Below are positions 1-64,000 of a stretch of 64,000 nt of DNA, piece by piece. Made by a program: the position numbers and the translations under genes. Positions within the stretch are counted from its first letter, which is position 1; each line of letters opens with the position of its first letter. Below the pieces are notes generated by a model. It did not search any database. It worked only from the letters and a program-made list of their open reading frames with translations, and was not told where the DNA came from. This stretch comes from Clostridia bacterium (GTDB lineage: Bacteria > Bacillota > Clostridia > Christensenellales > Aristaeellaceae). The stretch lies in the NCBI GenBank assembly GCA_017541105.1, contig JAFXZS010000002.1, forward strand, positions 1 to 64,000, given 5' to 3'.

Positions 1-2
1 CG

Positions 3-840
3 ATCGAAGCCCTGAACAAGGAGATCGGGGAAAAGCAGAAGGCCGCGGATGAACAGGCCGCAACGATCGAAGCCCTGAACAAGGAGATCGGGGAAAAGCA
101 GAAGGCCGCGGATGAACAGGCCGCAACGATCGAAGCCCTGAACAAGGAGATCGGGGAAAAGCAGAAGGCCGCGGATGAACAGGCTGCAACGATCGAAGCC
201 CTGAACAAGGAGATCGGGGAAAAGCAGAAAACAGTGGAAGAACAGGCCGCAGCGATCGAGGCCCTGAACAAGGATATCGGGGAAAAGCAGAAGGCCGCGG
301 AAGAACAGGCCGCAACGATCGAGGCCCTGAACAAGGATATCGAGGCAAAGCAGAAAACCGCGGAGAAACAAAACGCAACGATCACGGCCCTGAACCAGGA
401 AATTGAGGAAAAACAGAAAACCGCGGAGAAACAGGCTGCAACGATTACGGCGCTGAAACAGGACATCGAGGAGAAACAGAAAACGGCGGAGGAGCAGGCT
501 GCAGCAATCGCGGCCCTGAACACGGAAATCGAAGAAAAACAGAAAACGGCGGAGGAGCAGGCGGCGACGATCGTGACGCTGAACAAAGAAATTGAGGAGA
601 AACAAAAAACGGCGGATGAACAGGCTGCAGCGATCGCGGCCCTGAACGCGGGAATCGAGAAAAAGCAGAAAACGGCGGACGAACAGGCCGCGACAATTGC
701 GGTTCTGAACAAAACAATCGATGAGAAGCAGAAAGCTGCGGAGGAACAGGCTGCAGCGATCACGGCCCTGAACAAGGAAATCGAGACCAAACAGAAAACC
801 GCGGAGGAACAGACCGCAACGATCACAGCCTTAAATCAGG
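3..840 (+). repeat. 63-bp tandem repeat array within the coiled-coil gene
   Basis: Thirteen 63-bp units start at 3, 66, 129, 192, 255, 318 and so on to 759, with a degenerate unit at 822. The first three or four copies are nearly identical in DNA, while later copies drift at synonymous and conservative sites. The identical units at the window edge suggest recent expansion by slippage or unequal recombination, and the array continues to the left. Confidence 0.95.
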
Positions 841-1784
841 GAATCGGCGAGATGCAGGCTTCCGGAGAAAAGATGAAGGCGGAGAATGTGAAACTGTCGG
901 AAGAACTGACGGCCGGAGCGGAAAAGGTGGAAGAGCTGCAGACTAAAACGGACGAGTTGCAAGCTTTGGCAGACACTCTTCAGGCGGAGAACGAGGCGCT
1001 GAAGAAAAACGGAGACACCCTTCAGGCAGAAAACGAGACACTGAGGAAACAGGGAGAGGCGCTTCAGGAGAAGAACGATGCGCTGAAGACACAGAAAGAT
1101 CTCCTCCAGACAGAGAATGAAAAACTCAAAGCGGATGTGAAGGACCTCAATGAGATGGTTGCATCCAAAGACGAGAAAATCGCGCAGCTTTCCGAAACCG
1201 TGAATGAACGAAAAACGGAGCTGGAAACACTGACAGGCGAAAACATTACGCAGAAGGAAGGACTTGCTTTCAGCGAAGGAGAGAAGCAACAGCTCACGAA
1301 AGAAACGGAAATCCTCCGCGCCGAAATTGAAAAACTGAAAGAAACGATCAGCGATCGGGACAAAGAAATCAAAGCGCTGGAGCTTGCCGCGGCAAAGACG
1401 GAAAACGACATTTCCGGACTCAGACAGCAAATCACGGAGAAAGACCGGCAGATTCAGCAATTAACGGAGGAAGGAAAAGCGCAGCAGGAAGAAATCCAGG
1501 AACTGACCGCGGAGAAGGAAACACTCCTGGAACAGAATGAAAAGGAGTACGGGAAAGCGGTAGGATACTATGCTGTAACGAACGAGGATAAGGTGCGACT
1601 GCGGGAAAGGGATGACCTTGCGAGCTACCGGATCCGGGAATTGAAACAGGGCACAAGGGTCTACGTGACGAGGGAGATCGAGAACCAGAAAGGAGAGCAG
1701 TGGGCCGCTGTACAGGTCAATGGAGAAACCGGATATATCATGCTTCAGTTCCTGGACGCGGAGGATGAAGATAATGATGAGTGA
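3..1784 (+). CDS. Coiled-coil repeat protein with C-terminal SH3b domain (5' end outside window)
   Basis: The reading frame is open to the left edge, so the true start lies upstream. About 280 residues in the window consist of a 21-residue unit (consensus IEALNKEIGEKQKTAEEQAAT), exactly three heptads, so a long continuous coiled coil is predicted. A less regular Q/E/K-rich coil follows to about residue 510 of the visible part. The last 75 residues (GYYAVTNEDKVRLRERD... to VNGETGYIMLQFLD) look like a bacterial SH3 (SH3b) domain, which in other proteins binds cell-wall peptides. No signal peptide can be assessed. The likely role is an extended structural or surface-associated protein, but this is inference from architecture. 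A GTG at 234 is only an internal codon and not a credible start. Confidence 0.85.
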   Translation: MEALNKEIGEKQKAADEQAATIEALNKEIGEKQKAADEQAATIEALNKEIGEKQKAADEQAATIEALNKEIGEKQKTVEEQAAAIEALNKDIGEKQKAAEEQAATIEALNKDIEAKQKTAEKQNATITALNQEIEEKQKTAEKQAATITALKQDIEEKQKTAEEQAAAIAALNTEIEEKQKTAEEQAATIVTLNKEIEEKQKTADEQAAAIAALNAGIEKKQKTADEQAATIAVLNKTIDEKQKAAEEQAAAITALNKEIETKQKTAEEQTATITALNQGIGEMQASGEKMKAENVKLSEELTAGAEKVEELQTKTDELQALADTLQAENEALKKNGDTLQAENETLRKQGEALQEKNDALKTQKDLLQTENEKLKADVKDLNEMVASKDEKIAQLSETVNERKTELETLTGENITQKEGLAFSEGEKQQLTKETEILRAEIEKLKETISDRDKEIKALELAAAKTENDISGLRQQITEKDRQIQQLTEEGKAQQEEIQELTAEKETLLEQNEKEYGKAVGYYAVTNEDKVRLRERDDLASYRIRELKQGTRVYVTREIENQKGEQWAAVQVNGETGYIMLQFLDAEDEDNDE

Positions 1785-1842
1785 TCCGCTGACGACGGAG
1801 GAATGCGGGAAAATCGGTGAAAAACAAGAAAGAAAATTGTGC

Positions 1843-1871
1843 TGGACAAACCGAAAGTGCTTTGATATAAT
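1843..1871 (+). promoter_or_regulatory. Promoter of the tRNA-Thr/tRNA-Pro operon
   Basis: A TGGACA -35 box (1843-1848), a 17-bp spacer and a perfect TATAAT -10 box (1866-1871) sit 17 bp upstream of tRNA-Thr. No other promoter is visible between the two tRNAs, so they are probably one transcript. Confidence 0.75.
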
Positions 1872-1887
1872 ACCGGTTGCTGGTTGT

Positions 1888-1963
1888 GCCGATGTGGCTC
1901 AGTTGGTAGAGCAGCCGATTCGTAATCAGCAGGTCAGGGGTTCGAGTCCCCTCATCGGCTCCA
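1888..1963 (+). tRNA. tRNA-Thr (anticodon CGT), CCA encoded
   Basis: A full cloverleaf can be drawn: acceptor GCCGATG/CATCGGC, D-arm GCTC/GAGC, anticodon loop TTCGTAA (anticodon CGT, reads ACG), T-arm AGGGG TTCGAGT CCCCT, then TCCA. The anticodon stem GCCGA/TCAGC contains one C-A mismatch, which is unusual. Processing with the tRNA-Pro gene four bases downstream is likely. Confidence 0.93.
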
Positions 1964-1967
1964 GTAT

Positions 1968-2041
1968 CGAGGTGTAGCGCAGTTTGGTAGCGCGTTTGGT
2001 TCGGGACCAAAAGGCCGCGGGTTCGAATCCCGCCACTTCGA
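1968..2041 (+). tRNA. tRNA-Pro (anticodon CGG)
   Basis: Acceptor CGAGGTG pairs with CACTTCG. The D-arm is GCGC/GCGC, the anticodon stem TTTGG/CCAAA with loop TTCGGGA (anticodon CGG, G at position 37 as usual for tRNA-Pro), and the T-arm is GCGGG TTCGAAT CCCGC. The discriminator base is A and CCA is not encoded. Its 3' half (from the anticodon stem on) is repeated exactly at 15011-15062, which marks it as the probable integration site of the downstream island. Confidence 0.95.
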
Positions 2042-2046
2042 CTCCC
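1995..2046 (+). repeat. Left copy of 52-bp tRNA-Pro direct repeat (attL-like)
   Basis: These 52 bases, from the 5' side of the anticodon stem to five bases past the tRNA end, are identical to 15011-15062. The extent (anticodon arm through 3' end) is typical of attachment sites used by tyrosine integrases at tRNA genes. The tRNA stays intact on this side. Confidence 0.8.
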
Positions 2047-2081
2047 GGAAGCGTTGATTTCCCTACGCTTCCGGGTTTTTT
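2044..2081 (+). terminator. Rho-independent terminator of the tRNA operon
   Basis: The arms CCCGGAAGCGT and ACGCTTCCGGG form an 11-bp stem followed by six T. A second, weaker hairpin (GGCA/TGCC, then six T) follows at 2087-2106. Confidence 0.9.
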
Positions 2082-2107
2082 GTTTTTGGCAGATTTGCCG
2101 GTTTTTT

Positions 2108-2235
2108 CCGCTTTGCAACCTCCCGGGTTGCAGCGCGGCGGCAAGGCATCATTTCCCAGGTGCCAAATGGTCGCTTCCGGTTATTTCCGCAAATTTCCGG
2201 TTTTTTCCGGTTTGGAATTGTCCTATTTAAAATTT
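2108..2235 (+). repeat. Dispersed intergenic repeat, copy 1
   Basis: This copy contains the near-palindrome GCAACCTCCCGGGTTGC, then GCGGCAAGGCATC, then 10-bp phased units of the type TTATTTCCGC / AAATTTCCGG / TTTTTTCCGG, ending at GTCCTATTT. Related copies lie at 12593-12720 and 17674-17803, and a rearranged one at 14832-15010. Copies 1 and 3 both follow a tRNA-Pro 3' end plus a hairpin. No coding potential is evident. The function is unknown; the phasing suggests intrinsically bent DNA. Confidence 0.75.
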
Positions 2236-2365
2236 TTGCTGACCACAGGTAAACGTCAAAGCAAAAACATACCAGATTATCATACTTTTTATCATATCGT
2301 GTTATTGAATTATTTGCTTGAGTCAGGATAAAATTGAAGAAAGCCGGATGACATTGGAGGTATAT

Positions 2366-2989
2366 ATGTTATATTTGGGCAGCATTATCAGAGAATGTAG
2401 AATGAAAAGAGGACTTACGCAAGAGCAACTGGGGCAGGAATTGGGTGTATCAACGCAATCTATCAGCAGGTGGGAAAACAGCGCAACATATCCTGACATT
2501 ATGATGTTACCGGTAATTGCGGATTTTTTTGAGATTACAATTGATCAGTTAATGGGGCGAACAAGAGAATGTAAAGCTGAAGAGCGGGAAGCATTCTTTT
2601 CTGGGATTCAGCAATTATCAGTTGACGAAAAAATTAATAAACTTCGAGAGATGTTACAGACCTATCCCCAAGACATATATTTCATGTTCAGCCTTGCCAA
2701 TAACCTCAATCAAAAAGTAACAATGCAGGGAATCAGAGATACAAAAATGGAATTGGAAGTTGACATTCTGTGCCACAAGATACTTTGTTCTGATAATCCT
2801 GGAATGCAATGCGGAGCCTTGTATTTGCTGGCATTAATGGCTAACAGGCATGGAGATAAGGATGCTGCCATGAAATATGTCAATGATCTTCCGTCTATGT
2901 ATGTGGGAAGGGAGATCATGGCGGAAAAGATTTTGAACGGTTTGAATTCCAGACAGGCTATAGGGAAATTGCTAAACATTTGTGCATAA
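2366..2989 (+). CDS. XRE-family transcriptional regulator with helical C-terminal domain
   Basis: Residues 3-62 form a Cro/C1-type helix-turn-helix (LTQEQLGQELGVSTQSISRWE). The remaining 145 residues look helical and TPR-like and probably sense a signal or mediate oligomerisation. I chose the ATG at 2366 because GGAGG lies five bases upstream; the frame also extends to a TTG at 2318 without a ribosome binding site. The gene is visibly AT-richer than the flanking chromosome, consistent with transfer. It is the first gene of the island and could control it; no target is shown by the sequence. Confidence 0.85.
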   Translation: MLYLGSIIRECRMKRGLTQEQLGQELGVSTQSISRWENSATYPDIMMLPVIADFFEITIDQLMGRTRECKAEEREAFFSGIQQLSVDEKINKLREMLQTYPQDIYFMFSLANNLNQKVTMQGIRDTKMELEVDILCHKILCSDNPGMQCGALYLLALMANRHGDKDAAMKYVNDLPSMYVGREIMAEKILNGLNSRQAIGKLLNICA

Positions 2990-2993
2990 TTCT

Positions 2994-3066
2994 GCGTTGA
3001 ACCGGGCTTTTCGCGGAGGGAGAGCCATAAGTCACCAGCCTGTGGCATGAATGCCCGCCTGGTGAC
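2994..3066 (+). repeat. Island 3'-UTR repeat element, copy E1
   Basis: A conserved 5' part (GCGTTGAACCGGG, then GGAGAGCCATAAGTC) begins five bases after the XRE stop codon and leads into a hairpin with arms GTCACCAG/CTGGTGAC. The same conserved part heads E2 (4496) and E3 (12183), but the hairpin differs there. Confidence 0.6.
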
Positions 3067-3149
3067 GGAAAAGCAACAGAGCGTTGCTTGCAGAGTTCTT
3101 TGCTGTGGTTTATGATGCAGGTGAAATCAAACGACAGGGGGCTGAAACA

Positions 3150-3599
3150 ATGGCAACATGTGACATTCTGAAAGAGCTGAGGGAGAAACATAATCTGACC
3201 CAGGAGGAACTGGCGGAGCGGGTGCTTGTGACCCGGCAGGCTGTCAGTCGGTGGGAGACCGGGGAAACCCAGCCGAATACGGAAACGCTGAAACTTCTTT
3301 CCCGGGAATACAGTGTTTCCATCAATACCCTGCTGGGATCACCGCGGCAGCTGTTCTGCCAGTGCTGCGGGATGCCGCTGAGTGAAGATGAGAATATCAG
3401 CAGAGAACCGGACGGCTTTTTCAACGAAGATTACTGCAAGTGGTGCTATTCTGACGGAAAATATGCATACCCGACCAAAGATGCCTTACTTAATTTCTTG
3501 ATTGAACACATGCCGAACCCGGAAGGACTGGATGTTGAGGAGAGGCGCAAACAGTATGATGCCTGGCTTTCTCAGCTGAAGCACTGGAAGAAAGATTGA
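3150..3599 (+). CDS. XRE regulator fused to a zinc-ribbon domain
   Basis: Residues 5-62 are an XRE helix-turn-helix (LTQEELAERVLVTRQAVSRWE). Residues 70-100 carry FCQCCGMPL...EDYCKWCYSDG (C70, C73, C96, C99), matching the putative zinc-ribbon family PF12674. The combination is common in small Clostridial regulators that may sense metal or redox state. The start at 3150 follows AGGGGG by nine bases. The gene stands alone between hairpins and has higher GC than the XRE gene before it, so the two probably have different origins. Confidence 0.85.
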   Translation: MATCDILKELREKHNLTQEELAERVLVTRQAVSRWETGETQPNTETLKLLSREYSVSINTLLGSPRQLFCQCCGMPLSEDENISREPDGFFNEDYCKWCYSDGKYAYPTKDALLNFLIEHMPNPEGLDVEERRKQYDAWLSQLKHWKKD

Positions 3600-3612
3600 A
3601 CAAGACAGATTT

Positions 3613-3647
3613 GCCCGGCCACCATTGCGGCGGTCGGGCTCATTTTC
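3613..3647. terminator. Probable terminator between convergent genes
   Basis: An imperfect stem (GCCCGGCC with GGTCGGGC, one G-T pair) is followed by a T-rich stretch. It separates the zinc-ribbon regulator from the minus-strand gene ending at 3661. Confidence 0.45.
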
Positions 3648-3660
3648 TCTTTGGCGTTTA

Positions 3661-4140
3661 TTACTTCGCTTCGAACCCCTTGGAGGCCAGTTCCGCGATC
3701 AGTGCCGGGCTCTCCGGGCCGGTTAGCGTGCCTTCCCGGTCTACCAGGTAGTCGCCAATCTGATACCCCTGTGAAGGCATTCCAAGGTACCGTGCGCCAA
3801 TTCCGGTTATGGTGCTAATCACAGCCACCAACGTTTTCCGGTCCGCGCCGGTTACTCCGTACCGCTGCTCCATCATGGCCGTGGGCTCCTGTTTCACAGC
3901 CCTGTGCTGCCGTTCCCGTTCTGCCGGCCAGATCTCCGGCAGGATTCCTTCTTCAAACCAGATCTTGAAGGTGATTGCTCCGCCATCCTCCGGTACGTCA
4001 AACCGGAACCCGCAATATTCCAGATGCTTAATCTCTGCGGGGATCTCAATGTTCTTGTAGCGCTTGACCTCCCGATCATTAACCATGAAGCATACCGGTA
4101 CCGCGTCCCTCAGTTTCGCTGTCAGTTTTCCGCATTCCAT
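3661..4140 (-). CDS. Duplicated 159-aa island protein, copy A
   Basis: The function is unknown. The N-terminal half (1-75) contains CFMVNDREVKRYKN and GFRFDVPEDGGAITF, which looks beta-rich. The C-terminal half has TGADRKTLV (97-105), YLGMPSQGYQIGDY (118-131) and GTLTGP. That C-terminal pattern resembles small 'virulence-associated' proteins of Clostridial mobile islands, a recollection of family appearance and not a search result. I chose the ATG at 4140 because GGGAG lies ten bases upstream; an upstream in-frame start would read through the leader hairpin. A near-identical paralogue is at 9753-10232, and the leader is duplicated with it. Confidence 0.7.
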   Translation of the reverse strand: MECGKLTAKLRDAVPVCFMVNDREVKRYKNIEIPAEIKHLEYCGFRFDVPEDGGAITFKIWFEEGILPEIWPAERERQHRAVKQEPTAMMEQRYGVTGADRKTLVAVISTITGIGARYLGMPSQGYQIGDYLVDREGTLTGPESPALIAELASKGFEAK

Positions 4141-4146
4141 CTTTTT

Positions 4147-4199
4147 GTGTCTCCCTTCTTTATTGTGCCTTGCGGCTTGCTGACAGCTTACGGAGACAC
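4147..4199 (-). promoter_or_regulatory. Leader hairpin that would mask the Shine-Dalgarno of copy A
   Basis: On the minus strand GTGTCTCC (4199-4192) and GGAGACAC (4154-4147) form a perfect 8-bp inverted repeat enclosing about 37 bases. The GGGAG used as ribosome binding site lies in the 3' arm. The same structure is kept at 10239-10291. Confidence 0.45.
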
Positions 4200-4247
4200 G
4201 GGTGGAAAGCAAGGCCAGACGGGAAAGAAATTTTTACGCGGCACACC

Positions 4248-4430
4248 ATGCCTGGAGAAAAAAAGATATTCTTTTATGCGGGTGATGTGTGGATGGAACA
4301 GGAAGGCCAGAAGGTGTGCGATCAGGAGCACGAAGTATTGGATATTCACCTGTTTTGCGGTGCAAAGCTACACAGGTTTTTTGCTGAAAACGGAGAACCG
4401 TGGTCAGCCATATATATCGGGGAACAATAA
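4248..4430 (+). CDS. Possible small protein (60 aa), unrecognised
   Basis: The frame from MPGEKKIFFYAGDVW to WSAIYIGEQ reads like a genuine compact protein (alternating beta and polar residues, one Cys), but there is no ribosome binding site before the ATG at 4248. It lies between two duplicated cassettes and may be the 3' remnant of a longer gene. No family is recognised. Confidence 0.3.
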   Translation: MPGEKKIFFYAGDVWMEQEGQKVCDQEHEVLDIHLFCGAKLHRFFAENGEPWSAIYIGEQ

Positions 4431-4495
4431 TACATATCCTGTGCCAGGGATCGTGAGCAGGCCATGATTGCCGGGTGGAACGAGGGCCGAAAACC

Positions 4496-4580
4496 GCGTT
4501 GAACCGGGTTTTTGGTCGGGAGGGAGCCATAAGTCCCCATATACAAGAGAAAACGCCCGGTTGGTGGGCGTTTTTCGTCA
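4496..4580. repeat. Island 3'-UTR repeat element, copy E2, with bidirectional terminator
   Basis: It begins with GCGTTGAACCGGG, continues with GGAGCCATAAGTCCCC and ends in AAAACGCCC..GGGCGTTTTT (4550-4575), a hairpin with A-run and T-run that could terminate in both directions. It is about 85% identical by eye to E3 at 12183-12267, and both lie directly downstream of paralogous minus-strand genes. Confidence 0.7.
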
Positions 4581-4583
4581 TGC

Positions 4584-4823
4584 CTAATTGGCGATCCTTC
4601 GGAGGCTGAAAAGCAATTCACTATACAGATCAGCATCAATGAAGCCGTCCTGGAGCTGCCGTTGTTCCCATGAGGTAAGGAGCGTAAGCTCCACGTCTGG
4701 CCGGTTCGTAAACCGGACTATAATCTGCCCCTGTGCCTCTAATACCTGGCAGCGCGATTCCGGCACAGCCTTTTCAATATTGTTGGCCAGGGTGGTCAGC
4801 GTCATTGGAATTCTCTCGTTCAT
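4584..4823 (-). CDS. Small island protein (79 aa), paralogue of 12265-12501
   Basis: The sequence LTTLANNIEKAVPESRCQV...VRFTNRPDVELTLLT...LLFSLRRIAN has about 60% identity to the product of 12265-12501. The family is unknown; predicted alpha/beta, cytosolic. The ATG at 4823 overlaps the stop of the 45-aa gene upstream (ATGA), indicating translational coupling. The gene ends directly at the E2 terminator. Confidence 0.65.
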   Translation of the reverse strand: MNERIPMTLTTLANNIEKAVPESRCQVLEAQGQIIVRFTNRPDVELTLLTSWEQRQLQDGFIDADLYSELLFSLRRIAN

Positions 4824-4957
4824 GCTGTCCACATCTCATATGCCTTTGCGGTATCACTGACGATATCGTTATAGTTGATGGATTCACCCAACATTTCGTT
4901 GTCGAAGTAATAGGTGATTGTTTCCAAGCACTCATCAATGAAAACGTCCTGTGGCAT
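4820..4957 (-). CDS. Short upstream gene (45 aa) coupled to the 79-aa gene
   Basis: A minus-strand frame, MPQDVFIDECLETITYYFD to TAKAYEMWTA, ends in ATGA shared with the next start. Its composition is protein-like and acidic. Its present ATG lies exactly at the junction with IS256 sequence, so it is probably the 3' part of a longer gene cut by the insertion. No family is recognised. Confidence 0.5.
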   Translation of the reverse strand: MPQDVFIDECLETITYYFDNEMLGESINYNDIVSDTAKAYEMWTA

Positions 4958-5200
4958 GGTCGTCCATCTCAGCCTCCATCATTTCCTTGATGGTGCCGCC
5001 GAGAAGATCTTTCAGGGCTTCCTGGATGTCTGCAGCAGATTGAATGTCGTACTCCTGTAGCAAACCCTGAATGATATTCCGTTTTCCTTCGGTCATGGGT
5101 CCGGGTCTGAAGACTTCTTTTTTCTTGTTCGCCATTTTAACAGGCCTCCTATGATTGAATTTATCTTATCATAGAAGGCCTGTGGCTTTCACCTATTTAC
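4958..5200 (-). mobile_element. IS256-family remnant (5' end only)
   Basis: The minus strand reads the start of an IS256/mutator transposase: an N-terminus, then LLQEYDIQSAADIQEALKDL and GGTIKEMMEAEMDDH. It breaks off after the DDH where the family continues LGYE. Upstream lies a ribosome binding site and the AT-rich terminal sequence around 5155-5200. The DDE catalytic region is missing, so it cannot move by itself. Confidence 0.75.
4961..5135 (-). pseudogene. Truncated IS256-family transposase
   Basis: Only about 58 N-terminal residues remain, from the ATG at 5135 to EAEMDDH. The reading frame then enters unrelated sequence and stops. All three acidic catalytic residues lie in the missing part. 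Confidence 0.75.
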
Positions 5201-5377
5201 AGACTTTTTTTCACAAGCTCGCGAAGAGGAGCGGAGCGAAAAAACACCCCGGGCTCTTCTATTATTTTTTCATATACTTAATTTGCCAACCAGCCTATTC
5301 TTTGGCATGCTGTTGCAGCATCAGGGTCCCCATTACAAGCGGCTCCTATCATCCAATACGAAGAATTTTTATGTGGC
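5201..5377. other. Non-coding spacer
   Basis: I see no credible gene, tandem repeat or hairpin with T-run in this AT-rich spacer between the IS256 remnant and the zinc-finger protein gene. Confidence 0.4.
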
Positions 5378-6067
5378 TTATCCCATAGGAATTGGCCTTC
5401 CATTTTTTTTGAATTCATAAGGAACTCCTATAACAAGATGTTTGCTGAGTAAAATGCGTACGGCTACACTCTCATCAGATTCATTGTCATCTTTTGCATA
5501 TTGTTTTCTAATACTCCATATTTGCCCAAGTTGTCTATAACCACTAGCAAGGTTTTCTGCCAGTTCATTTAGTACTTTTTCATAAATATCTTTTAATGGA
5601 TCAGCATATTCTAAGAAGTCACCATCTGCATACTTGTAGAGACGCCTTTTTTCTTCAGTTGACAGATATACATCAACAGTATCTTTGAAGTATTCTCGGT
5701 TGTCTCCGTAAGGAAATTCACAATTGCCTGGGGTGAAGTCTATTGGTTTTGGTTCCGGCGACTTTTTCTTTGGCGGTTCTTTCTCAAGCAACTCAGGGTG
5801 AGCTTTATACATAGCATCTAAAAGCTCTCTTGCAATATATTCTTGCCGTTGCTTATCTTCTTCGGTCATGCTCTGAAGAGCTTTTTCTTTTTTGTCACGA
5901 TAAGTAGCATCAATTTTTTTGCGCAATTCTTCCTCTCTTCGAAGCTTTTCACTTTCTTCGCGTTTTTTTCTTTGCTGCTCACTTTTTACAGCCATATAAC
6001 ATGCTTTACAATATCCAGTTTGAGAATTGAAAAGCATAAATTTATTACAACGTCTACAGTTGGTCAT
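5378..6067 (-). CDS. Zinc-ribbon, lysine/glutamate-rich protein of unknown function (229 aa)
   Basis: Cys pairs C4-x2-C7 and C20-x2-C23 (NCRRC..GYCKAC) form a probable zinc ribbon. Residues 25-95 are a highly charged helix (KREESEKLRREEELRKK), and the C-terminal 130 residues look globular (IWSIRKQYAKDDNES...LLSKHLVIGVPYEF). The start at 6067 follows AAGGGGG by seven bases. The DNA is clearly AT-rich compared with the flanking chromosome, indicating recent transfer. A nucleic-acid-binding role is plausible from the zinc ribbon but not shown. Confidence 0.75.
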   Translation of the reverse strand: MTNCRRCNKFMLFNSQTGYCKACYMAVKSEQQRKKREESEKLRREEELRKKIDATYRDKKEKALQSMTEEDKQRQEYIARELLDAMYKAHPELLEKEPPKKKSPEPKPIDFTPGNCEFPYGDNREYFKDTVDVYLSTEEKRRLYKYADGDFLEYADPLKDIYEKVLNELAENLASGYRQLGQIWSIRKQYAKDDNESDESVAVRILLSKHLVIGVPYEFKKNGRPIPMG

Positions 6068-6193
6068 AATTTAACCCCCTTATTTTCAAGAATGTATTTT
6101 CTACAGTTTAGTTAGTGGAATGAGTATAACCTGTTTCAGGTTATAAGTCAATGTGAACACTTACTGTCATCTATCATGACAACGGTGATGAAT

Positions 6194-6418
6194 ATGGCTT
6201 ATGACCGCATTCGGGAGCTTCGTGAAGACCATGACTTGCGGCAGGTGGATGTAGCAAAAATGCTGAAAATGTCGCAAACTGGTTATTCAAAATATGAAAC
6301 CGGCGAGAACGACGTTCCGACAACCATGCTTATCGCTCTCGCCAGGTTCTATCATGTGAGTGTCGACTATCTTCTTCGGCTAACGGATACCCTCGAACCC
6401 CTTACCGGCAAGGAATAA
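6194..6418 (+). CDS. Small XRE-family regulator (74 aa)
   Basis: The whole protein is an XRE helix-turn-helix (RIRELREDHDLRQVDVAKML, MSQTGYSKYETGENDVP) ending in a typical VSVDYLLRLTD tail. The ATG at 6194 is preceded by GGTGA; ATGs at 6176 and 6188 are possible alternatives. It is divergent from the zinc-ribbon gene across about 125 bp and overlaps the 3' end of the resolvase remnant on the other strand. Confidence 0.8.
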   Translation: MAYDRIRELREDHDLRQVDVAKMLKMSQTGYSKYETGENDVPTTMLIALARFYHVSVDYLLRLTDTLEPLTGKE

Positions 6419-6822
6419 CGTTTTGCTTTATCAGACGATAGAAAGTTGACTTCTTGATAGACAGCTCATTCATCGCCTGAACAGCTGTTATCTCTCCTGA
6501 CTTCCAACGGGACACCACAGAGCTGAACAGTTTCTGGTTTATTTCAATACGTGGACGGCCGCCGGTGTAGATGCCGGCGTTTTTCTGTGCGGCAATACCT
6601 TCTTGCTGTCGTATCAGTATCTGTTCACGTTCCAGCTGTGCCAGAGCAGCCAGAACACTGACAAGAAACCGTCCGGTAGGAGTGGAAGTATCAATTTTCT
6701 CCTTCAGGCTTACCAGCGCAACCTGCTTCTTCTCCAGTTCGTCCAGAATATTCAGGAAGTCTCTGGTGCTACGTGCCAACCGGGAAATGGACTCTATCAT
6801 AAAAACAATTGTTTTGCCGGCA
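6402..6822 (-). pseudogene. 5'-truncated serine recombinase (resolvase/invertase family)
   Basis: The reading frame carries the second half of a resolvase: FMIESISRLARSTRDFLN, LVSLKEKIDTSTPTGRFL and ALAQLEREQI, then GRPRIE and a Hin-like helix-turn-helix at the C-terminus. The N-terminal 65 or so residues with the catalytic serine are missing. Homology stops at GKTIVF (about 6822), where the frame meets a stop. It is inactive as a recombinase, although the DNA-binding part could still be made. Confidence 0.85.
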
Positions 6823-6915
6823 GGTATTTATGAGGCAGGTGTGGATATTCCTGTTGGGAAGTATATATTAACTGATGCGGAGCATAATAGGGGTCGGTAT
6901 GGTTTAGGAACTTGA
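6823..6915 (+). pseudogene. Fragment of a secreted-type protein
   Basis: The plus-strand frame reads PAGIYEAGVDIPVGKYILTD and ends at TGA 6913-6915. The pattern 'IYE(A/V)GxDIPxGxY' is seen in repeated domains of extracellular lipoproteins of Bacillota. No start or signal peptide is present, so it is a displaced fragment abutting the resolvase remnant. Confidence 0.45.
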
Positions 6916-6933
6916 TTAATGAGGAATAAAAAG

Positions 6934-6963
6934 TTGTCCTGGCCACCTCAGTTTTGATATACT
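6934..6963 (+). promoter_or_regulatory. Promoter before the HsdR-like remnant
   Basis: TTGTCC (6934-6939) and TATACT (6958-6963) are spaced by 18 bp. GCCACCTC (about 6941) and GAGGTGGC (about 6992) form an 8-bp inverted repeat whose 3' arm is the ribosome binding site of the remnant. The promoter may now drive the membrane-protein/K+-channel operon downstream. Confidence 0.5.
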
Positions 6964-7001
6964 ATGTGGTAAGATAGTCAGTTTTTTACAGAGGTGGCAG
7001 G

Positions 7002-7180
7002 ATGGCTTCCAACTTCGAGTTTCTGAACCGGTACTGGCCGGTGCTTTATCAGGTCGGCAGCGCGGCCGAGAGTTATCTGTTCTCGGACGCGAATGCCTGT
7101 ATCTATAAGCTCGGTATGCTGGGTGAACGGGTCGTACAGGAGATATTCCTGTACGACCATCTGCCGTTTCCGAAGTATCG
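7002..7180 (+). pseudogene. N-terminal remnant of a type I restriction (HsdR-like) gene
   Basis: The first about 57 residues (MASNFEFLNRYWPVLYQVGS, SYLFSDANACIYKLGMLGER) match the N-terminus of HsdR-like DEAD-box proteins, in which this region precedes the nuclease/helicase part. After LYDHLPFP the similarity ends. The frame then runs by chance into the next gene, so a single long reading frame is seen. Confidence 0.65.
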
Positions 7181-7223
7181 TCAGTTTTTCCATAAAACCA
7201 ATCAGGACTGTTGGAGGGGAAAC

Positions 7224-8621
7224 ATGCGTATAAAAAAAGGTTCCGAAAGGAAACCGCGGCTGAGGTGGCATGAGCGAACCGCAGACAGGGATATCCGTTA
7301 CAGAGGGCCGCTGAATTATCAGCACTTCCAGATTCTCGGCTGGCTGTGCATTGCCGCAACCCAGCTGGTATTGATTCTGGGGCTGGCGAACAGGATGGAT
7401 ATGCTTCCCGAACGATATGCCTGGCTGCAGGAACCCGCACGGATCATGAGCTGGCTGGCGCTGCCTTTTCTGCTGATCGCGAATTTTGCGCAGATCATGA
7501 ACGGAAAGAAATCCTATAAATCACTTCTGATCAAAAATTTCTGCGCTGCTGTCGCAATCTCGGCGGGTTATGCCTTTTTTCTGCATCGTTATATTGTTGG
7601 AACGGTCGATGTGTTTAATGACGGAACGGTCACCAGCCTTGATGTAGTGACCAAACTCATGATTATGCTGACTTCTTCCGGCTTGCTGAAAATCGGTTCG
7701 CCGGGTATCCTTGCGTTCAATGTGTTTGTTGACCTGTTCCTTTGCACCCTGTTGATGTTCTTCCTGAATTACAAGCCGAAGAAGATCTTTACGGGGAAAT
7801 GGCGGTATGTTTTCCGAGCTTTCGCGCTGCTGCCCATTGCCTATGAGGTCGGCTGCATTGTCCTGAAAGTCATGGCGTCCAGATTTCAGATTGAGGTATC
7901 GCCGTACCTGTATCCGCTCTTTACAGTCAAACCGACGATGACCTTTGTGCTGTTCATTATCCTCTCGTTCTATATCAAAACCCGGGAATGGCGCTTCTGC
8001 CGGCATGGGAGAACCCACGAGGAATATACTGCTTTTCTGCATACCAGAAAGAACTCCTGGGACTTTTCCCTTTTTCTTGCCGTTGCGCTGGTTGTGGTCA
8101 GCATACTGGATTTTGTGTTGTTTGCCCGAATTACGAATATGGAAATGGCCCGTATTAACGCTGAGGCTGCTGCTGCCGCGAATATCACTCCTGTTGCAAT
8201 GGTAATGGGATTCGGGGATTCCATCATGCTGTGGCTTTTGGCGCCGCTGGTTTTGCTGTTCTCCTATACGCGGGAACCGCGGAATCCGGCAATGGGAATG
8301 ATGATCCCGGTCGCCGCGATCGGAATCATTGTTCTGCTTTATCTGGAAGCCGGTCATCAGGCGCTGCCGAATCTGAATATCCCCAAGATGAACATGGAAG
8401 GATTCGTAACCGGCGAGACTGCTGAAGATGAAGCATCCGACGCAAGTCTCCTGGAATTATTGACGGCAGACCCTGCCGCGGAAGGAATGCTGACGGAAGG
8501 ACTGCCATCGGAGGATCCTCCTGCGGAAGCAGCAGCCGTAACGGAAGAGAATTCCCCGGATCACAGCCCTGCTGCCGAAAACCCGGATGAAAAAACGAAT
8601 GAGGAGGACCTTCATCCATGA
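7224..8621 (+). CDS. Polytopic membrane protein of unknown function (465 aa)
   Basis: About nine hydrophobic segments are visible (for example LGWLCIAATQLVLILGLA, FNVFVDLFLCTLLMFFL, FLAVALVVVSILDFVLF), followed by a roughly 100-residue E/A/P-rich cytosolic or extracellular tail. I placed the start at 7224 because GGAGGGG lies four bases before it; upstream in-frame codons belong to the HsdR-like remnant. The stop overlaps the next ATG (ATGA at 8618), so it is co-translated with the K+ channel and may be its partner. No family is recognised. Confidence 0.75.
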   Translation: MRIKKGSERKPRLRWHERTADRDIRYRGPLNYQHFQILGWLCIAATQLVLILGLANRMDMLPERYAWLQEPARIMSWLALPFLLIANFAQIMNGKKSYKSLLIKNFCAAVAISAGYAFFLHRYIVGTVDVFNDGTVTSLDVVTKLMIMLTSSGLLKIGSPGILAFNVFVDLFLCTLLMFFLNYKPKKIFTGKWRYVFRAFALLPIAYEVGCIVLKVMASRFQIEVSPYLYPLFTVKPTMTFVLFIILSFYIKTREWRFCRHGRTHEEYTAFLHTRKNSWDFSLFLAVALVVVSILDFVLFARITNMEMARINAEAAAAANITPVAMVMGFGDSIMLWLLAPLVLLFSYTREPRNPAMGMMIPVAAIGIIVLLYLEAGHQALPNLNIPKMNMEGFVTGETAEDEASDASLLELLTADPAAEGMLTEGLPSEDPPAEAAAVTEENSPDHSPAAENPDEKTNEEDLHP

Positions 8622-9616
8622 GCATCAGAAAAATCCGGGGCAGAGCAATCATTCTGACGGTTTTGCAGGGCCTCCTCCTGCTGGCTGTCCTTTCCGCTAT
8701 GTTTTCAGCGCTTACCAGTCTTTTTATGAGCTCGCTGATGGAAGGCGGTATAGGATCCCCTGACTCATCCGAACAGGCAACCGTTTCAGAAACACCGGCA
8801 CAGGTGAATGCTGAGGAACCGGTCCCGGAAACTGCTGAGGAAAATGCCGGCAGGGTGAAAGAGATGCTGACTGCCAGACTGGCTTCCATGAAGCCGATGG
8901 CTGCTGTCATGTGGTTTGCCTTGTCCCTGCTGTTTCTGATGATGGCTGTTACTTTGAAACATGAATGGAAGCATAATCTGTTTCGCTATGGAATCGGGGC
9001 AGCGCTTTTTTCCTGCTGCGCTGTGATCTTTCTGATTTCAGAAAATGATACTGTGTACAGAATAACCGCGATTCTTCATATGCTCGGGCTGGCCGCAGAT
9101 CACTTGTTTTCCATTGTGAATGATCATAAAGTTCGTAATGTGACTTTCCGGGTTTTCAGCGTCCTGCTGCTGGGCGTCGGACTGGCTTTTGACGGAAAGA
9201 TCGCGCTTATGGTTGTACTGGCACTGACAATTCCCCGGATTTTCTACTATATTGCCCGGATTTCTTTCTCCCAGGTAAAACTGGATGTGCTGGGCAGGAT
9301 CATTCGGAAAACATATGCGGCGGAGATCCTTTTCGGTATGCTGCTGCTGATTACAGCGTTTTCCATCGTTTTGCCGAATTTTGAATTGAATATCGACACC
9401 TTCGGTGACGCGCTCTGGTATTGTTTCGCAATCGTAACCACCATCGGATTCGGGGATATAACGGCCGTTACGATTCCCGGAAGGATTATATCTGTTATTC
9501 TGGGGCTTTACGGTCTCATTGTGGTTGCGCTGATCACATCAATTATTGTCAATTTCTACAGTGAGACAAAGAATGCCGGAGATGAAAATCCTACAGATTC
9601 CAAGAATGCAGTGTAA
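8618..9616 (+). CDS. Two-pore-helix-type K+ channel protein (Ion_trans_2)
   Basis: The C-terminal quarter has TM - pore - TM organisation with the selectivity filter TIGFGD at residues 275-280, the signature of potassium channels. Upstream there are five or more further hydrophobic segments, and residues 40-90 form an acidic extracytoplasmic loop. There is no RCK or cyclic-nucleotide domain, so gating cannot be assigned. It is expected to conduct K+ through the membrane as a tetramer and is coupled to the preceding membrane protein by a 4-bp overlap. An operon of this kind inside a mobile island is unusual. Confidence 0.85.
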   Translation: MSIRKIRGRAIILTVLQGLLLLAVLSAMFSALTSLFMSSLMEGGIGSPDSSEQATVSETPAQVNAEEPVPETAEENAGRVKEMLTARLASMKPMAAVMWFALSLLFLMMAVTLKHEWKHNLFRYGIGAALFSCCAVIFLISENDTVYRITAILHMLGLAADHLFSIVNDHKVRNVTFRVFSVLLLGVGLAFDGKIALMVVLALTIPRIFYYIARISFSQVKLDVLGRIIRKTYAAEILFGMLLLITAFSIVLPNFELNIDTFGDALWYCFAIVTTIGFGDITAVTIPGRIISVILGLYGLIVVALITSIIVNFYSETKNAGDENPTDSKNAV

Positions 9617-9714
9617 TGGATGAAAAAACTGTACAAAAGGCGAATTGTTCCGGGTTTTTGATCATTTATTGAAAGGAATCCGAGGCCTTAACCTCGGACT
9701 TTGTCGACAGTCTG

Positions 9715-9744
9715 ACCCGGCACCTTGATGCCGGGTTATTTTTT
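9715..9744 (+). terminator. Rho-independent terminator after the K+ channel operon
   Basis: ACCCGGCA/TGCCGGGT (8 bp) is followed by TA and six T. Another hairpin, CCGAGG/CCTCGG, lies 25 bp upstream without a T-run. Confidence 0.8.
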
Positions 9745-9752
9745 GTCCCTTT

Positions 9753-10232
9753 TTATTTTGCTTTGTACCCCTTGGCGGCCAGCGCGGCGATCAGGTCGGC
9801 GCTCTCCGGGCCGGTCAGTGTGCCTTCCCTGTCTACCAGGTAGTCGCCAATTTGATACCCCTGTGAAGGCATTCCGAGATACCGTGCATCAAGCCCGGTG
9901 ATCGTACTGATGACCGCCACCAGTGTTTTTCGGTCCGCTCCGGTCACTCCGTACCGCTGCTCCATCATGGCCGTAGGCTCTGATTTCACTACCCTGTGCT
10001 GCCGCTCCCGCTCTGCCGGCCAGATTTCCGGAAGGATTCCTTCTTCAAACCAGATCGTGAAGGTGATGGCCCCTCCATCCTCCGGTACATCAAACCGGAA
10101 CCCGCAGTATTCCAGGTGCTTGATCTCCGCAGGGATCTCGATGTTTTTGTAGCGCTTGACCTCCCGATCATTCACCATGAAGCATACCGGTACCGCGTCC
10201 CTCAGTTTCGCTGTCAGTTTTCCGCATTCCAT
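9753..10232 (-). CDS. Duplicated 159-aa island protein, copy B
   Basis: It is a near-identical paralogue of the product of 3661-4140, differing mainly at the C-terminus (LIAALAAKGYKAK instead of LIAELASKGFEAK) and at a few internal sites. The same start, ribosome binding site and leader hairpin are kept. It lies directly downstream, in opposite orientation, of the K+ channel terminator. The function is unknown. Confidence 0.7.
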   Translation of the reverse strand: MECGKLTAKLRDAVPVCFMVNDREVKRYKNIEIPAEIKHLEYCGFRFDVPEDGGAITFTIWFEEGILPEIWPAERERQHRVVKSEPTAMMEQRYGVTGADRKTLVAVISTITGLDARYLGMPSQGYQIGDYLVDREGTLTGPESADLIAALAAKGYKAK

Positions 10233-10238
10233 CTTTTT

Positions 10239-10291
10239 GTGTCTCCCTTCTTTATTGTGCCTTGCGGCTTGTTGACAGCTTACGGAGACAC
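10239..10291 (-). promoter_or_regulatory. Leader hairpin that would mask the Shine-Dalgarno of copy B
   Basis: The inverted repeat GTGTCTCC/GGAGACAC (10291-10284 and 10246-10239 on the minus strand) is as in copy A, again with the ribosome binding site in the 3' arm. Confidence 0.45.
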
Positions 10292-10324
10292 GGGTGGAAA
10301 GCAAGGCCAGACGGGAAAGAATTT

Positions 10325-12079
10325 TTAGATTGGGCTATTTTTGTTCGTGAAAACTATACTATCATCAAGGATTCTTTTTGCTTCCTCATAGGTTTCAACC
10401 GTATATGGGATTTCAATTAATGGGATACCAAGGGAGTTTGCATATTCCTGCTTTAGTTCATCATGTAATTGTTGTTTTTCAAACTGTTCTTCACCACCAA
10501 ATATGTTCACTGGCATATAGTGCTGTTGCCCTTGACATTCGATCAGCGCTGATAAAATACCATTCGAATACACGGCAAAATCATAAGACAACATACGCTC
10601 ACCGTAGCCACGAAGATCTTCGAATCTTTTTTGACTTTCATAATCAATTGTGTTTTCATACCCGATCTCATCAAAGTACTGTAGAACATATAGTTCATAC
10701 CTTGATTGGTGTTTGCAACCACAAGAGGTGATCATTCCCCTGCATAAATAATAACCGTCAGCAAATGTATCATTTCCACAATCACAATGACATTTCCACG
10801 TTCCTATGGAATGCCCGTTTTCATCAATTGTGTTAACACGGTCTATAACAGTCAGCATTCCAAAACGCTTCCCTTGGAGATCAATTAGCCTCCCAGTTGC
10901 ACGTTCAGCTGATTTTTCGGACTGTAAACAACCACACGACTGGGTATGACCGCTTTTGAGAACACTAGTTTGAACTACAATTGTGTTACCACAGTCACAT
11001 AAGCAAAACCAGTAATACTTAGAGTTTCCCTTACTGTCATATTCTTTATGATCTACTTTTATTGCAGTAAGACGTCCGAAATGTTGACACGATAAGTCAA
11101 TAAAACGAGATTCGGAGGTTTGGCTGTGATTCATGCAACCACAAGATATAACCTTTCCGCCTATTAAAATGTTCCGTTTATAAGATTTGACGGTTCCACA
11201 TTTACATAAACATTTCCAATATATTCCTCTACCCTTATAGGTTGTATCAATCCCAAGAACTGTTAATTGTCCAAATGTACGTCCAGTGAGATCCTCTTTT
11301 GGAATAGATTGCTGGCAGCCACATGATGTGCTAAAACCATTTCTGAGGGAAGCAGAGGAAACGCTTTTTATGTTTCCACAATCGCACTGGCAAAAAAAGT
11401 ATGAACCGTCTCCACTCTTGACAGGGTCTTTTCTAAGAACAGTCCAATGTCCGAATCGTTCTCCAATTAAGTTGTATGGCGTGTTCAGGATGCTCTGATT
11501 TCTTAAACAGCCACATGATTTTGTTTGGCCTGATTTCAATCTGCTGGCAGGTACGGAAATTTCTTTTCCACAATCGCATTGACAAATCCATTTTGCACCT
11601 GGACGGTTAGAGGTGCTTTCAAGGTCTCTCCGAAGTACTAATAATCTTCCGAATCGTTGACCAGTCAGATCGATTATTCTATTGCGGCTTTGGCAACCAC
11701 ACGATGTTGTTCTGCCATCCTTCAAGGAGTAGCCCAAAACACTCTTTATGCGACCACAGTCACATTTGCATAGCCATCGTGCACCTCGTTTTGATGTTGA
11801 TTGATCAGATAAATCCTGCTCAATAACAGTCCAATGCCCAAAGCGTCTCCCAGATAAATCTTCAACTCTTGTTTTTGTTCGTATGGATGTTTTCTTGTCT
11901 TTTTCACATCCACAAGAAACGGAGATGCCACTGCGAAGACTTGTACCCGCAACACTGCGAATTGTTCCGCAATCACATTGACAAACCCAGTAAATGTTTT
12001 TTCTTGTATTGCCTTCATCTCGATGCAGAACGGTCCAGTGTCCGAAGTGCTTCCCGGAAAGATCAATTAAAGTTCCCAT
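10325..12079 (-). CDS. Seven-zinc-ribbon array fused to a Vsr/EDxHD-like nuclease domain (584 aa)
   Basis: Seven tandem units begin at about residues 4, 74, 137, 203, 263, 328 and 400. Each has the form DL(S/T)GxxFGxxTV, then W/FxCxC(D/K)CG, then a helix and SCGC, giving four or five Cys per unit. Single units of this type precede HNH or AP2 domains in phage homing endonucleases. Residues 456-584 form a restriction-like fold: YELYVLQYFDEIGY, LSYDFAVY (D500), ALIECQGQQHY (E514, H520), QLHDELKQEYA (D540, K543) and IPLIEIPYT, which resembles Vsr/EDxHD homing nucleases. I infer a DNA-binding array with a C-terminal nuclease. The ATG at 12079 follows AAGGGGA. The gene is AT-rich, which points to transfer. 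Whether it acts in homing or in defence cannot be told from sequence. Confidence 0.8.
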   Translation of the reverse strand: MGTLIDLSGKHFGHWTVLHRDEGNTRKNIYWVCQCDCGTIRSVAGTSLRSGISVSCGCEKDKKTSIRTKTRVEDLSGRRFGHWTVIEQDLSDQSTSKRGARWLCKCDCGRIKSVLGYSLKDGRTTSCGCQSRNRIIDLTGQRFGRLLVLRRDLESTSNRPGAKWICQCDCGKEISVPASRLKSGQTKSCGCLRNQSILNTPYNLIGERFGHWTVLRKDPVKSGDGSYFFCQCDCGNIKSVSSASLRNGFSTSCGCQQSIPKEDLTGRTFGQLTVLGIDTTYKGRGIYWKCLCKCGTVKSYKRNILIGGKVISCGCMNHSQTSESRFIDLSCQHFGRLTAIKVDHKEYDSKGNSKYYWFCLCDCGNTIVVQTSVLKSGHTQSCGCLQSEKSAERATGRLIDLQGKRFGMLTVIDRVNTIDENGHSIGTWKCHCDCGNDTFADGYYLCRGMITSCGCKHQSRYELYVLQYFDEIGYENTIDYESQKRFEDLRGYGERMLSYDFAVYSNGILSALIECQGQQHYMPVNIFGGEEQFEKQQLHDELKQEYANSLGIPLIEIPYTVETYEEAKRILDDSIVFTNKNSPI

Positions 12080-12182
12080 GGTATCCCCTTAACTAACGAT
12101 CTGGAAAAGGTTACATCATGTAAAGGAGTTATGTCATGAAATAGTATAAACCATCAGATGCTTTTTGCATATTTGATTTTTT

Positions 12183-12267
12183 GCGTTGAACCGCGATCAC
12201 GGCGGCAAGGGAGCGATAAGTCCCCACATACAAGAGAAAACGCCCGGTTGGTGGGCGTTTTTCGTCA
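12183..12267. repeat. Island 3'-UTR repeat element, copy E3, with bidirectional terminator
   Basis: It shares GCGTTGAACC, the GATAAGTCCCCA segment and the AAAACGCCC..GGGCGTTTTT hairpin with E2. It lies at the 3' end of the minus-strand gene 12265-12501, overlapping its last bases. Confidence 0.7.
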
Positions 12268-12501
12268 TTGCGCGTTTGCTATCCTCCGGAGCGTGAAAAG
12301 CATTTCACTGTATTCATCGGGATCAAGGGACCCGCCCTGAAGCTCGCGCTGCTGCATTGGGGTCAGGAGCGAGAGCTCGACATCGGGCCGAGAATCAAAC
12401 CGGACAACGATTTGATTCTGTGCCGGCAGCACCTGGCAGCGTGATTCCGGCACAGCTCTTTCGATGTTGCTGGCCAGGATGGATAATGTCATCTCATTCA
12501 T
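12265..12501 (-). CDS. Small island protein (78 aa), paralogue of 4584-4823
   Basis: The sequence MTLSILASNIERAVPESRCQV...VRFDSRPDVELSLLT...MLFTLRRIANAQ parallels the product of 4584-4823. I placed the start at the ATG at 12501; the frame stays open for 41 more codons, but those cover the dispersed repeat and have no homology. The 45-aa partner gene found upstream of the other copy is absent here. The function is unknown. Confidence 0.6.
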   Translation of the reverse strand: MNEMTLSILASNIERAVPESRCQVLPAQNQIVVRFDSRPDVELSLLTPMQQRELQGGSLDPDEYSEMLFTLRRIANAQ

Positions 12502-12592
12502 TGCTAACGCTTCAGCCCGCTGCTTGCCTCGAGTGACTCGCTCACCTCGTTTTCGCCTAACGGCGAATGCCCCACTGGGGCACCTCTCGGAT

Positions 12593-12720
12593 CGCTCCCC
12601 TGCCGGGTTGCAGCGGGTCGTCAAGGCACCGTTCTGCAGGTACTAAAGGGCCGCTCCCGTTTATTTCCGGATATTTCCGGTTTTTTCCGCTTTGAAAATG
12701 TCCTATTTAAATCTTTCCGG
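12593..12720 (+). repeat. Dispersed intergenic repeat, copy 2
   Basis: This copy has the half palindrome CCGGGTTGCAGCG, then CAAGGCACC, the phased units TTATTTCCGG / ATATTTCCGG / TTTTTTCCGC and TTTGAAAATGTCCTATTT. Its left palindrome arm is degenerate. It lies inside the island, between the small minus-strand gene and the toxin-antitoxin promoter. Confidence 0.75.
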
Positions 12721-12750
12721 AAAAATCGTTAAAAACCGGCAGACCTAATC

Positions 12751-12778
12751 TTGACATGTAGACATACGATGATATAAT
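12751..12778 (+). promoter_or_regulatory. Promoter of the toxin-antitoxin operon
   Basis: A perfect TTGACA (12751-12756), a 16-bp spacer and a perfect TATAAT (12773-12778). The spacer contains an imperfect ATGTAGACAT dyad that could be the antitoxin operator. Confidence 0.8.
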
Positions 12779-12811
12779 TTTGATATATAAGACGAGGAGG
12801 ATATCTGACTT

Positions 12812-13096
12812 ATGATGACATTCCGGGAATCGATCAGGCCTTCAGCTGATCTCAGGAACCATTACAATGAGATTTCCAGGCAATGCAGAGAAAATAAAGA
12901 AGCTGTGATTGTTACAGTAAACGGTCGGGGAGATACTGTTTCCATTGCATATGAAGAATACATGAGGATGAAAGCCAGGATTGAACTGCTCGAAATACTC
13001 GCAGAGGCAGAAGAAGATGTAAAGTTCGGCAGGGTTGCTCCTGTTCAGGAAACTTTCGATGATATCAGAAAAATGCTGATGGAGGAGAAGCTGTGA
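12812..13096 (+). CDS. Phd/YefM-family antitoxin
   Basis: The N-terminus (FRESIRPSADLRNHYNEIS) and the TVNGRGDTVSIAYEEYMRM segment are typical of the Phd/YefM DNA-binding fold. The acidic C-terminal tail would wrap the toxin. The protein has 94 residues, normal for the family. GAGGAGG lies 11 bases before the ATG at 12812. It overlaps the toxin gene by four bases and probably represses the promoter just upstream. Confidence 0.88.
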   Translation: MMTFRESIRPSADLRNHYNEISRQCRENKEAVIVTVNGRGDTVSIAYEEYMRMKARIELLEILAEAEEDVKFGRVAPVQETFDDIRKMLMEEKL

Positions 13097-13410
13097 AATA
13101 CAAAGTATTACGTACTGACACAGCGGATGCCCTGATCAGAAACATTGTCTTGTATATTGCTGAGAAGTTCGGAAACGAAACGGCTTTGGAAAAACTGAAC
13201 GATCTTGAAGCATCCATTCTGGCATTGGGAGATAATCCATATATCGGAACGGAACCAAGATATACCGTTTTAAAACGACAAGGATATAAGGTTCTTATTC
13301 TGGAAAAAGATCTGGTGTTTTATAAGATTGACGATGAAAGAAAAGTAATAACTGTATATGCAGTTGTTGATCAAAGGCAGGATTATCTGAGTATTATCAG
13401 GGGCTTATGA
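13093..13410 (+). CDS. RelE/ParE-superfamily toxin
   Basis: The 105-residue product (KVLRTDTADALIRNIVLYIA, GYKVLILEKDLVFYKIDDE, VITVYAVVDQRQDY) has the compact alpha/beta layout of ParE/RelE toxins. The start is GTG at 13093, overlapping the antitoxin stop, as expected for translational coupling. Whether the target is gyrase (ParE) or mRNA on the ribosome (RelE) cannot be decided by eye. Confidence 0.88.
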   Translation: MKYKVLRTDTADALIRNIVLYIAEKFGNETALEKLNDLEASILALGDNPYIGTEPRYTVLKRQGYKVLILEKDLVFYKIDDERKVITVYAVVDQRQDYLSIIRGL

Positions 13411-13447
13411 TATTCAGAAGGAATAAAACGCAGTTATATATCGATTT

Positions 13448-13480
13448 CGGCCAAAACGCGATCAAATCGCATTTTGGCCG
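13448..13480. repeat. Long inverted repeat between toxin and hydrolase genes
   Basis: CGGCCAAAACGCGAT and ATCGCATTTTGGCCG pair over 14 of 15 positions around a three-base loop. No T-run follows, so it is not a canonical terminator; it may be a processing site or operator. Confidence 0.6.
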
Positions 13481-13518
13481 GAGAACAAAATGTGACGATA
13501 ATTTAAATGGAGTAAACA

Positions 13519-14802
13519 ATGACAGAGGAACACGAAGTTCAGCAACGCTTGGCCGAATTCGTAGGATGTGAGACAGAATACTGGGATTTTTGGGGAGCCA
13601 TTCGTATTATAAAAGATGGGAAAACCTTCTGGGAAACCAGTCGGGGTTATTCCTGCGCGGACTTTTGTGTGAAGAATACCATGGCTACCAGGTTCACCAT
13701 CGCATCGGTTACAAAGCAGTTTACGGCTTTTGCCATAATGCTCCTGTATGACAGTGGACTTTTATCTCTGGATGCGGACGCGAATACATATCTCCCGGAG
13801 GACATACAGATTCCTGCGGGGATCACTGTCCATGATCTGCTTGCCCATACCTCCGGACTGTATAACTTTTACAATTTCGAGGATGACTTCTATATCGGTG
13901 AGGACAGACTGCCCTATGACAGGAAAGCATTTCTCAGCAACTGGATTCTGAAGCAGCCGATGAATACCCCGGGAGAAGCATTCAATTACAACAATTCGAA
14001 CTACAATCTGCTGGCATGGATCATTGAACACGTTTCAAAGCAATCCTATGCGGAGTTCCTGCGTGGGAACATATTCCTTCCTCTTGGAATGGTCAATACC
14101 GTATTTGATGACGGTCTGGCTGTCCTGGAAAACAAAGCCAACAATTATATGCATGATTACGGAGAAACGGTTCATGTGCCGTATGTCAACAACCTGTTCC
14201 TGATGGGAGCCGGAGCACTGGTTTCGAACTGTGACGACCTGCAGAAGTGGTATGAGTGCCTGAAGCAAAGAAAGCTGCTGTCCGCACCGACGTATAAAAG
14301 GTTCTTTACTGAAAACATGAACCATTACTGTTACGGGCTGGAACGGCATGACCGGAACGGCGTAACGATGTATGCCCACGGCGGTGACGCCAACGGGATT
14401 GCGGCCTATACGCAGTATTTTTTTGAAGACGATCTCTGCATTATCATTCTTTCCAACAATGAATCGCTGAACCAATACCGTCTGGGGGAAGGTATTGCTG
14501 GCATCCTGTACGGAAAAGAACCGAAATGCGCCATGAAACCGGAAGAGGTACCAGTTTCGGATGAGGATCTCCGGAGGTTCACCGGTACGTATCTTCCCGG
14601 AAAAATCCACATGGAAGTGAAGAGCGGAAAACTGTACCTGGTGCGTGTAAACCAGAATATTCATATTGAACTATACTGCATTAGCCCCAATACGTTTATC
14701 CGCAGGCATGAAGAGCAGAGCTATACGCATGAGTTGCTGCCGGATGGTTCTGAAAAACCAGCCGTGTGGGGGTATGAACTGATCAGTAAAGCATTTGTAT
14801 AA
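13519..14802 (+). CDS. Serine beta-lactamase-fold hydrolase (class C-like, PF00144)
   Basis: The catalytic motifs are present: SxxK as ASVTKQ (S63, K66), YxN as Y157-N-N159, and HGG at 287-289. There is a C-terminal extension of about 80 residues with beta-strand character, as in esterase-like members. There is no signal peptide, so it is probably cytosolic and more likely an esterase or peptidase than a beta-lactamase. GGAG lies upstream of the ATG at 13519. It is the last gene of the island and is transcribed toward the right tRNA repeat. Confidence 0.88.
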   Translation: MTEEHEVQQRLAEFVGCETEYWDFWGAIRIIKDGKTFWETSRGYSCADFCVKNTMATRFTIASVTKQFTAFAIMLLYDSGLLSLDADANTYLPEDIQIPAGITVHDLLAHTSGLYNFYNFEDDFYIGEDRLPYDRKAFLSNWILKQPMNTPGEAFNYNNSNYNLLAWIIEHVSKQSYAEFLRGNIFLPLGMVNTVFDDGLAVLENKANNYMHDYGETVHVPYVNNLFLMGAGALVSNCDDLQKWYECLKQRKLLSAPTYKRFFTENMNHYCYGLERHDRNGVTMYAHGGDANGIAAYTQYFFEDDLCIIILSNNESLNQYRLGEGIAGILYGKEPKCAMKPEEVPVSDEDLRRFTGTYLPGKIHMEVKSGKLYLVRVNQNIHIELYCISPNTFIRRHEEQSYTHELLPDGSEKPAVWGYELISKAFV

Positions 14803-14831
14803 CCGCTGGAGAAGTATCAATGGGAAAAACT

Positions 14832-15010
14832 ATGCTGCAACCCGAGCGGTTGCAATGGACGGTTGAACCTGCGAAATGCCAAATGTCCACTTAAAAATCG
14901 TTTGGAAATACGCGGAAATACCGGGAGACAGGCGGAAAAAACCGGCAAAAACGGGCGTTGACGGCAAATTCCGGAAGGAAGCGGAAATAACCGGAAAAAC
15001 CGACCAAATC
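14832..15010. repeat. Dispersed repeat, rearranged copy 4, with 10-bp phased A-tracts
   Basis: The palindrome GCAACCCGAGCGGTTGC is followed by AAATGTCCACTT and then by ten consecutive 10-bp units of the type GGAAATACGC / GGAAATACCG / GGAAAAAACC (14904-15003). Units are phased to the helical repeat, so curved DNA is expected. It ends directly at the right copy of the tRNA-Pro repeat. The A-rich strand is on top here, while the other copies have T-rich units. Confidence 0.7.
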
Positions 15011-15062
15011 TTTGGTTCGGGACCAAAAGGCCGCGGGTTCGAATCCCGCCACTTCGACTCCC
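15011..15062 (+). repeat. Right copy of 52-bp tRNA-Pro direct repeat (attR-like)
   Basis: This copy is identical to 1995-2046 and contains the anticodon arm, T-arm and 3' acceptor half of tRNA-Pro, but no 5' half, so it cannot make a tRNA. A hairpin (CCCCGGGA/TCCCGGGG) follows, as after the intact tRNA gene. It marks the right end of the island. Confidence 0.8.
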
Positions 15063-15121
15063 CGGGACATTGTAAATCAATGCTCCCGGGGTTGTAAGCG
15101 TCAAAGCTGAGACGCCCTAGC

Positions 15122-16696
15122 TCAGCCTTTCTTGGCAATCCTGCATTCGGCCGGTGCATTCATCGGTAGCAGGATTTTTACTTGCTCAGCATCTTTCATA
15201 TTTCTCATCGGGGCAGTTTTCAGCACCCAAGTCAGATACCGGTACGGATCAAGGTTATTGGCCTTTGCGGTTTCAATCAGGCTGAAATAAACCGAGCTTG
15301 CCCGGGCTCCGCTGGGTGTATTCGCAAACAGGAAATTCTTCCTGCCAATCACAAAAACCTTGGCACAACGCTCAGCCCGGTTGTTGCTGGCTTCCAGCCG
15401 CCCATCTTCCAGATATCCAATCAGCCATGGCCACTGTTCACGCGTGTAGTGGGCTGCTTTCCCCAACAGGGATTTTGGTGCTGCATTCAGCCGGAACACC
15501 CAGTCATGCAATTCATTCAGAATAGGCCTGGCAAGTTCATCCCGCTTCTGTTTCCGCTCTTCAGAAGAAAGATCCTTAATTTGTTCTTCAATATGGAAGA
15601 GCGCGTCAAAATACCTGACACCGCGCATTGCTGCGGAGTCTTTTCGTTCTTCTTCCCTTAAGCCGACCAAGGCTTCATCGAATTTTCGTCGTGCATGAGC
15701 CAGGCACCCAACCACCCGAATCTCTCCCGGCAATTTGTGGTATCCGGCATACCCGTCGGTGTGGAGGAACCCTCGGTACCCTTTCAGAAAGTCTTCCGGA
15801 TGTTCAGCACTCCTGGTCTCCTGGTAATCATATATGACCAACTGCTGTGCTGCTGCCTGCCCGGTCAGGTAGATCCACATATAGCTCTTGGTTTGAGCTT
15901 TACGCCCCGGTTCGTTAAGCACCTGCAGCGTTGTCTCATCCGCATGGAGAATGTCTTCGTTCAGCATTTCAAGCCGTATTTGTTCCCACAGGGGATTCAG
16001 CCATAACTCTGCGGCTTTGAGCAGCCAGTTTGACATCGTCTGCCGAGAAAGCGGTATTCCTATCCATTTGCAATGCTGCTCTATCCGGTATAACGGAGAA
16101 TGCATCACAAACTTTTCAAAAGCCAGATACGCAATAGCTTCCGCCTCGGCATTACTTCCCGGAATAACTGCCGGATCTGCTTTACCACTGACAACAGGTG
16201 TGCTCACTCCGGTATCCTGACAGTTTTTGCAGGCATATCGGCGCAGATGAGTTTCAACAACCACAAACTTCGCCGGAACAATCTTCAGTCGGCGGATAAC
16301 GTCTTCCCCGATATACTGCATCTCGCTTCCGCATTCAGGGCAGACTTTTTCTTCCCCGGAAACGTCCCGGATCACAACTTCCGTTTCAATATCTTCCGGC
16401 AAATCACATTCACGCGTAATATGGCGCTTCTGCCGTTTGTGTTCCTTGACCGTTTCAAGTTCCGGTTCCTTTACAGAAATAGAAGAATCAGCGTACACCT
16501 CTGCCTCGTTGAACAGGAAGCTGAGTTGTTCGCTGCCGTCGTCATATTTGCTTTGTTCACTGGAAGACCCGAAACGCTGTCTGCGTGCAAGGACAATCTG
16601 CTGCGTGAGAATCTCCACTTGCTTCGTCAGCTCTTCATTGGCCTTCAGCAAGCCCTCATATTCAGCTCTGGAGATGGTCACTGTTTCATTATTCAA
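15122..16696 (-). CDS. tnpC: IS66 transposase TnpC
   Basis: This is a DDE transposase of 524 residues. It has an N-terminal coiled coil with RQRFGSSSEQSK, a zinc-finger segment CPECGSEM..CKNC, catalytic Asp in HADETT and HTDGYAGY, and the C-terminal SNNRAER with the catalytic Glu. I prefer a TTG start at 16696 preceded by GGGAGAAAG; an ATG at 16756 in the same frame has no ribosome binding site. The stop is eight bases from the left inverted repeat. Confidence 0.95.
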   Translation of the reverse strand: MNNETVTISRAEYEGLLKANEELTKQVEILTQQIVLARRQRFGSSSEQSKYDDGSEQLSFLFNEAEVYADSSISVKEPELETVKEHKRQKRHITRECDLPEDIETEVVIRDVSGEEKVCPECGSEMQYIGEDVIRRLKIVPAKFVVVETHLRRYACKNCQDTGVSTPVVSGKADPAVIPGSNAEAEAIAYLAFEKFVMHSPLYRIEQHCKWIGIPLSRQTMSNWLLKAAELWLNPLWEQIRLEMLNEDILHADETTLQVLNEPGRKAQTKSYMWIYLTGQAAAQQLVIYDYQETRSAEHPEDFLKGYRGFLHTDGYAGYHKLPGEIRVVGCLAHARRKFDEALVGLREEERKDSAAMRGVRYFDALFHIEEQIKDLSSEERKQKRDELARPILNELHDWVFRLNAAPKSLLGKAAHYTREQWPWLIGYLEDGRLEASNNRAERCAKVFVIGRKNFLFANTPSGARASSVYFSLIETAKANNLDPYRYLTWVLKTAPMRNMKDAEQVKILLPMNAPAECRIAKKG

Positions 16697-16799
16697 GGCG
16701 CTTTCTCCCTTGCTTTTCGCTATGGAAATTATACCACATTTTCGCATAAATAGCAAGGCGAAACGCTAGTAATATCAAGGCTCGCAGCCGTTTTTGGCG

Positions 16800-17153
16800 T
16801 CAGTAAAGAAGTTGCTTCTGAATGGGTTGAATTACTTTTTTCTGGTAGATGTTTAAACCTTCCATGAGCCAGCGGAACTGCTGCATGGTTAGCTCTTTCA
16901 GTTCTATTTCATTCCTCGGCCACTGATATCGCCCGGTTTCCAGACGTTTATACAGAAGAATGTATCCGTCCTCATCCCAGAAAAGTGCTTTTATCCGGTC
17001 AGATCGCCTTCCGCAGAACATGAACAGCGTGCTGGTCTGGGGATTCATATGGAAAGTGTTCTGTACCAGAGTCACAAACCCATCAATTCCCTGGCGAAGA
17101 TCGGTGTAGCCCACCGCAATAAAGATCCTCTGAGCTCTGCTTAAGTCAAACAT
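16800..17153 (-). CDS. tnpB: IS66 accessory protein TnpB
   Basis: The 117-residue protein carries the family hallmarks VGYTDLRQGIDGF, MFCGRRSDRIKALFWDEDG and YKRLETGRYQWP. It is required with TnpA and TnpC for IS66 transposition. Its start overlaps the tnpA stop by eight bases. Confidence 0.95.
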   Translation of the reverse strand: MFDLSRAQRIFIAVGYTDLRQGIDGFVTLVQNTFHMNPQTSTLFMFCGRRSDRIKALFWDEDGYILLYKRLETGRYQWPRNEIELKELTMQQFRWLMEGLNIYQKKVIQPIQKQLLY

Positions 17154-17517
17154 TGTTATTCACCGCCTCAAGGATCCGGCATAGAAGCATGGGATCTACC
17201 GAGTTCCGGATTTCCAGCGTCCAGTCTCCACGATGCAGAACAACATCTGCATCTCCACTCACTACAGGACCGGATGGCATCCTGATTTCAGCAAACTGTA
17301 CTGTCGACGGTAAATCCGGAGGCCGGTCCGGCACCATGGTGTTGATTTCATGATCCCAGACCTGTTTCTGCCAGTAGAAATATGTTTTCTTATTGATATG
17401 ATTCTGCTGGCACCATTCAGCTACCGTCAGGCCGCTGGTTTTGCATTCCATGACCCGCTGCCGCCAGACATTGATCATGGATTCGTGTTTCGCCATGATC
17501 ATATTAATGTTGCCCAT
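17146..17517 (-). CDS. tnpA: IS66 accessory protein TnpA
   Basis: The product has a helix-turn-helix-like segment (RVMECKTSGLTVAEWCQQNHI, INKKTYFYWQK) typical of IS66 OrfA and a variable C-terminus. The ATG at 17517 is preceded by AGGACTGG; an ATG three codons into the ORF from 17550 lacks such a site. It is the first gene of the element. Confidence 0.9.
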   Translation of the reverse strand: MGNINMIMAKHESMINVWRQRVMECKTSGLTVAEWCQQNHINKKTYFYWQKQVWDHEINTMVPDRPPDLPSTVQFAEIRMPSGPVVSGDADVVLHRGDWTLEIRNSVDPMLLCRILEAVNNNV

Positions 17518-17673
17518 TTGATCCAGTCCTCTCCAACCGAATCCAACCAAGTCTTTGGTTCTCCCAAGACTGATATGGTTACGATTAGACTACCAGATCA
17601 AACGGGCAATGCACAGTTGTCTCAGCTTTGACGCTTACCCGGGGTTTTGCTTTTTCCCGGCAATTGTGGTATT

Positions 17674-17803
17674 TTTCCGTTTTGCAACCTTCCAGGTTGC
17701 AACGAAGCGGCAAGGCATCTTGCTGCAGACTTGAAAATGCTTTTTCCGTAAATTTCCGGAAATGACCGGTTTTTTCCGCTTTGAAAATGTCCACTTTGAA
17801 ATT
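17674..17803 (+). repeat. Dispersed intergenic repeat, copy 3
   Basis: This copy has the palindrome GCAACCTTCCAGGTTGC, then GCGGCAAGGCATC, phased TTTCCG units and TTTGAAAATGTCCACTTT. When the IS66 is removed, its position after the tRNA repeat and hairpin mirrors copy 1 after the intact tRNA-Pro gene. Confidence 0.75.
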
Positions 17804-17825
17804 TCTCGTTACAATTCCTGGCAGA

Positions 17826-17854
17826 TGGACAATTTGTTTTTGGTTTGTTAAATT
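17826..17854 (+). promoter_or_regulatory. Promoter of the WYL-type regulator gene
   Basis: TGGACA (17826-17831), a 17-bp spacer and TAAATT (17849-17854). The ATG at 17860 lies only five bases beyond the -10 box, so the mRNA may be leaderless. Confidence 0.5.
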
Positions 17855-17859
17855 AATAC

Positions 17860-18492
17860 ATGCACAAAATCAATAAGGGAGATGTTCTTATTTCGGCTTA
17901 TCAAAGAATGATTTGGTTTCACAATAGAGTTGTGGAGAATGCATATCCGAATGCCGGAACTCTGGCGGAACAATTTGAGATTTCTAACAGGCAGGCACAG
18001 CGGGATATTGAATATATGAGGAATTCCATGAACGCACCGCTTCTGTATTGTGCGCGGAAACGAGGATATCTGTATGAAAAAGAGTATGTGTTGCCGAGTT
18101 TCTTTCTGTCGGAAAGTGAGAAGGAGACAGTACGGTTGCTGGCAAAGCAGAGTAAGGAATTAAGTTCCTTTGGGTACGGAAAGTATGAGGGACAGGCTGA
18201 GATTTTGTCTAAGATATCTGCAGAGTCAGGGACTGGTGAGGATGAAAGCGGTATAACAAGAGAACCGTACTTTGCGGAAATTGAGATGTTGGGTGGAAGA
18301 GCATCGGTAGCATCGTTGGAATATTTTCTTTGTGGGAAGGTGGAAGGACACACCTATACCTATGCGTTTTTTGATCCGGATGTTTTTATCAGCGTTTTGA
18401 TTGCCAGCGGTTTGGAATTTCGTATTATAAAACCAAATTGGTTAAGAGAGTATATGAAAGAAAAACTTTCCGGAATTTTAAAATTGCTATGA
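17860..18492 (+). CDS. DeoR/WYL-type transcriptional regulator (210 aa)
   Basis: The N-terminal helix-turn-helix (AGTLAEQFEISNRQAQRDIEYMR) is of the DeoR/YafY type. The C-terminal part (YAFFDPDVFISVLIASGLEF, EKLSGILKLL) matches the end of WYL regulators, but the protein is shorter than the usual 300 residues, with most of the WYL core replaced by a spacer. No ribosome binding site precedes the ATG. It precedes the BtrH_N-like gene, whose putative operator overlaps this stop codon, so it likely controls that gene. Confidence 0.75.
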   Translation: MHKINKGDVLISAYQRMIWFHNRVVENAYPNAGTLAEQFEISNRQAQRDIEYMRNSMNAPLLYCARKRGYLYEKEYVLPSFFLSESEKETVRLLAKQSKELSSFGYGKYEGQAEILSKISAESGTGEDESGITREPYFAEIEMLGGRASVASLEYFLCGKVEGHTYTYAFFDPDVFISVLIASGLEFRIIKPNWLREYMKEKLSGILKLL

Positions 18493-18522
18493 CATTATAT
18501 GTCATACCTCCTGTGGGATAAT
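18490..18522 (+). promoter_or_regulatory. Operator/promoter before the BtrH_N-like gene
   Basis: The perfect dyad TGACAT-TAT-ATGTCA (18490-18504) begins on the regulator's TGA stop, and GATAAT (18517-18522) is a fair -10 box. The dyad is of the TGACA type seen before WYL-regulated genes. A good -35 box is not evident, as expected for an activated promoter. Confidence 0.55.
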
Positions 18523-18551
18523 AGGGTCAGAAAAAAAGGAGGAGACAAGTT

Positions 18552-19535
18552 ATGGCAAAAAAGAAGTTGGATATTGAGGTATTTTCAGCGTGGAACACTT
18601 ATGCGATCAGTATGATGAGTGTACTGGAGCACTGTGGAATGTGGAATAAAGAGTACACTTTTCAGAGGTTCTTAAGTGTAACGGGAATTGCATCGCAGTT
18701 TTGTGTGGATGAAAATTGCAGTGCGTTGCCGATTACGGATTATGACTGGATGGAGGAACATACTTGTTTTACGGAGCGAATCGGTGTGCGGACGAAGAAG
18801 TATTATGCCGCACCGGGTGCGGAGGAGTATTCCGTAAAGCAGAAGGAAGCAATTACGGCAATCAAAAAAAGTATCGAGGATGGAAAAGCCTGCGTGGTAT
18901 GGGGCATCGATACAGGTGAGTTTGGCGTGATTTACGGTTACGACGATGAGGACAAGGTGTTCTTTTCGAAAGGAATCGGGAGTCGGAATGTGAATGCCAG
19001 CATGCCGGTTTTATACAATAATCTGGGGAAAACCTTTGAATGGGCCCCGGTGTTGTATTGCGAAATTCCGGAAGCCGCACAAGAGGCAGATTGGAATCAA
19101 GCTTATGTGGAAGCGCTTCGTCTGTATGTACAGGGGATGAAAGCAATTTGTGAGAATGGACGATCATACGGTTTGGCAGTGTATGATACAATTGTGAAAG
19201 CAATACGGGAGGACAGATTGGATTCCTTTGGTTTTAAGTATTGCATCGGAATTTTTTATGAAAGAAAGGACGCAGTATTACTGTATCTGGAGGAGCAACA
19301 AAAGGTACAGACGAATGAATTGCTGGAGAAGCTGACAGAGTCGTTCCGGACGACAGTTGAGTTATACCGTAGGTTAATGTTTGAGATACTCGGTGGAGGA
19401 ACCGAAGGATGGAATTCCCTGTTTGAACCGGTGGATAAGACATGTTATCCGGAGATTGTTAATGTGCTGGAAGAGTTAAAAGCAAGTGAGGAACGGAATG
19501 TGGAGCTTGCGAAATGTGTGGCAGACGGGATATAG
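18552..19535 (+). CDS. BtrH_N/C39-like protein (327 aa)
   Basis: The N-terminal half (CVDENCSALPITDYDWMEEHT, VVWGIDTGEFGVIYGYDDED, VFFSKGIGSRN) resembles the cysteine-peptidase-like BtrH_N/DUF4872 fold that often pairs with regulators of this kind. The C-terminal 150 residues are helical. An obvious catalytic Cys-His pair cannot be fixed by eye, so peptidase activity is uncertain. A strong site (AAGGAGG-like) precedes the ATG at 18552. Confidence 0.55.
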   Translation: MAKKKLDIEVFSAWNTYAISMMSVLEHCGMWNKEYTFQRFLSVTGIASQFCVDENCSALPITDYDWMEEHTCFTERIGVRTKKYYAAPGAEEYSVKQKEAITAIKKSIEDGKACVVWGIDTGEFGVIYGYDDEDKVFFSKGIGSRNVNASMPVLYNNLGKTFEWAPVLYCEIPEAAQEADWNQAYVEALRLYVQGMKAICENGRSYGLAVYDTIVKAIREDRLDSFGFKYCIGIFYERKDAVLLYLEEQQKVQTNELLEKLTESFRTTVELYRRLMFEILGGGTEGWNSLFEPVDKTCYPEIVNVLEELKASEERNVELAKCVADGI

Positions 19536-19566
19536 AACAAAGCAGGTAATTGGCATCATCGGATTG

Positions 19567-19595
19567 TCGACACAAGGTGTGCTATTTGGTATAAT
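19567..19595 (+). promoter_or_regulatory. Promoter of the DUF4160 pair
   Basis: TCGACA (19567-19572), a 17-bp spacer and a perfect TATAAT (19590-19595), 55 bases before the first start codon. Confidence 0.6.
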
Positions 19596-19649
19596 AAAGT
19601 GTAGGATGACTTGCAAAAAAGCCTCTACAGAACATCGGGGGGAGAAAAA

Positions 19650-19928
19650 ATGCTGTATCCGTTTATGACGCTGGAAGATGAAACTGAGATTGTTCATTCG
19701 GAACCGCTGACGGTTGATGGCAGGGAAAAAGTGAAGGTGGTTATTGAGCAGCCTGTAACGGGTGGATTCCATTCGGCTGTTTGCTGGCTGCCTGACTATA
19801 CATGGGAAAAGATTGATGGATTCAGCAAAGAGGAAATCAATCAATATCAGGAATTAATTGAAAGTGTGTCCCATGTTATCATTGAACTGGCCAGAGATGG
19901 AGGGTTTGACCGTGCCTCAGGTTTTTAA
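19650..19928 (+). CDS. Small partner protein of DUF4160 (92 aa)
   Basis: The start at 19650 follows GGGGGGA. The sequence MLYPFMTLEDETEIVHSEPL...FHSAVCWLPDYTWEKIDGF...ELIESVSHVIIELARDGGF is a type that recurs directly before DUF4160 genes. Its role is unknown; the arrangement (two small overlapping genes) is like a toxin-antitoxin or addiction pair, which is inference. It overlaps the next gene by 17 bases. Confidence 0.75.
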   Translation: MLYPFMTLEDETEIVHSEPLTVDGREKVKVVIEQPVTGGFHSAVCWLPDYTWEKIDGFSKEEINQYQELIESVSHVIIELARDGGFDRASGF

Positions 19929-20190
19929 GATCGGCGGATATCTGGTCTATTTCTGGGTAAATGAGAATGATCCGCTGGAACCGGTTCATGTTCATATTGC
20001 AGAAGGAAAACCGGTTAAAAACGGAACGAAGATCTGGCTGACGAAGGCTGGCGGCTGTATTTTGCAGAACAATAACTCTCAGATTCCGGACCGGCAATTA
20101 CGATATATAATGCAGATCATCAGCGCCCGGCATGAAATGATCATCAGAAAGTGGAAAGAAACCTTTGGTGAAATCAGCTTTTATTGCTGA
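19912..20190 (+). CDS. DUF4160 protein (92 aa)
   Basis: VFKIGGYLVYFWVNENDPLEPVHVHIAEGKP is the DUF4160 hallmark (HVHIAEG). I chose the GTG at 19912, spaced eight bases from GGAGG; an ATG at 19897 is an alternative. The biochemical function of the family is not established. Confidence 0.85.
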   Translation: MPQVFKIGGYLVYFWVNENDPLEPVHVHIAEGKPVKNGTKIWLTKAGGCILQNNNSQIPDRQLRYIMQIISARHEMIIRKWKETFGEISFYC

Positions 20191-20194
20191 GAGT

Positions 20195-20377
20195 ATGGAT
20201 TGTTTTAAAATCGTCCATGACGGCGGCAATTCATTTCAGGTGCATTATATTCTGAAAATGGAAGCCGAAGACATGCGTAACAGAGATCCTGATGGATCAT
20301 TTCATATTACTTCAACATGGACCTGTGCAAATGGTTCGTGGAAAATGATATTCAATATGGACCAGAGGATTGCCTGA
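20195..20377 (+). CDS. Possible small protein (60 aa)
   Basis: The frame MDCFKIVHDGGNSFQVHYILK ... TSTWTCANGSWKMIFNMDQ begins just after the DUF4160 stop and has protein-like composition. No ribosome binding site or family is recognised, and it may be a gene remnant. Confidence 0.25.
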   Translation: MDCFKIVHDGGNSFQVHYILKMEAEDMRNRDPDGSFHITSTWTCANGSWKMIFNMDQRIA

Positions 20378-20524
20378 CAGATTCCGCTTTGCCCCGATAT
20401 CTGCTGGCCGGGAATCCCGGAAAACGAGGTTCGGGTCCGAGAAAAACCGGGAATAAACAACGGAAATACCCGGAATTGTGATAATCTTTGGACGGAAAGG
20501 TGATTCACAAGGAGGAAGAAGCAA
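20378..20524. other. Intergenic region before cysK
   Basis: I see no gene and no clear T-box or S-box structure here. Several CCGG-rich short inverted motifs (GGCCGGGAATCCCGG) could fold but lack a T-run. Confidence 0.3.
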
Positions 20525-21454
20525 TTGATCTGTGAGAACATCCTGGATGCGGTAGGCAATACACCTGTGGTGCGGCTGCACCGGATGCCGGAAGCGGGAA
20601 GCGCGGAGATCCTGGTGAAGGTGGAATCCCTGAACGTCGGAGGATCCATCAAGACCCGGACAGCGCTGAACATGCTGGACCAGGCGGAGAAGGAAGGCCT
20701 GATCGACAAGGACAGCATCATCGTCGAGCCCACCAGCGGCAACCAGGGCATCGGCCTGGCGCTGGTCGGCGCGGTCCGGGGATACCGGACGATTATCATT
20801 ATGCCTGACTCGGTGAGCGAAGAGCGGCGGAAACTGGTACGGCACTACGGCGCGGAAGTCAAGCTGATTCACGACGCCGGGGATATCGGCAAGTGCATGG
20901 AGGAATGCCTGAATGCCGCACTGAGCATGAAGAAAAAGAATCCGAAGGTATTCGTACCCCAGCAGTTTGAAAACCCAAACAACACGCTGGCGCACAAGAA
21001 GCATACCGCGCTGGAAATCATGGCGCAGGTGGCGAAACCGATCCACGGATTCTGCAGCGGCATCGGTACCGGCGGCACCCTGACCGGAATCGGCGAGGTG
21101 CTGAAAGCTCAGTATCCGGAGATGAAAATCTGGGCGGTGGAACCGGAAAACGCGGCGATCCTGGCCGGCGGAACCATCGGCACGCACCTGCAGATGGGTA
21201 TCGGCGACGGAATTATTCCGGATATCCTGAACCGGGAAATCTATGACGATATTTATGTAGTTACGGACCAGGAAGCGATCGAGACCGCCCGGCGCCTGGC
21301 ACGGGAGGAAGGGCTGGCCTGCGGTATCTCCGGCGGCACGAACGTGGCAGCGGCGCTGAAGCTGGCGAAGAAACTGGGAACGGGGAAAACGGTGGTCACC
21401 GTGCTGCCGGACACGGCGGAACGGTATTATTCGACACAGTTGTTCTGGGAGTAG
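20525..21454 (+). CDS. cysK: Cysteine synthase (O-acetylserine sulfhydrylase family)
   Basis: This is a PLP-dependent fold type II enzyme converting O-acetylserine and sulfide to cysteine. The Schiff-base lysine is K43 in GGSIKTR, the substrate loop is TSGNQGI (70-76), and the phosphate-binding loop is SGIGTGGTLTG. The 309-residue length fits CysK. The start is TTG at 20525 with AAGGAGG nine bases upstream. The Q in SGNQG replaces the usual T, so a relative using another acceptor or nucleophile is possible. It stands alone, with no sulfate-assimilation genes nearby. Confidence 0.9.
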   Translation: MICENILDAVGNTPVVRLHRMPEAGSAEILVKVESLNVGGSIKTRTALNMLDQAEKEGLIDKDSIIVEPTSGNQGIGLALVGAVRGYRTIIIMPDSVSEERRKLVRHYGAEVKLIHDAGDIGKCMEECLNAALSMKKKNPKVFVPQQFENPNNTLAHKKHTALEIMAQVAKPIHGFCSGIGTGGTLTGIGEVLKAQYPEMKIWAVEPENAAILAGGTIGTHLQMGIGDGIIPDILNREIYDDIYVVTDQEAIETARRLAREEGLACGISGGTNVAAALKLAKKLGTGKTVVTVLPDTAERYYSTQLFWE

Positions 21455-21633
21455 GACCGGGATATGCCGAAGGCGTGACCGAAGGCCGCCTGACCCTGAG
21501 AAATGAGGACAGATCTGGTACGCAACCGTACAAGTGCATTCCTGCATTTGAATACCGGCCCGGTACAATGTGCAGAGGGTTGCTTTGATGTGTCTTCCCT
21601 CCGGAGATTCAGCCAAAAAGGATATTAAGCATT

Positions 21634-22440
21634 ATGAACAACAGATCAGAAGATATCATCCGGATACCGGCTTCGATAGCAGCTATCCTTGGCGGGCAGA
21701 ATGGAAAAATGGATGAGCTTGGAAAATCGAGAGCCCATGTATTGCTTTTTGAAGATTATGTGCTGAAAATCCGTCCCGCGGAGGACTGGGATACAGCGGA
21801 TGTGCAGATTCTGCAGTGGCTTGCCGGAAAAGCCCCCGTTCCGCAGGTGGCAGCCCATGAAGTATCTGATGGCCGGGACTGGCTGCTTATGACGCGCGTT
21901 CAAGGGAAAGAACTATGCAAACCTGAAATCATGAATAATCCTGCCTTGTTACTGGATTGTATGGCAGAAGCACTGCATATATTGTGGTCAATACCCGTGG
22001 ATGACTGCCCGTTTGAGAAGACTGTTGCAGACAATCTCTCCCATGCTGAAACGGCCATCCTGACCGGGTGCTTTGATTCTTCCGACTGTGAACCGGAAAC
22101 TTTCGGCCCGGGTGGATTCGATAACCCGGAGGCCCTCCTGAACTGGCTGAAAAGAAACCTGCCTGAGCAGGACCGTGCGGTCGTACACGGAGATTTTTGC
22201 CTGCCCAACCTCTTTACGGACGGAAAGAAGTTTACGGGATTTATTGACGTGGGCAAGGCCGGTGCCGGTGACCGCTGGATGGATCTGGCGCTGGGCTGGC
22301 GCAGCCTGAAACACAACAGCGACGGGCACTACGGGAAAATCTATCCGAATATTCATCCGGACGACCTGTTTCGTGCGGCAGGAGTTCCGAAAGATGAAGA
22401 AAAACTCAGGTACTACATTCTGCTTGATGAATTGAACTGA
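21634..22440 (+). CDS. APH(3')-like aminoglycoside phosphotransferase family protein
   Basis: The kinase signature VVHGDFCLPNLF contains the catalytic D187, and FIDVGKAGAGDRWMDLAL is the metal-binding segment characteristic of the APH(3') subgroup. The length of 268 residues is normal. The N-lobe ends in YVLKIRP with the ATP-binding Lys. It may phosphorylate an aminoglycoside or another small hydroxylated substrate; resistance is not shown by sequence alone. AAAGGATA precedes the ATG at 21634. Confidence 0.85.
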   Translation: MNNRSEDIIRIPASIAAILGGQNGKMDELGKSRAHVLLFEDYVLKIRPAEDWDTADVQILQWLAGKAPVPQVAAHEVSDGRDWLLMTRVQGKELCKPEIMNNPALLLDCMAEALHILWSIPVDDCPFEKTVADNLSHAETAILTGCFDSSDCEPETFGPGGFDNPEALLNWLKRNLPEQDRAVVHGDFCLPNLFTDGKKFTGFIDVGKAGAGDRWMDLALGWRSLKHNSDGHYGKIYPNIHPDDLFRAAGVPKDEEKLRYYILLDELN

Positions 22441-22551
22441 AAACGCGGAAGCCTTACTGATCTGATCATCAGGTATGACAACGATGAAGCGTGATCTGCA
22501 AAATTCCGGTATGGCCGGGTTCGGCAGGACCTGATAACCGTGGAGGGAAAC

Positions 22552-22902
22552 ATGAGAATCGGAGAAGTGCGTTAACTGACAAACGACGTGCCAAGGCTTG
22601 CGGCGTTTTACAAACAGCTGCTCGGCGTGGACAACGGCAGCAGTGATGAAATCCATCAGTTTATTCTTTCCGAAGAAACCGCGCTGACGATCTATAACGA
22701 CGGAACAGCAAAGAACAACCGGAACCAGAATATCTGCCTGGCATTTACGGTGGATGATGCAGAAAAAGAATATGAGAAGGTGCTGGCACTGGGTGCAAGG
22801 ATTATTGAGCCGCCTGTTCGAAGACCCTGGGGCGCGGTCAACATGAGTTTTTATGACCCGGACAACAACATCATCTACTTCAGGAGTTTTCCGGAAGAAT
22901 GA
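22552..22902 (+). pseudogene. VOC/glyoxalase-fold protein gene with early in-frame stop
   Basis: GGAGGG precedes the ATG at 22552, which opens MRIGEVR and then meets TAA at 22573-22575. The same frame continues LTNDVPRLAAFYKQLLG, ENALTIYND-type and NMSFYDPDNNIIYF motifs, as in VOC superfamily proteins. A single T-to-A change from TTA (Leu) explains it. Translation could restart at GTG 22588, giving 104 residues without the first strand. It overlaps the next gene by ATGA. Confidence 0.75.
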
Positions 22903-23207
22903 AAAGAATCCTGACTGCAGATCTGATCTATGAGGTCCTTTCAGTGGTGGAAGAGATCCCGGAAGGACGTGTGGCAACCTACGGGCAGATTGCCCGGCTG
23001 ACCGGCAGGGACAGAAACGCGAGGCTGATCGGCAGGATCCTGGGCATGTCCGGGTATTATGGACAATATCCCTGCCACCGCGTGGTGAACCATGCCGGAA
23101 GAACCGCTCCCGGATTCGCTGCCCAGAGGGAGCTGCTCCTGGCGGAAGGCGTTGAATTCAGGCCGAACGGCTGCGTCGATCTGAAAAAATATCAATGGGA
23201 TTGCTGA
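22899..23207 (+). CDS. MGMT-family DNA-binding protein (alkyltransferase-like, 102 aa)
   Basis: It is the C-terminal DNA-binding domain of O6-alkylguanine transferases: IPEGRVATYGQIARLTGR, then ILGMSGYYGQYPCHRVV. The PCHRV motif keeps the acceptor Cys, unlike true ATL proteins where it is Trp or Ala. The N-terminal domain of Ogt is absent. It could repair or flag O6-alkylguanine. It is coupled by four bases to the broken VOC gene. Confidence 0.88.
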   Translation: MKRILTADLIYEVLSVVEEIPEGRVATYGQIARLTGRDRNARLIGRILGMSGYYGQYPCHRVVNHAGRTAPGFAAQRELLLAEGVEFRPNGCVDLKKYQWDC

Positions 23208-23237
23208 AAGGCGGATATAATCAAAACGAAAAAGAGA

Positions 23238-23525
23238 CTAATTGCCCGTGAGAATACTGTTCAGGAGCTCAACATACTGCCGGAAACTTTCCCGGCCATG
23301 CTGTGTCAGTTCACAGGTGGTCAGAGGTTTTTTGCCGGAGAACTCCTTGCGGACAATAATGTAACCTGCATCCGAAAGCTTGCTGATCTGTACGCTGAGA
23401 TTGCCGTCGGTCGCTCCGGTCAGCTGCTTCAGCGCAATGAAGGAAAGTGGCTGTTTTATCAGCCCGCTGACGATCATCAGCCGAAGCTTCGATTGGAACA
23501 TCTCCGGAATATTATTCATCTCCAT
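23238..23525 (-). CDS. Winged-helix regulator (HTH_34-like, 95 aa)
   Basis: A small winged-helix protein: MFQSKLRLMIVSGLI, LTGATDGNLSVQISKLSDAGYI, KPLTTCELTQHGRESF. This type is normally translated with a membrane protein and represses its own operon. Its start overlaps the 3' end of the membrane-protein gene by 14 bases. Confidence 0.85.
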   Translation of the reverse strand: MEMNNIPEMFQSKLRLMIVSGLIKQPLSFIALKQLTGATDGNLSVQISKLSDAGYIIVRKEFSGKKPLTTCELTQHGRESFRQYVELLNSILTGN

Positions 23526-24270
23526 AAATGGACCCTCTCTGCTTTTTCAGGGAAAAGACACCCATGCCGATATACACGAAGGGGAGTAAAAGGGAAATCG
23601 CATTTGTTTTGACATTGAAATATGCACTCAATTGACTCACGTTCGTGATCCCGTCGAGATCCACAGTGCCAAGAGCAGGAAACGGGATGAGGAACAGGGC
23701 GGGAAACAGGACCAGGAGCACAGCGGCGATTATCTTCATGGTGCGGCTGCTGATATAGTGGCCGGTAAAGAAAACACAGATGCATACGGCACCGAATTTC
23801 ATAAAACTGAGAAGCGCTTTCCCAAATACCATATGCCAGGACGGGACGGCCAGCCCGATGAGCAGCTGGATGAACTCCATGGCCACCGGCGCGAAAAGCA
23901 TTACGCCCCACAGATCAAACAGCTTCATGGTATAAAGATTCTCCGTTCTTTGGATGTTTCTGCGTTTGCGCATAAACAAGACAAAGAGCGTGATACTGAC
24001 AGCATACGACAGGGCGGTCAGGATATAGGAAAGAGTGGCCACGCGCTGCAAACTGGAGGAACGGGCAACAAGAAAGGTGAGAAAGATCCGGAATATGAGG
24101 AAGGTGAATGTGGCTGAACCATATACCAAAAAGAGCCAGCCGAGACGGCGTAAATTGATTTCAGCATGGTTGATAATACGCTTGATAAGCGCAATATCCT
24201 CCACGGCTGTTTTCACGTTTACTTCATTGCTTTGGCTTTCGGGAACAGGTTGCTGCTGTGTCATACTCAT
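23512..24270 (-). CDS. Membrane protein of unknown function (252 aa)
   Basis: There is a soluble N-terminus with DIALIKRIINHAEINLRRLG, then about six hydrophobic segments (LFLVYGSATFTFLIFRIFL, ALSYAVSITLFVLF, IAAVLLVLFPALFLIPF). CCGGAGGAG precedes the ATG at 24270. It is the first gene of an operon with the winged-helix regulator and may pass a signal to it. No family name is recognised. Confidence 0.75.
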   Translation of the reverse strand: MSMTQQQPVPESQSNEVNVKTAVEDIALIKRIINHAEINLRRLGWLFLVYGSATFTFLIFRIFLTFLVARSSSLQRVATLSYILTALSYAVSITLFVLFMRKRRNIQRTENLYTMKLFDLWGVMLFAPVAMEFIQLLIGLAVPSWHMVFGKALLSFMKFGAVCICVFFTGHYISSRTMKIIAAVLLVLFPALFLIPFPALGTVDLDGITNVSQLSAYFNVKTNAISLLLPFVYIGMGVFSLKKQRGSIYGDE

Positions 24271-24323
24271 TTCTCCTCCGGAAAGGATTTGGGGAACCGG
24301 GTGAGGGTTCCCGAACACTTTAT

Positions 24324-24352
24324 ATTATAAAGTACTTTACAAACGATGTCAA
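24324..24352 (-). promoter_or_regulatory. Consensus promoter of the membrane protein/HTH operon
   Basis: On the minus strand TTGACA (24352-24347), a 17-bp spacer and TATAAT (24329-24324), both perfect. The palindrome AAAGTACTTT inside the spacer is a good operator candidate for the winged-helix protein. Confidence 0.85.
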
Positions 24353-24462
24353 TACCTCACCCTGATGCTTCCTGCAAAACGGTATCCGGAGTATTGAATG
24401 GTTTGCTGATATAGTACCGGTAAAGAAAACGCAGATTCCTGTCTTCTCATCCCGGACCGTAC

Positions 24463-24615
24463 ATGGTAGAATATCTCCATAAGGCGATTACAATAAAGAA
24501 AAAGGAAGAAGGCGAGATAATCAGGGAAGGCAAATATACGGAACTGCTGTTTGCCGGTCCCCGGCCGAATGCCAAAGGGACCAGAGATGATGTCACAGAA
24601 TATTCAACGGAGTGA
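24463..24615 (+). CDS. Possible short protein (50 aa)
   Basis: MVEYLHKAITIKKKEEGEII to TRDDVTEYSTE is an open frame ending eight bases before the flavin reductase start. It has protein-like composition, but there is no clear ribosome binding site and no family. Confidence 0.25.
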   Translation: MVEYLHKAITIKKKEEGEIIREGKYTELLFAGPRPNAKGTRDDVTEYSTE

Positions 24616-24622
24616 TACAGGA

Positions 24623-25282
24623 ATGAAATACGCATATTGTGATATGCCGGAAAGCCTGAAGGGGACTTATGCCGATTATTCCAGGAATTTCGGTTTCTCG
24701 TGGAAAGAGTTTGTGGCGACGGTGCCGTCCCCCCTGCTCCTGGTAACCACCTACAAGTCGAACGGCCTGCCCAATGCCTGTATGCAGTCCTGGGCTGCCT
24801 TTACGAGCGCGAACCGCGGCAACGGTTTCTATGCGATCCTGTCCAGCGTGAACAAAAACGGCCATCTTTATCAGACGCTGCAGGAGACGCGGGAAGCAGT
24901 GATCAATTTCATTTCGGCGGACAGCCATGCCGCCTGCATGGCAACGATCCGGAACAACGCATTTGAGGCAGATGAGATTACCGCATCCGGACTGACGGCG
25001 GAAAAGGCAGACTGGGTGAACGCTCCGATGGTGAAGGAATGCTTTATGAACCTGGAATGCCGGTATGTGTGGGAAAAGGAGATCGTACCGGGGGACGATC
25101 ATGTGATGATCTGCCTGGAGGTACTGGGTGTGCATATTGAAGAGAGCCGCCTGGCAGACAGGACCGGTGAACAGGGGCTCCTGTACAACATCCATTACCA
25201 GATGAATCCGGAACACGTTACGAAAACCGGGCATGATTACGCGGCTGTGCTGCAGAAAAAGATTGATATGATGGAGTATTGA
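24623..25282 (+). CDS. Flavin reductase-like protein (FMN-binding split barrel)
   Basis: The 219-residue product has VPSPLLLVTTYKSNGLPNAC near the N-terminus and NFISADSHAACM, typical of the flavin reductase-like domain (PF01613) that binds FMN and uses NAD(P)H. I chose the ATG at 24623 after GGAG. It starts an operon with the SnoaL-like and hydrolase genes. Confidence 0.85.
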   Translation: MKYAYCDMPESLKGTYADYSRNFGFSWKEFVATVPSPLLLVTTYKSNGLPNACMQSWAAFTSANRGNGFYAILSSVNKNGHLYQTLQETREAVINFISADSHAACMATIRNNAFEADEITASGLTAEKADWVNAPMVKECFMNLECRYVWEKEIVPGDDHVMICLEVLGVHIEESRLADRTGEQGLLYNIHYQMNPEHVTKTGHDYAAVLQKKIDMMEY

Positions 25283-25284
25283 AT

Positions 25285-26274
25285 ATGGAGATCAGGAAAA
25301 GAGCGGAACTGGACGCGCTGTATCCGGAAGCGCAGAAGGGGATTCAATATGATTCGCCGGAACTGCTGCTGATGCGGTATATCGCGGAGAACAATACAGA
25401 CGGAGCCATGGCGCTGTTCCGGGACAGGCGCCAGTTTTCGGACGCCCTGCCGGCGGCGGACACTCCTTACGGCCGGTTTGAGGGGAAGGAGCAGATCCGT
25501 GCCTTTGCCGAAGGGTTCATCAACCGGTTTGAGGCGGATGGACTGAGCATTCTCCCCAAGTTCCAGACGCGGAGCGGCGGCCGCTCCGTAACGGAGATGG
25601 TGCTGAATTTTGAAGCGGGCGGCATGATCGACCAGGTGCCGATGTTTGTCGTCGCGGATCTGGGGAGCATGGGTACGCTGGAGGAAGTGCGCCTATACTG
25701 CCACAGTACATTTGTACCGCATCTGACGCCTTACCGGAAACCGCTGTTCACACCGGCCCATCTGGAAATGGGTGATCCCGGCCTGATGACCGGGGCCGTA
25801 AAGGAATACTATACCGCGCTGCACCATATGCCCGGTGTGGACGTGGAGAGGATTCTCCGGTGCATGCATCCGGACTGCGTTTTCGGCGGATACGCGCTGT
25901 ACAACGGACAGGAACCGGAAAAGGGCCTGGAAGCGCTGCGCAGGGTCTATACGGGGATGAGCTCCTATATTCCTTTTAAAGTCGGCATGCGGTATGAGAC
26001 CCTGATCGACGACGGTGTGACCGGCGTGATTGAATGGGTGCATGTGATTTCGGATCAGGGCAGGGAACTGGGCAGGATCGCTATGTCCGGCATCGCCGCA
26101 TACATGCGCGGAGAGGACGGACGGCTGATCAGTATCCGGATCAGCGACTACGCCTGGATGGAAAAGGAAATTGACTGGGAACAGACAGGCACTACGGAAG
26201 AGGAAGCCCGGAAGATCAACGCGGTGACAGCGTTTCCCGCCGGGGTCGGCCGAAAACGCCAGGAAATGCTGTGA
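25285..26274 (+). CDS. Tandem SnoaL/NTF2-like protein (329 aa)
   Basis: Two cone-shaped NTF2-like units are visible: residues 25-150 (LLLMRYIAENNTDGAMALF, GRFEGKEQIRAFAEGFINRF) and 175-310 (YYTALHHMPGVDVERILRCM, LEALRRVYTGMSSYIPFKVG). Such domains bind small hydrophobic ligands or act as isomerases or hydratases. The start at 25285 lies two bases after the reductase stop, so the genes are co-translated. The substrate is unknown. Confidence 0.7.
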   Translation: MEIRKRAELDALYPEAQKGIQYDSPELLLMRYIAENNTDGAMALFRDRRQFSDALPAADTPYGRFEGKEQIRAFAEGFINRFEADGLSILPKFQTRSGGRSVTEMVLNFEAGGMIDQVPMFVVADLGSMGTLEEVRLYCHSTFVPHLTPYRKPLFTPAHLEMGDPGLMTGAVKEYYTALHHMPGVDVERILRCMHPDCVFGGYALYNGQEPEKGLEALRRVYTGMSSYIPFKVGMRYETLIDDGVTGVIEWVHVISDQGRELGRIAMSGIAAYMRGEDGRLISIRISDYAWMEKEIDWEQTGTTEEEARKINAVTAFPAGVGRKRQEML

Positions 26275-26291
26275 TGCAGGAGGAAACGGAT

Positions 26292-27287
26292 ATGTTTGAC
26301 GAAAGAAAGACGCTGGGAGAACTGCTGTCGGATCCGCGGATCGCGAAGATCGCGCCGGACGCGATCCGGAACAGGGACATGAGCAAGGAAGAAGTATGGG
26401 ATAAGACACCGGCACAGCTGCGGGACGAGCACTTCTTTTTCGGTGATGTGGGCAGGGGCATCAGGCGCATGTTTGACGCGGCGGACACGGGAGACTGGTA
26501 TTATCCGCTGTACAGCGACGCTGAATGCGCGGAGGACGAAGCCCGCAGGAACGTCAATATGGTATGGCTTCCGTCGGACGATCCGGGGGCGGATGAAAGG
26601 CCGTTTATCCTGCTGGTACCCGGCGGCGGGTTTGTGAATGTCTGGAACCTGACGGAAGGCTGGCCGGTCGCGGCGCAGTTCAACAGTGAGGGATACCATG
26701 TTTTCATCCTGACCTACCAGGTGGACGGAGAAGAAGGGCTGCTGGAAAAGAACCTGGAGGATATGGCCCGGGCGCTGCAGATGATCCGGGAAAAAGAAAA
26801 GCATTTCCACGTGCGGGCGGACCGGTATATCACCTGCGGTTTCTCCGCAGGCGGGATGCTGATCTGTATCTGGAACACGGAGATGGGGTATCCGGCCTTC
26901 AACCTGCCGAAGCCGCAGGCGTCTTTTCCGGTATATCCTTTTGTCAGCCTAAGGCTGGCCGCTGCCGAGTATAAACCTGAAGAGGACACGGAAGAGGATG
27001 AGCGGGAGGATATCCGCCTGTATGGCTGTCCGTTCCTGGAAGCAATGGAAAAACCCTATGAGAGTCCGGAGCACGCGGAAGGGTTCCCGCCCTGCGCGAT
27101 CTTTGTGCTGGCAGGGGATGAATTGCTGGGGCACTCAAAGCTGCTCGCGCGTACGCTGGAAAAACTTCAGATTCCCTGCAGGCTGGAGATCGGTCCGGAA
27201 GGCGGGCACGGTTTCGCGGACGGAACCGGCACGTGCATTGCCGGATGGACAGAGCGGGCGGTCAGATGGTATGAAGGACTGAAGTAA
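26292..27287 (+). CDS. Alpha/beta hydrolase (331 aa)
   Basis: The oxyanion loop LLVPGGGF, nucleophile elbow GFSAGG, an Asp in LAGDEL and a His in GGHGF make a full Ser-Asp-His triad in BD-FAE/HSL-like order. AGGAGG precedes the ATG at 26292; an ATG at 26271 lacks spacing. It is the third gene of the flavin reductase operon and probably acts on an ester. Confidence 0.85.
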   Translation: MFDERKTLGELLSDPRIAKIAPDAIRNRDMSKEEVWDKTPAQLRDEHFFFGDVGRGIRRMFDAADTGDWYYPLYSDAECAEDEARRNVNMVWLPSDDPGADERPFILLVPGGGFVNVWNLTEGWPVAAQFNSEGYHVFILTYQVDGEEGLLEKNLEDMARALQMIREKEKHFHVRADRYITCGFSAGGMLICIWNTEMGYPAFNLPKPQASFPVYPFVSLRLAAAEYKPEEDTEEDEREDIRLYGCPFLEAMEKPYESPEHAEGFPPCAIFVLAGDELLGHSKLLARTLEKLQIPCRLEIGPEGGHGFADGTGTCIAGWTERAVRWYEGLK

Positions 27288-27385
27288 GTTGAAACCGAAG
27301 ACGCTTATCTCCTTGTGTTTATGAAATCAGCAGGATCTGCTGATCCCGGCCAGACACAAAGGGATCAAAACGGGAACGGAATGAT

Positions 27386-27414
27386 TTGACAAAGCGGCAA
27401 AATGCCTTTATGAT
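27386..27414 (+). promoter_or_regulatory. Promoter of the MFS transporter leader
   Basis: TTGACA (27386-27391), a 17-bp spacer and TATGAT (27409-27414), placing the transcript start about 205 bases before the MFS start codon. Confidence 0.85.
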
Positions 27415-27471
27415 TCAGTTCAGAAGCTGAACTGTATAACCATACGGAAAGAACCAGGAGGAGGCAATCGC

Positions 27472-27534
27472 TTGAAACATACAAGATGGGGGATCTCGCT
27501 TGCCGCAGATGTCTCTGCTCCGCGCAAGGCCTGA
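27472..27534 (+). CDS. Putative 20-aa leader peptide upstream of the MFS pump
   Basis: The frame MKHTRWGISLAADVSAPRKA starts at TTG 27472 with AGGAGGAGG seven bases upstream and stops at TGA 27532-27534. The stop codon is the end of the 5' arm of a long hairpin, so a ribosome stalled on the leader would prevent the hairpin. This is the layout of drug-inducible attenuators. Confidence 0.55.
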   Translation: MKHTRWGISLAADVSAPRKA

Positions 27535-27592
27535 CAAGGGACGAAGCCTGCACGGAGCGGTCGGAATCCTTTCGTCCGATCAGGCTTTGCGC
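27522..27592 (+). promoter_or_regulatory. Nested hairpin of the MFS leader (attenuator candidate)
   Basis: GCGCAAGGCCTGA (27522-27534) pairs with TCAGGCTTTGCGC (27580-27592) over 13 positions with one G-T pair. Inside, GGACGAA (27539-27545) pairs with TTCGTCC (27571-27577). No long T-run follows, so transcript folding or translation control is as likely as termination. Confidence 0.6.
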
Positions 27593-27627
27593 CGTATACC
27601 CGATCAAAACAGGTAAGGAGCAAAGCC

Positions 27628-28947
27628 ATGAAAAAACTGTCATTTAAACAACTTCACAGCTTTCTGTTGCTATGGGGATCGCAGACCGTATCCCAACTGG
27701 GGACGGCCATGACGGACTATGCGGTGATTATCTGGGTATACAGCCGGAAAGGAACCGCGAGCAGCGTGACCCTGCTGACGATATGCAGTTTTCTGCCGAC
27801 GATCTTTTTCCGCTTTCTGGCCGGAAGCATTGTGGACCGGTGGAGCAAAAAGCGGGTCATGCTGGCAGCGGACCTGCTGGCAGCATGCGGAACGCTGGCG
27901 GTGCTGATCCTGCATTCCGGTGATATCCTGCAGATCTGGCATCTGTATGTCATCAACTTTCTGCTCAGCCTCATGAACGCATTCCAGGAGCCCGCTTCCT
28001 TTGTTGCTGTCAGCATGCTGGTTCCGAAGGAACACTATGCCAGGGCCGGCGGGCTGCAGGGCTTCAGCGGGGCAGCCGTGTCCATTCTGGCCCCGGCGCT
28101 GGGAGCGCTCCTGCTGGCTTCCGGCGGGCTGGATGCGGTGCTGATCATCGACCTGGCCACTTTTGCTGTTGCTTTTTCGGTGCTGCTGTTCCTGATCCGG
28201 ATTCCGGAGCCGGAACGGACGGAGACGGGAGAAGAACCCTTCTCAACGACCTGCCTGGCCGGGATCTGGTATCTGAAGGAGCACACGGCGATCCTGCGGA
28301 TTACACTGTTTCTGGCTGTTATCAACTTCCTGGCGAAGCTGGGCGGCGACGGGATGCTTTCCCCGTTTATTCTGGGCCGGACGAACAACAACCAGCCGAT
28401 TCTGGGCGCGGTGGAAAGCTTTGTGGCTATCGGCCTGCTGGCCGGAAGCCTGCTTGCGGCACTGGTGAAACCGGTAAAAAAGAGGATTCCGCTGATCTTT
28501 ATAACCACAGGGCTGATTTTTTCCGGAAGTATTATTCAGAGCCTGACATCCAGGCCATGGCTCTGGTGCGCGGCGGCCTTCGGCAGTTATCTGCTGGCGG
28601 CCGTGATGAACGTGAACTTGGATACTATGATGCGGGAGAAGGTTCCGACGGAAATGCAGGGCCGGGTATTTTCCGCAAAAAGCACGCTGCAGAATTTCAC
28701 GATTCCGGTGTCGCTCCTGCTGGGCGGCATACTGGCTGATACCGTGTTTGAACCGTTTATGATGACGGAGTCCCCGGCACAGCGGATGCTGTCCGGACTG
28801 TTCGGCACCGGAAAAGGATCGGGTATCGGCCTGATGTTCTTTATCGTCGGAATTGCCGGCATGGCGGTCAGCTTTACCCGGCTGCGGAAACCGGTCTACA
28901 GGGAACTGGACCGGACGGAAACAGAAACCAGACAGAATAACAAATGA
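27628..28947 (+). CDS. MFS efflux transporter (macrolide-efflux-like)
   Basis: The protein has 439 residues with twelve hydrophobic segments. The first-loop motif RFLAGSIVDRWSKKRVMLAADL and the N-terminus (LLWGSQTVSQLGTAMTDYAV) resemble the Mef-type multidrug MFS group. AAGGAG lies ten bases before the ATG at 27628. A leader peptide and hairpin upstream suggest induction by a ribosome-acting drug. The substrate cannot be told from sequence. Confidence 0.85.
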   Translation: MKKLSFKQLHSFLLLWGSQTVSQLGTAMTDYAVIIWVYSRKGTASSVTLLTICSFLPTIFFRFLAGSIVDRWSKKRVMLAADLLAACGTLAVLILHSGDILQIWHLYVINFLLSLMNAFQEPASFVAVSMLVPKEHYARAGGLQGFSGAAVSILAPALGALLLASGGLDAVLIIDLATFAVAFSVLLFLIRIPEPERTETGEEPFSTTCLAGIWYLKEHTAILRITLFLAVINFLAKLGGDGMLSPFILGRTNNNQPILGAVESFVAIGLLAGSLLAALVKPVKKRIPLIFITTGLIFSGSIIQSLTSRPWLWCAAAFGSYLLAAVMNVNLDTMMREKVPTEMQGRVFSAKSTLQNFTIPVSLLLGGILADTVFEPFMMTESPAQRMLSGLFGTGKGSGIGLMFFIVGIAGMAVSFTRLRKPVYRELDRTETETRQNNK

Positions 28948-28959
28948 ACGGAGGCAACA

Positions 28960-29628
28960 ATGATGAACAGCAATAAAGTCATCGGTTTTTTCAGCGGATT
29001 CCCGGATCGCCGGTTTACGGATGAGATCGCCCGGCGGCTGAAAAAGGAACTGGCCGTACGCGGAAGAATTGTGTTTATCACGGCCTGTCCGGAGGACTAT
29101 CAGCAGAATGATGAGGACTCGGCCGGAATGCATGGGATGTTTTCAGAATACGGGATCGGTTTTGACCGGTTCTGCGTCATCGATCACCGGACGCAGGCCG
29201 CGGACGCGCAGAGGTGGGCCAGGGAAGCCGACTGCTTCTTCCTGATGGGCGGCGGCAGCTGTGCGGAGCAGATGCAGCTGATGCGGGAGAGGGGAGTTCT
29301 GGAAATTGTGCGGGAAGGCCCCGGGATGGTTCTGGGTGTCAGCGCCGGGTCCATGAACATGGGGAAAACTACGGTGGACATCTGGGAATCCCTCGAGCCG
29401 TATGAAGGGCTGGGTTTTGCCGATATTACCATGATCGGCCATTTCAGTTATGACGATACGGAACGGCTGCGGCTCATGAAGGCGGTTTCCATGGAGAGAG
29501 TTGTCTGTGCCATGGAGGATGAAAGCGCGATTTTTATCAAGGGCGGAAAGATTGAGATCATCGGTGTCATCCACCGGATTGAAAAAGGGATCATCGGGCC
29601 GTTTACGGAAGAAGACGTCCGGCTCTGA
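28960..29628 (+). CDS. Peptidase S51-family protein (dipeptidase E-like), first copy
   Basis: It has the Ser nucleophile elbow LGVSAGSMNM and the preceding loop LMGGGSCAEQM. The class-I glutamine-amidotransferase-like fold is that of aspartyl dipeptidase and cyanophycinase. The protein has 222 residues and lies 12 bases after the MFS gene, so it is probably co-transcribed; CGGAGG precedes the ATG at 28960. The substrate is likely a small alpha-aspartyl peptide, which is inference. Confidence 0.8.
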   Translation: MMNSNKVIGFFSGFPDRRFTDEIARRLKKELAVRGRIVFITACPEDYQQNDEDSAGMHGMFSEYGIGFDRFCVIDHRTQAADAQRWAREADCFFLMGGGSCAEQMQLMRERGVLEIVREGPGMVLGVSAGSMNMGKTTVDIWESLEPYEGLGFADITMIGHFSYDDTERLRLMKAVSMERVVCAMEDESAIFIKGGKIEIIGVIHRIEKGIIGPFTEEDVRL

Positions 29629-29835
29629 ACCGGAAGGAAACCGCGAAGGCTGTCCGGGACCATACGCCTTCAGAAACCGGCAGCTCCGGATCAGGAGGAA
29701 CGCAAAAGGCTTACACTGCGGGCATATGCAGAGAAAAGCCTTGATGAGAAAAGAACGGCCGAATATAATGAGAATCAGTGTATGGCCCGGAAAGCCGGAA
29801 CGGAAGCCGGGGAAGACCTGCGGGGTGAGATCTCC

Positions 29836-30513
29836 ATGCGATTAATTCTGAACGGCGGAGGAGACGGGAAGGCCGTTGAAACTGCCAGGCAACTGCTGAA
29901 CAATGTGATTGATCACAGCAAAAAGATTCTGTATATTCCGTTTGCCTGGCCTGATCCGGCATATCACGGATGCCTGGAATTTATGACCGGGGAACTGTCG
30001 GACGTGGACAAGGCCGGAATTGACATGGTGAAAACGCCCGGGGAACTGATGAGCAGGGATTTTTCCGATTATGCCGGCTTATACATCGGCGGCGGAAACA
30101 CTTACAAACTGCTGAACGATCTGAAAACCAGCGGCGCTTTTGAGAAGATCAAAAAGTATCTGGCCGAAGACGCAGGGGTGGTTTACGGCGGATCGGCGGG
30201 AGCCATTATCTTTGGCAGGGATCTTGATGCATGCAGCACGGATGACGTGAATGAAGCCGGCCTGGCGGATCATACCGGGTTTAATCTGCTCAACGGGTAT
30301 TCCCTGCTGTGTCATTATACAAACAGAGATCCTGAACGGACTGAGCTGAGCAGGCATTATCTGCTGGAGCTGTCGAAGACAAAACCCGTATATGCCATTC
30401 CGGAAGAAGATACAATTTACGTGGAAGACAAAAAGATTGAGTTTGTCGGAAACAGGCCGTATTATGAATTTATCAGTGGAACCGTGATCCGGCGTGAGAT
30501 CATCGGCGGATGA
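29836..30513 (+). CDS. Peptidase S51-family protein, second copy
   Basis: This second S51 protein of 225 residues has YIGGGNTYKLL and the elbow YGGSAGAIIFG. It is only distantly similar to the preceding one. I chose the ATG at 29836 after GGTGAG; an upstream frame is open but not conserved-looking. Two S51 genes in a row suggest related peptides as substrates. Confidence 0.8.
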   Translation: MRLILNGGGDGKAVETARQLLNNVIDHSKKILYIPFAWPDPAYHGCLEFMTGELSDVDKAGIDMVKTPGELMSRDFSDYAGLYIGGGNTYKLLNDLKTSGAFEKIKKYLAEDAGVVYGGSAGAIIFGRDLDACSTDDVNEAGLADHTGFNLLNGYSLLCHYTNRDPERTELSRHYLLELSKTKPVYAIPEEDTIYVEDKKIEFVGNRPYYEFISGTVIRREIIGG

Positions 30514-30600
30514 TCCGGGTCCGGGGTTCCCATGGCTGTTTCCGTATGGCGGAATGCCATGCGTAAGCGGCAGCATCAGGTTTTCAGGGGGAAAGGATAT

Positions 30601-31887
30601 ATGGAAAAAAAGGAACCGGCAAGAACCTCCGGAGCATTCCGCGCGCCGGAAACGACCGACCAGAGGAAGACCCTGCCGGAACTGATGCGGTTTACCGACG
30701 GAAGGCCGGTGGAAACCGCGGAGCAGTGGACAGAAAGGCGGAAGGAGATCCTTGCGCTTTTTGAAACCTGTATGTACGGAAAGATGCCGGACGCTTCGCG
30801 GGAGAAAGTCACTTACGCAATTGCTCCGGGCGGGACGGCACAGGCACGGGAACTGAAGATTACCGTCTGCCTGGAGGAGAAAGAAACTTCCTTTACCGTC
30901 CGGGTGACACTGCCGGATGAACCGGTCTCGGGTATGCCCTGCTATATTGAATACTGCCCATTTTCCTGGTTCGGAAAACCGCTGGTTTCCCCTAATATGA
31001 AGATTGCCGCGGACAGGGGGTACGCCGCGATCCAGTATGATCCGGCTTCCGTGGCATCTGACAATGATCTTCACCAGGGAGCCTATTTTACCCTGTATCC
31101 GTACAGCGGGGAACGGGACAGGCAGGACGGCGTCCTGCTGGCCTGGGCCTGGGGTGCCTGCAGGATCCTGGACGCGCTGGAAGCCGGCGCGGGACGGGAG
31201 CTGGGGATCGATCCGGAGCTGTGCATGGTGGCAGGCGTTTCCCGGTACGGGAAGAGCGCCGCGGTTGCCGGTGCCTATGACGAACGGTTCAGGGTGACCA
31301 TTCCGTCATGCTCAGGCGCCGGAGGCATTGCCGTGTATCGCACGGACAACCACGGGAAGACGTATGACCTTTCCTCCCTGGGCGGTCCGGAAGCCTGGGT
31401 GAACGAGTCTGTCAACGAACCGTTTGAGAATCTGACAGGCGGAGAAGGATACTGGTTCTGCCGGAACTTCAGACAGATGAAGCGCGCGGAGGACCTGCCG
31501 GTCGACCAGCACATGCTGTGCGCGCTGGCCGCCGGAAAGGGACGGCACCTGATTATCATCACCGGGATCACCTCGGAGGGCTGGAACAACACAGAAGGGC
31601 AGTGCCTCGCGTATATCGCGTCGCAGCCTGTGTGGGATCTGCTGGGTGAGGGAGACGGGAACAACATGATCATTCATCTGGACGGGCACGCCATTCTGCC
31701 TTCGGATCTGGCGACCGTCCTGGATTACTGCGACGTCTATCTGCTCGGAAAAGGAAGGGACGCGGTTTCCGGCAGCCTGTCCGGAATGAAAGGCAGCCTT
31801 TTCCTGGAGGACAACCGGGACAGGCTGGACCCGATGTTCGATCAGTTTGAGGCGGAAATCCGTTCCGTCCTGTCCCGGAAACGGTAA
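30601..31887 (+). CDS. Glucuronoyl esterase-like hydrolase (CE15 family)
   Basis: The nucleophile motif AGVSRYGKSA matches the G-x-S-R-x-G-K signature of CE15. IPSCSGAGGIAVYR and HAILPSD are further family segments, and YDPASVASDNDLHQGAYF is typical. CE15 enzymes cleave 4-O-methyl-glucuronoyl esters between xylan and lignin. There is no signal peptide, so the substrate would be imported oligosaccharide. The length of 428 residues is normal; AAAGGA precedes the ATG at 30601. Confidence 0.75.
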   Translation: MEKKEPARTSGAFRAPETTDQRKTLPELMRFTDGRPVETAEQWTERRKEILALFETCMYGKMPDASREKVTYAIAPGGTAQARELKITVCLEEKETSFTVRVTLPDEPVSGMPCYIEYCPFSWFGKPLVSPNMKIAADRGYAAIQYDPASVASDNDLHQGAYFTLYPYSGERDRQDGVLLAWAWGACRILDALEAGAGRELGIDPELCMVAGVSRYGKSAAVAGAYDERFRVTIPSCSGAGGIAVYRTDNHGKTYDLSSLGGPEAWVNESVNEPFENLTGGEGYWFCRNFRQMKRAEDLPVDQHMLCALAAGKGRHLIIITGITSEGWNNTEGQCLAYIASQPVWDLLGEGDGNNMIIHLDGHAILPSDLATVLDYCDVYLLGKGRDAVSGSLSGMKGSLFLEDNRDRLDPMFDQFEAEIRSVLSRKR

Positions 31888-32013
31888 ATCAATGCTCCGG
31901 GGTTTCACGCTACGGGGCCCGGGCACGGGATCCGGGGGAACCATGGCGGAAAGGGACAGGGCTTTCATCTTTATCGGAACCGGAAGAAAGGATATCAGAA
32001 CGGAGGTGCTCTT

Positions 32014-32661
32014 ATGAACAGAGATATTGACAAGCACCGGATCGAGGCATTGTATGAAACACGTTTTCTGAAATGCTATGACCTGCGGTATGCGGAGGGG
32101 AAACATTATTATGAGGCTTCCCGGAGGGAACAAAACGACCTTGTGGCAGCAAAGACAGACACCGAATTCCGGGAAATGCTGCCCGACGCCGTTACGATCG
32201 CGGTCGTCCTGCACCTGCCCGGGAATGAGACAAGGCTGCTGATGTCCTATGAATACCGCTATCCCGTCGGTCAGTTTTTGCTCAGTCCGGTAGCGGGACT
32301 GCTGGACCCGAAGGATAAACAGAGCGACAATCCGCTGGTGAATGTCGCGGTGCGGGAAATCCGGGAAGAAACCGGCCTGACGGTGAAGGAAAGCGACCGG
32401 ATCCGTGTCCTGAACCCCTGCGCTTTCTCCACTCCCGGCATGACGGATGAGAGCAATGCTTTCCTGTGCGCGGAGATTACCCTGGACAGCCTGGAAGACC
32501 TGAACCAGGATGGCGCGGAGGGGTCGGAACTGTTTGACGGGTTTGAGCTGCTGGACCGGGAACACGCGCAGCAGATTTACCGGACCGGCCGGGATGACCA
32601 CGGGAATTTCTATTCCCTTGCGGCCTGGATGGTACTCGGCATTTTCCTTTCGATGTTCTGA
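32014..32661 (+). CDS. Nudix hydrolase (215 aa)
   Basis: The Nudix box starts at Gly in SPVAGLLDPKDKQ and ends in REIREETGL, with a spacing slightly longer than canonical. YEYRYPVGQFLLSPVAG is the ADP-ribose pyrophosphatase-like upstream motif. It would hydrolyse a nucleoside diphosphate derivative. CGGAGG precedes the ATG at 32014. Confidence 0.85.
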   Translation: MNRDIDKHRIEALYETRFLKCYDLRYAEGKHYYEASRREQNDLVAAKTDTEFREMLPDAVTIAVVLHLPGNETRLLMSYEYRYPVGQFLLSPVAGLLDPKDKQSDNPLVNVAVREIREETGLTVKESDRIRVLNPCAFSTPGMTDESNAFLCAEITLDSLEDLNQDGAEGSELFDGFELLDREHAQQIYRTGRDDHGNFYSLAAWMVLGIFLSMF

Positions 32662-32685
32662 CCGGAACCGGACCGGATGCCCGGA

Positions 32686-33735
32686 TTATCCTTTTACAGC
32701 CCGCATCTTTCTGCGCACTCTGCGAAGATGGCGTACAAACTCCCCTGAACGCAGCAGTTCTGTCAGGAGCAGCTGTTCCGTAACGGGGACAGAGCAGGAA
32801 AAAAAGCCGGCTTTTTCCTGGTACACGGGAAGCAGTGAAGGCGGAAGCACCATATAGCCGACCCGGAGGGCCGGCGACACAGTCCGTGTAAATGTGTTGA
32901 TATGTATGACTCTTTCCGGAGACAGGGAATATAATGTTTCTTCCGCTTTTGATGAAGCGGACAATTCGGAATCAAAATCATCCTCCACCAGATATCCGTT
33001 TCGCTGATCGGCCCATGAGATGTATTCACGGCGTTTTGAGGCTCCCGCGGTAACGCCTGTCGGCCAGCTGTGGAAAGGGGTCACATGAAGGATGGACGCA
33101 TCCGTGGCGGACAGCGCATCGCTGCTTATGCCATCTGCATTCATGGACAGCATGCGGCACGCGGCGCCCAGGCTGTCGTAGACGAGCCGGATTGCCTCAT
33201 AGGACGGAGATTCAAGGGCATAGGGGAAATCCGTGCCCAGAATACGGACGATCATGCTGTACAGATACTCCGCTCCCGAGCCGATAATAATCTGGGAAGG
33301 GGAAACAGGCATGCCGCGCTGGGATACGAGATATGCCGCCAGCGCTTCCCGGAGCTCGATGCAGCCTTTGTTGGGTGATTTTTCCATGATTTTTTCCCCC
33401 CAGACGGTCAGGACACTGCGCATTGCCCGGGAATAAGTGCCGAACGGAAGGATACTCCGGATTTCTTCTTTGGGGGAAGGATCCGGGATGTCGGGAATGG
33501 AAGGCAGCGCAATATTACCGCTTTCATGATATGCCACAAAGAAGCCGCTGCGCTCCCGGGCATTCAGCCAGCCTTCATCACAAAGGATCTCGTAAGCATG
33601 CTGCACGGTGATAAGGGAAAGACCTGATTCATGCGCTGTGGCACGTTTGGAAGGAAAGCGTTCCCCATAGGAATACACACCGGAAAGGATCTGGTTTTTC
33701 AAGTCCCGATACAGTTTCAGATAAGCTGCTTCCAT
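32686..33735 (-). CDS. MocR/PdxR-type regulator, short and lacking the PLP lysine
   Basis: A GntR winged helix (residues 1-70: GERFPSKRATAHESGLSLIT) is fused to an aminotransferase class I-like domain (SGAEYLYSMIVRI, TPFHSWPTGVTAG, LVEDDFDSE, TFTRTVSPALRVGYM). In active MocR proteins the segment is (S/T)K-x-L/V; here the codon is CGG, giving R284 in place of the Schiff-base lysine. The protein ends at 349 residues (MRAVKG), about 100 short. It lies divergent from the PLP-homeostasis and pyridoxamine kinase genes, fitting a PdxR role. Confidence 0.8.
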   Translation of the reverse strand: MEAAYLKLYRDLKNQILSGVYSYGERFPSKRATAHESGLSLITVQHAYEILCDEGWLNARERSGFFVAYHESGNIALPSIPDIPDPSPKEEIRSILPFGTYSRAMRSVLTVWGEKIMEKSPNKGCIELREALAAYLVSQRGMPVSPSQIIIGSGAEYLYSMIVRILGTDFPYALESPSYEAIRLVYDSLGAACRMLSMNADGISSDALSATDASILHVTPFHSWPTGVTAGASKRREYISWADQRNGYLVEDDFDSELSASSKAEETLYSLSPERVIHINTFTRTVSPALRVGYMVLPPSLLPVYQEKAGFFSCSVPVTEQLLLTELLRSGEFVRHLRRVRRKMRAVKG

Positions 33736-33773
33736 CTCATCAATGCCTCTCTTCCGGAATGGGATAAGTCCAA

Positions 33774-33833
33774 CTGGTTATATCCATTTTTCACAATCTG
33801 GTCATTTCGCAATGATCACATTTGGATTATACT
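33774..33833 (+). promoter_or_regulatory. Putative PdxR operator and promoter of the PLP genes
   Basis: CTGGTTA (33774-33780) and CTGGTCA (33798-33804) are direct repeats 24 bases apart. TTCGCA (33806-33811) and TATACT (33828-33833) form a promoter with a 16-bp spacer. MocR proteins usually bind such direct repeats. Confidence 0.45.
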
Positions 33834-33879
33834 CCCTTCCTGAAAGCGGTGTAAAGTACCCTGTAAGAGGAAGTGATGG

Positions 33880-34638
33880 ATGTTCATGAGCGATGAGAGG
33901 AATTCCGGAACCGGTATTGCGGACCGCCTTTCGTATGTCCGCGGCAGAATCAGGGCCGCCTGCGAAAGATCCGGACGCCGTCCGGAAGATGTGACACTGA
34001 TTGCGGTCAGCAAGACAAAACCCATGTCCGATATTCTGGAAGCATGGAAAGCGGGCGCAACCCACTTTGGGGAAAACTATGTCCAGGAATTGATGCAGAA
34101 AGAAGAGGCGTTTGAGAACACCGGAGCAGCGGAGCCGATCCGATGGCATATGATCGGACACCTGCAGAAAAACAAGGTGAAATATCTGATCGGACATACG
34201 GCGCTGATTCATTCGGTGGATTCCATACCGCTTGCGGAACAGATTGAGAAGGAAGCAGCGAAAAGAGACCAGGCGGTCCGGATCCTTCTGGAAGTAAACG
34301 CTGCCCGGGAAGAGAGCAAGTGGGGATTTGATCCGTCTGCTGTATTTCAGGCAGCCCGGGAAATCTCGGCGTTCCCGCACGTCAGAGTTCTCGGCCTGAT
34401 GACATCAGCTCCCTATACGGAGGAACCGGAAACGAACCGGATTTATTTCCGCGGGCTGCATGAATGTGCCCAACGCCTGGCTTCAGAAAAACTGCTTTCG
34501 GTATCGGAACCGGATTTCCGCGTGCCGGTCCTTTCCATGGGCATGACCGGCGACTATGAAGTGGCTGTTGAGGAAGGGGCCACCATGGTGCGCGTGGGCA
34601 CGGGGATTTTCGGAGAACGCCATTTACAAACAGTTTAG
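33880..34638 (+). CDS. PLP homeostasis protein (YggS/PLPBP family)
   Basis: The AVSKTKP motif with K45 binds PLP. FGENYVQELMQK, WHMIGHLQKNKVK and SMGMTGDYEVAVEEGATMVRVGTGIFG complete the family pattern. It holds PLP and buffers its level and does not catalyse a reaction. The length of 252 residues is normal. Its stop overlaps the ribosome binding site of the kinase gene that follows. Confidence 0.95.
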   Translation: MFMSDERNSGTGIADRLSYVRGRIRAACERSGRRPEDVTLIAVSKTKPMSDILEAWKAGATHFGENYVQELMQKEEAFENTGAAEPIRWHMIGHLQKNKVKYLIGHTALIHSVDSIPLAEQIEKEAAKRDQAVRILLEVNAAREESKWGFDPSAVFQAAREISAFPHVRVLGLMTSAPYTEEPETNRIYFRGLHECAQRLASEKLLSVSEPDFRVPVLSMGMTGDYEVAVEEGATMVRVGTGIFGERHLQTV

Positions 34639-34651
34639 GAGGAAAAGAAAC

Positions 34652-35494
34652 ATGAAAAGAATACTGACAATCCAGGATATATCCTGCTTCGGGAAATGCT
34701 CCCTGACAGTCGCTCTGCCGCTGTTGTCAGCCATGGGAATTGAAACCGTGATTCTGCCTACGGCGGTACTCAGCACGCACACGCTGTTTAAAGGCTTCAC
34801 ATGCAAGGATCTTTCGGATCAGCTGACGCCTATCACCAATCACTGGAAGCAGGAAGGGATTACCTTCGACGCGATCTATACCGGGTATCTGGGCACTGAA
34901 GAGGAGATTGACACGGTCATCAGCATCATCAAGACCTTCAGGAACGAACATACCCTTGTTTTTGTGGATCCGGCCATGGGAGACAACGGAAAGCTGTATC
35001 CGGCGTTTGATGAGCATTACGCAAAAAAGAATGCCGATCTCTGCGCTGTCGCGGATCTGGCTGATCCGAATCTCACGGAGGCCAGTTTTCTGACCGGACT
35101 GCCTTATCGTGAAACGTATACCGAAGCATATATCAGGGAAATGCTGCTGGCCCTGGCGAACCTCGGGACGAAAACGCCGATTCTGACGGGCGTCTCTCTC
35201 AAGGAAGGGAAAACCGGCGCGATGGGGTATGACACGGAGACGAAAGAATTCTTCAGCTATCAGAACGACAGGATTCCGGCAGCGTATCACGGTACCGGGG
35301 ATATCTTCTCGAGCGTTCTTGCAGGCGCTTTCGTGCTGGGCATTGACAGGACGAATGCGCTGAAGGTCGCCGCGGATTATACGGCGCAGACGATTGACGA
35401 GACCCTGAAAAATCCGGACAATCCCTGGTATGGGGTAGACTTTGAGGCAACAATCCCGGCGCTTGTATCTTCATTGAACGAATTGAGGCAATAA
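34652..35494 (+). CDS. pdxY: Pyridoxamine/pyridoxal kinase
   Basis: This is a ribokinase-fold vitamin B6 kinase: ISCFGKCSLTVALPLLSAMG near the N-terminus, VDPAMGDNGKLYPAF, and the anion-hole and catalytic Asp in AAYHGTGDIFSSVLAGA. It phosphorylates pyridoxal/pyridoxamine with ATP in the B6 salvage pathway. The length is 280 residues and AGGAGG precedes the ATG at 34652. With the preceding PLP-binding protein and the divergent MocR regulator it forms a B6-salvage locus. Confidence 0.93.
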   Translation: MKRILTIQDISCFGKCSLTVALPLLSAMGIETVILPTAVLSTHTLFKGFTCKDLSDQLTPITNHWKQEGITFDAIYTGYLGTEEEIDTVISIIKTFRNEHTLVFVDPAMGDNGKLYPAFDEHYAKKNADLCAVADLADPNLTEASFLTGLPYRETYTEAYIREMLLALANLGTKTPILTGVSLKEGKTGAMGYDTETKEFFSYQNDRIPAAYHGTGDIFSSVLAGAFVLGIDRTNALKVAADYTAQTIDETLKNPDNPWYGVDFEATIPALVSSLNELRQ

Positions 35495-35604
35495 TCCCGG
35501 ACGGTTTCCCCGAAAAGGATCCGTTTTTCGGGGAACATCCCGATGGGTTTGAACAGAAGGCAGACCGGACAGGATCCGCCGACCGGCAGGGGAAGGATCA
35601 ATAT

Positions 35605-36483
35605 ATGCATTTTGTGGACGCAAAGGGAATCCTGACCGGCGGGAAAAACCATTACGGGATGAACATTTACCGCGGATGTTCCCACGGCTGCATTTACTGT
35701 GACAGCCGAAGCAGGTGCTATCAGTTTACCCACGCGTTTGAGGATATCGAGGTGAAACAGAACGCGCCGGAGCTGCTGGAGCAGGCGCTGAAGGCCAAAA
35801 GGCAGAAGGGAATGATCGGTACCGGCTCCATGTCGGATCCGTATATGCACTGCGAGGAAAAACTCGGCCTGACCCGGAAATGCCTGGAGATTATCTGCAA
35901 ATACGGATTCGGCGCGGCAGTGCAGACAAAATCCGACCGGATTATGCGGGACATCGATCTGCTGGACGAGATCAACCGGAAGACAAAATGCGTCGTCCAG
36001 ATGACGCTGACGACATTTGACAGCCGGCTGTGCAGGATCATTGAACCGAATGTGTGCGATACCCAGAGGCGGATTGAAGTCCTGGAAAAGATGCGGGACC
36101 GGGGGATTCCCACAGTTGTCTGGCTCACGCCGATCCTGCCGTTTATCAACGACACGCGGGAAAACATACAGGCGATTCTTGAAGCCTGCGCGCAGGCGAA
36201 GGTCAGGGGGATCATTTGCTTTGACATGGGACTGACGCTCCGGGAAGGAGACCGGGAATACTATTACGCAGCACTGGACAGGCATTTTCCCGGACTGAAG
36301 GAACGATATATCAGGACATACGGCAATGCCTATGAAGTTCCCAGCCCGCACAGGGAACTGCTGACGGATTTGTTCCGGACATTCTGCCGGGAGCATGAAA
36401 TCCTGTACAGACCGGAGGAGTGCTTCGATTATATGCACCATCTTCCGGAAAAGTATCGGCAGATGACCTTTCTGGACGGATAA
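35605..36483 (+). CDS. SplB-like radical SAM protein
   Basis: The CxxxCxxC cluster motif is CSHGCIYC (C25, C29, C32), preceded by GMNIYRGCSHG as in spore-photoproduct-lyase-like proteins. FGAAVQTKSDRI and TVVWLTPILPFINDT are typical. Its substrate is unknown; the SPL-conserved extra Cys is not evident. AAGGA precedes the ATG at 35605. Confidence 0.85.
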   Translation: MHFVDAKGILTGGKNHYGMNIYRGCSHGCIYCDSRSRCYQFTHAFEDIEVKQNAPELLEQALKAKRQKGMIGTGSMSDPYMHCEEKLGLTRKCLEIICKYGFGAAVQTKSDRIMRDIDLLDEINRKTKCVVQMTLTTFDSRLCRIIEPNVCDTQRRIEVLEKMRDRGIPTVVWLTPILPFINDTRENIQAILEACAQAKVRGIICFDMGLTLREGDREYYYAALDRHFPGLKERYIRTYGNAYEVPSPHRELLTDLFRTFCREHEILYRPEECFDYMHHLPEKYRQMTFLDG

Positions 36484-36545
36484 CAACACGGATTCGGGAC
36501 GGAACGGAGTATTTCGGCGAAAAATATACAGGAGCAGGCAGTGAA

Positions 36546-37313
36546 ATGAAAGAATACAGCAAGCAGAACAAGAAAGCATGGGAATACGACGCATATGCAT
36601 TCTGGATAAGGACTTCAGGCACTCCTGCCGAACGCGCCGAAAGGGATATGGAAAATCCGGAACGGATGTTGAGGCGCTATGCGGGATACTTTGATCAGTA
36701 TCAGGGTATTAAGGTCGCGAATATCTGCGGATCCTGCGGGAAAAAGGCTGTTCCGCTGGCTCTGCTGGGCGCCGACGTGACCGTGTTCGACATCTCTGAA
36801 GCGAACAGGAAGTATGCCATGGAAGTGGCGGAGGCGGCCCATGTCAGGATCGGCTATGAAGTATGCGATATTCTGGAGATCGACAGAGAAAAATACGGGA
36901 ATACCTTTGATGTCGTATTCATGGAAGGAGGAATCCTGCACTATTTCCATGATCCCGACGAGTTTATGCGGATGATGAATTCCCTGCTGAAGGCGGGCGG
37001 GAAAATGATTTGCAGCGATTTTCATCCTTTTACGAAGATTAAGGATATCCTGAAGTTTGAGACACCTTCCATGAGCTATTTTTCCACGGAGGTCTTCGAA
37101 GGCGAGATGGCGCATGCCCGTTTCTATGATGAAAAGATCCGCAGCCGGATGCCGAAGTGCAGTTACAGGAAATACACAATCAGCGAGATTATCAACGCGA
37201 TCATCCGGAACGGTTTTTGTCTGAAGCAGTTTGACGAACATCCGTCATGGGAAGACGACAGGCTTCCGGGAGAGTTTACGGCTGTCGCAATCAAACAACA
37301 GAGCGTGGAATGA
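36546..37313 (+). CDS. SAM-dependent methyltransferase (class I)
   Basis: The SAM-binding loop is VANICGSCGKKAVPLALLGA, followed by VTVFDISEANRKYA, and the motif FDVVFMEGGILHYFHD. The length is 255 residues. I chose the ATG at 36546; the frame is open for 42 more codons that overlap the radical SAM gene. The substrate is unknown. Confidence 0.85.
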   Translation: MKEYSKQNKKAWEYDAYAFWIRTSGTPAERAERDMENPERMLRRYAGYFDQYQGIKVANICGSCGKKAVPLALLGADVTVFDISEANRKYAMEVAEAAHVRIGYEVCDILEIDREKYGNTFDVVFMEGGILHYFHDPDEFMRMMNSLLKAGGKMICSDFHPFTKIKDILKFETPSMSYFSTEVFEGEMAHARFYDEKIRSRMPKCSYRKYTISEIINAIIRNGFCLKQFDEHPSWEDDRLPGEFTAVAIKQQSVE

Positions 37314-37392
37314 CGGGAACTCCATGCGCCTACGGGAAACCGGAAAACCATGAGGCTTCGGGTCCGGGCAGGAAAGGGGAAGAACGACAGAG

Positions 37393-38226
37393 ATGGGAAG
37401 CATTCTGACGAAGGACGGAATTCATCTGCATTATGATGAATACGGTTCGGGCAATCGGATCATTCTTTCTGCCCAGGCCGGGTTTTATCCCTCCGGACTG
37501 CAGCAGAGGCTGGCAGGGCAGGGATACCATGTTTACTGCATGACACTCCGGGGCTTTGCGCCGTCTTCCTATGTGGCGGAGGACTATGGGGATGGCTGGT
37601 ATGATGTTTTCGCAGATGATGTGATCTGCCTTGCCGATACACTGGGGATCGGCACGTTTTTCTATCTCGGCGCATCCCACGGCGCCGGGGTGGGCTGGCA
37701 TCTGGTGCTTCGGCATTCGGAACGGATCCGGGCATTTGCCGCCGTGGTGCCGGGACCCCACAGCCTGGCGAAAGGGACCATGTCCTACCGGCAGATGCTG
37801 ATGCAGGGCATTATCTCCGAAGCGCCGCCTTTTGATCCGCCGATCGACGACGATCCGGACAGGGAAGCGCGCCGCCTGAAGCGGCAGCAGTGGCTGAACG
37901 GCCTTCCGGAAGCGGATCCCCGGGAGAAGGCGATCGATTACGGGAGACCGCTGATGCGCTGCGAAACAGAAGAAAACCTGTGCGAAGCATTGGCATCCGT
38001 TCGGACGCCGACACTGATTCTGGGCGGAACGGAGGATCCGATCAGCACGCCGGAGCTGATGATGCGGACGGCCCGCTGCCTGCCGCACTGCAAGCTGGTG
38101 ATGTATTCCAACTGCGGGCACAATATTGATACGGATCTGACGGAAGAGCTGGCCCAGGAGACAGACCGCTTTCTGGCACAGGCGGAAGCAAACGGAAAAT
38201 GGTACGCGCCTGTCACAGATGGCTGA
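37393..38226 (+). CDS. Alpha/beta hydrolase (277 aa)
   Basis: The nucleophile elbow is LGASHGAG, with Asp in GGTEDPIS and His in CGHNID. The N-terminus (LTKDGIHLHYDEYGSG) is that of alpha/beta hydrolase fold-1 proteins. No secretion signal is present. It lies between the methyltransferase and the convergent MATE gene. Confidence 0.85.
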   Translation: MGSILTKDGIHLHYDEYGSGNRIILSAQAGFYPSGLQQRLAGQGYHVYCMTLRGFAPSSYVAEDYGDGWYDVFADDVICLADTLGIGTFFYLGASHGAGVGWHLVLRHSERIRAFAAVVPGPHSLAKGTMSYRQMLMQGIISEAPPFDPPIDDDPDREARRLKRQQWLNGLPEADPREKAIDYGRPLMRCETEENLCEALASVRTPTLILGGTEDPISTPELMMRTARCLPHCKLVMYSNCGHNIDTDLTEELAQETDRFLAQAEANGKWYAPVTDG

Positions 38227-38240
38227 CTGGTATTCCCGTT

Positions 38241-39611
38241 TTATTCCATGATATTTTCCCTGGTGATGTTCCGCAGCCACTTCCGGCTCCGGTAATGCCC
38301 GATGACCCACGGCCATTTCACAAATTCATCTGTACACAGCAGGAAATAAACCCACATGGGCGGCAGCTTCAGCACGGCCGCCGCCAGGAATCCCAGGGGC
38401 ACGGCGTACAGCCACATATCGACAGAGTCGCAGATGAAACCGAAGCGGCTGTCTCCGCCTGCCCGGAACACACCGGCAATCAGCGTGGTATTCACCGCCT
38501 GACCCATTACGTAGTAGGTATTGATCCAGAGCATTCCCCGCAGAAAGCCCTTGCCGGTTTCCGTCAGGTTCGCAAAACGCAGTACAAACGGCATGGATGC
38601 CAGGACGATCAGCCCGCCCGCAAGTCCGGAGAGGACCGTCAGTTTCATGAGAGCCCGGGCGCTCTTTTCAGCTTCATCCATCTGCCCGCTTCCAAGCAGC
38701 TGCCCCAGCAGGATTCCCCCGCCGCTGGCCACACTGAAGCACAGCACCGTGCCGAAGGTCCGAACCAGGGAGGTGAAGGAGTTGGCCGCCACCATATCGG
38801 TGCCGAGGAACTGCCCGATAATAACCGAATACATGGAGAAAGCCAATCCCCAGGACACATCGTTCAGGGTGGCCGGCATTGCCATCCGCAGGAAATCCCG
38901 GAACAGCACTTTGCTTCTGATCAGCATATGGGACAGCTTAAGCCGGATATCCCGGCTCCGGGCGGAAACGAACAGAGACAGAACCAATTCCACGACCCGG
39001 GAGATGGATGTTGCCAGCGCCACACCGGCCGCGCCGCGTAAAGGCGGCTCAAAGGGGCCAAAGATGAACAGCGCGTTCAGCAGGATATTCAGCGTAAAGG
39101 TGACAGTATTCAACGCTGTGCTGACGGCCACCCGGCCTACGGACCGGAGCGTGGCCAGATAGATCTCGATCAGCCCCGAACAGATATAGGCGGCAGACAC
39201 GTACCGCAGGTACTGTGAACCGATGCTGATCAGTGTCGGATCGGGAGTAAAGACGCGCATCATCCATTCCGGTACGGACAGGGCGGCGACCGAGAACAGC
39301 AGGCTGATGCCGACGGAAAAGCGCAGCGCGATGCCTTCCACCGCGTCCACTGCCCGCATGTCCCCTTTGCCGAAATACTGAGCGCTCAGCATGGTTACAC
39401 CGGTGCCCAGGCCGTACAGGATCATGAACAGGATACTCGCATACTGGGCTGCCAGAGATACGGCGGAAATGTGTTCCTGCCCTACGCAGTTCAACATCAG
39501 AACATCCGCGGAACTGACCGCGGCGCTCAGCAGGTTCTGCAGGACAATCGGCAGTGTCAGTTTCAGGATTCCGCTGTAAACCGTTCGTTCTCCAGGCTTA
39601 ACGTGGTTCAT
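38241..39611 (-). CDS. MATE-family efflux transporter
   Basis: The protein has 456 residues with twelve hydrophobic segments; LPIVLQNLLSAAVSSADVLM and a mirrored second half fit the MATE fold, in the DinF/NorM-like group. It would export cationic drugs in exchange for Na+ or H+. Its ATG lies 30 bases after the ABC-F stop codon, so the two resistance-type genes probably share a transcript. Confidence 0.9.
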   Translation of the reverse strand: MNHVKPGERTVYSGILKLTLPIVLQNLLSAAVSSADVLMLNCVGQEHISAVSLAAQYASILFMILYGLGTGVTMLSAQYFGKGDMRAVDAVEGIALRFSVGISLLFSVAALSVPEWMMRVFTPDPTLISIGSQYLRYVSAAYICSGLIEIYLATLRSVGRVAVSTALNTVTFTLNILLNALFIFGPFEPPLRGAAGVALATSISRVVELVLSLFVSARSRDIRLKLSHMLIRSKVLFRDFLRMAMPATLNDVSWGLAFSMYSVIIGQFLGTDMVAANSFTSLVRTFGTVLCFSVASGGGILLGQLLGSGQMDEAEKSARALMKLTVLSGLAGGLIVLASMPFVLRFANLTETGKGFLRGMLWINTYYVMGQAVNTTLIAGVFRAGGDSRFGFICDSVDMWLYAVPLGFLAAAVLKLPPMWVYFLLCTDEFVKWPWVIGHYRSRKWLRNITRENIME

Positions 39612-39641
39612 GATCTTTTTCTCCGGTCTGTTTTGAGATTC

Positions 39642-41306
39642 TCAGGACAGACTCTTCAGCCTCCGGATTTCTTCTGCCAGGCGCATAAATTCCGCCTGCA
39701 GTTCTTCCGGATGATCTCCCTTCTGCGGAGCGGACATCCGCGCGGACAACACAGCCATTTGCATTTCCATCCGGCTGACAGCGAGGCTCCGGTCTTCTGC
39801 CGCCGGATTTTTCTTCTTCGGCGCCTTCATCTCTTCCCACCCACCCTCGAAGGTTTTCAGGGATTCTCCTTCGAAGCAGACGATCCGGGTGGAAGCCTTC
39901 CGGATAAACTCTTCGTCGTGGCTGACAAACAGCAATGTCCCGCCGTAACCGGCCAGCAGCTTTTCCAGCTCTTCCATGGTAAACAGGTCCAGGTGATTGG
40001 TCGGTTCATCCAGCAGCAGCAGATTGCAATCCATCAGCAGCAGCCTGCCCAGCGCTGTTTTGGCTTTTTCACCGCCCGATAAAAGCTTTACGGGCTTGAA
40101 CACATGATCCCCGGTAATCCCCAGGCAGGCCATGACGGTCCGGGCAAAATGCTCCGGGTGAACGGATTCCCGCAGGATGTTTTCCAGGACGGTTTTTTCC
40201 GGGTCCAGCGTGCTTTCGTGATGCTGATCGAACCAGCCGATCCGCACGGCAGGATTCAGACGGACGGTTCCCTGCAGCCGGACGGAGCTTCCTTCCTGCT
40301 CCGTCAGGGTGCGGAGCAGGGTGGTCTTTCCGCAGCCGTTCAGCCCAGTCAGCGCGGTGCGGCTGCCGGTTGGCAGGATGAAGCCGGTATTCCGCAGGAG
40401 TGTTTTTTTGCCGGCGGTCAGGGATTCACAGCGGAAGGACAGGGCTTCCCTGGCTTCCACCGGATGGCTGACGCCGAGCTTCATCCGGATTTCCGGCAAT
40501 GCCCGGGGCTTCTCCTTTACTTCCAGATGTTCGATCCGGTTCTGAATCGTGCGTTTTGCGTGGCTCAGCTGGAGTACGGAGTCTGTCCATTCCCGCTTGT
40601 GCAGCCTTGCTTCACTGTTTCCCATGCGGGACGGCGCTTTTTTGACCTGAGACGCACGCTCTGCCATCCGCTGGGCGGATTCCTTCAGCCGCCGCTGCTC
40701 GGAGCGGTACTGTTCATATTCAAAGGCAGCGCGTTCCCGCTGCCGCAGGCGTTCTGCCATGAAGGCGTCGTATCCTCCCGGGAAATCAGAGATTTTCCCG
40801 TCTTCCAGATACCAGATTCTTGTACAGAGCTGCCGAAGCAGCGCACGGTCATGGGAAACCAGCAGCACCGCTCCGGGAAAGTCCAGCAGCTTTCGCAGCA
40901 ACAGACGCTGCCCTTCCTGATCCAGATCCGTAGTCGGCTCGTCCGCGAGCAGCAAACCGGGACGCGCGGAAAGGGCGCCGGAAATCCGGTTTCTGGTCAT
41001 TTCTCCTCCGGACAGGCCTTCCCGGTTTTCCCGGGTCCGGAAGACCGCACGGGTTTCTTCATCCGTGCCGGCATCCGCGTTCCCCTGCTGATGAATCATG
41101 GCTGCCGGAGAGAAACGGCGCACCGTTCCCTCCTCCGGCGCAAGTTCCCCTGCCAGGATGCGCATCAGTGTCGTTTTTCCCGCGCCGTTCTCTCCGATCA
41201 GTCCGATCTTTTCTTCCTCATAGATTGCCAGCCTGTCGATGGACAGCAGCTGACGGTCTCCGAAGGATAAGCGGAGATCCTTCGCTTCCAATATCATCTT
41301 ATTCAT
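39642..41306 (-). CDS. ABC-F ribosome-protection-type ATPase
   Basis: Two nucleotide-binding domains without membrane segments: Walker A GENGAGKTT and GLNGCGKTT, signatures LSGGEMTRNR and LSGGEKAKTA, Walker B DEPTTDLD and DEPTNHLD. The linker between them carries the helical hairpin region around ERASQVKKAPSRMGNSEAR. Members of the ARE ABC-F group dislodge macrolide, lincosamide or streptogramin drugs from the ribosome. The length is 554 residues with the ATG at 41306. The leader structure described separately supports an antibiotic-resistance role. Confidence 0.88.
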   Translation of the reverse strand: MNKMILEAKDLRLSFGDRQLLSIDRLAIYEEEKIGLIGENGAGKTTLMRILAGELAPEEGTVRRFSPAAMIHQQGNADAGTDEETRAVFRTRENREGLSGGEMTRNRISGALSARPGLLLADEPTTDLDQEGQRLLLRKLLDFPGAVLLVSHDRALLRQLCTRIWYLEDGKISDFPGGYDAFMAERLRQRERAAFEYEQYRSEQRRLKESAQRMAERASQVKKAPSRMGNSEARLHKREWTDSVLQLSHAKRTIQNRIEHLEVKEKPRALPEIRMKLGVSHPVEAREALSFRCESLTAGKKTLLRNTGFILPTGSRTALTGLNGCGKTTLLRTLTEQEGSSVRLQGTVRLNPAVRIGWFDQHHESTLDPEKTVLENILRESVHPEHFARTVMACLGITGDHVFKPVKLLSGGEKAKTALGRLLLMDCNLLLLDEPTNHLDLFTMEELEKLLAGYGGTLLFVSHDEEFIRKASTRIVCFEGESLKTFEGGWEEMKAPKKKNPAAEDRSLAVSRMEMQMAVLSARMSAPQKGDHPEELQAEFMRLAEEIRRLKSLS

Positions 41307-41313
41307 GAAAAAA

Positions 41314-41335
41314 CTCCTCTCAAGCCGCGGAGGAG
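41314..41335 (-). promoter_or_regulatory. Hairpin sequestering the ABC-F Shine-Dalgarno
   Basis: On the minus strand CTCCTC (41335-41330) pairs with GAGGAG (41319-41314), which is the ribosome binding site of the ABC-F gene. The loop is ten bases. Confidence 0.6.
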
Positions 41336-41449
41336 GTGTAAGCAAACGCAAAGAAAGCAGGCGTCCGGTTTTCGCTTCACGCAACCTCCAGACGGCAGCA
41401 CAAACAATTCGCCCGGACAAAACCGGCCCGGACTTTTTGCCGCCGAATA

Positions 41450-41467
41450 TCAGTTGCGAATTTTCAT
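41450..41467 (-). CDS. Putative 5-aa uORF in the ABC-F leader
   Basis: ATG AAA ATT CGC AAC TGA (MKIRN) lies about 30 bases after the predicted transcript start, with AAAGGAAGG 13 bases upstream. Very short uORFs of this kind act in ribosome-mediated attenuation of ABC-F genes. Support is by position and analogy only. Confidence 0.4.
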   Translation of the reverse strand: MKIRN

Positions 41468-41504
41468 CAGTCCGAAAAAACCTTCCTTTCTGTGAACTGA
41501 GCAA

Positions 41505-41533
41505 AGCATACCTTTATTCCCTTCTTTTGTCAA
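41505..41533 (-). promoter_or_regulatory. Promoter of the ABC-F/MATE operon
   Basis: On the minus strand TTGACA (41533-41528), a 17-bp spacer and TATGCT (41510-41505). It overlaps the last codons of the glycosylase gene and gives a leader of about 190 bases. Confidence 0.8.
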
Positions 41534-42048
41534 CCGTAACCTGACGGGGAAGGGGGATCTTTCAGAACGGACCAAGCGGCAATCAGCTTTTCCAAAGACC
41601 AGCGGGCGTTGGCGGGACTGGTGGACGGGAGGCAGACAGCCTCCCGTCCGATTTTCGGCAGAATATATCTTGCGTACATTTCGAATGACTTTTGTCCGTT
41701 GCAATAAATCCGCTCAATGGGACTGCTGTCCAGAATAATCCGCAGATCATTGGGACGGACATCCCGGATGCTGGCATCGGAGGAACCGGTGACGGTACAG
41801 CTGGCGATGGAATCCCAGAGGGCCAGGCCATGTCCGAGGATCAGCGCTTTTTTTTCGGAGACGGAAGCGGGAACCTCCGTGCCATACAGCGCCGCGATGA
41901 CTTTCCAGAAGCGGTTTTGGGGATGCCCGTAAAAGAAGTTCTGCTCTCTGGAACGGACCGAAGGAAAGGAGCCGAGGATCAGGATCCGGCTGTTATCGCT
42001 GAAGAGAGGTTCAAAGGGATGCTGTATTCTCTGTACCGATGAATTCAC
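41530..42048 (-). CDS. DNA-deoxyinosine/uracil glycosylase-family protein
   Basis: The product of 172 residues has RILILGSFPSVRS (motif A) and YGHPQNRFWKVI, then CLPSTSPANAR (motif B-like), as in the mismatch-specific UDG/deoxyinosine group. It removes damaged bases as the first step of base excision repair. I chose the GTG at 42048 because GGAGG lies upstream; an ATG farther upstream lacks conservation. It follows the aldo/keto reductase by 43 bases. Confidence 0.82.
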   Translation of the reverse strand: MNSSVQRIQHPFEPLFSDNSRILILGSFPSVRSREQNFFYGHPQNRFWKVIAALYGTEVPASVSEKKALILGHGLALWDSIASCTVTGSSDASIRDVRPNDLRIILDSSPIERIYCNGQKSFEMYARYILPKIGREAVCLPSTSPANARWSLEKLIAAWSVLKDPPSPSGYG

Positions 42049-42091
42049 AGGCAGGCTCCTCCGTGTCCGACGTCTGTTTGCGGACGGACGG

Positions 42092-43228
42092 TTATTCAGC
42101 CGTAAGATTTTTCCAGGCGGCCTGCAGGCCTTCAATAATGGACAGATGCTGCGGGCAGGCAGCCTCGCAGGCTCCACAGCCCACGCATTGATCCGCGCCG
42201 TTGCCATTGCGGCGGATGCCCTGGAACTGCCAGTCATGTTCGGGATTGACATTATAAAGGGATACGTTATTCCAGACGGAGAAAATACCGGGAATGTTCA
42301 CGCCGTTGGGACAGGGCATACAGTAACGGCAGCCTGTACAGCCGATTTTTGTCCGGTTCAGGTAAGCGGCGCGTACATCGTCCATCAGCTTTCTTTCTTC
42401 CGGAGACATAATTCCGCTGTCCACGGTATCAAAGATGCGGAGATTCTCATCAATCTGCTCCGCCTCATTGCAGCCGGACAAAACCACGGATACTTCCGGA
42501 TGATTGCACAGCCAGCGGAAAGCCCATTCCACGGGAGAGCGCCGGACCGGGAAGGCGTCATACAGCGCCTGTACATTGTCCGGCGCGCTGGCCAGACGGC
42601 CGCCCAGCAGGCCCTCCATGATGACGACGGGAATCCCCAGAGAGCCGGCCAGCTCCAGGCCCCGGGTGCCCGCCTGATTGTTGACATCCATAAAATTATA
42701 CTGAATCTGGACCATATCCCAGTCGTTGTCCTTCAGAATATACTCAAACTGATCATAGGGCCCGTGGAAGGAGAAGCACTTGTAGCGGATTTTTCCGGCT
42801 TTTTTCATATCGTCGAAAAACTCCGGCGCGCCGATGGCCTTAAAAGACTCCCATTTTTCACGATTGATGCCGTGCATCAGATAAAAATCGATATGATCCG
42901 TCTGCAGCTTGTTCAGCTCTTCCTCCAGAAGAACTTCCATGCTGGCGCGGTCATGGACCGCTTCCAGGGGCATTTTGGTCGCGATGGTGACCCTGTCGCG
43001 ATACCCGTCCCGCAGCGCTTTCCCCAGCACGATTTCAGATGTTTTGCTCAGATAGACATAGGCCGTATCGATATATGTGACGCCGCCGTCGATCGCCCTG
43101 CGGATTAAGGAAACAGCTTTCTGTTCGTCAATTACGCTGTCTCCGGAAGCGGCCCCGTTGAAGCGCATACACCCCAGGCCAAAGGCGGAAGACCGGATGT
43201 TCAGTTTTCCCATCGTGCGATATTTCAT
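42092..43228 (-). CDS. Aldo/keto reductase with C-terminal 2[4Fe-4S] ferredoxin domain
   Basis: Residues 1-290 form the AKR barrel (RTMGKLNIRSSAFGLGCMRF, ATKMPLEAVHDR, DFYLMHGINR, MEGLLGGRLA). Residues 300-378 carry clusters CTGCRYCMPCPNG and CVGCGACEAACPQ. This fusion is common in anaerobes; NAD(P)H and ferredoxin are the likely redox partners. The ATG at 43228 follows AAAGGGG; a start at 43237 is an alternative. Confidence 0.92.
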   Translation of the reverse strand: MKYRTMGKLNIRSSAFGLGCMRFNGAASGDSVIDEQKAVSLIRRAIDGGVTYIDTAYVYLSKTSEIVLGKALRDGYRDRVTIATKMPLEAVHDRASMEVLLEEELNKLQTDHIDFYLMHGINREKWESFKAIGAPEFFDDMKKAGKIRYKCFSFHGPYDQFEYILKDNDWDMVQIQYNFMDVNNQAGTRGLELAGSLGIPVVIMEGLLGGRLASAPDNVQALYDAFPVRRSPVEWAFRWLCNHPEVSVVLSGCNEAEQIDENLRIFDTVDSGIMSPEERKLMDDVRAAYLNRTKIGCTGCRYCMPCPNGVNIPGIFSVWNNVSLYNVNPEHDWQFQGIRRNGNGADQCVGCGACEAACPQHLSIIEGLQAAWKNLTAE

Positions 43229-43284
43229 TTCCAACAAACCCCTTTCAGACGTTTATATTATCCTGTGCCGTTGCGTTTGCCTGT

Positions 43285-43315
43285 ATTGTAAACATTAGAG
43301 CGAACTCTATGTCAA
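43285..43315 (-). promoter_or_regulatory. MerR-type promoter of the aldo/keto reductase operon
   Basis: On the minus strand TTGACA (43315-43310) and TACAAT (43290-43285) are separated by 19 bp, and the spacer holds the dyad TAGAG-TTCG-CTCTA (43309-43296). A 19-bp spacer with a centred dyad is the hallmark of MerR-family activators, here like the NmlR/AdhR redox group. No merR gene is in the window. Confidence 0.75.
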
Positions 43316-43405
43316 GCCCTTTCCCGCATCCGGGCGGGGCGGCCGGCGGAAGGGCGTACGGACAGAAAAAAACTCTGCTGCCCGGCGCAGCAGAGTTTGC
43401 AGCCT

Positions 43406-44401
43406 TTATTCCTCCTTGTCCAGCTGAATGCTGCCGGAGGTTGTATGGATGGAGCAGCGGGCGCTTCCGTCACCGAAAACATATGTATTGCCGTTTTTCT
43501 CGAGCGCCAGATCACTGCGGAAAGACCCGGAGGTGGTGCTGAATTCGCCGGTGAACCCGGGTTTGCCAGACAGGAGCGCATGCACATTACCGGAGGTGGA
43601 GCGAAGAACCAGTTCCCGGAAGTCACCGGGCCGGACAAAAACATCTCCGCTGGTGGAGGAGCATTCTGCCCGGTCTGATCCGGCCATTTCAGCCGAGACG
43701 TTTCCGGAGACGGAAACAGCCTGTATGCTGTCCGCCCGGTCGGTCATGGCGATCGAGATGCTCCCGGAAGAGGAATTCGCGCGGATACTTTTTGCATTGG
43801 CCAGGGAGGCGCTGATCCTGCCGGAAGAGGTTGACAGCGATACGGATTCGGCCGCGGTGCTTTGCCGGAATGAAATACTGCCGGAAGAAGCGGAGGCCGT
43901 CAGGTTTTTCACATCCGCGGAGGCGGAAATGCTGCCGGAAGAAGTATGCAGGAGAATTTCGTCCGCGGCAAGACCTTCGATCTCCAGATCGCCGGAGGAG
44001 GTACCGATTTCCGTGCTTTTCAGCACGGTTCCCTCAGGAAGGGAGACGGTCAGCGCTTTGGTCACGTTCCGGAAAAGGCGAAAACCGGGGGCGGTATACC
44101 GAATCCGAAGTGTCTGCCCGTCCAGCCACCAGCGGAGAAGATCCGGGTCCGAAAGAGATCTGTCAGAGGATTCGCTGACATGGATTCCGCTGCCGGTGTG
44201 GTATTCGATCCGGACACAGCCCGCGGTCCAGCCGATATCCAGGTTTTCAACGGGGGAGGTGACGGTTGTGTCTCCGGAAGTATAACGGTCAGCATTTTCA
44301 TAGGTGTATCCGATGTTTTTTCCGAAAAGCAGGATGGCACAAACAGCCAGCAGCACCAGGCAGAGAATCAGCAGAACGGTTTTTACGGAAGACTTTGACA
44401 T
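43406..44401 (-). CDS. DUF4097 (adhesin-like beta-helix) membrane-anchored protein
   Basis: An N-terminal membrane segment (VKTVLLILCLVLLAVCAILL) is followed by a long series of SSGSIS / TSGSF repeats, the DUF4097 beta-solenoid (for example LHTSSGSISASADVKNLTAS). The length is 331 residues. GAGGGA precedes the ATG at 44401. It is the third gene of the ECF sigma operon and may be the target or sensor for the anti-sigma factor. Confidence 0.85.
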   Translation of the reverse strand: MSKSSVKTVLLILCLVLLAVCAILLFGKNIGYTYENADRYTSGDTTVTSPVENLDIGWTAGCVRIEYHTGSGIHVSESSDRSLSDPDLLRWWLDGQTLRIRYTAPGFRLFRNVTKALTVSLPEGTVLKSTEIGTSSGDLEIEGLAADEILLHTSSGSISASADVKNLTASASSGSISFRQSTAAESVSLSTSSGRISASLANAKSIRANSSSGSISIAMTDRADSIQAVSVSGNVSAEMAGSDRAECSSTSGDVFVRPGDFRELVLRSTSGNVHALLSGKPGFTGEFSTTSGSFRSDLALEKNGNTYVFGDGSARCSIHTTSGSIQLDKEE

Positions 44402-44403
44402 AT

Positions 44404-45138
44404 TTATTTCCCTCTCTTCTCTTTTACGGCGGAAACCAGCAACCAGCATCCGCCTCCGCACAGCAGCAGCATCAGGGCAGTTGAGAAAATACTCTTGCTG
44501 TGCAGGGTGATCATATTCATCATATTGGCAAACAGGATCAGATCCACGGCAACAACCGCCAGCGGACGGCTGAAGCTGCCAAGCAGATTCCGAACCGGAC
44601 GGGCCCGGACCACAAACGGCAGAAAAGCCGCCGAAAGCCCGAACAGTGTCGCGGAAGCAGCCGTGAAGAACCAGGAACCGTGCGCGTACTGGCAGCTGGC
44701 TGCCAGCAGGGCAATCAGGCTCGCAGTGAAGAAGCAGAAAGTCCAGAACAGCTTGTCTCTCGGCGCCATCAGCGGGACAAGGATCAGCGACGCGGCCACT
44801 GTCAGGCCGGCAAGCACCAGGTAGAACCAGTCCAGCGCATGGCCGGAAGCAAGATTGACGATCAGGCATACCAGCACCGGGATCATAAAGATACCCGCGA
44901 CGACGGAGCCGACAGTCGTGCTGCGCCGCCTGAAACGCTTTGCCTGGTATTCAATGACCTGGTCCTTTTCCTCCCGCAGGCCGTTTTCAATCTCGCTGGC
45001 GCGAAGCTGGGTGAGCAGCGAGGAACAGTCAGGACATTCCGTCAGATGTTCCCGTATAATCTGTCTGCTGGACTCGCTGCAGACATCGTCTGCATAGAGC
45101 GGAAGCAGATCCCGAATGATTTCGCAATCAGTTTTCAT
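44404..45138 (-). CDS. Zinc-binding anti-sigma factor with membrane domain
   Basis: The N-terminal ZAS motif is H31-x3-C35-x2-C38 (EHLTECPDC) followed by about six membrane segments. Such proteins bind and inhibit the ECF sigma encoded just before them. It overlaps the sigma gene by 11 bases. Confidence 0.88.
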   Translation of the reverse strand: MKTDCEIIRDLLPLYADDVCSESSRQIIREHLTECPDCSSLLTQLRASEIENGLREEKDQVIEYQAKRFRRRSTTVGSVVAGIFMIPVLVCLIVNLASGHALDWFYLVLAGLTVAASLILVPLMAPRDKLFWTFCFFTASLIALLAASCQYAHGSWFFTAASATLFGLSAAFLPFVVRARPVRNLLGSFSRPLAVVAVDLILFANMMNMITLHSKSIFSTALMLLLCGGGCWLLVSAVKEKRGK

Positions 45139-45619
45139 GTTGATCCATCCTTTCCTGGAGTTTCAGACGGGCCCGATGATAGGTGACACGGGCCCAGTTT
45201 TCCGTCTTGCCGAAGATGGTACCGATCTCTCGAAAAGACAGTTCACCGAAGATCCGAAGTTCGAAGACTTCCCGGTAGGGCTCTTCCATGGCATGGAGCG
45301 CCACGTGAATCCTGAAGGACGAATCCCGATCCGCGGCCAGCTGCTCAATGCTTTTTTCCGTGGCGGGCAGGTCTTCCGGCATAGGTCCGGTTTTTTTACG
45401 GCGCCGGATTTCGTCCGTATAACAGTTTTTCGCAATGGTACACAGCCAGGTTACCTCGTCCGATTCGTTCCGGAAGTCCGAACCTTTGGCGAAAGCCCGG
45501 AAGAAGGCATCCTGTGTGATTTCTTCCGCCAGATGCCGGTCTCCCGCCAGCGTCATGACGTAGGAGAAGACGCGCATGAAGTGCGTATGATACATTCTTT
45601 CACAGGTTTCACGATTCAC
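45128..45619 (-). CDS. ECF-family RNA polymerase sigma factor
   Basis: Region 2 is DRHLAEEITQDAFFRAFAKGS and region 4 is YREVFELRIFGELSFREIGTIFGKTENWARV, in 163 residues. The start is GTG at 45619 with AAGGGAGG nine bases before it. It probably autoregulates its operon, since an ECF-type promoter lies upstream. Confidence 0.92.
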   Translation of the reverse strand: MNRETCERMYHTHFMRVFSYVMTLAGDRHLAEEITQDAFFRAFAKGSDFRNESDEVTWLCTIAKNCYTDEIRRRKKTGPMPEDLPATEKSIEQLAADRDSSFRIHVALHAMEEPYREVFELRIFGELSFREIGTIFGKTENWARVTYHRARLKLQERMDQHEN

Positions 45620-45651
45620 GCATCATCACCTCCCTTCCGGCCATTTCACAG

Positions 45652-45681
45652 ATTAGACGGGGAAAGCCGGGTTTCGTTACA
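45652..45681 (-). promoter_or_regulatory. ECF-type autoregulatory promoter
   Basis: On the minus strand TGTAAC with a following GAAAC (45681-45672) and CGTCTAAT (45659-45652) are spaced 16 bp, matching the AAC / CGTC pattern of ECF promoters. The rest of the 318-base intergenic region up to 45937 holds A-rich sequence without other genes. Confidence 0.75.
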
Positions 45682-45937
45682 TGGAAAAATAAAAAAATCA
45701 AAAAACGGCCAAAACAAAAAGAAAAACGGAAAACGGAAAGCCTCCCGGAAAGCTGCCCGCCGGATGATTGTACCAGATTTCCGGGCGGATCAGAAGACCT
45801 GTTTTGCCGGGGCGAAACGGGAACGGTTTCAGCGGGCTGCGCGGGGAGCAGGTTTGAAAATCACGGGGATTTATGGTATCATCCCAGCGAAACCGGCAGG
45901 ATGCCGTTTCGAAAAAGCGTGAAGGAAAACCCGTACG

Positions 45938-46489
45938 ATGCTGTATATTATGCGCCATGGAAAAACAGACTGGAATGTCCGGCATAAACTGCAGGGCAGG
46001 ACGGATATTCCGCTGAACGAAGAGGGCCGCCGCATGGCTGAAACGGCACGGGAGGAATACCGGGCGGTTCCGCTTGATGAATGCTGGAGTTCTCCGCTGG
46101 TACGGGCCCGGGAAACAGCAGAGATTGTCCTGCGCGGGCGGGGCATTCCGATCTATACGGATGACCGCCTTCGGGAGATGAGTTTCGGGGAGTATGAGGG
46201 CATGGAAAACACCTTTGACCATCCGGAATGCCCCATCAATGTGCTGTTCCGGAAGCCCGAGCTGTATACCTGCTCTGTCGGCGGGGCAGAGACCTTTGAA
46301 GCGCTGTTCGCACGGACCGGAGCATTTCTGCAGGAGGTGATCGATCCGCTGATGGCGCAGGGAAAGCATGTGCTGATTGTGGGACACGGCGCGATGAATC
46401 TGAGCATCATCAGCCGGATCCGGAATCTTCCCAGGGAAGCATTCTGGACGCCGGGGATTGAAAACTGCAGGATGATCCGGCTGATCTGA
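45938..46489 (+). CDS. Histidine phosphatase-family protein
   Basis: The RHG motif (MRHGKTDWN) holds the phospho-accepting His, and GHGAMNLS holds the second His. DIPLNEEGRRMAE and CWSSPLVRARETAEI are typical of the phosphoglycerate-mutase-like branch. The length is 183 residues. The substrate (for example a nucleotide or sugar phosphate) is unknown. Confidence 0.9.
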   Translation: MLYIMRHGKTDWNVRHKLQGRTDIPLNEEGRRMAETAREEYRAVPLDECWSSPLVRARETAEIVLRGRGIPIYTDDRLREMSFGEYEGMENTFDHPECPINVLFRKPELYTCSVGGAETFEALFARTGAFLQEVIDPLMAQGKHVLIVGHGAMNLSIISRIRNLPREAFWTPGIENCRMIRLI

Positions 46490-46506
46490 CCGGCGTGCCG
46501 AAAAAG

Positions 46507-46532
46507 AGACCTTCCGCGAAAGGTCTTTTTTC
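46507..46532 (+). terminator. Terminator after the histidine phosphatase gene
   Basis: AGACCTT/AAGGTCT with a six-base loop is followed by TTTTTT. Confidence 0.85.
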
Positions 46533-46596
46533 CTTGTCCGGCGAATAGTATACGCTGGATTCTGCTGAATATCAGTTAATACGGAGGGGAACACAC

Positions 46597-48009
46597 ATGA
46601 GCGATCATCAGGTTATAAATCCCTACCTGCCCAACTGGGAATATGTTCCGGACGGGGAACCTTATGTTTTCGGCGACAGGGTCTATGTCTACGGTTCCCA
46701 TGATTTCTTCGGCGGGGATGTATACTGCATGGGGGACTATGTCTGCTGGTCCGCACCGGCGGACGATCTGGGAAACTGGAAATATGAAGGCGCCATTTAC
46801 CGTAAAGACCAGGATCCGCACAATACGGATCTGCAGGGGAACCTTTACGCACCGGACGTGGCTGTGGGGCCGGACGGCCGCTATTACCTGTACTATGTAC
46901 TGAGCAACTGGGGTGTGGTTTCCGTCGCGGTCAGCGACCGGCCTGCCGGACCCTATGAGTTTTACGGCTATGTCCATTATCCGGACGGGACCCGGCTGGG
47001 AGAAAAGGAAGGGGATGAACCGCAGTTTGATCCGGGCGTGCTGACAGAAGGGGACAGAACCTATCTGTACACCGGTTTCTGCGGCTATGGAGACAAATCC
47101 CGGCATGGGGCCATGTGCACCGTACTGGACCGGGATATGCTGACGGTGAGGGAAGCACCGTGCTTTGTGGCTCCCGGTGTGATGTACAGCCAGGGCACGG
47201 GGTTTGAAGGCCATGAGTTTTTCGAGGCGCCTTCCATCCGCAAGCGGGGAGATCTCTACTATTTCATTTATTCTTCCATCCAGTTTCATGAGCTGTGCTA
47301 TGCTGTGAGCCGCGAACCCACACGGGGCTTTGTTTATCAGGGGGTGATCATCTCCAGCTGTGACAAGGGGATTGCGTCCTATAAGCCTGCGGACAAACCC
47401 ATGTATTATACGGCGAACAATCACGGCAGCATGGAGAAGATCGGAGAGGAATGGTATATCTTCTATCACCGGCACACGAACGGCACCAATTATTCCCGGC
47501 AGGGCTGCCTGGAAAAACTGTGTTTCCGGGAGGATGGCACCATCATCCAGGCGGAAATGACTTCCTGCGGCAGCGTTCGTCCCCTGAAAGGGAAAGGCCG
47601 GTATCCCGCCTATATCGCCTGCCATCTGTTCACGGATACGGAAGTGACCTATGTGCCCTGGTCCGGCTGGATGGACGACCGGTTTCCGAAGATTACCCAG
47701 GAAATCGAGGAAGGCGGACACGGCATCGGTTATATCGCAAACATGCGGGAATCCGCTACGGCCGGTTTCCGGTATTTCGACTGCCGGAATGTGGAGCGGA
47801 TCAGCATCCGGACAAAAGGATACGCCACCGGAAGGATGGAAATCCGCACAGCCTGGGACGGGGAAGCCCTGGGCAGCGTGCCGATCGGCTATGCCAACGT
47901 ATGGCATGACACAGAAGCGGAGATCCGGATTCCGGACGGTATCCAGTCCCTGTATTTTACTTTCAGAGGACAGGGGCACCTGCAGTTTGCGGGATTCGAG
48001 CTGAAATAA
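46597..48009 (+). CDS. Glycoside hydrolase family 43-like protein
   Basis: A five-bladed propeller pattern: PDGEPYVFGDRVYVYGSHD with the catalytic Asp region, YAPDVAVGPDGRYYLYY, and FFEAPSIRKRGDLYYFIYSS with the acid Glu. The C-terminal 150 residues (GFRYFDCRNVERISIRTKGY) look like a carbohydrate-binding beta-sandwich. There is no signal peptide, so it would act on imported arabinoxylo-oligosaccharides. Exact specificity is not decided. TACGGAGGGG precedes the ATG at 46597. Confidence 0.85.
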   Translation: MSDHQVINPYLPNWEYVPDGEPYVFGDRVYVYGSHDFFGGDVYCMGDYVCWSAPADDLGNWKYEGAIYRKDQDPHNTDLQGNLYAPDVAVGPDGRYYLYYVLSNWGVVSVAVSDRPAGPYEFYGYVHYPDGTRLGEKEGDEPQFDPGVLTEGDRTYLYTGFCGYGDKSRHGAMCTVLDRDMLTVREAPCFVAPGVMYSQGTGFEGHEFFEAPSIRKRGDLYYFIYSSIQFHELCYAVSREPTRGFVYQGVIISSCDKGIASYKPADKPMYYTANNHGSMEKIGEEWYIFYHRHTNGTNYSRQGCLEKLCFREDGTIIQAEMTSCGSVRPLKGKGRYPAYIACHLFTDTEVTYVPWSGWMDDRFPKITQEIEEGGHGIGYIANMRESATAGFRYFDCRNVERISIRTKGYATGRMEIRTAWDGEALGSVPIGYANVWHDTEAEIRIPDGIQSLYFTFRGQGHLQFAGFELK

Positions 48010-48019
48010 AGAACCGGCC

Positions 48020-49462
48020 TCAGGCGGGGAGATTGGCCAGGATCAGGTTCCGGTAAAAATCCACCGCGCCGGGAAGGCAATTGATTTCAATATTTTCGTT
48101 GAGTCCATGCATCCCTTTCATCTGCTCCGGTCCGTAGATGACCGGCGCAAAACGGACCACATTCTCACAGATCTCCTGATAAAACCGGGCATCGGTTGCG
48201 CCGGTCATGACATAGGGGCTGCCGGCACAGCCGGGAAAAGTTTCCGCCACTACGCGCTGCACCAGGCGGAAAGCTTTGCCGTGAATATCCGTGCAGCTTG
48301 TGTAATCCTCACTCTGAAGCACTTCCATTTCCAGTTTATGCTTTTTCGCACATTTCCGGATGATTTCCAGGCTTTCAGCCATCCCCTGATGAGGGATGAA
48401 GCGCATGTTTGCGCTGACAGTGGCCTTTTGCGGTATGACGTTGCAGGCGTCTGACCCGCTCTGCATGGTGAAGGCCACCGTGGTGCGGATCATTGCACCG
48501 GCCTGGGGGCTGATCAGGGGCAGTACCCGGAGCAGCAGCGGCCGGAACAGCCACAGGTTGGAAAAGATCCAACGCAGCGGAAAGGAGGCGTAAGGTGCCA
48601 GCGTTTCAAACATGGCGGCCACTTCTCCGGGCATCCGCCGGCGGAAGAGGTTGTGAGACTCCACATCGTGGACAAAATCTGCCAGCCGGGCAATCGGGGA
48701 ATGGGCAGCCGGCGCGCTGGCATGGCCGCCGCCGGAGCGGGCTGTAAAACGAACGTCCGCCTTGCCCTTCTCGAATACGCCGATCATCGCGAAATTGCCG
48801 GGAATACCTCCGATAGGCTCCCGGATGATCCCGCCGCCCTCATCACAGACAAGCCAGGGATGTACCCCTCTTTTTTTCATTTCCGCCACAAGCCCGGGGC
48901 AGCCATCCCCGCCCCATTCCTCCGTGCAGGAAGAGGAGAGGTATACATCGTTTTCCGGGACGATTCCTTCCGCAATGAGTTCTTCCGCGGCCTGAAAGAA
49001 GGCCATCAGGGAACACTTGGTATCCGAAGCGCCCCGGCCCCAGACTTTGCCGTCCCGGATGTCTCCGGAGAAGGGGGGATGGATCCAGTCGCCTTCCGCC
49101 GGCACCACGTCCTGGTGGCTCATCAGCACGAGCGGACGGGCATTGCTCTTCCCTTTCCAGAAATAGAGCAGGTTGCCGTTGATCTCTGTTTTTTCCATGG
49201 CCTGATGCACATGGGGAAACAGCTCTTCCAGCACCCGATGAAAGGCCAGAAACTTTTCCCGCTGCACTTCCCCGGGAATGGAGACGGTTTCCTGCCGTAC
49301 CATGGCGGACAGCTTTTCCGCGTAGGCCCGGGCGCGGTCCGGGTCCGGCATCGGTTCATAGGTGGATTTTTTCGGAGGAATCAGCAGCGTCCGTACCAGG
49401 CTGACCGCCAGCAGCAGAAGAAGCAGAGCAAAAACCCCGGCGGCGATCCAGGCGATCATCAT
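48020..49462 (-). CDS. M20-family metallopeptidase, membrane-anchored
   Basis: An N-terminal membrane helix (WIAAGVFALLLLLLAVSLV) is followed by M20 motifs MSHQDVVPAEG, WGRGASDTK (metal Asp) and SCTEEWGGDG (catalytic Glu and metal ligand), HASAPAAHSP and GATDARFY. The length is 480 residues. Its ATG overlaps the stop of the preceding membrane protein by ATGA. It probably trims peptides or N-acyl amino acids handled by the linked membrane proteins. Confidence 0.88.
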   Translation of the reverse strand: MMIAWIAAGVFALLLLLLAVSLVRTLLIPPKKSTYEPMPDPDRARAYAEKLSAMVRQETVSIPGEVQREKFLAFHRVLEELFPHVHQAMEKTEINGNLLYFWKGKSNARPLVLMSHQDVVPAEGDWIHPPFSGDIRDGKVWGRGASDTKCSLMAFFQAAEELIAEGIVPENDVYLSSSCTEEWGGDGCPGLVAEMKKRGVHPWLVCDEGGGIIREPIGGIPGNFAMIGVFEKGKADVRFTARSGGGHASAPAAHSPIARLADFVHDVESHNLFRRRMPGEVAAMFETLAPYASFPLRWIFSNLWLFRPLLLRVLPLISPQAGAMIRTTVAFTMQSGSDACNVIPQKATVSANMRFIPHQGMAESLEIIRKCAKKHKLEMEVLQSEDYTSCTDIHGKAFRLVQRVVAETFPGCAGSPYVMTGATDARFYQEICENVVRFAPVIYGPEQMKGMHGLNENIEINCLPGAVDFYRNLILANLPA

Positions 49463-50148
49463 TTCCGCGCAGCCTCCTTCAACCCTTTCCGATACTTCAG
49501 CCAGCTCAGGCCGATGGCAATTGCTCCGGCGGGAATTATCATGAAACTGGTGGAGGCAGTCAGGGACGGAACAAACATAAACAGCAGGGACATGATACAC
49601 AGGGGAACCAGCGCGAGACGGATATCCTTGCGGAAATATTTATAGGCCATGGCGCCGAAAAGGGCAGGCACGACATTCGCGAAGGCGGGCTGCAGGGCCG
49701 GGCTTTCCAGCACCGGGCGGAGGGGAATCATCCCCAGCACGCCCAAAGCAAGCACCACGATCGTGACCAGGGACGATGTGGCAATGGACAGGGTGGAAAT
49801 GACTTCATTTTCCGCCGTACCCGTTTTGGCGCCGACGAGTTCCCGGGCATTCATGGCGCAGGGAATCTTCATGTTGATCAGGTTGCCGGTGATGAAAGCC
49901 AGGTAGCTTCCGCCCGCACCCAGCATGGGTGTATATACCAGGTATTCCACAATACTGGAAACGGTCCAAACCAGGCCGACAGACAGGAACCCCCGCGCCG
50001 CGGCGCCAAGGTCGGGCATGGTGCCCAGCAGGCTGCCGATCACAAAAGGCGCGCCCAGCAACAGGATCAGCGTCAGCACGGAAACAATCCGCCCCAGCCG
50101 GTGGGTGGTTTTCATGTAAGCTTCGTATGCCACTTTCTTATCCATCAT
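49459..50148 (-). CDS. Membrane protein linked to DUF5058 and M20 peptidase (229 aa)
   Basis: About six hydrophobic segments are visible (LTLILLLGAPFVIGSLLG, LIPLRPVLESP-like and LFMFVPSLTAST). It is translated directly after the DUF5058 gene and overlaps the peptidase gene by four bases. No family name is recognised beyond this neighbourhood. It is probably half of a transporter. Confidence 0.75.
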   Translation of the reverse strand: MMDKKVAYEAYMKTTHRLGRIVSVLTLILLLGAPFVIGSLLGTMPDLGAAARGFLSVGLVWTVSSIVEYLVYTPMLGAGGSYLAFITGNLINMKIPCAMNARELVGAKTGTAENEVISTLSIATSSLVTIVVLALGVLGMIPLRPVLESPALQPAFANVVPALFGAMAYKYFRKDIRLALVPLCIMSLLFMFVPSLTASTSFMIIPAGAIAIGLSWLKYRKGLKEAARK

Positions 50149-50159
50149 TCAGATCCTCC

Positions 50160-50906
50160 TCATGCTCCGGCCAGAACGGCTGCCAGCATTCCCAGAAGCA
50201 TACTGCCGGCAATGGAGAAATTATCCAGCCATTCCCAGTGCTTCTTTTCCGCGAGATAAATGAATCCGGCCATTGCCGCAGCGGCCACTGCAGCGACCAG
50301 CAGCGGGATCCAGCTGCCGGAGAAAGTGAAACGGCCGTTTCCGGAAACAAGTTCCCCCAGATAGCTGCCCAGGTAGGCGCTGACCATGCCGATGAACATG
50401 GCGATCATGGCAAGATCCCCGAAACCGCTTCCGGATTTCCCTGCGGTATTTCTTCCCTGCAGGCGCTTCAGATAACGCTTGTTGAACAAGGCGGCCAGGA
50501 TCATTCCCCAGATGATACAGGCGCTCATCAGCAGGGCAATGGTAGCGAAGGCCTGCGTTGTCATTGCGCCGGGGGCCAGCTTGATTCCCACCTGCTCGGC
50601 AGCGGCGCCGGCCACCTGGGTTTCATAGTGCAGGGCGCCGATAACGCTCAGGCGCAGCCAGGGCCAGGGAATCCCAAGGCTGCCGCTCAGCGCCAGTACG
50701 CCCAGCAGAATCCCGACACTGGGCAGGACAGAGAAAGTGGCGCTGGAGGTAATGGCACGTTTCATGCGAACAGGATCCATTCCCAGAGCAATGCCGGCTC
50801 TCCACGCCCGCACCAGAAAGACTACACACACGGCGGCGATGAACAGAACAATCGCGCCGCAAACCAGATACAGTCCGCTGCTGTTCAGCTGATCCAGCAC
50901 AGTCAA
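50160..50906 (-). CDS. DUF5058-family membrane protein (248 aa)
   Basis: Several hydrophobic segments and the pattern GMDPVRMKRAITSSATFSVL and VAGAAAEQVGIKLAPG match DUF5058 as I recall it. AAGGAGG lies eight bases before the TTG at 50906, which I take as the start; a GTG two codons later is also possible. With the next membrane protein it likely makes a transporter working with the M20 peptidase. Confidence 0.75.
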   Translation of the reverse strand: MTVLDQLNSSGLYLVCGAIVLFIAAVCVVFLVRAWRAGIALGMDPVRMKRAITSSATFSVLPSVGILLGVLALSGSLGIPWPWLRLSVIGALHYETQVAGAAAEQVGIKLAPGAMTTQAFATIALLMSACIIWGMILAALFNKRYLKRLQGRNTAGKSGSGFGDLAMIAMFIGMVSAYLGSYLGELVSGNGRFTFSGSWIPLLVAAVAAAAMAGFIYLAEKKHWEWLDNFSIAGSMLLGMLAAVLAGA

Positions 50907-51111
50907 GATGATTACCTCCTTTTGATCCGCAGTCAGGCAGGAAAAAGCGCCGCTCCCGGAGCGGCTGCTGCAGAAAAGTATACGGGAAATATGCAGGAAA
51001 TGCAAGAGCCGCAGCGATCGGAACCTGTTTTTTTCAGGGACGTAAAAACCCGGACACACGGTCCGGGCTGAATTGTGTTATGCATGGAAAAAACGGAATG
51101 CCGGGAAGGGT

Positions 51112-51540
51112 TTACCTTTTGCGGCGGTTCAGGATTTCACTGATGACGACGCCGCGGACGATATCATTGCCTGTCCAGCCAAAGGGAAGGCGGGCCTGCT
51201 CCGCTGCGGCGGGCAGTGCGCTCTTTGTTGCAGCGGTGAGCGTGCCCAGCTGTTCATTGTGACAGGGATCGATTCCTTCATTAGTGATATAGTTCAGACT
51301 GCCCTGATAGACGGAATCGTCGTGTTCCGTGACGGTGATGGTCGGCGCCATGGGAGCAAACCGGCTGCTGCCTTGAGGCAGTGCGGGCTCCTGCGCCTCC
51401 GCGGAGGGCGGCGCAGGAGTGCGGCTGACCTGAGCCCTCTTTTTCTGCTGCTGAGCCGCCTGGTTTTTCGCGGCTTTATTCATCAGGGAAAAGATGCTTC
51501 CGACGATCACGATCAGAAAGAGGATTGGGAATTGAGTCAT
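51112..51540 (-). CDS. Single-pass membrane protein of unknown function (142 aa)
   Basis: An N-terminal helix (FPILFLIVIVGSIFSLMN) is followed by a Q/K-rich segment and a proline-rich linker, then GWTGNDIVRGVVISEIL near the end. It lies 24 bases downstream of floA and probably belongs to the NfeD-FloA operon. Confidence 0.75.
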   Translation of the reverse strand: MTQFPILFLIVIVGSIFSLMNKAAKNQAAQQQKKRAQVSRTPAPPSAEAQEPALPQGSSRFAPMAPTITVTEHDDSVYQGSLNYITNEGIDPCHNEQLGTLTAATKSALPAAAEQARLPFGWTGNDIVRGVVISEILNRRKR

Positions 51541-51564
51541 TTGTCCATTCCTCCGATCCGGGTA

Positions 51565-52575
51565 TTACTTCTTCAGACGGTTTTCCGGTTCAGGCTGCTG
51601 CGGCGCACTGGCCTTGGCAATGGATTCGCGCATTTCTGTATCGGCAATGGTGTTTTTCATCTGGTAATAATCCAGGACACCCATTTTTCCATCCCTCAGC
51701 GCGGTCGCCATGGCACGCGGCACTTCGGCTTCCGCCTCGACCACCTTGGCACGCATCTCCTGCACGGAGGCTTTCATTTCCTGCTCGCGGGCAACTGCCA
51801 TGGCGCGGCGCTCTTCCGCCTTCGCCTGGGCGATGCGGCGGTCGGCTTCCGCCTGATCCATCTGCAGCTGAGCGCCGACATTGCGGCCGACGTCCACATC
51901 CGCGATATCGATGGAAAGGATTTCATAGGCGGTGCCGGCGTCCAGGCCCTTGTCCAGCACGGTGCGGCTGATCAGATCCGGATTTTCAAGCACCTGCTTG
52001 TGGGTTTCGGCACTGCCGACGGTGGTGACGATACCTTCGCCGACACGGGCGATGACGGTTTCCTCTCCGGCGCCGCCGACCAGACGCTCAATGTTGGTGC
52101 GCACGGTAACCCGGGCTTTGGCACGAAGCTCAATGCCGTCCTTGGCGATGGCGGCGACCACAGGGGTCTCGATGACCTTGGGCGTTACGCTCATCTGCAC
52201 GGCCTGGAAGACATCACGGCCGGCCAGGTCGATGGCACAGGCTTTTTCAAAAGCCATCTGGATATTCGCACGCTGCGCGGCAATGAGTGCGTTGATGACA
52301 CGATCCACGTTACCGCCGGCCAGATAGTGCGTTTCCAGTTGGGAGATGGTCAGATTCAGGCCGGCTTTATTGGCTTTGATCAGGGGATACACAAGGCGCT
52401 GGGGCTGGATCCGGCGGATCCGCATTCCCACCAGGGAACCGATGGAAACATGTACGCCGCTGGCCAGGGAAGAAATCCACAGCCCCATGGGCACAAAGTG
52501 CAGGAAGATTGCCAGGGCAATCAGTGCCACAACGATAATCAGGGGAATCAGGATAGCGGGATTCGAGAAAGTCAT
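51565..52575 (-). CDS. floA: Flotillin-like protein FloA
   Basis: This SPFH-domain scaffold has 336 residues: a membrane-inserting N-terminus ([20 protein letters not shown]), the conserved [20 protein letters not shown], then [20 protein letters not shown] and the [15 protein letters not shown]-type coiled coil. Flotillins organise functional membrane microdomains and signalling complexes. AAGGAGG precedes the ATG at 52575. Confidence 0.95.
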
Positions 52576-52599
52576 AGACTATTCCTCCTTTGTTTTCAG

Positions 52600-53088
52600 T
52601 TACGCTTTTCGGATGACCAGCGTGTTCCCATCCACACCGGTCACGACAATGGAAGTTCCTTTTTCCAGAAAGGCGCCGGATGCGGCAGCATTCAGGCGGG
52701 TGCCCTCGATCTCCACAAAGCCGGCAGGACGCAGTGCCGTGACCGCCGTGCCGGTTTTTCCCTTCCAGGAGTCCAGCGCTGCCCGAGAGGACGCGGAAGC
52801 CTCCTCCGTTTCCTTCAGTACGAGCGCGCTGCGGCTTAACCGGCCGTGCATCGCGCTGCGATAAGAGATCAGCACGGCCAGCGAGATGAAGATCAGTACT
52901 CCGAATGCGGCAACCAGCCCCCAGACGGTTCCATGCACTGAACCGGTGACGATGATGGCGACAATCTCCAGCAGAATGCCGAAGACGCCGGCAGCACCGA
53001 AGCCGGGCATGAAAGCCTCCATCATGATCAGACCGCTGCCGACGATAAAGCAGATGATCATGACCAGATTGCCGGTGAACGGATCCAT
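52600..53088 (-). CDS. NfeD-family membrane protein
   Basis: It has three or four membrane segments (FIVGSGLIMMEAFMPGFGA, IVAIIVTGSVHGTVWGL) and a C-terminal OB fold (GKTGTAVTALRPAGFVEIEG) as in short NfeD proteins. NfeD is the usual partner of FloA. The length is 162 residues; AAAGGAGG precedes the ATG at 53088. Confidence 0.9.
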   Translation of the reverse strand: MDPFTGNLVMIICFIVGSGLIMMEAFMPGFGAAGVFGILLEIVAIIVTGSVHGTVWGLVAAFGVLIFISLAVLISYRSAMHGRLSRSALVLKETEEASASSRAALDSWKGKTGTAVTALRPAGFVEIEGTRLNAAASGAFLEKGTSIVVTGVDGNTLVIRKA

Positions 53089-53235
53089 AACGAGTTCCTC
53101 CTTTCCCGGAGAGCATCCGGCATTGAAAACCGGGGCTCCGGATCATTGTCTTTTCTTTCGTCAGATTCATTTTACGGAAAATGGAAAGCCGAAAAAAGGA
53201 TGAATCACGAAAGATAGAGGGGTTTATTTGTCCGT

Positions 53236-53264
53236 ATTATACAGAAACGCAGCGAAAAAAGCAA
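53236..53264 (-). promoter_or_regulatory. Promoter of the nfeD-floA operon
   Basis: On the minus strand TTGCTT (53264-53259), a 17-bp spacer and TATAAT (53241-53236), leaving a leader of about 140 bases. Confidence 0.7.
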
Positions 53265-53280
53265 CGGAACCAGCGCAAAA

Positions 53281-53307
53281 CGGGCGTGCCCGCAAAGGGC
53301 ACGCCCG
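53281..53307 (-). terminator. Terminator of hsp20
   Basis: CGGGCGTGCCC and GGGCACGCCCG form an 11-bp stem with a five-base loop. A short T-run follows on the minus strand, and the hairpin overlaps the promoter region of nfeD-floA. Confidence 0.7.
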
Positions 53308-53320
53308 GAGGAGGGAAGGT

Positions 53321-53779
53321 TTATCCCTCAATGCAGATGGTTTTCTTTTCAGGCGCCTTCGGCGCTTCCTTCTTCGGGATGGCCAGGGACAGGACGCCGT
53401 TCTCATACTTCGCTTTGATATCTTCCTCGGTGACATAATCGCCGACATAGAAGCTGCGGGACATAGAGCCGGAGCAGCGTTCCTGGCGCAGCACCTTGCC
53501 CTGTTTCTCCTCCTTGTTTTCCAGGGTCTTCTGGGTGGAGATGGTCAGGGTTCCGTTTTCCAGCTCCAGCCGGATTTCCTCCTTCTTAAAGCCGGGCAGA
53601 TCCACATCCACCTCGTAGCCCTCGTCGGTCTCCTTGACATCGGTCTTCATCATACGGGGGGCATTCTTTCCGTAAAGCATATGCTCCGGACGGTCCCAGC
53701 CGCGGAAGAAATCACGGTCAAAATCATTGAAAACATCCATCAGGTTTTCTCCGAAAACAGCAGGCAGGAAAGTACTCAT
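53321..53779 (-). CDS. Hsp20/alpha-crystallin small heat-shock protein
   Basis: The alpha-crystallin domain spans residues 45-145 (KETDEGYEVDVDLPGFKKEE, LTISTQKTLENKEEKQGKVL, YENGVLSLAIPKKE) and the C-terminal IxI-like motif is present. It is an ATP-independent holdase. The length is 152 residues with the ATG at 53779; an in-frame ATG at 53794 is possible. Two CtsR boxes upstream indicate heat-shock control. Confidence 0.93.
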   Translation of the reverse strand: MSTFLPAVFGENLMDVFNDFDRDFFRGWDRPEHMLYGKNAPRMMKTDVKETDEGYEVDVDLPGFKKEEIRLELENGTLTISTQKTLENKEEKQGKVLRQERCSGSMSRSFYVGDYVTEEDIKAKYENGVLSLAIPKKEAPKAPEKKTICIEG

Positions 53780-53892
53780 CTTCAAAACCCCCATTCATCG
53801 GGCACGCACTTCCCGGAGGAAGATCCTCCGCATGGTGTCCGGATTCATTATTCTCTGTGGTCTTTCACACCACCCCGTTCTCCCGAACGCTG

Positions 53893-53952
53893 ATTATAGT
53901 ATAGCTAAAGATCAAAGAAAGTCAAACAGCAGAAAAGTCAAAGAAGGTCAAA
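53893..53952 (-). promoter_or_regulatory. hsp20 promoter with two CtsR operator boxes
   Basis: The CtsR consensus RGTCAAANANRGTCAAA occurs perfectly at 53936-53952 and with one change at 53910-53926. The first box overlaps the -35 (TTGACT on the minus strand); TATACT at 53903-53898 is the -10. The two boxes are 26 bp apart, so two dimers would bind one face of the DNA. Confidence 0.85.
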
Positions 53953-54035
53953 TTAATGCATGGAAAGGGAAAAAACGATATAAATCTCCGAAAATCTAAC
54001 AATTTTTCCGTATTTCATTGTTTTTCGGAAACAAA

Positions 54036-54058
54036 GAAAAAACGCTCCGGCAGGAGCG
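54036..54058 (-). terminator. Terminator of lgt
   Basis: CGCTCC/GGAGCG with a four-base loop and a T-run on the minus strand. Three tandem copies of an 11-bp unit (AAAAGGACCGC) lie between it and the lgt stop. Confidence 0.75.
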
Positions 54059-54087
54059 CAAAAGGACCGCAAAAGGACCGCAAAAGG

Positions 54088-55173
54088 TTACCGGCCGACT
54101 GTGGAATCCCGGGGAAGAAGGACGGCAACCTCAGCGCCGATGGCGCTGAGGGCCAGCGCCATCATGGCATACAGCAGCAGAGAATCCTGCTCCCAGGAGC
54201 CCAGGGCATGCAGAAGAAGCAACAGCACGGCTGCCAGGCAGAAAAAGCCGGCGGGCATCGAGGCGCCGGAGCCGCGGAAGGCGGCAAGCTGTGCCCAGAG
54301 CAGCAGGGCAGTGGCCGCCAGAGCCGTATAAAGCATCCATGTCATCTGCGGCTTGTCAAAGACAAATTCCGCCATCATGACAGCAAGCACGGCGGCGATG
54401 AAGGCCGCAAAGGTCAGCAGCGTCTGCCGGAGGGACGGCCGACGGCGCAGGCAAAGCACAATCAGCAGTGCCAGCAGTGTCAGGGCGGCGGCAATCTGCG
54501 AGAAACGGACAAAGGGATTCAGACGGACAAAATCATCCCGCCGCATCTGCTCCAGAAGGATCTGGGTGAGCCCCAGGAAGGAAACAAACACAACTGTGCG
54601 CCGGCCTTCCGGCGATTTCCGGAACAGGCTTACCAGGAGAAGCAGCAGAACCAGAGCCGCTACGGCTTCCCAGAACCAGACGGCATAGGACCATTCCTGA
54701 TAATCCCCGTCACTGTAAGTGCAATAAGCCAGGGGGAAGAAGCAGAGAGATTCATTCTCCACAGTATTGCCGAACCCCTGTCTGGAAAAGTATTCGCCCA
54801 GACGTCCGAAGAAGATGGCCGCACAGGCTCCGGGGGCCAGCGCGTCCAGCACTTCCGGAAAACGAAGCCGGTTCAGGCGGGAACCGATCAGCGCACCGAG
54901 GGCTCCGCCCAGCAGGGCGCCGTACAGCGTATATCCGCCGCGCCAGAGCTGAACCATGAGGCCGACGGTGCCGAATGCCTCCGTATAAGCAGGGGAACAA
55001 AGAAAAACCCAGAAGGCATGGCCCAGCAGCAGCGCACCGAGGATTACCCAGGGCAGCACCGGAAGCACCTTCCGCTTCGGAAGGCACAGAAGCACCCCGC
55101 ACAGGGCGCCGGCCAGTATGAGCAGGCCGTAGGGAGTTACCTGGAAGGAACCCAGGCGAAGGAGAACTGTCAT
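54088..55173 (-). CDS. lgt: Prolipoprotein diacylglyceryl transferase family protein
   Basis: Lgt motifs are GGYTLYGALLGG, FFGRLGEYFSRQGFG and QILLEQMRRDD with the conserved Arg and Glu. It transfers diacylglycerol from phosphatidylglycerol to prolipoproteins in the membrane. At 361 residues it is longer than usual because of a helical C-terminal extension with about four membrane segments. It is co-transcribed with the phosphodiester glycosidase-like gene. Confidence 0.85.
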   Translation of the reverse strand: MTVLLRLGSFQVTPYGLLILAGALCGVLLCLPKRKVLPVLPWVILGALLLGHAFWVFLCSPAYTEAFGTVGLMVQLWRGGYTLYGALLGGALGALIGSRLNRLRFPEVLDALAPGACAAIFFGRLGEYFSRQGFGNTVENESLCFFPLAYCTYSDGDYQEWSYAVWFWEAVAALVLLLLLVSLFRKSPEGRRTVVFVSFLGLTQILLEQMRRDDFVRLNPFVRFSQIAAALTLLALLIVLCLRRRPSLRQTLLTFAAFIAAVLAVMMAEFVFDKPQMTWMLYTALAATALLLWAQLAAFRGSGASMPAGFFCLAAVLLLLLHALGSWEQDSLLLYAMMALALSAIGAEVAVLLPRDSTVGR

Positions 55174-55194
55174 CCAGAGGACCTCTTTTACTGC

Positions 55195-56223
55195 TTATTG
55201 GGCGGGAGCCGCATCCTCAGATCCCGGTTCCGCGGTGACAAAGTAGATGATATCCGTAATCGGCCGTTTTTTGCCCTTCAGGTTGTTAATCCGGGTGGGT
55301 TTGGCATCTGCCCCCTGCACCAGAATCGTCCAGGTGGAGGCACCTCCGTCCAGATTATAAGCCTGTTTTGCACCGCAGTCATAGGCCAGCTGCGCGGCCT
55401 CAGTGGCGGTAAAACCGCCGCCGTTCGTCTGCTCCGGGCCTTCCGTGCTGATGATCAGGTAGCTGAGATGATCCAGCTGGCAGAGCACCTGGCGCTGGGT
55501 CATCTTGTGAAGTCCCATGCCCGCACCCGTACCGTAATTATTATGGTCATAGGTCTGCATTTCCCCGTCTACCACCAGTGCCGGGCCGAATACAAAGCTG
55601 TGCATGATCCGGCCCTCAAAGGCATCCAGCTCGCTGAGCTCCGGATGAATCAGAATATGGAAATCCCCGTCTGTATCGATAATCAGGGCATCATAACCGT
55701 TACCGTTCAGATAGGTGGCTTCGCGGAGCTTTTCCTTGTTGCGCCAGACGACTCCCTCTTTCCGGCCCACGACCCAGTCCCCGTTGATGGCCAGGACGGC
55801 ACGCACCCGGATGGCCAGACGATCCCCCCATGTTTCCGCCCGGTCAGGATAAGGGGAAGCGGAAGCGGTGCGCAGCTGCGAAGGATCTGCAATCTGCACA
55901 AAGGTAAAGAGGACTTTGGTATTTTTGCCATCCTTATTTTTCAGAATACGCTCCTCTGTGCGGACCGAAATGGTTCCATCCAGATAGCCCGGAGGATCCG
56001 ACAAGACCCCATCGGGATGGGGATGATAGACAGGGATGTCCTTCTCATTCAGCGGCACGGGCCCCGGATTCGGGTTTGCCAGCGTGACCGGTTCCAGAAT
56101 CGGGACCGTTTCCTCTTCCGCCTCTGCACCGGAGACCGGCAGTGAGGAGGGAATCAGAAAAGGAAGCAGAACCAGCAGCAGAATCAACGGAACAATCCAG
56201 AGGAAGGGGGAACGATTCTTCAT
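55195..56223 (-). CDS. Phosphodiester glycosidase (NAGPA)-like secreted protein
   Basis: An N-terminal signal anchor (FLWIVPLILLLVLLPFLIP) precedes a NAGPA-like domain (PF09992): RVRAVLAINGDWV, FVFGPALVVDGE, HLSYLIISTEGP, AYNLDGGASTW. Members remove N-acetylglucosamine from phosphodiesters or act on exopolysaccharide. The length is 342 residues; the ATG at 56223 follows GAGAGG. It lies upstream of lgt, with only 21 bases between. Confidence 0.85.
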   Translation of the reverse strand: MKNRSPFLWIVPLILLLVLLPFLIPSSLPVSGAEAEEETVPILEPVTLANPNPGPVPLNEKDIPVYHPHPDGVLSDPPGYLDGTISVRTEERILKNKDGKNTKVLFTFVQIADPSQLRTASASPYPDRAETWGDRLAIRVRAVLAINGDWVVGRKEGVVWRNKEKLREATYLNGNGYDALIIDTDGDFHILIHPELSELDAFEGRIMHSFVFGPALVVDGEMQTYDHNNYGTGAGMGLHKMTQRQVLCQLDHLSYLIISTEGPEQTNGGGFTATEAAQLAYDCGAKQAYNLDGGASTWTILVQGADAKPTRINNLKGKKRPITDIIYFVTAEPGSEDAAPAQ

Positions 56224-56327
56224 GAGCAACCTCTCATTTTCTCCGGCCGGAACCGGAATCTTCAGGCATCAACCGAAAAAAGCGGGAGGCGGAGGCTTGC
56301 TCCTTCCCGCTGTTTGCGAAGGACCGT

Positions 56328-56540
56328 TTACCGGGCCTCGGCGATTTTGGCATTAATGGCTTCAATGACCCGCTCGACGGGAATGCCGTGCACAATGCAG
56401 GCTTCCTCCAGGGATTCCGCACGGGAAGCGGGGCAGCCCAGGCAATGCATGCCGATGGAAAGAAGCACTTCGATGGCTTCGGGATACTGGGTGACGATTT
56501 CCCCGATCAGGGTTTCGCCGGTGACAAATGTTTCAGCCAT
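56328..56540 (-). CDS. DUF1858-domain protein (70 aa)
   Basis: The DUF1858 pattern is LIGEIVTQYPEAIEVLLSIG followed by MHCLGCPAS with two Cys. It may bind a metal or cluster and occurs in anaerobes. AGGAGG precedes the ATG at 56540. Confidence 0.88.
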   Translation of the reverse strand: MAETFVTGETLIGEIVTQYPEAIEVLLSIGMHCLGCPASRAESLEEACIVHGIPVERVIEAINAKIAEAR

Positions 56541-56616
56541 AGGAACTACCTCCTCATTTTATCGGGGAGTATGATATCATCTTTACGGGGAAAACACAAG
56601 GGCGGGATCTTCCGCT

Positions 56617-57216
56617 TCAGAGAGCGCCGCGAATCAGGGAAAGAAGGTCCGCGAAGCTTTCGCAGGAGGGGATTTCCGGATGATCCTTCCGGATCTGATC
56701 GGGGCTGCGGAAGAGGAAACCGGCCTTGCCGGCCTGAATCATATCCAGATCATTATAGCTGTCCCCGGCGGCAATGGTGTCAAACCCGATGGACTGCAGG
56801 GCACGGACGGTGGTCAGCTTGCTCCGGGGCACCCGGATATGATAGTCTTCGATCATTCCGTCCGCACCGACCAGAAGCTCATTGCAGAAGATTGCAGGCC
56901 AGGCCAGCTTCCGCATGAGGGGAGAAGCAAACTGAGTAAATGTGTCGGAGAGAATCAGCACCTGTGTCTCCTCACGGAGGGTATCGAGGAACTCCCGGGC
57001 CCCGGGCAGCGGGTCAATCGTGGCGATGGTGCGCTGGATATCCTTCAGCCCCAGGCCGTGCTCCCGCAGAATCTTCAGGCGGAAGCGCATCAGCTTGTCA
57101 TAGTCCGGTTCATCCCGGGTGGTCCGCCGCAGCTCCGGAATGCCGCTGGCCTCGGAGAACGCAATCCAGATTTCAGGAACGAGGACGCCTTCCAGATCCA
57201 GGCAAACAATATTCAT
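56617..57216 (-). CDS. thrH: Phosphoserine phosphatase/homoserine phosphotransferase (ThrH)
   Basis: This HAD-superfamily protein has 199 residues with the nucleophile motif CLDLEGVLVPE, LSDTF (motif II) and AAGDSYNDLDMI (motifs III/IV). The cap and DLEGVLVPE start are characteristic of ThrH. It makes serine or moves phosphate to homoserine. GGGGAT precedes the ATG at 57216. Confidence 0.9.
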   Translation of the reverse strand: MNIVCLDLEGVLVPEIWIAFSEASGIPELRRTTRDEPDYDKLMRFRLKILREHGLGLKDIQRTIATIDPLPGAREFLDTLREETQVLILSDTFTQFASPLMRKLAWPAIFCNELLVGADGMIEDYHIRVPRSKLTTVRALQSIGFDTIAAGDSYNDLDMIQAGKAGFLFRSPDQIRKDHPEIPSCESFADLLSLIRGAL

Positions 57217-57297
57217 GATATTATCCCCATTTCACAAAGGTTGATGGCTTCTTCAGCCCCGACAAAGGGTACCACAGAGCAAAGAGCAGCGTCAAGG

Positions 57298-57330
57298 AAA
57301 AAAAGAACGCTCCCGCGCTGCGCGGGAGCG
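57298..57330 (-). terminator. Terminator of the rubredoxin gene
   Basis: CGCTCCCGCG and CGCGGGAGCG form a 10-bp stem with a three-base loop, followed on the minus strand by TTC and seven T. Confidence 0.9.
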
Positions 57331-57342
57331 GAGTACCCGTGA

Positions 57343-57495
57343 TCAGGCCGGTGTGAAGGCATCCTTCCCCAGCCCGCAGACGGGGCAGACCCAATCGTCC
57401 GGGATGTCTTCAAAGGCTGTGCCGGGAGCGATTCCACTGTCCGGATCACCGACAGCGGGATCATAGATATAACCGCAGGGACATTCGTACTTCAT
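57343..57495 (-). CDS. Rubredoxin (50 aa)
   Basis: The sequence reads [20 protein letters not shown], then [20 protein letters not shown] and [10 protein letters not shown]. The second iron-binding pair is CPVCG; the first is CPCG, a CxC pair one residue shorter than the usual CxxC. It carries single electrons in the cytosol of anaerobes, often for oxygen or peroxide removal. AAAGGATG precedes the ATG at 57495. Confidence 0.95.
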
Positions 57496-57590
57496 GGGAA
57501 TCATCCTTTCTGATTTTTACCGCCGGGGCGGCTTTCACTGCTTTCATGATACCCAATGGGAAGCAGGGCGTCAAGCCCTTCCTCCGGAAA

Positions 57591-58376
57591 TCAGGCGAAC
57601 ATCCATTCCACGATTTTTGCGATGTTCTCCCGCCAGAAGACCATATCATGAATTCCCTTGCTTTCATAATACTGATGAGCAATCCCCTCCGATTCCAGGA
57701 AACGGTGCATCTGCCGGTTGTTTTCAATCAGGAAATCTTCGGTGCCGCAGCACATCCAGATTTCCGGAATCCTTGCGCCGGAAGCTTTCAGCCGGTGTGC
57801 CAGCACTTCGGGATTCACATCCCGTTCCTCCACGGTTTCCAGATCGCCGAAGCAGGACCGGTAATAGGCATAATTGGCTACGGGGTTGCTCTCGCCCGGT
57901 TTCATGTGCGCGATCTCATGCACGATCAGCGCGGAGGAAAGAGCACCGATTTTGCCGAAACGATCCGGATAGGCAAGGCCCGTATGCAAGGCGCCGAACC
58001 CGCCCATGGAAAGACCCGCGATGCAGGTATCCTCCGGCCCCCGGGCCAGGGAAAAGGTTTTGCGTACATAGTCCACCAGCTCTTCCCCCACCATGGTCTG
58101 ATAATTCCGGCCGGTTGCTTCTCCGTTCAGATAGAAGGAGTTTTCCGCTGTGGGCATCACGATGGCAAAATTGTATTTTTCCGCCAGCCCCTCCGGCACC
58201 CAGTTGCCGGCCTTGCCGCTGTATCCATGAAGGAGGAAAAGGGTGGAGGTAGGGCGGGAATAGGCAGCATTGTCCCCCAGGGGGATGTTTGCCGGGATAT
58301 CATTGGGAAGAATCATCTCAAAAGCGGTAGCGCGGCATAAAGCGTTGGAAAAATACTCGATCTGCAGTCTGGCCAT
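57591..58376 (-). CDS. Esterase (EstD/tributyrin esterase-like)
   Basis: An alpha/beta hydrolase of the esterase D-like group: FLLHGYSGKAGNW, nucleophile motif GLSMGGFGAL, Asp in CGTEDFL and His in KGIHDMVFW. The length is 261 residues. AAGGAGG precedes the ATG at 58376. It would deacetylate or cleave small esters in the cytosol. Confidence 0.9.
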   Translation of the reverse strand: MARLQIEYFSNALCRATAFEMILPNDIPANIPLGDNAAYSRPTSTLFLLHGYSGKAGNWVPEGLAEKYNFAIVMPTAENSFYLNGEATGRNYQTMVGEELVDYVRKTFSLARGPEDTCIAGLSMGGFGALHTGLAYPDRFGKIGALSSALIVHEIAHMKPGESNPVANYAYYRSCFGDLETVEERDVNPEVLAHRLKASGARIPEIWMCCGTEDFLIENNRQMHRFLESEGIAHQYYESKGIHDMVFWRENIAKIVEWMFA

Positions 58377-58463
58377 CGGGCTGTCCTCCTTATCATCAAA
58401 TACGAACCATGCGGATATTTATGTGATAGTTCGATCCGGAGCGAAGCAATTCCTTCCCTGCGG

Positions 58464-61130
58464 TCAGGGCTCGCGGCTTTTTTTCCATGCTTCCTTAAAG
58501 GCGTGTTCGATCACCCGGTCATGGCGGGGACGGTTGTTGCGCGCCAGAAAAGCGGAGATGTCCCCACGGACCCGGGTAATCTCCCCGTGAAACTCGCGGG
58601 CGGAGGTGCGCAGCGCGGCATGGCCGGCGACAACGAGCTGTTCCGGGCGATCGGAGGTGACGACCCGGATCCGGGCGAGGTTCCGTCCCACATAGGTGGT
58701 TTGCTCAATGAATGCATCGGCGGTCTGCGCCTCCCGGGTATAGACAATATAGATATTCTGATATTTTTCCGCGCGGCCCGGGTTCCCGGGAACCGCGTAG
58801 GCATCGAAAACAAGAATCAGATTCCGGCCGGTGGCTCCGGCATAATCACACAGCAGATCCCGCAGGGAATCCCGGGCATCGGCCAGGCGGTCGGGCAGGT
58901 AGGATTTGTATTCTTCCCAGGCATGGATGATATTGTAACCGTCCACCAGGAGGATTTCACCGTACGAAGCGTCTGCGGAGGAGCCGGCCGGCGCGGGAGG
59001 CGGAGGGTTTTCTGCCGCTGCCGGAGGCGGGGAGACCAGCTGCCGGGCCTTTACGGGGCCATAGGTACGCTCGAAGATCTTTTCCAGGGCAAGGTCCTCC
59101 TCGCGGGTTCCCCGATAGGCAGAGGAGGAAACAGGGCGCTGTCCGGAAATGCCTGCAGCGGAAACAGGAGAGTCCCGGCGGATATTCCGGTCCTTTAAAA
59201 AGGGCAGATGCATATACGCGTCCGCTTTATCCCAGGGGACAGTCACCCCGGCACCGTGGGAACAGAAGACGGAATCCGGTGTATTCAGCACATCCCGGCA
59301 GGGATCATAGCCTTTTTCCAGGACTACCTTTTCCTGCGCGGCGCAGGGTTCCCAGTCCAGAAAGGAGGAAGCCAGGCCGCCGCGGCCCCGGGTCAGGATG
59401 CCGAAGGCGCGCCCGTAGCCATCGCAGGCCGCGGCAGGAACAGAAGCGGACAGGCGGAGCAAACCGTCTTCCGCGGGGGTGTCCGGCGCGTCAAAGCGTC
59501 CGCCCATCTGACTCAGGTCAGACAGGACCCGGCCGATACAGTCCTCCGGAACCGTCAGATCCAGCGTCATCCATGGCTCCAGAAGGATGGAACGGGCTTT
59601 CATCAGTCCCTGGCGCAGCGCGCGGTAGGTAGCCTGGCGGAAATCTCCGCCTTCGGTGTGCTTCAGATGGGCTTTGCCGGAAACCAGCGTGATCCGGAGA
59701 TCGGTCAGGGGAGATCCGGTCAGGACACCGACATGAACCTTTTCATGCAGATGGGTCACGATGAGGCGCTGCCAGTTCAGGGCAAGGTCATCCGTTGAAA
59801 CAGCGGAATCACAGATCAGCCCGCTGCCCCGGGGGAGCGGGGAAAGGAGCAGATGAACCTCCGCATAATGGCGGAGAGGCTCATAATGACCGGCGCCTTC
59901 CACCGGCGCCTCAATGGTTTCACGGTACAGAACCGTGCTTTCCGTGAAGGAGACATCCAGTCCGAAACGGTCCAGCATCCGGCGATGAAGGACTTCCAGC
60001 CACACGTCCCCCATGGAATGAATCCGTATTTCCCGCCGGGATTCCGCATATTCCACACGAATAAGAGGCTCTTCCTCTTCCAGGGCACGCAGCGCGGTCA
60101 GCACCGCATGGAGATCGGCCCCGGCAGGGGGTACGAGGCGGCAGGCATAACAGGGGCGGAGAAGGGGAGCTTCCGGCCCTGGATCGCTGCCCAGCCCGTC
60201 GCCGGGCAGCGCTTTGCCCAGTCCCACCACACAGCAGATCTGACCGGCGGAAACTTCCGGGACAGCCGAGTAACGCGCACCGGAGTAAAGACGGAGCTCC
60301 GCCGCCTTCTCCGCCCACAGGGTTTCCCCCTCCGGGCTCTTCAGCGTCAGCAGGTCACGGGTCTTCAGTGTACCGCCGGTGACCTTCAGAAAAACGAGAC
60401 GGGCGCCCTGAGGATCCCGGGAGACCTTGTATACCCGGGCGCCGAACGCAGCAGAGGGAGCGGGGCGGGGATCAAACCCTGCCAGAAAGCCCATCAGGGG
60501 CTCCACGCCCTCGTTATGAAGTGCGGAACCGGAAAACAGCGGGAATATCCGACGGGAGGCAATCAGAGAGTCCACCAGGCGGGGAGGGATTTCTCCCTGC
60601 CGCAGGTATGCGTCCAGGCATGTTTCGTCACAGAGGGCCAGTTTTTCCGGATCCGGAGAGGGGAAAGGAACAATCTGTTCCGAAAGCTCACGGTGCAGAG
60701 AAGCCAGGAGAGCATCCGGATCTTTCCGGAGAAGATCTGTTTTATTCAGGAACAGGACGACAGGAATGCCCCGCTGTTCCAGGAGGCGCCAGAGTGTCCG
60801 GGTGTGGGACTGGACTCCGTCCGAAGCGGAAATAACCAGCACAGCCAGATCCAGGATGCCGAGGGCCCGCTCCGCCTCTCCGGAAAAATCGATGTGGCCG
60901 GGGGTGTCCACCAGGGTCAGATCCGTTTTGCGCCAGGAGAGACGGGCTTCCTTTGAAAAAATAGTGATTCCGCGTTCTTTTTCCATGCGGTCGGTATCCA
61001 GAAAAGCGTCGCCGTGATCCACGCGGCCCTGACGGCGGACGGAACCGGAAAGGAAAAGCATAGACTCAGACAGGGTGGTTTTGCCCGCGTCCACATGGGC
61101 GCACAGGCCGATGACAGGGCCGATCGCCAT
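58464..61130 (-). CDS. TetM-like translational GTPase fused to a YacP/NYN nuclease domain
   Basis: The first 640 or so residues are a tetracycline-ribosomal-protection/EF-G-type factor: G1 AHVDAGKTT, switch I ERGIT, G3 DTPGH, G4 NKTD, domains II-V. After a proline/alanine-rich linker (about 700-720), residues 723-888 match the NYN/YacP family (ILLVDGYNIIHAWEEY, VFDAYAVPG, TADAFIEQTTYVG, VVTSDRPEQLVV) with conserved Asp residues. In Bacillus subtilis the YacP homologue Rae1 cleaves mRNA in the ribosomal A site. A fusion with a ribosome-binding GTPase suggests coupled rescue, an inference. I chose the ATG at 61130 after AAAGGAGA. Confidence 0.88.
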   Translation of the reverse strand: MAIGPVIGLCAHVDAGKTTLSESMLFLSGSVRRQGRVDHGDAFLDTDRMEKERGITIFSKEARLSWRKTDLTLVDTPGHIDFSGEAERALGILDLAVLVISASDGVQSHTRTLWRLLEQRGIPVVLFLNKTDLLRKDPDALLASLHRELSEQIVPFPSPDPEKLALCDETCLDAYLRQGEIPPRLVDSLIASRRIFPLFSGSALHNEGVEPLMGFLAGFDPRPAPSAAFGARVYKVSRDPQGARLVFLKVTGGTLKTRDLLTLKSPEGETLWAEKAAELRLYSGARYSAVPEVSAGQICCVVGLGKALPGDGLGSDPGPEAPLLRPCYACRLVPPAGADLHAVLTALRALEEEEPLIRVEYAESRREIRIHSMGDVWLEVLHRRMLDRFGLDVSFTESTVLYRETIEAPVEGAGHYEPLRHYAEVHLLLSPLPRGSGLICDSAVSTDDLALNWQRLIVTHLHEKVHVGVLTGSPLTDLRITLVSGKAHLKHTEGGDFRQATYRALRQGLMKARSILLEPWMTLDLTVPEDCIGRVLSDLSQMGGRFDAPDTPAEDGLLRLSASVPAAACDGYGRAFGILTRGRGGLASSFLDWEPCAAQEKVVLEKGYDPCRDVLNTPDSVFCSHGAGVTVPWDKADAYMHLPFLKDRNIRRDSPVSAAGISGQRPVSSSAYRGTREEDLALEKIFERTYGPVKARQLVSPPPAAAENPPPPAPAGSSADASYGEILLVDGYNIIHAWEEYKSYLPDRLADARDSLRDLLCDYAGATGRNLILVFDAYAVPGNPGRAEKYQNIYIVYTREAQTADAFIEQTTYVGRNLARIRVVTSDRPEQLVVAGHAALRTSAREFHGEITRVRGDISAFLARNNRPRHDRVIEHAFKEAWKKSREP

Positions 61131-61162
61131 GGAAGATTCTCCTTTCAGATCATGTCGGGATG

Positions 61163-61190
61163 ATCTTATCATAACGGATTGAAAAGTCAA
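61163..61190 (-). promoter_or_regulatory. Promoter of the TetM-NYN gene
   Basis: On the minus strand TTGACT (61190-61185), a 16-bp spacer and TAAGAT (61168-61163). Confidence 0.65.
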
Positions 61191-61222
61191 CCGGAGGGAT
61201 GAGGCGCCTGCAGGAGGGAAAG

Positions 61223-61251
61223 TTGAAGAAAAGGGGGATCTATGGTATGAT
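61223..61251 (+). promoter_or_regulatory. Promoter of the acyltransferase-like gene
   Basis: TTGAAG (61223-61228), a 17-bp spacer and TATGAT (61246-61251). Confidence 0.65.
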
Positions 61252-61287
61252 CTGTCCGTTCTTTTTCAGAACGCAGGAGAGAACGTG

Positions 61288-62556
61288 ATGAGGAGACAAT
61301 GGTACCGGCTGGATAATGCGGCGCTGATCTTCCCGGCGGTGATGCGGCGAAACTGGAACAATGTATTCCGGGTTTCCGTGACCTTGAAGGAGCAGGTGGA
61401 TCCTGCGGTGCTGAACCGGGCGATCGGGGATCTTCGCACGCGGTTTCCCACGATATTTGTGAAACTGCGCAAGGGCTTTTTCTGGTATTATCTGGAGACC
61501 GTGGATCAGGCACCGGAAGCCGAACAGGATTATGCCTGGCCGCTGACGCCCATGACGCAAAAGGCTTTGCGGAAATGCTGCGTGCGCATTCTCTATTATG
61601 AAAACCGAATTGCTGCGGAATTCTTCCATTCCGTTACGGACGGAACGGGCGGTATGGTATTTCTCAAAAACCTTGCCGCGCGGTACCTGACGCTGAAGGA
61701 AGGAGTGGAGATTCCGGCAGAGGGGGATCTGGTACGCCCGGAGGAAGAGCCGAAGGCGGAGGAAACACGGGACTGCTTTCAGCTTTGCGGAGCAAAGAAG
61801 ACCGTGTCCCGGGCAGAGGAAAACGCCTACCGGCTGCGGGGAAATCCGGAGGAGGACCGATTCCTTACGATTGTAACGGGCATTCTGCCTGCAGAGCGAC
61901 TGCTGGAGAAAGCGCATGCACAGCAGGTGACCGTTACGGCTTATCTGGCGGCGGTGCTTGCGGAGGCAGTCCTGGAGCGCCAGCGGGAGGAGCCCGGATC
62001 CCACCGGCGCAGACATATCAAAATCACGATTCCTGTCAACCTGCGGCGTATTTTCGGGCTGAATACATTTCGTAATTTTACCCTTGCGGTGAATATCGGA
62101 TTTGATCCGGCACTGGGGGAGTATACCCATGAGGAGATCTGCCGGCTGATGTATCACCAGCTGGCTGCGGAAACCATCCGGCAGCGGATGGCGGGACGGG
62201 TGACTGCGAACGTGGATCCGCAGCGGAATCTGTTTCTCCGGCTGATTCCCCTGCCGTTCAAGACGATGGTGATGCGCCTGGTGTATTATTTCAGCGGCGA
62301 AAGCAAGGGCTGCCTGAATCTTTCGAATATGGGGGAGCTGCGGCTGCCGGAAACGATGGCACCGTATGTGGAACGGTTTGATTTTATTATCGGTGTCCAG
62401 TATTCCTATCCGAACAACTGCAGCGTGGTCACATGGCAGGGGAAGACCTATATCAGCATGATCCGCGGCATTCGGGATTCAGAACTGGAAAGGCTGTTCT
62501 TTTCCCGCCTGGTGGAAGAAGGCATCCCCGTGGAGATTGAGAGCAACGGACGGTGA
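61288..62556 (+). CDS. Alcohol acetyltransferase/condensation-like protein (422 aa)
   Basis: A condensation-like fold: WYRLDNAALIFPAV start, FHSVTDGTGG as a variant of HHxxxDG, and IPVNLRRIFGLNTFRNF. The family is annotated as alcohol acetyltransferase in Bacillota. The His of HSVTDG would be catalytic. ATG at 61288 follows AGGAGA. Its neighbour DUF6320 is the usual partner, and the two are four bases apart. Confidence 0.8.
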   Translation: MRRQWYRLDNAALIFPAVMRRNWNNVFRVSVTLKEQVDPAVLNRAIGDLRTRFPTIFVKLRKGFFWYYLETVDQAPEAEQDYAWPLTPMTQKALRKCCVRILYYENRIAAEFFHSVTDGTGGMVFLKNLAARYLTLKEGVEIPAEGDLVRPEEEPKAEETRDCFQLCGAKKTVSRAEENAYRLRGNPEEDRFLTIVTGILPAERLLEKAHAQQVTVTAYLAAVLAEAVLERQREEPGSHRRRHIKITIPVNLRRIFGLNTFRNFTLAVNIGFDPALGEYTHEEICRLMYHQLAAETIRQRMAGRVTANVDPQRNLFLRLIPLPFKTMVMRLVYYFSGESKGCLNLSNMGELRLPETMAPYVERFDFIIGVQYSYPNNCSVVTWQGKTYISMIRGIRDSELERLFFSRLVEEGIPVEIESNGR

Positions 62557-62560
62557 GGAC

Positions 62561-63253
62561 ATGTATTGTATTTATTGCGGAGTCAAGCTGCAGGATAACA
62601 GCGCGGAGTGCCCGCTGTGCCACACGCCGGTTGTCCTGATTCCGGGGCCCCCCCGGAAGGCGGCGCCTTATTCCGACCGGCTTCCCCAGGCGGAAAAACA
62701 GAGCGGAAAGCTGCTGCTGCTTGGACTGGTGACGGTGATTCTGGCTGCCACGGCGCTGGGCTGCCTGATTTTCTGCCTGAAGACATACGGAGCGGTGAGC
62801 TGGAGCGGAATCGCGGCGCTGGGGATTGCACTCGGATGGATCTGGCTGATTCTGCCGATGTGGTTTCCTCGATGGCGGCCGATGGTTTTTCTGCCGGTGG
62901 ATTTTGCCGCGGCCGGGGGATATCTGCTTTACCTGTGCGTGCAGACAGGGGGGAACTGGTTCCTGAGCTTCGCCTTTCCCGTGACTGGGATGGCGGCAGC
63001 GCTGACGCTGGCCGGCGTGGCGATGATGCGCTATATCTGCCAGGGGAGGCTGCGGCTGATGAGCCTGCTGCTGATCGTGATCGGGCTGAGTTTTATTCTG
63101 GTGGAATTCTTTCAGCATCTTACCTTCGCGACACCGATGTTCGTATGGTCGCTGTACTGTGTGACGGGATTCTGCCTGATCGGGCTGTTCCTTTTTGCGG
63201 CCTCTTTTATTCCGCCGATGCGTTCGTGGCTTCGAAGAAAATTTTTCTTCTGA
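62561..63253 (+). CDS. DUF6320-type zinc-ribbon membrane protein
   Basis: The N-terminal zinc ribbon CIYCGVKLQDNSAECPLCHTP (four Cys) precedes about six membrane segments. This type (DUF6320) follows the acyltransferase-like gene in many Clostridia. The length is 230 residues. Its function is unknown; it may anchor the enzyme at the membrane. Confidence 0.85.
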   Translation: MYCIYCGVKLQDNSAECPLCHTPVVLIPGPPRKAAPYSDRLPQAEKQSGKLLLLGLVTVILAATALGCLIFCLKTYGAVSWSGIAALGIALGWIWLILPMWFPRWRPMVFLPVDFAAAGGYLLYLCVQTGGNWFLSFAFPVTGMAAALTLAGVAMMRYICQGRLRLMSLLLIVIGLSFILVEFFQHLTFATPMFVWSLYCVTGFCLIGLFLFAASFIPPMRSWLRRKFFF

Positions 63254-63404
63254 GGGAACAAATCCGAACCGCCCTGCGTATTAAATGTGCGGGAGCATCC
63301 GGGAGACGCCGGGTCCTCCCGGGAGCCGGCGCCTCTTTCTGCAGGAGGCGAAATGCCTGCCGTGCCTGAATCTGGAAGAAACTGTATGACCCGGAGGAAA
63401 GAAT

Positions 63405-64000
63405 ATGAGAATCGGAATCAGGATCCTGACCTTCTGCCTGGCGCTTTGCCTGCTGGCTTTTGCCGGGGCTGCCCGTGCAGAAGGAATCCATCAGGAAGTA
63501 ACGGACGCTTCCCTGAACCTGGAAGCGAGACTTGGGTATGAGGGTCAGGTGACCTATGGGAAATATATCCCGATCCGCGTAACGGTGCGGAATCAGGGAG
63601 AGGACCTGGAAGGGATTCTGGGGGTGAACGCTTACGCAAACACCGCAAAGTATGATCGCTTTGAGATGGCGGTGAGCGTGCCCGCCGGAGGAGAGCGTAC
63701 TTTTGTTCTTCCGGTGAAGGCAGGTATACGCCAGGATACCTTTACGGTGGAAATACTGCGTTCCGGGGAAGTCCTGTGCGCGGTGAACGTGCATCCGGAA
63801 GGGACGATCAACCCATCCGCCATGCTGGTGGGGGTGCTGAGCACGCGGCCGCGGCAGCTTGCGAATCTGGACATTTCGCAGGAGAGCGATCCCCTGCAGC
63901 GCTATGAATACTGGCAGACGGTTCCGCTGACTCCGGAAACCCTGCCGGAAAACCGGAACCTGCTGGATGCCTTCGGAATGATTGTTCTGGACGATACGGA
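63405..64000 (+). CDS. Secreted protein, partial (3' end outside window)
   Basis: A clear signal peptide (ILTFCLALCLLAFAGAARAE) is followed by a beta-rich region (YGKYIPIRVTVRNQGEDLEG, PAGGERTFVLPV). The frame stays open to the window end. GGAGG lies seven bases before the ATG at 63405. No domain is recognised; it resembles the N-terminal part of Clostridial extracytoplasmic proteins of a transport or glycan-related locus. Confidence 0.8.
   Translation, partial: MRIGIRILTFCLALCLLAFAGAARAEGIHQEVTDASLNLEARLGYEGQVTYGKYIPIRVTVRNQGEDLEGILGVNAYANTAKYDRFEMAVSVPAGGERTFVLPVKAGIRQDTFTVEILRSGEVLCAVNVHPEGTINPSAMLVGVLSTRPRQLANLDISQESDPLQRYEYWQTVPLTPETLPENRNLLDAFGMIVLDDT

Follow-up and report, generated by a model that had tools for sequence, protein, structure and literature searches.

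Why should a member of the Clostridia (family Aristaeellaceae; assembly GCA_017541105.1) carry in its chromosome a gene in which seven tandem zinc ribbons are joined to a nuclease domain? The window that we analysed is the first 64,000 nucleotides of contig JAFXZS010000002.1, and the gene lies in it as a single intact ORF on the reverse strand (10325–12079; 584 amino acids, ATG start), recognised from the ORF call and from matches to PHROG profiles as seven zinc ribbons followed by a Vsr-like/EDxHD-type nuclease. AAGGGG at 12085–12090 (reverse strand), 6–11 nt upstream of the ATG in the printed sequence, is its likely ribosome-binding site. The gene had been described as AT-rich in an initial annotation made from the DNA letters, and this is borne out by its GC content of 40.3%, against 55.5% for positions 18001–64000. 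The answer that we favour, and consider reasonably probable, is that it is a mobile, free-standing gene for a homing-type endonuclease, Vsr-like/EDxHD in kind and equipped with a long array of presumed DNA-binding modules, a mechanism that we infer from the lines of evidence set out below.

The seven zinc-ribbon units of the initial annotation were readily confirmed: there are seven sets of motifs, and PHROG 374 matches the protein in seven stretches (E = 6.9e-114), which rules out a chance origin of the repeats. They start at residues 4, 72, 135, 201, 261, 326 and 398, with 68, 63, 66, 60, 65 and 72 residues between successive FG motifs. On the reverse strand, the motif positions place repeat 1 (residues 4–71) at 11867–12070, repeat 2 (72–134) at 11678–11866, repeat 3 (135–200) at 11480–11677, repeat 4 (201–260) at 11300–11479, repeat 5 (261–325) at 11105–11299, repeat 6 (326–397) at 10889–11104 and repeat 7 (398–456, delimited also by the pairing of modules considered later) at 10712–10888. 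The motif string attributed to every unit held only in part: CxCxCG and SCGC are present in all seven, but CKCG replaces CDCG in repeat 5, and DL(S/T)GxxFGxxTV is slightly altered in repeats 3, 4, 6 and 7. No Pfam family scored above its cut-off anywhere in the window protein, nor did any NCBIfam model, and no Pfam model for the module did so in the eight relatives that were scanned whole; CapR was matched in one of 36 scanned sequences (E = 7.6e-5, at a stretch that was not located). Profile matches to phage records indicate that the module is common in phages. By analogy with other arrays of this general kind, the zinc modules likely grip DNA.

The C-terminal domain (residues 457–584; 10328–10711, reverse strand), delimited by alignment and by PHROG 9084, contains E462, D500, E514, Q516, H520, D540 and K543. 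An initial profile was made from nine sequences, and a later alignment comprised 87, the window protein included, all chosen by similarity. D500, G517, H520, D540 and K543 are invariant in all 87, and E514 and Q519 are present in 86 and E462 in 76, so that the five residues singled out in the initial annotation (D500, E514, H520, D540 and K543) are indeed among those most strictly kept; position 516 is Q in 54 sequences, D in 26, N in six and H in one. PHROG 9084 (‘homing endonuclease’) matched the domain with E = 1.1e-25 when the window protein was the query and 3.7e-27 when the domain was, PHROG 7140 (‘intron encoded nuclease’) matched it at 9.6e-14, and hhalign of the 87-row alignment against the ‘group I intron protein’ of phage Stau2 gave a probability of 99.9 (E = 2e-36); together, these support the earlier assignment to a homing-type nuclease family. 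Counting against it, PHROG 559, labelled HNH endonuclease, matches the domain too (5.8e-27), and PHROGs 9084, 559, 4538 and 7140 are each matched by all 87 aligned members, which had been chosen by similarity. An HNH nuclease, as the labels of PHROGs 374 and 559 would have it, was rejected, since neither Pfam nor NCBIfam gave an HNH model at E values up to 1 and the conserved residues are Vsr-like. DUF2726, DUF559 and the EDxHD enzymes are all counted in the PD-(D/E)XK/Vsr-like group. At E = 0.01, DUF2726 was matched by 43 of the 87 sequences and DUF559 by two, the window sequence being matched by neither (DUF2726 gave 0.28 only, under its cut-off); solved structures, searched by sequence, yielded no significant match (best E values 0.94, 0.24, 0.66 and 0.11). 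The domain is best read as a Vsr-like nuclease of the EDxHD type within the PD-(D/E)XK superfamily, its fold being predicted from these conserved residues and profile matches.

How constant is the number of zinc ribbons on this nuclease? Relatives sharing this nuclease domain were drawn from viral contigs, from a single scan covering 84,980 species genomes and from samples at the level of order (396 genomes), class (391) and phylum (398), in which 10, 17 and 31 genomes, respectively, gave matches, the source genome included. The sets were chosen by similarity, as the best 80 of at least 511 relatives in viral contigs and the best 80 of 214 in genomes. The search for homologues with different repeat numbers found them in plenty, and a fixed number is ruled out: 141 non-redundant nuclease ORFs (from loci collected before the samples at class and phylum level were added, after removal of near-duplicates and of ORFs with short nuclease matches, and with the window gene included) had no detected repeat in 85 cases, one in 20, two in 13, three in nine, four in five, five in six and seven in three, the first class including proteins with different modules, because the repeat model misses other types of zinc module. 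One more gene with five repeats (L315) came from the samples of class and phylum, more than five being found there only in the window gene itself, and no nuclease ORF scanned had more than seven. With relatives carrying anything from none to seven modules, the window gene therefore appears to be of a known kind, if unusually long for it. In a nuclease-domain tree of 72 rows (short matches and near-duplicates dropped, zero-repeat rows taken only from 11 chosen loci, giving 12 rows), repeat number changed at least 24 times, and there were at least six changes between ‘four or more’ and ‘fewer’ repeats; these counts are rough, because the columns are few, 37 of 69 inner branches are open and the tree omits most zero-repeat rows. 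An 18-row clade (L178–L209; SH-aLRT 99) comprises nucleases from Lachnospiraceae, Bacillaceae and other Bacillota; a single zinc ribbon was detected in 16 of its rows and none in the other two, most zero-repeat rows having been omitted from the tree beforehand. Elsewhere, a single contig (G660:C171) has four different zinc-ribbon nuclease genes (L310, L312, L313 and L298, with three, three, three and four repeats) in about 24 kb (21548–45165).

The other two genes with seven repeats are L165, from a Lachnospiraceae metagenome-assembled genome (MAG), and L167, from an Oscillospiraceae MAG; the three are mutually 59–61% identical. Together with one gene having five repeats, L166 from a Clostridia MAG, these are the closest to the window protein, at 61–62% identity (62% for L166). 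(In L167, at 2577–2804 beside recG, there is a frameshift in repeat 1, which may reflect either a decaying copy or a sequencing error.) By best-match pairing, the five modules of L166 correspond to modules 1, 2, 5, 6 and 7 of the window protein, and modules 3 and 4 are without counterpart. Modules within the window protein are 33–51% identical to each other, whereas same-position modules are 52–77% identical to those of L165 and 38–82% to those of L167, the first module of which is partial. The best match is the same-position module everywhere except for module 4 against L167, which has the lowest identity of all modules (about 38–41%); for module 3 against L165 the choice was close (56% to its module 3, 55% to its module 1). 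A recent tandem duplication or a homogenised array is ruled out by this difference between the identities within the protein (33–51%) and those at the same position in orthologues (52–82%, leaving aside module 4 against L167). Of the claim that the units differ among themselves, what is supported is that modules vary as whole units, as the pairing with L166 shows, and that orthologous positions stay alike. Domain order, nuclease family, variable module number and these whole-module differences are all directly observed.

Over the whole alignment of the seven-repeat genes, silent sites are saturated (pS 0.76–0.86) and dN is 0.34–0.38, single modules varying in silent divergence (dS is 1.1 for module 5 against L165). 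Silent sites being saturated and module-specific residues being nevertheless kept, selection must therefore have acted on the modules, and from these sequence comparisons it is purifying. In the comparison with L165 dN is highest for module 3 (0.52), and in that with L167 for module 4 (0.50); these are the two modules that have no counterpart in L166. In the five-repeat group, dN/dS was 0.09–0.17 over seven pairs; a value near 0.1 would also fit a gene useful to its host.

The gene lies in a 13-kb stretch bounded by exact 52-nt repeats, as established by sequence comparison: the left one (1995–2046, forward strand) contains the 3′ portion of tRNA-Pro and 4 further nt, and the right one (15011–15062, forward strand) is its exact copy, so that the tRNA-linked island of the initial annotation is real. 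The island contains a truncated resolvase (6402–6800, the only recombinase recognised inside it among the ORFs scanned), a toxin–antitoxin pair and other cargo, and an IS66 transposase gene lies immediately outside the right repeat. Two further features of this part of the window may be mentioned. A 63-nt tandem repeat, with eleven copies in register, occupies positions 9–938, near tRNA genes, and overlaps a coiled-coil-like ORF (234–1784). A repeated element, about 118 nt long and containing TTTCCGG motifs, is present at 12599–12716, 2119–2236 and 17688–17805, with matches in several congeners.

Within the island, the nuclease gene is flanked on its 3′ side by a block (9742–10326, reverse strand) that includes a gene for a 159-amino-acid ‘MECGK’ protein and has an 89% identical copy at 3650–4234, and on its 5′ side by a block (12178–12482, reverse strand) of which positions 12178–12261 are matched in the congener G019 and 12183–12482 are copied at 4496–4795 (76%). 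In G019 the flanking blocks are 14 nt apart, and in the source genome they are separated by the 1859 nt (10319–12177, reverse strand) that hold the nuclease gene; a site occupied here is therefore empty in a congener, which strengthens the reading of the gene as mobile. The second flanking unit of the source genome (3650–4234 and 4496–4795) encloses 261 other nt, without a nuclease gene, and homing into the paralogous unit is accordingly not seen. L167 provides a second instance: it stands alone between recG and argS (genes named, as elsewhere here, by reading their sequences), and the matching flanks are 78 nt apart in G487, against 2103 in the carrier. Other relatives have other lengths at the recG–argS spot (about 1.2 kb of other sequence in G478, for example), and it is therefore a variable one. 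L168 adjoins secA. Purifying selection on modules, the different chromosomal locations and the two empty sites are matters of direct observation. No shared motif emerged at the empty sites of the two seven-repeat genes (68 of 100 shuffles scored equal or higher), and no Rfam intron was found in positions 1500–18000 of the window up to E = 1; both results weigh against the favoured reading. Homing genes that are free-standing need not, however, be housed in an intron or intein. The 12 genomes reached via L165–L175 and L194 have one nuclease-end match each, and three of them (G466, G469 and G474) have zinc-ribbon matches on further contigs.

How might such a gene spread? In the mechanism that we propose, the seven zinc-held modules would be strung like beads over a long stretch of target DNA, cleavage by the Vsr-like domain at the C-terminus would follow, and repair from a gene-bearing copy would insert the nuclease gene. 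The binding of DNA by the modules is suggested by analogy with the arrays of T5orf172 enzymes (PMC10448857) and with the EDxHD enzymes (PMC3943268); cleavage, the position of the target and the repair-driven spread of the window gene would follow from its likeness to homing nucleases. It is tempting to go further and to suppose that every CxCDCG/SCGC module recognises a short DNA segment of its own, following a code that could be deciphered, which we think unlikely. If it were so, arrays of one to seven modules on one nuclease would be a natural counterpart of engineered zinc-finger nucleases, and new targets could evolve by the addition or dropping of modules.

Could the gene instead be a passenger, carried by the tRNA-site island and by dispersed, recombining gene blocks, and no longer homing itself? 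Its position between two copies of the 52-nt tRNA-Pro stretch would be expected of such cargo, as would the behaviour of the 3′ flanking block, which is preceded by sequences that vary from copy to copy. Most copies of the MECGK gene in this block share a conserved leader some 90 nt long; besides two close copies, the source genome contains a third at 41%, further copies being L058, L059 and L060, and the product has no Pfam match. It may be a small mobile cassette. Also in keeping with passive carriage, the five-repeat loci L171–L174 have a stretch of about 2.4 kb in common despite flanks that otherwise differ, and within it in L173 and L174 a gene for a Cro/CI-like regulator (by sequence reading) lies directly upstream of the nuclease gene. 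Yet L167 stands alone between recG and argS, and the modules are under purifying selection, which leaves the passenger interpretation doubtful.

A nuclease that defends its host by cutting a conserved sequence of phages or other invading elements would be at home in a chromosomal island, near a toxin–antitoxin pair, and would account for the low dN/dS of the five-repeat relatives. Against this, the window protein, which alone was scanned, matched none of the PADLOC families, so that no known defence gene is recognised and the anti-element role entertained in the initial annotation finds no support; moreover, relatives are common in phages themselves, the full window protein being matched by 455 of 50,697 phage records at 1e-5 and the nuclease domain by 380 of them at 0.01. 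We consider defence distinctly unlikely. Least probable is a domesticated host protein of repair or regulation that keeps the nuclease fold, for although low dN/dS and position-specific conservation of modules would suit it, the distribution is very patchy, with different loci in relatives and a full-length gene only in the source genome among 150 relatives searched (source genome included), where the matches of 14 others all ended at or before query residue 464 and therefore showed no nuclease domain in that search.

We return to the mobile homing-type endonuclease as the preferred reading. What is new in it? Modular zinc-finger arrays on homing nucleases are already published (PMC10448857), and the unusualness claimed for the window gene was to that extent overstated. 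As far as the literature searched goes, a family borne on Bacillota chromosomes, in which a Vsr-like nuclease carries as many as seven Pfam-unmatched zinc ribbons, appears to be new, as do whole-module differences between close relatives of that nuclease family; titles and abstracts in that literature, whose coverage excluded most subscription papers, included no report of a seven-module array of the same kind. The family amounts to a natural experiment, in which nearly the same nuclease is found with five or seven modules and two members have known empty sites, and it makes directly testable both the relation between module number and target length and the existence of a zinc-ribbon DNA code.

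Among known systems, the nuclease domain is shared most clearly with the phage nucleases of PHROGs 9084 and 7140, in which the same C-terminal domain is preceded by repeated cysteine-bearing modules. In phages Stau2 (ORF13), BSP12 (BSP12_042) and iF6 (iF6_76) it ends proteins encoded between terminase fragments; these three genes lie inside split terminase genes, whereas the window gene stands by itself in a chromosome and has seven modules. The three phage proteins have, by reading, about three modules of a different type from the window's zinc ribbon, no copy of which was found in them with the repeat model; Pfam scans of two of them recognised DUF4379 and CapR in the Stau2 protein and neither in that of iF6. 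At gathering score, Rfam recognised no intron in any of these three phage loci, and their intron state accordingly rests on annotation and on the split gene.

The EDxHD enzyme I-Bth0305I probably resembles the window protein in its conserved E, D, H and D, the letters of EDxHD being presumably those of the conserved residues described above. It differs in that no Rfam intron was found at the window gene. According to a review of EDxHD enzymes, its nuclease is tethered to a long multi-domain DNA-binding part, and its target is nearly 60 bp (PMC3943268). The closest parallel to the array as such is in the homing endonucleases of the T5orf172 type, which have zinc-finger arrays of the CapR/DUF723/DUF4379 type arranged as beads on a string, variable in number and recombining (PMC10448857), a legend there showing repeat domains 1–6 for the homing genes of phage Helene. 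They differ from the window protein in both nuclease and zinc module, and are described in phages.

The T5orf172 nuclease is of the GIY-YIG type. The zinc-ribbon module itself recurs in the ‘HNH endonuclease’ and AP2-domain proteins of PHROG 374, in one to three copies in the ORFs listed; several of these ORFs have, by reading, HNH- or AP2-like C-termini, in contrast to the Vsr-like nuclease of the window protein. Nearest of all are L165–L174, from Lachnospiraceae, Oscillospiraceae, Clostridia and Clostridium MAGs and Neobacillus sp. SuZ13, which are at other chromosomal sites (a single 29-nt match being all that is shared with the window flank) and which belong to the same family as the window protein, being 42–62% identical to it and having five repeats in eight of the ten.
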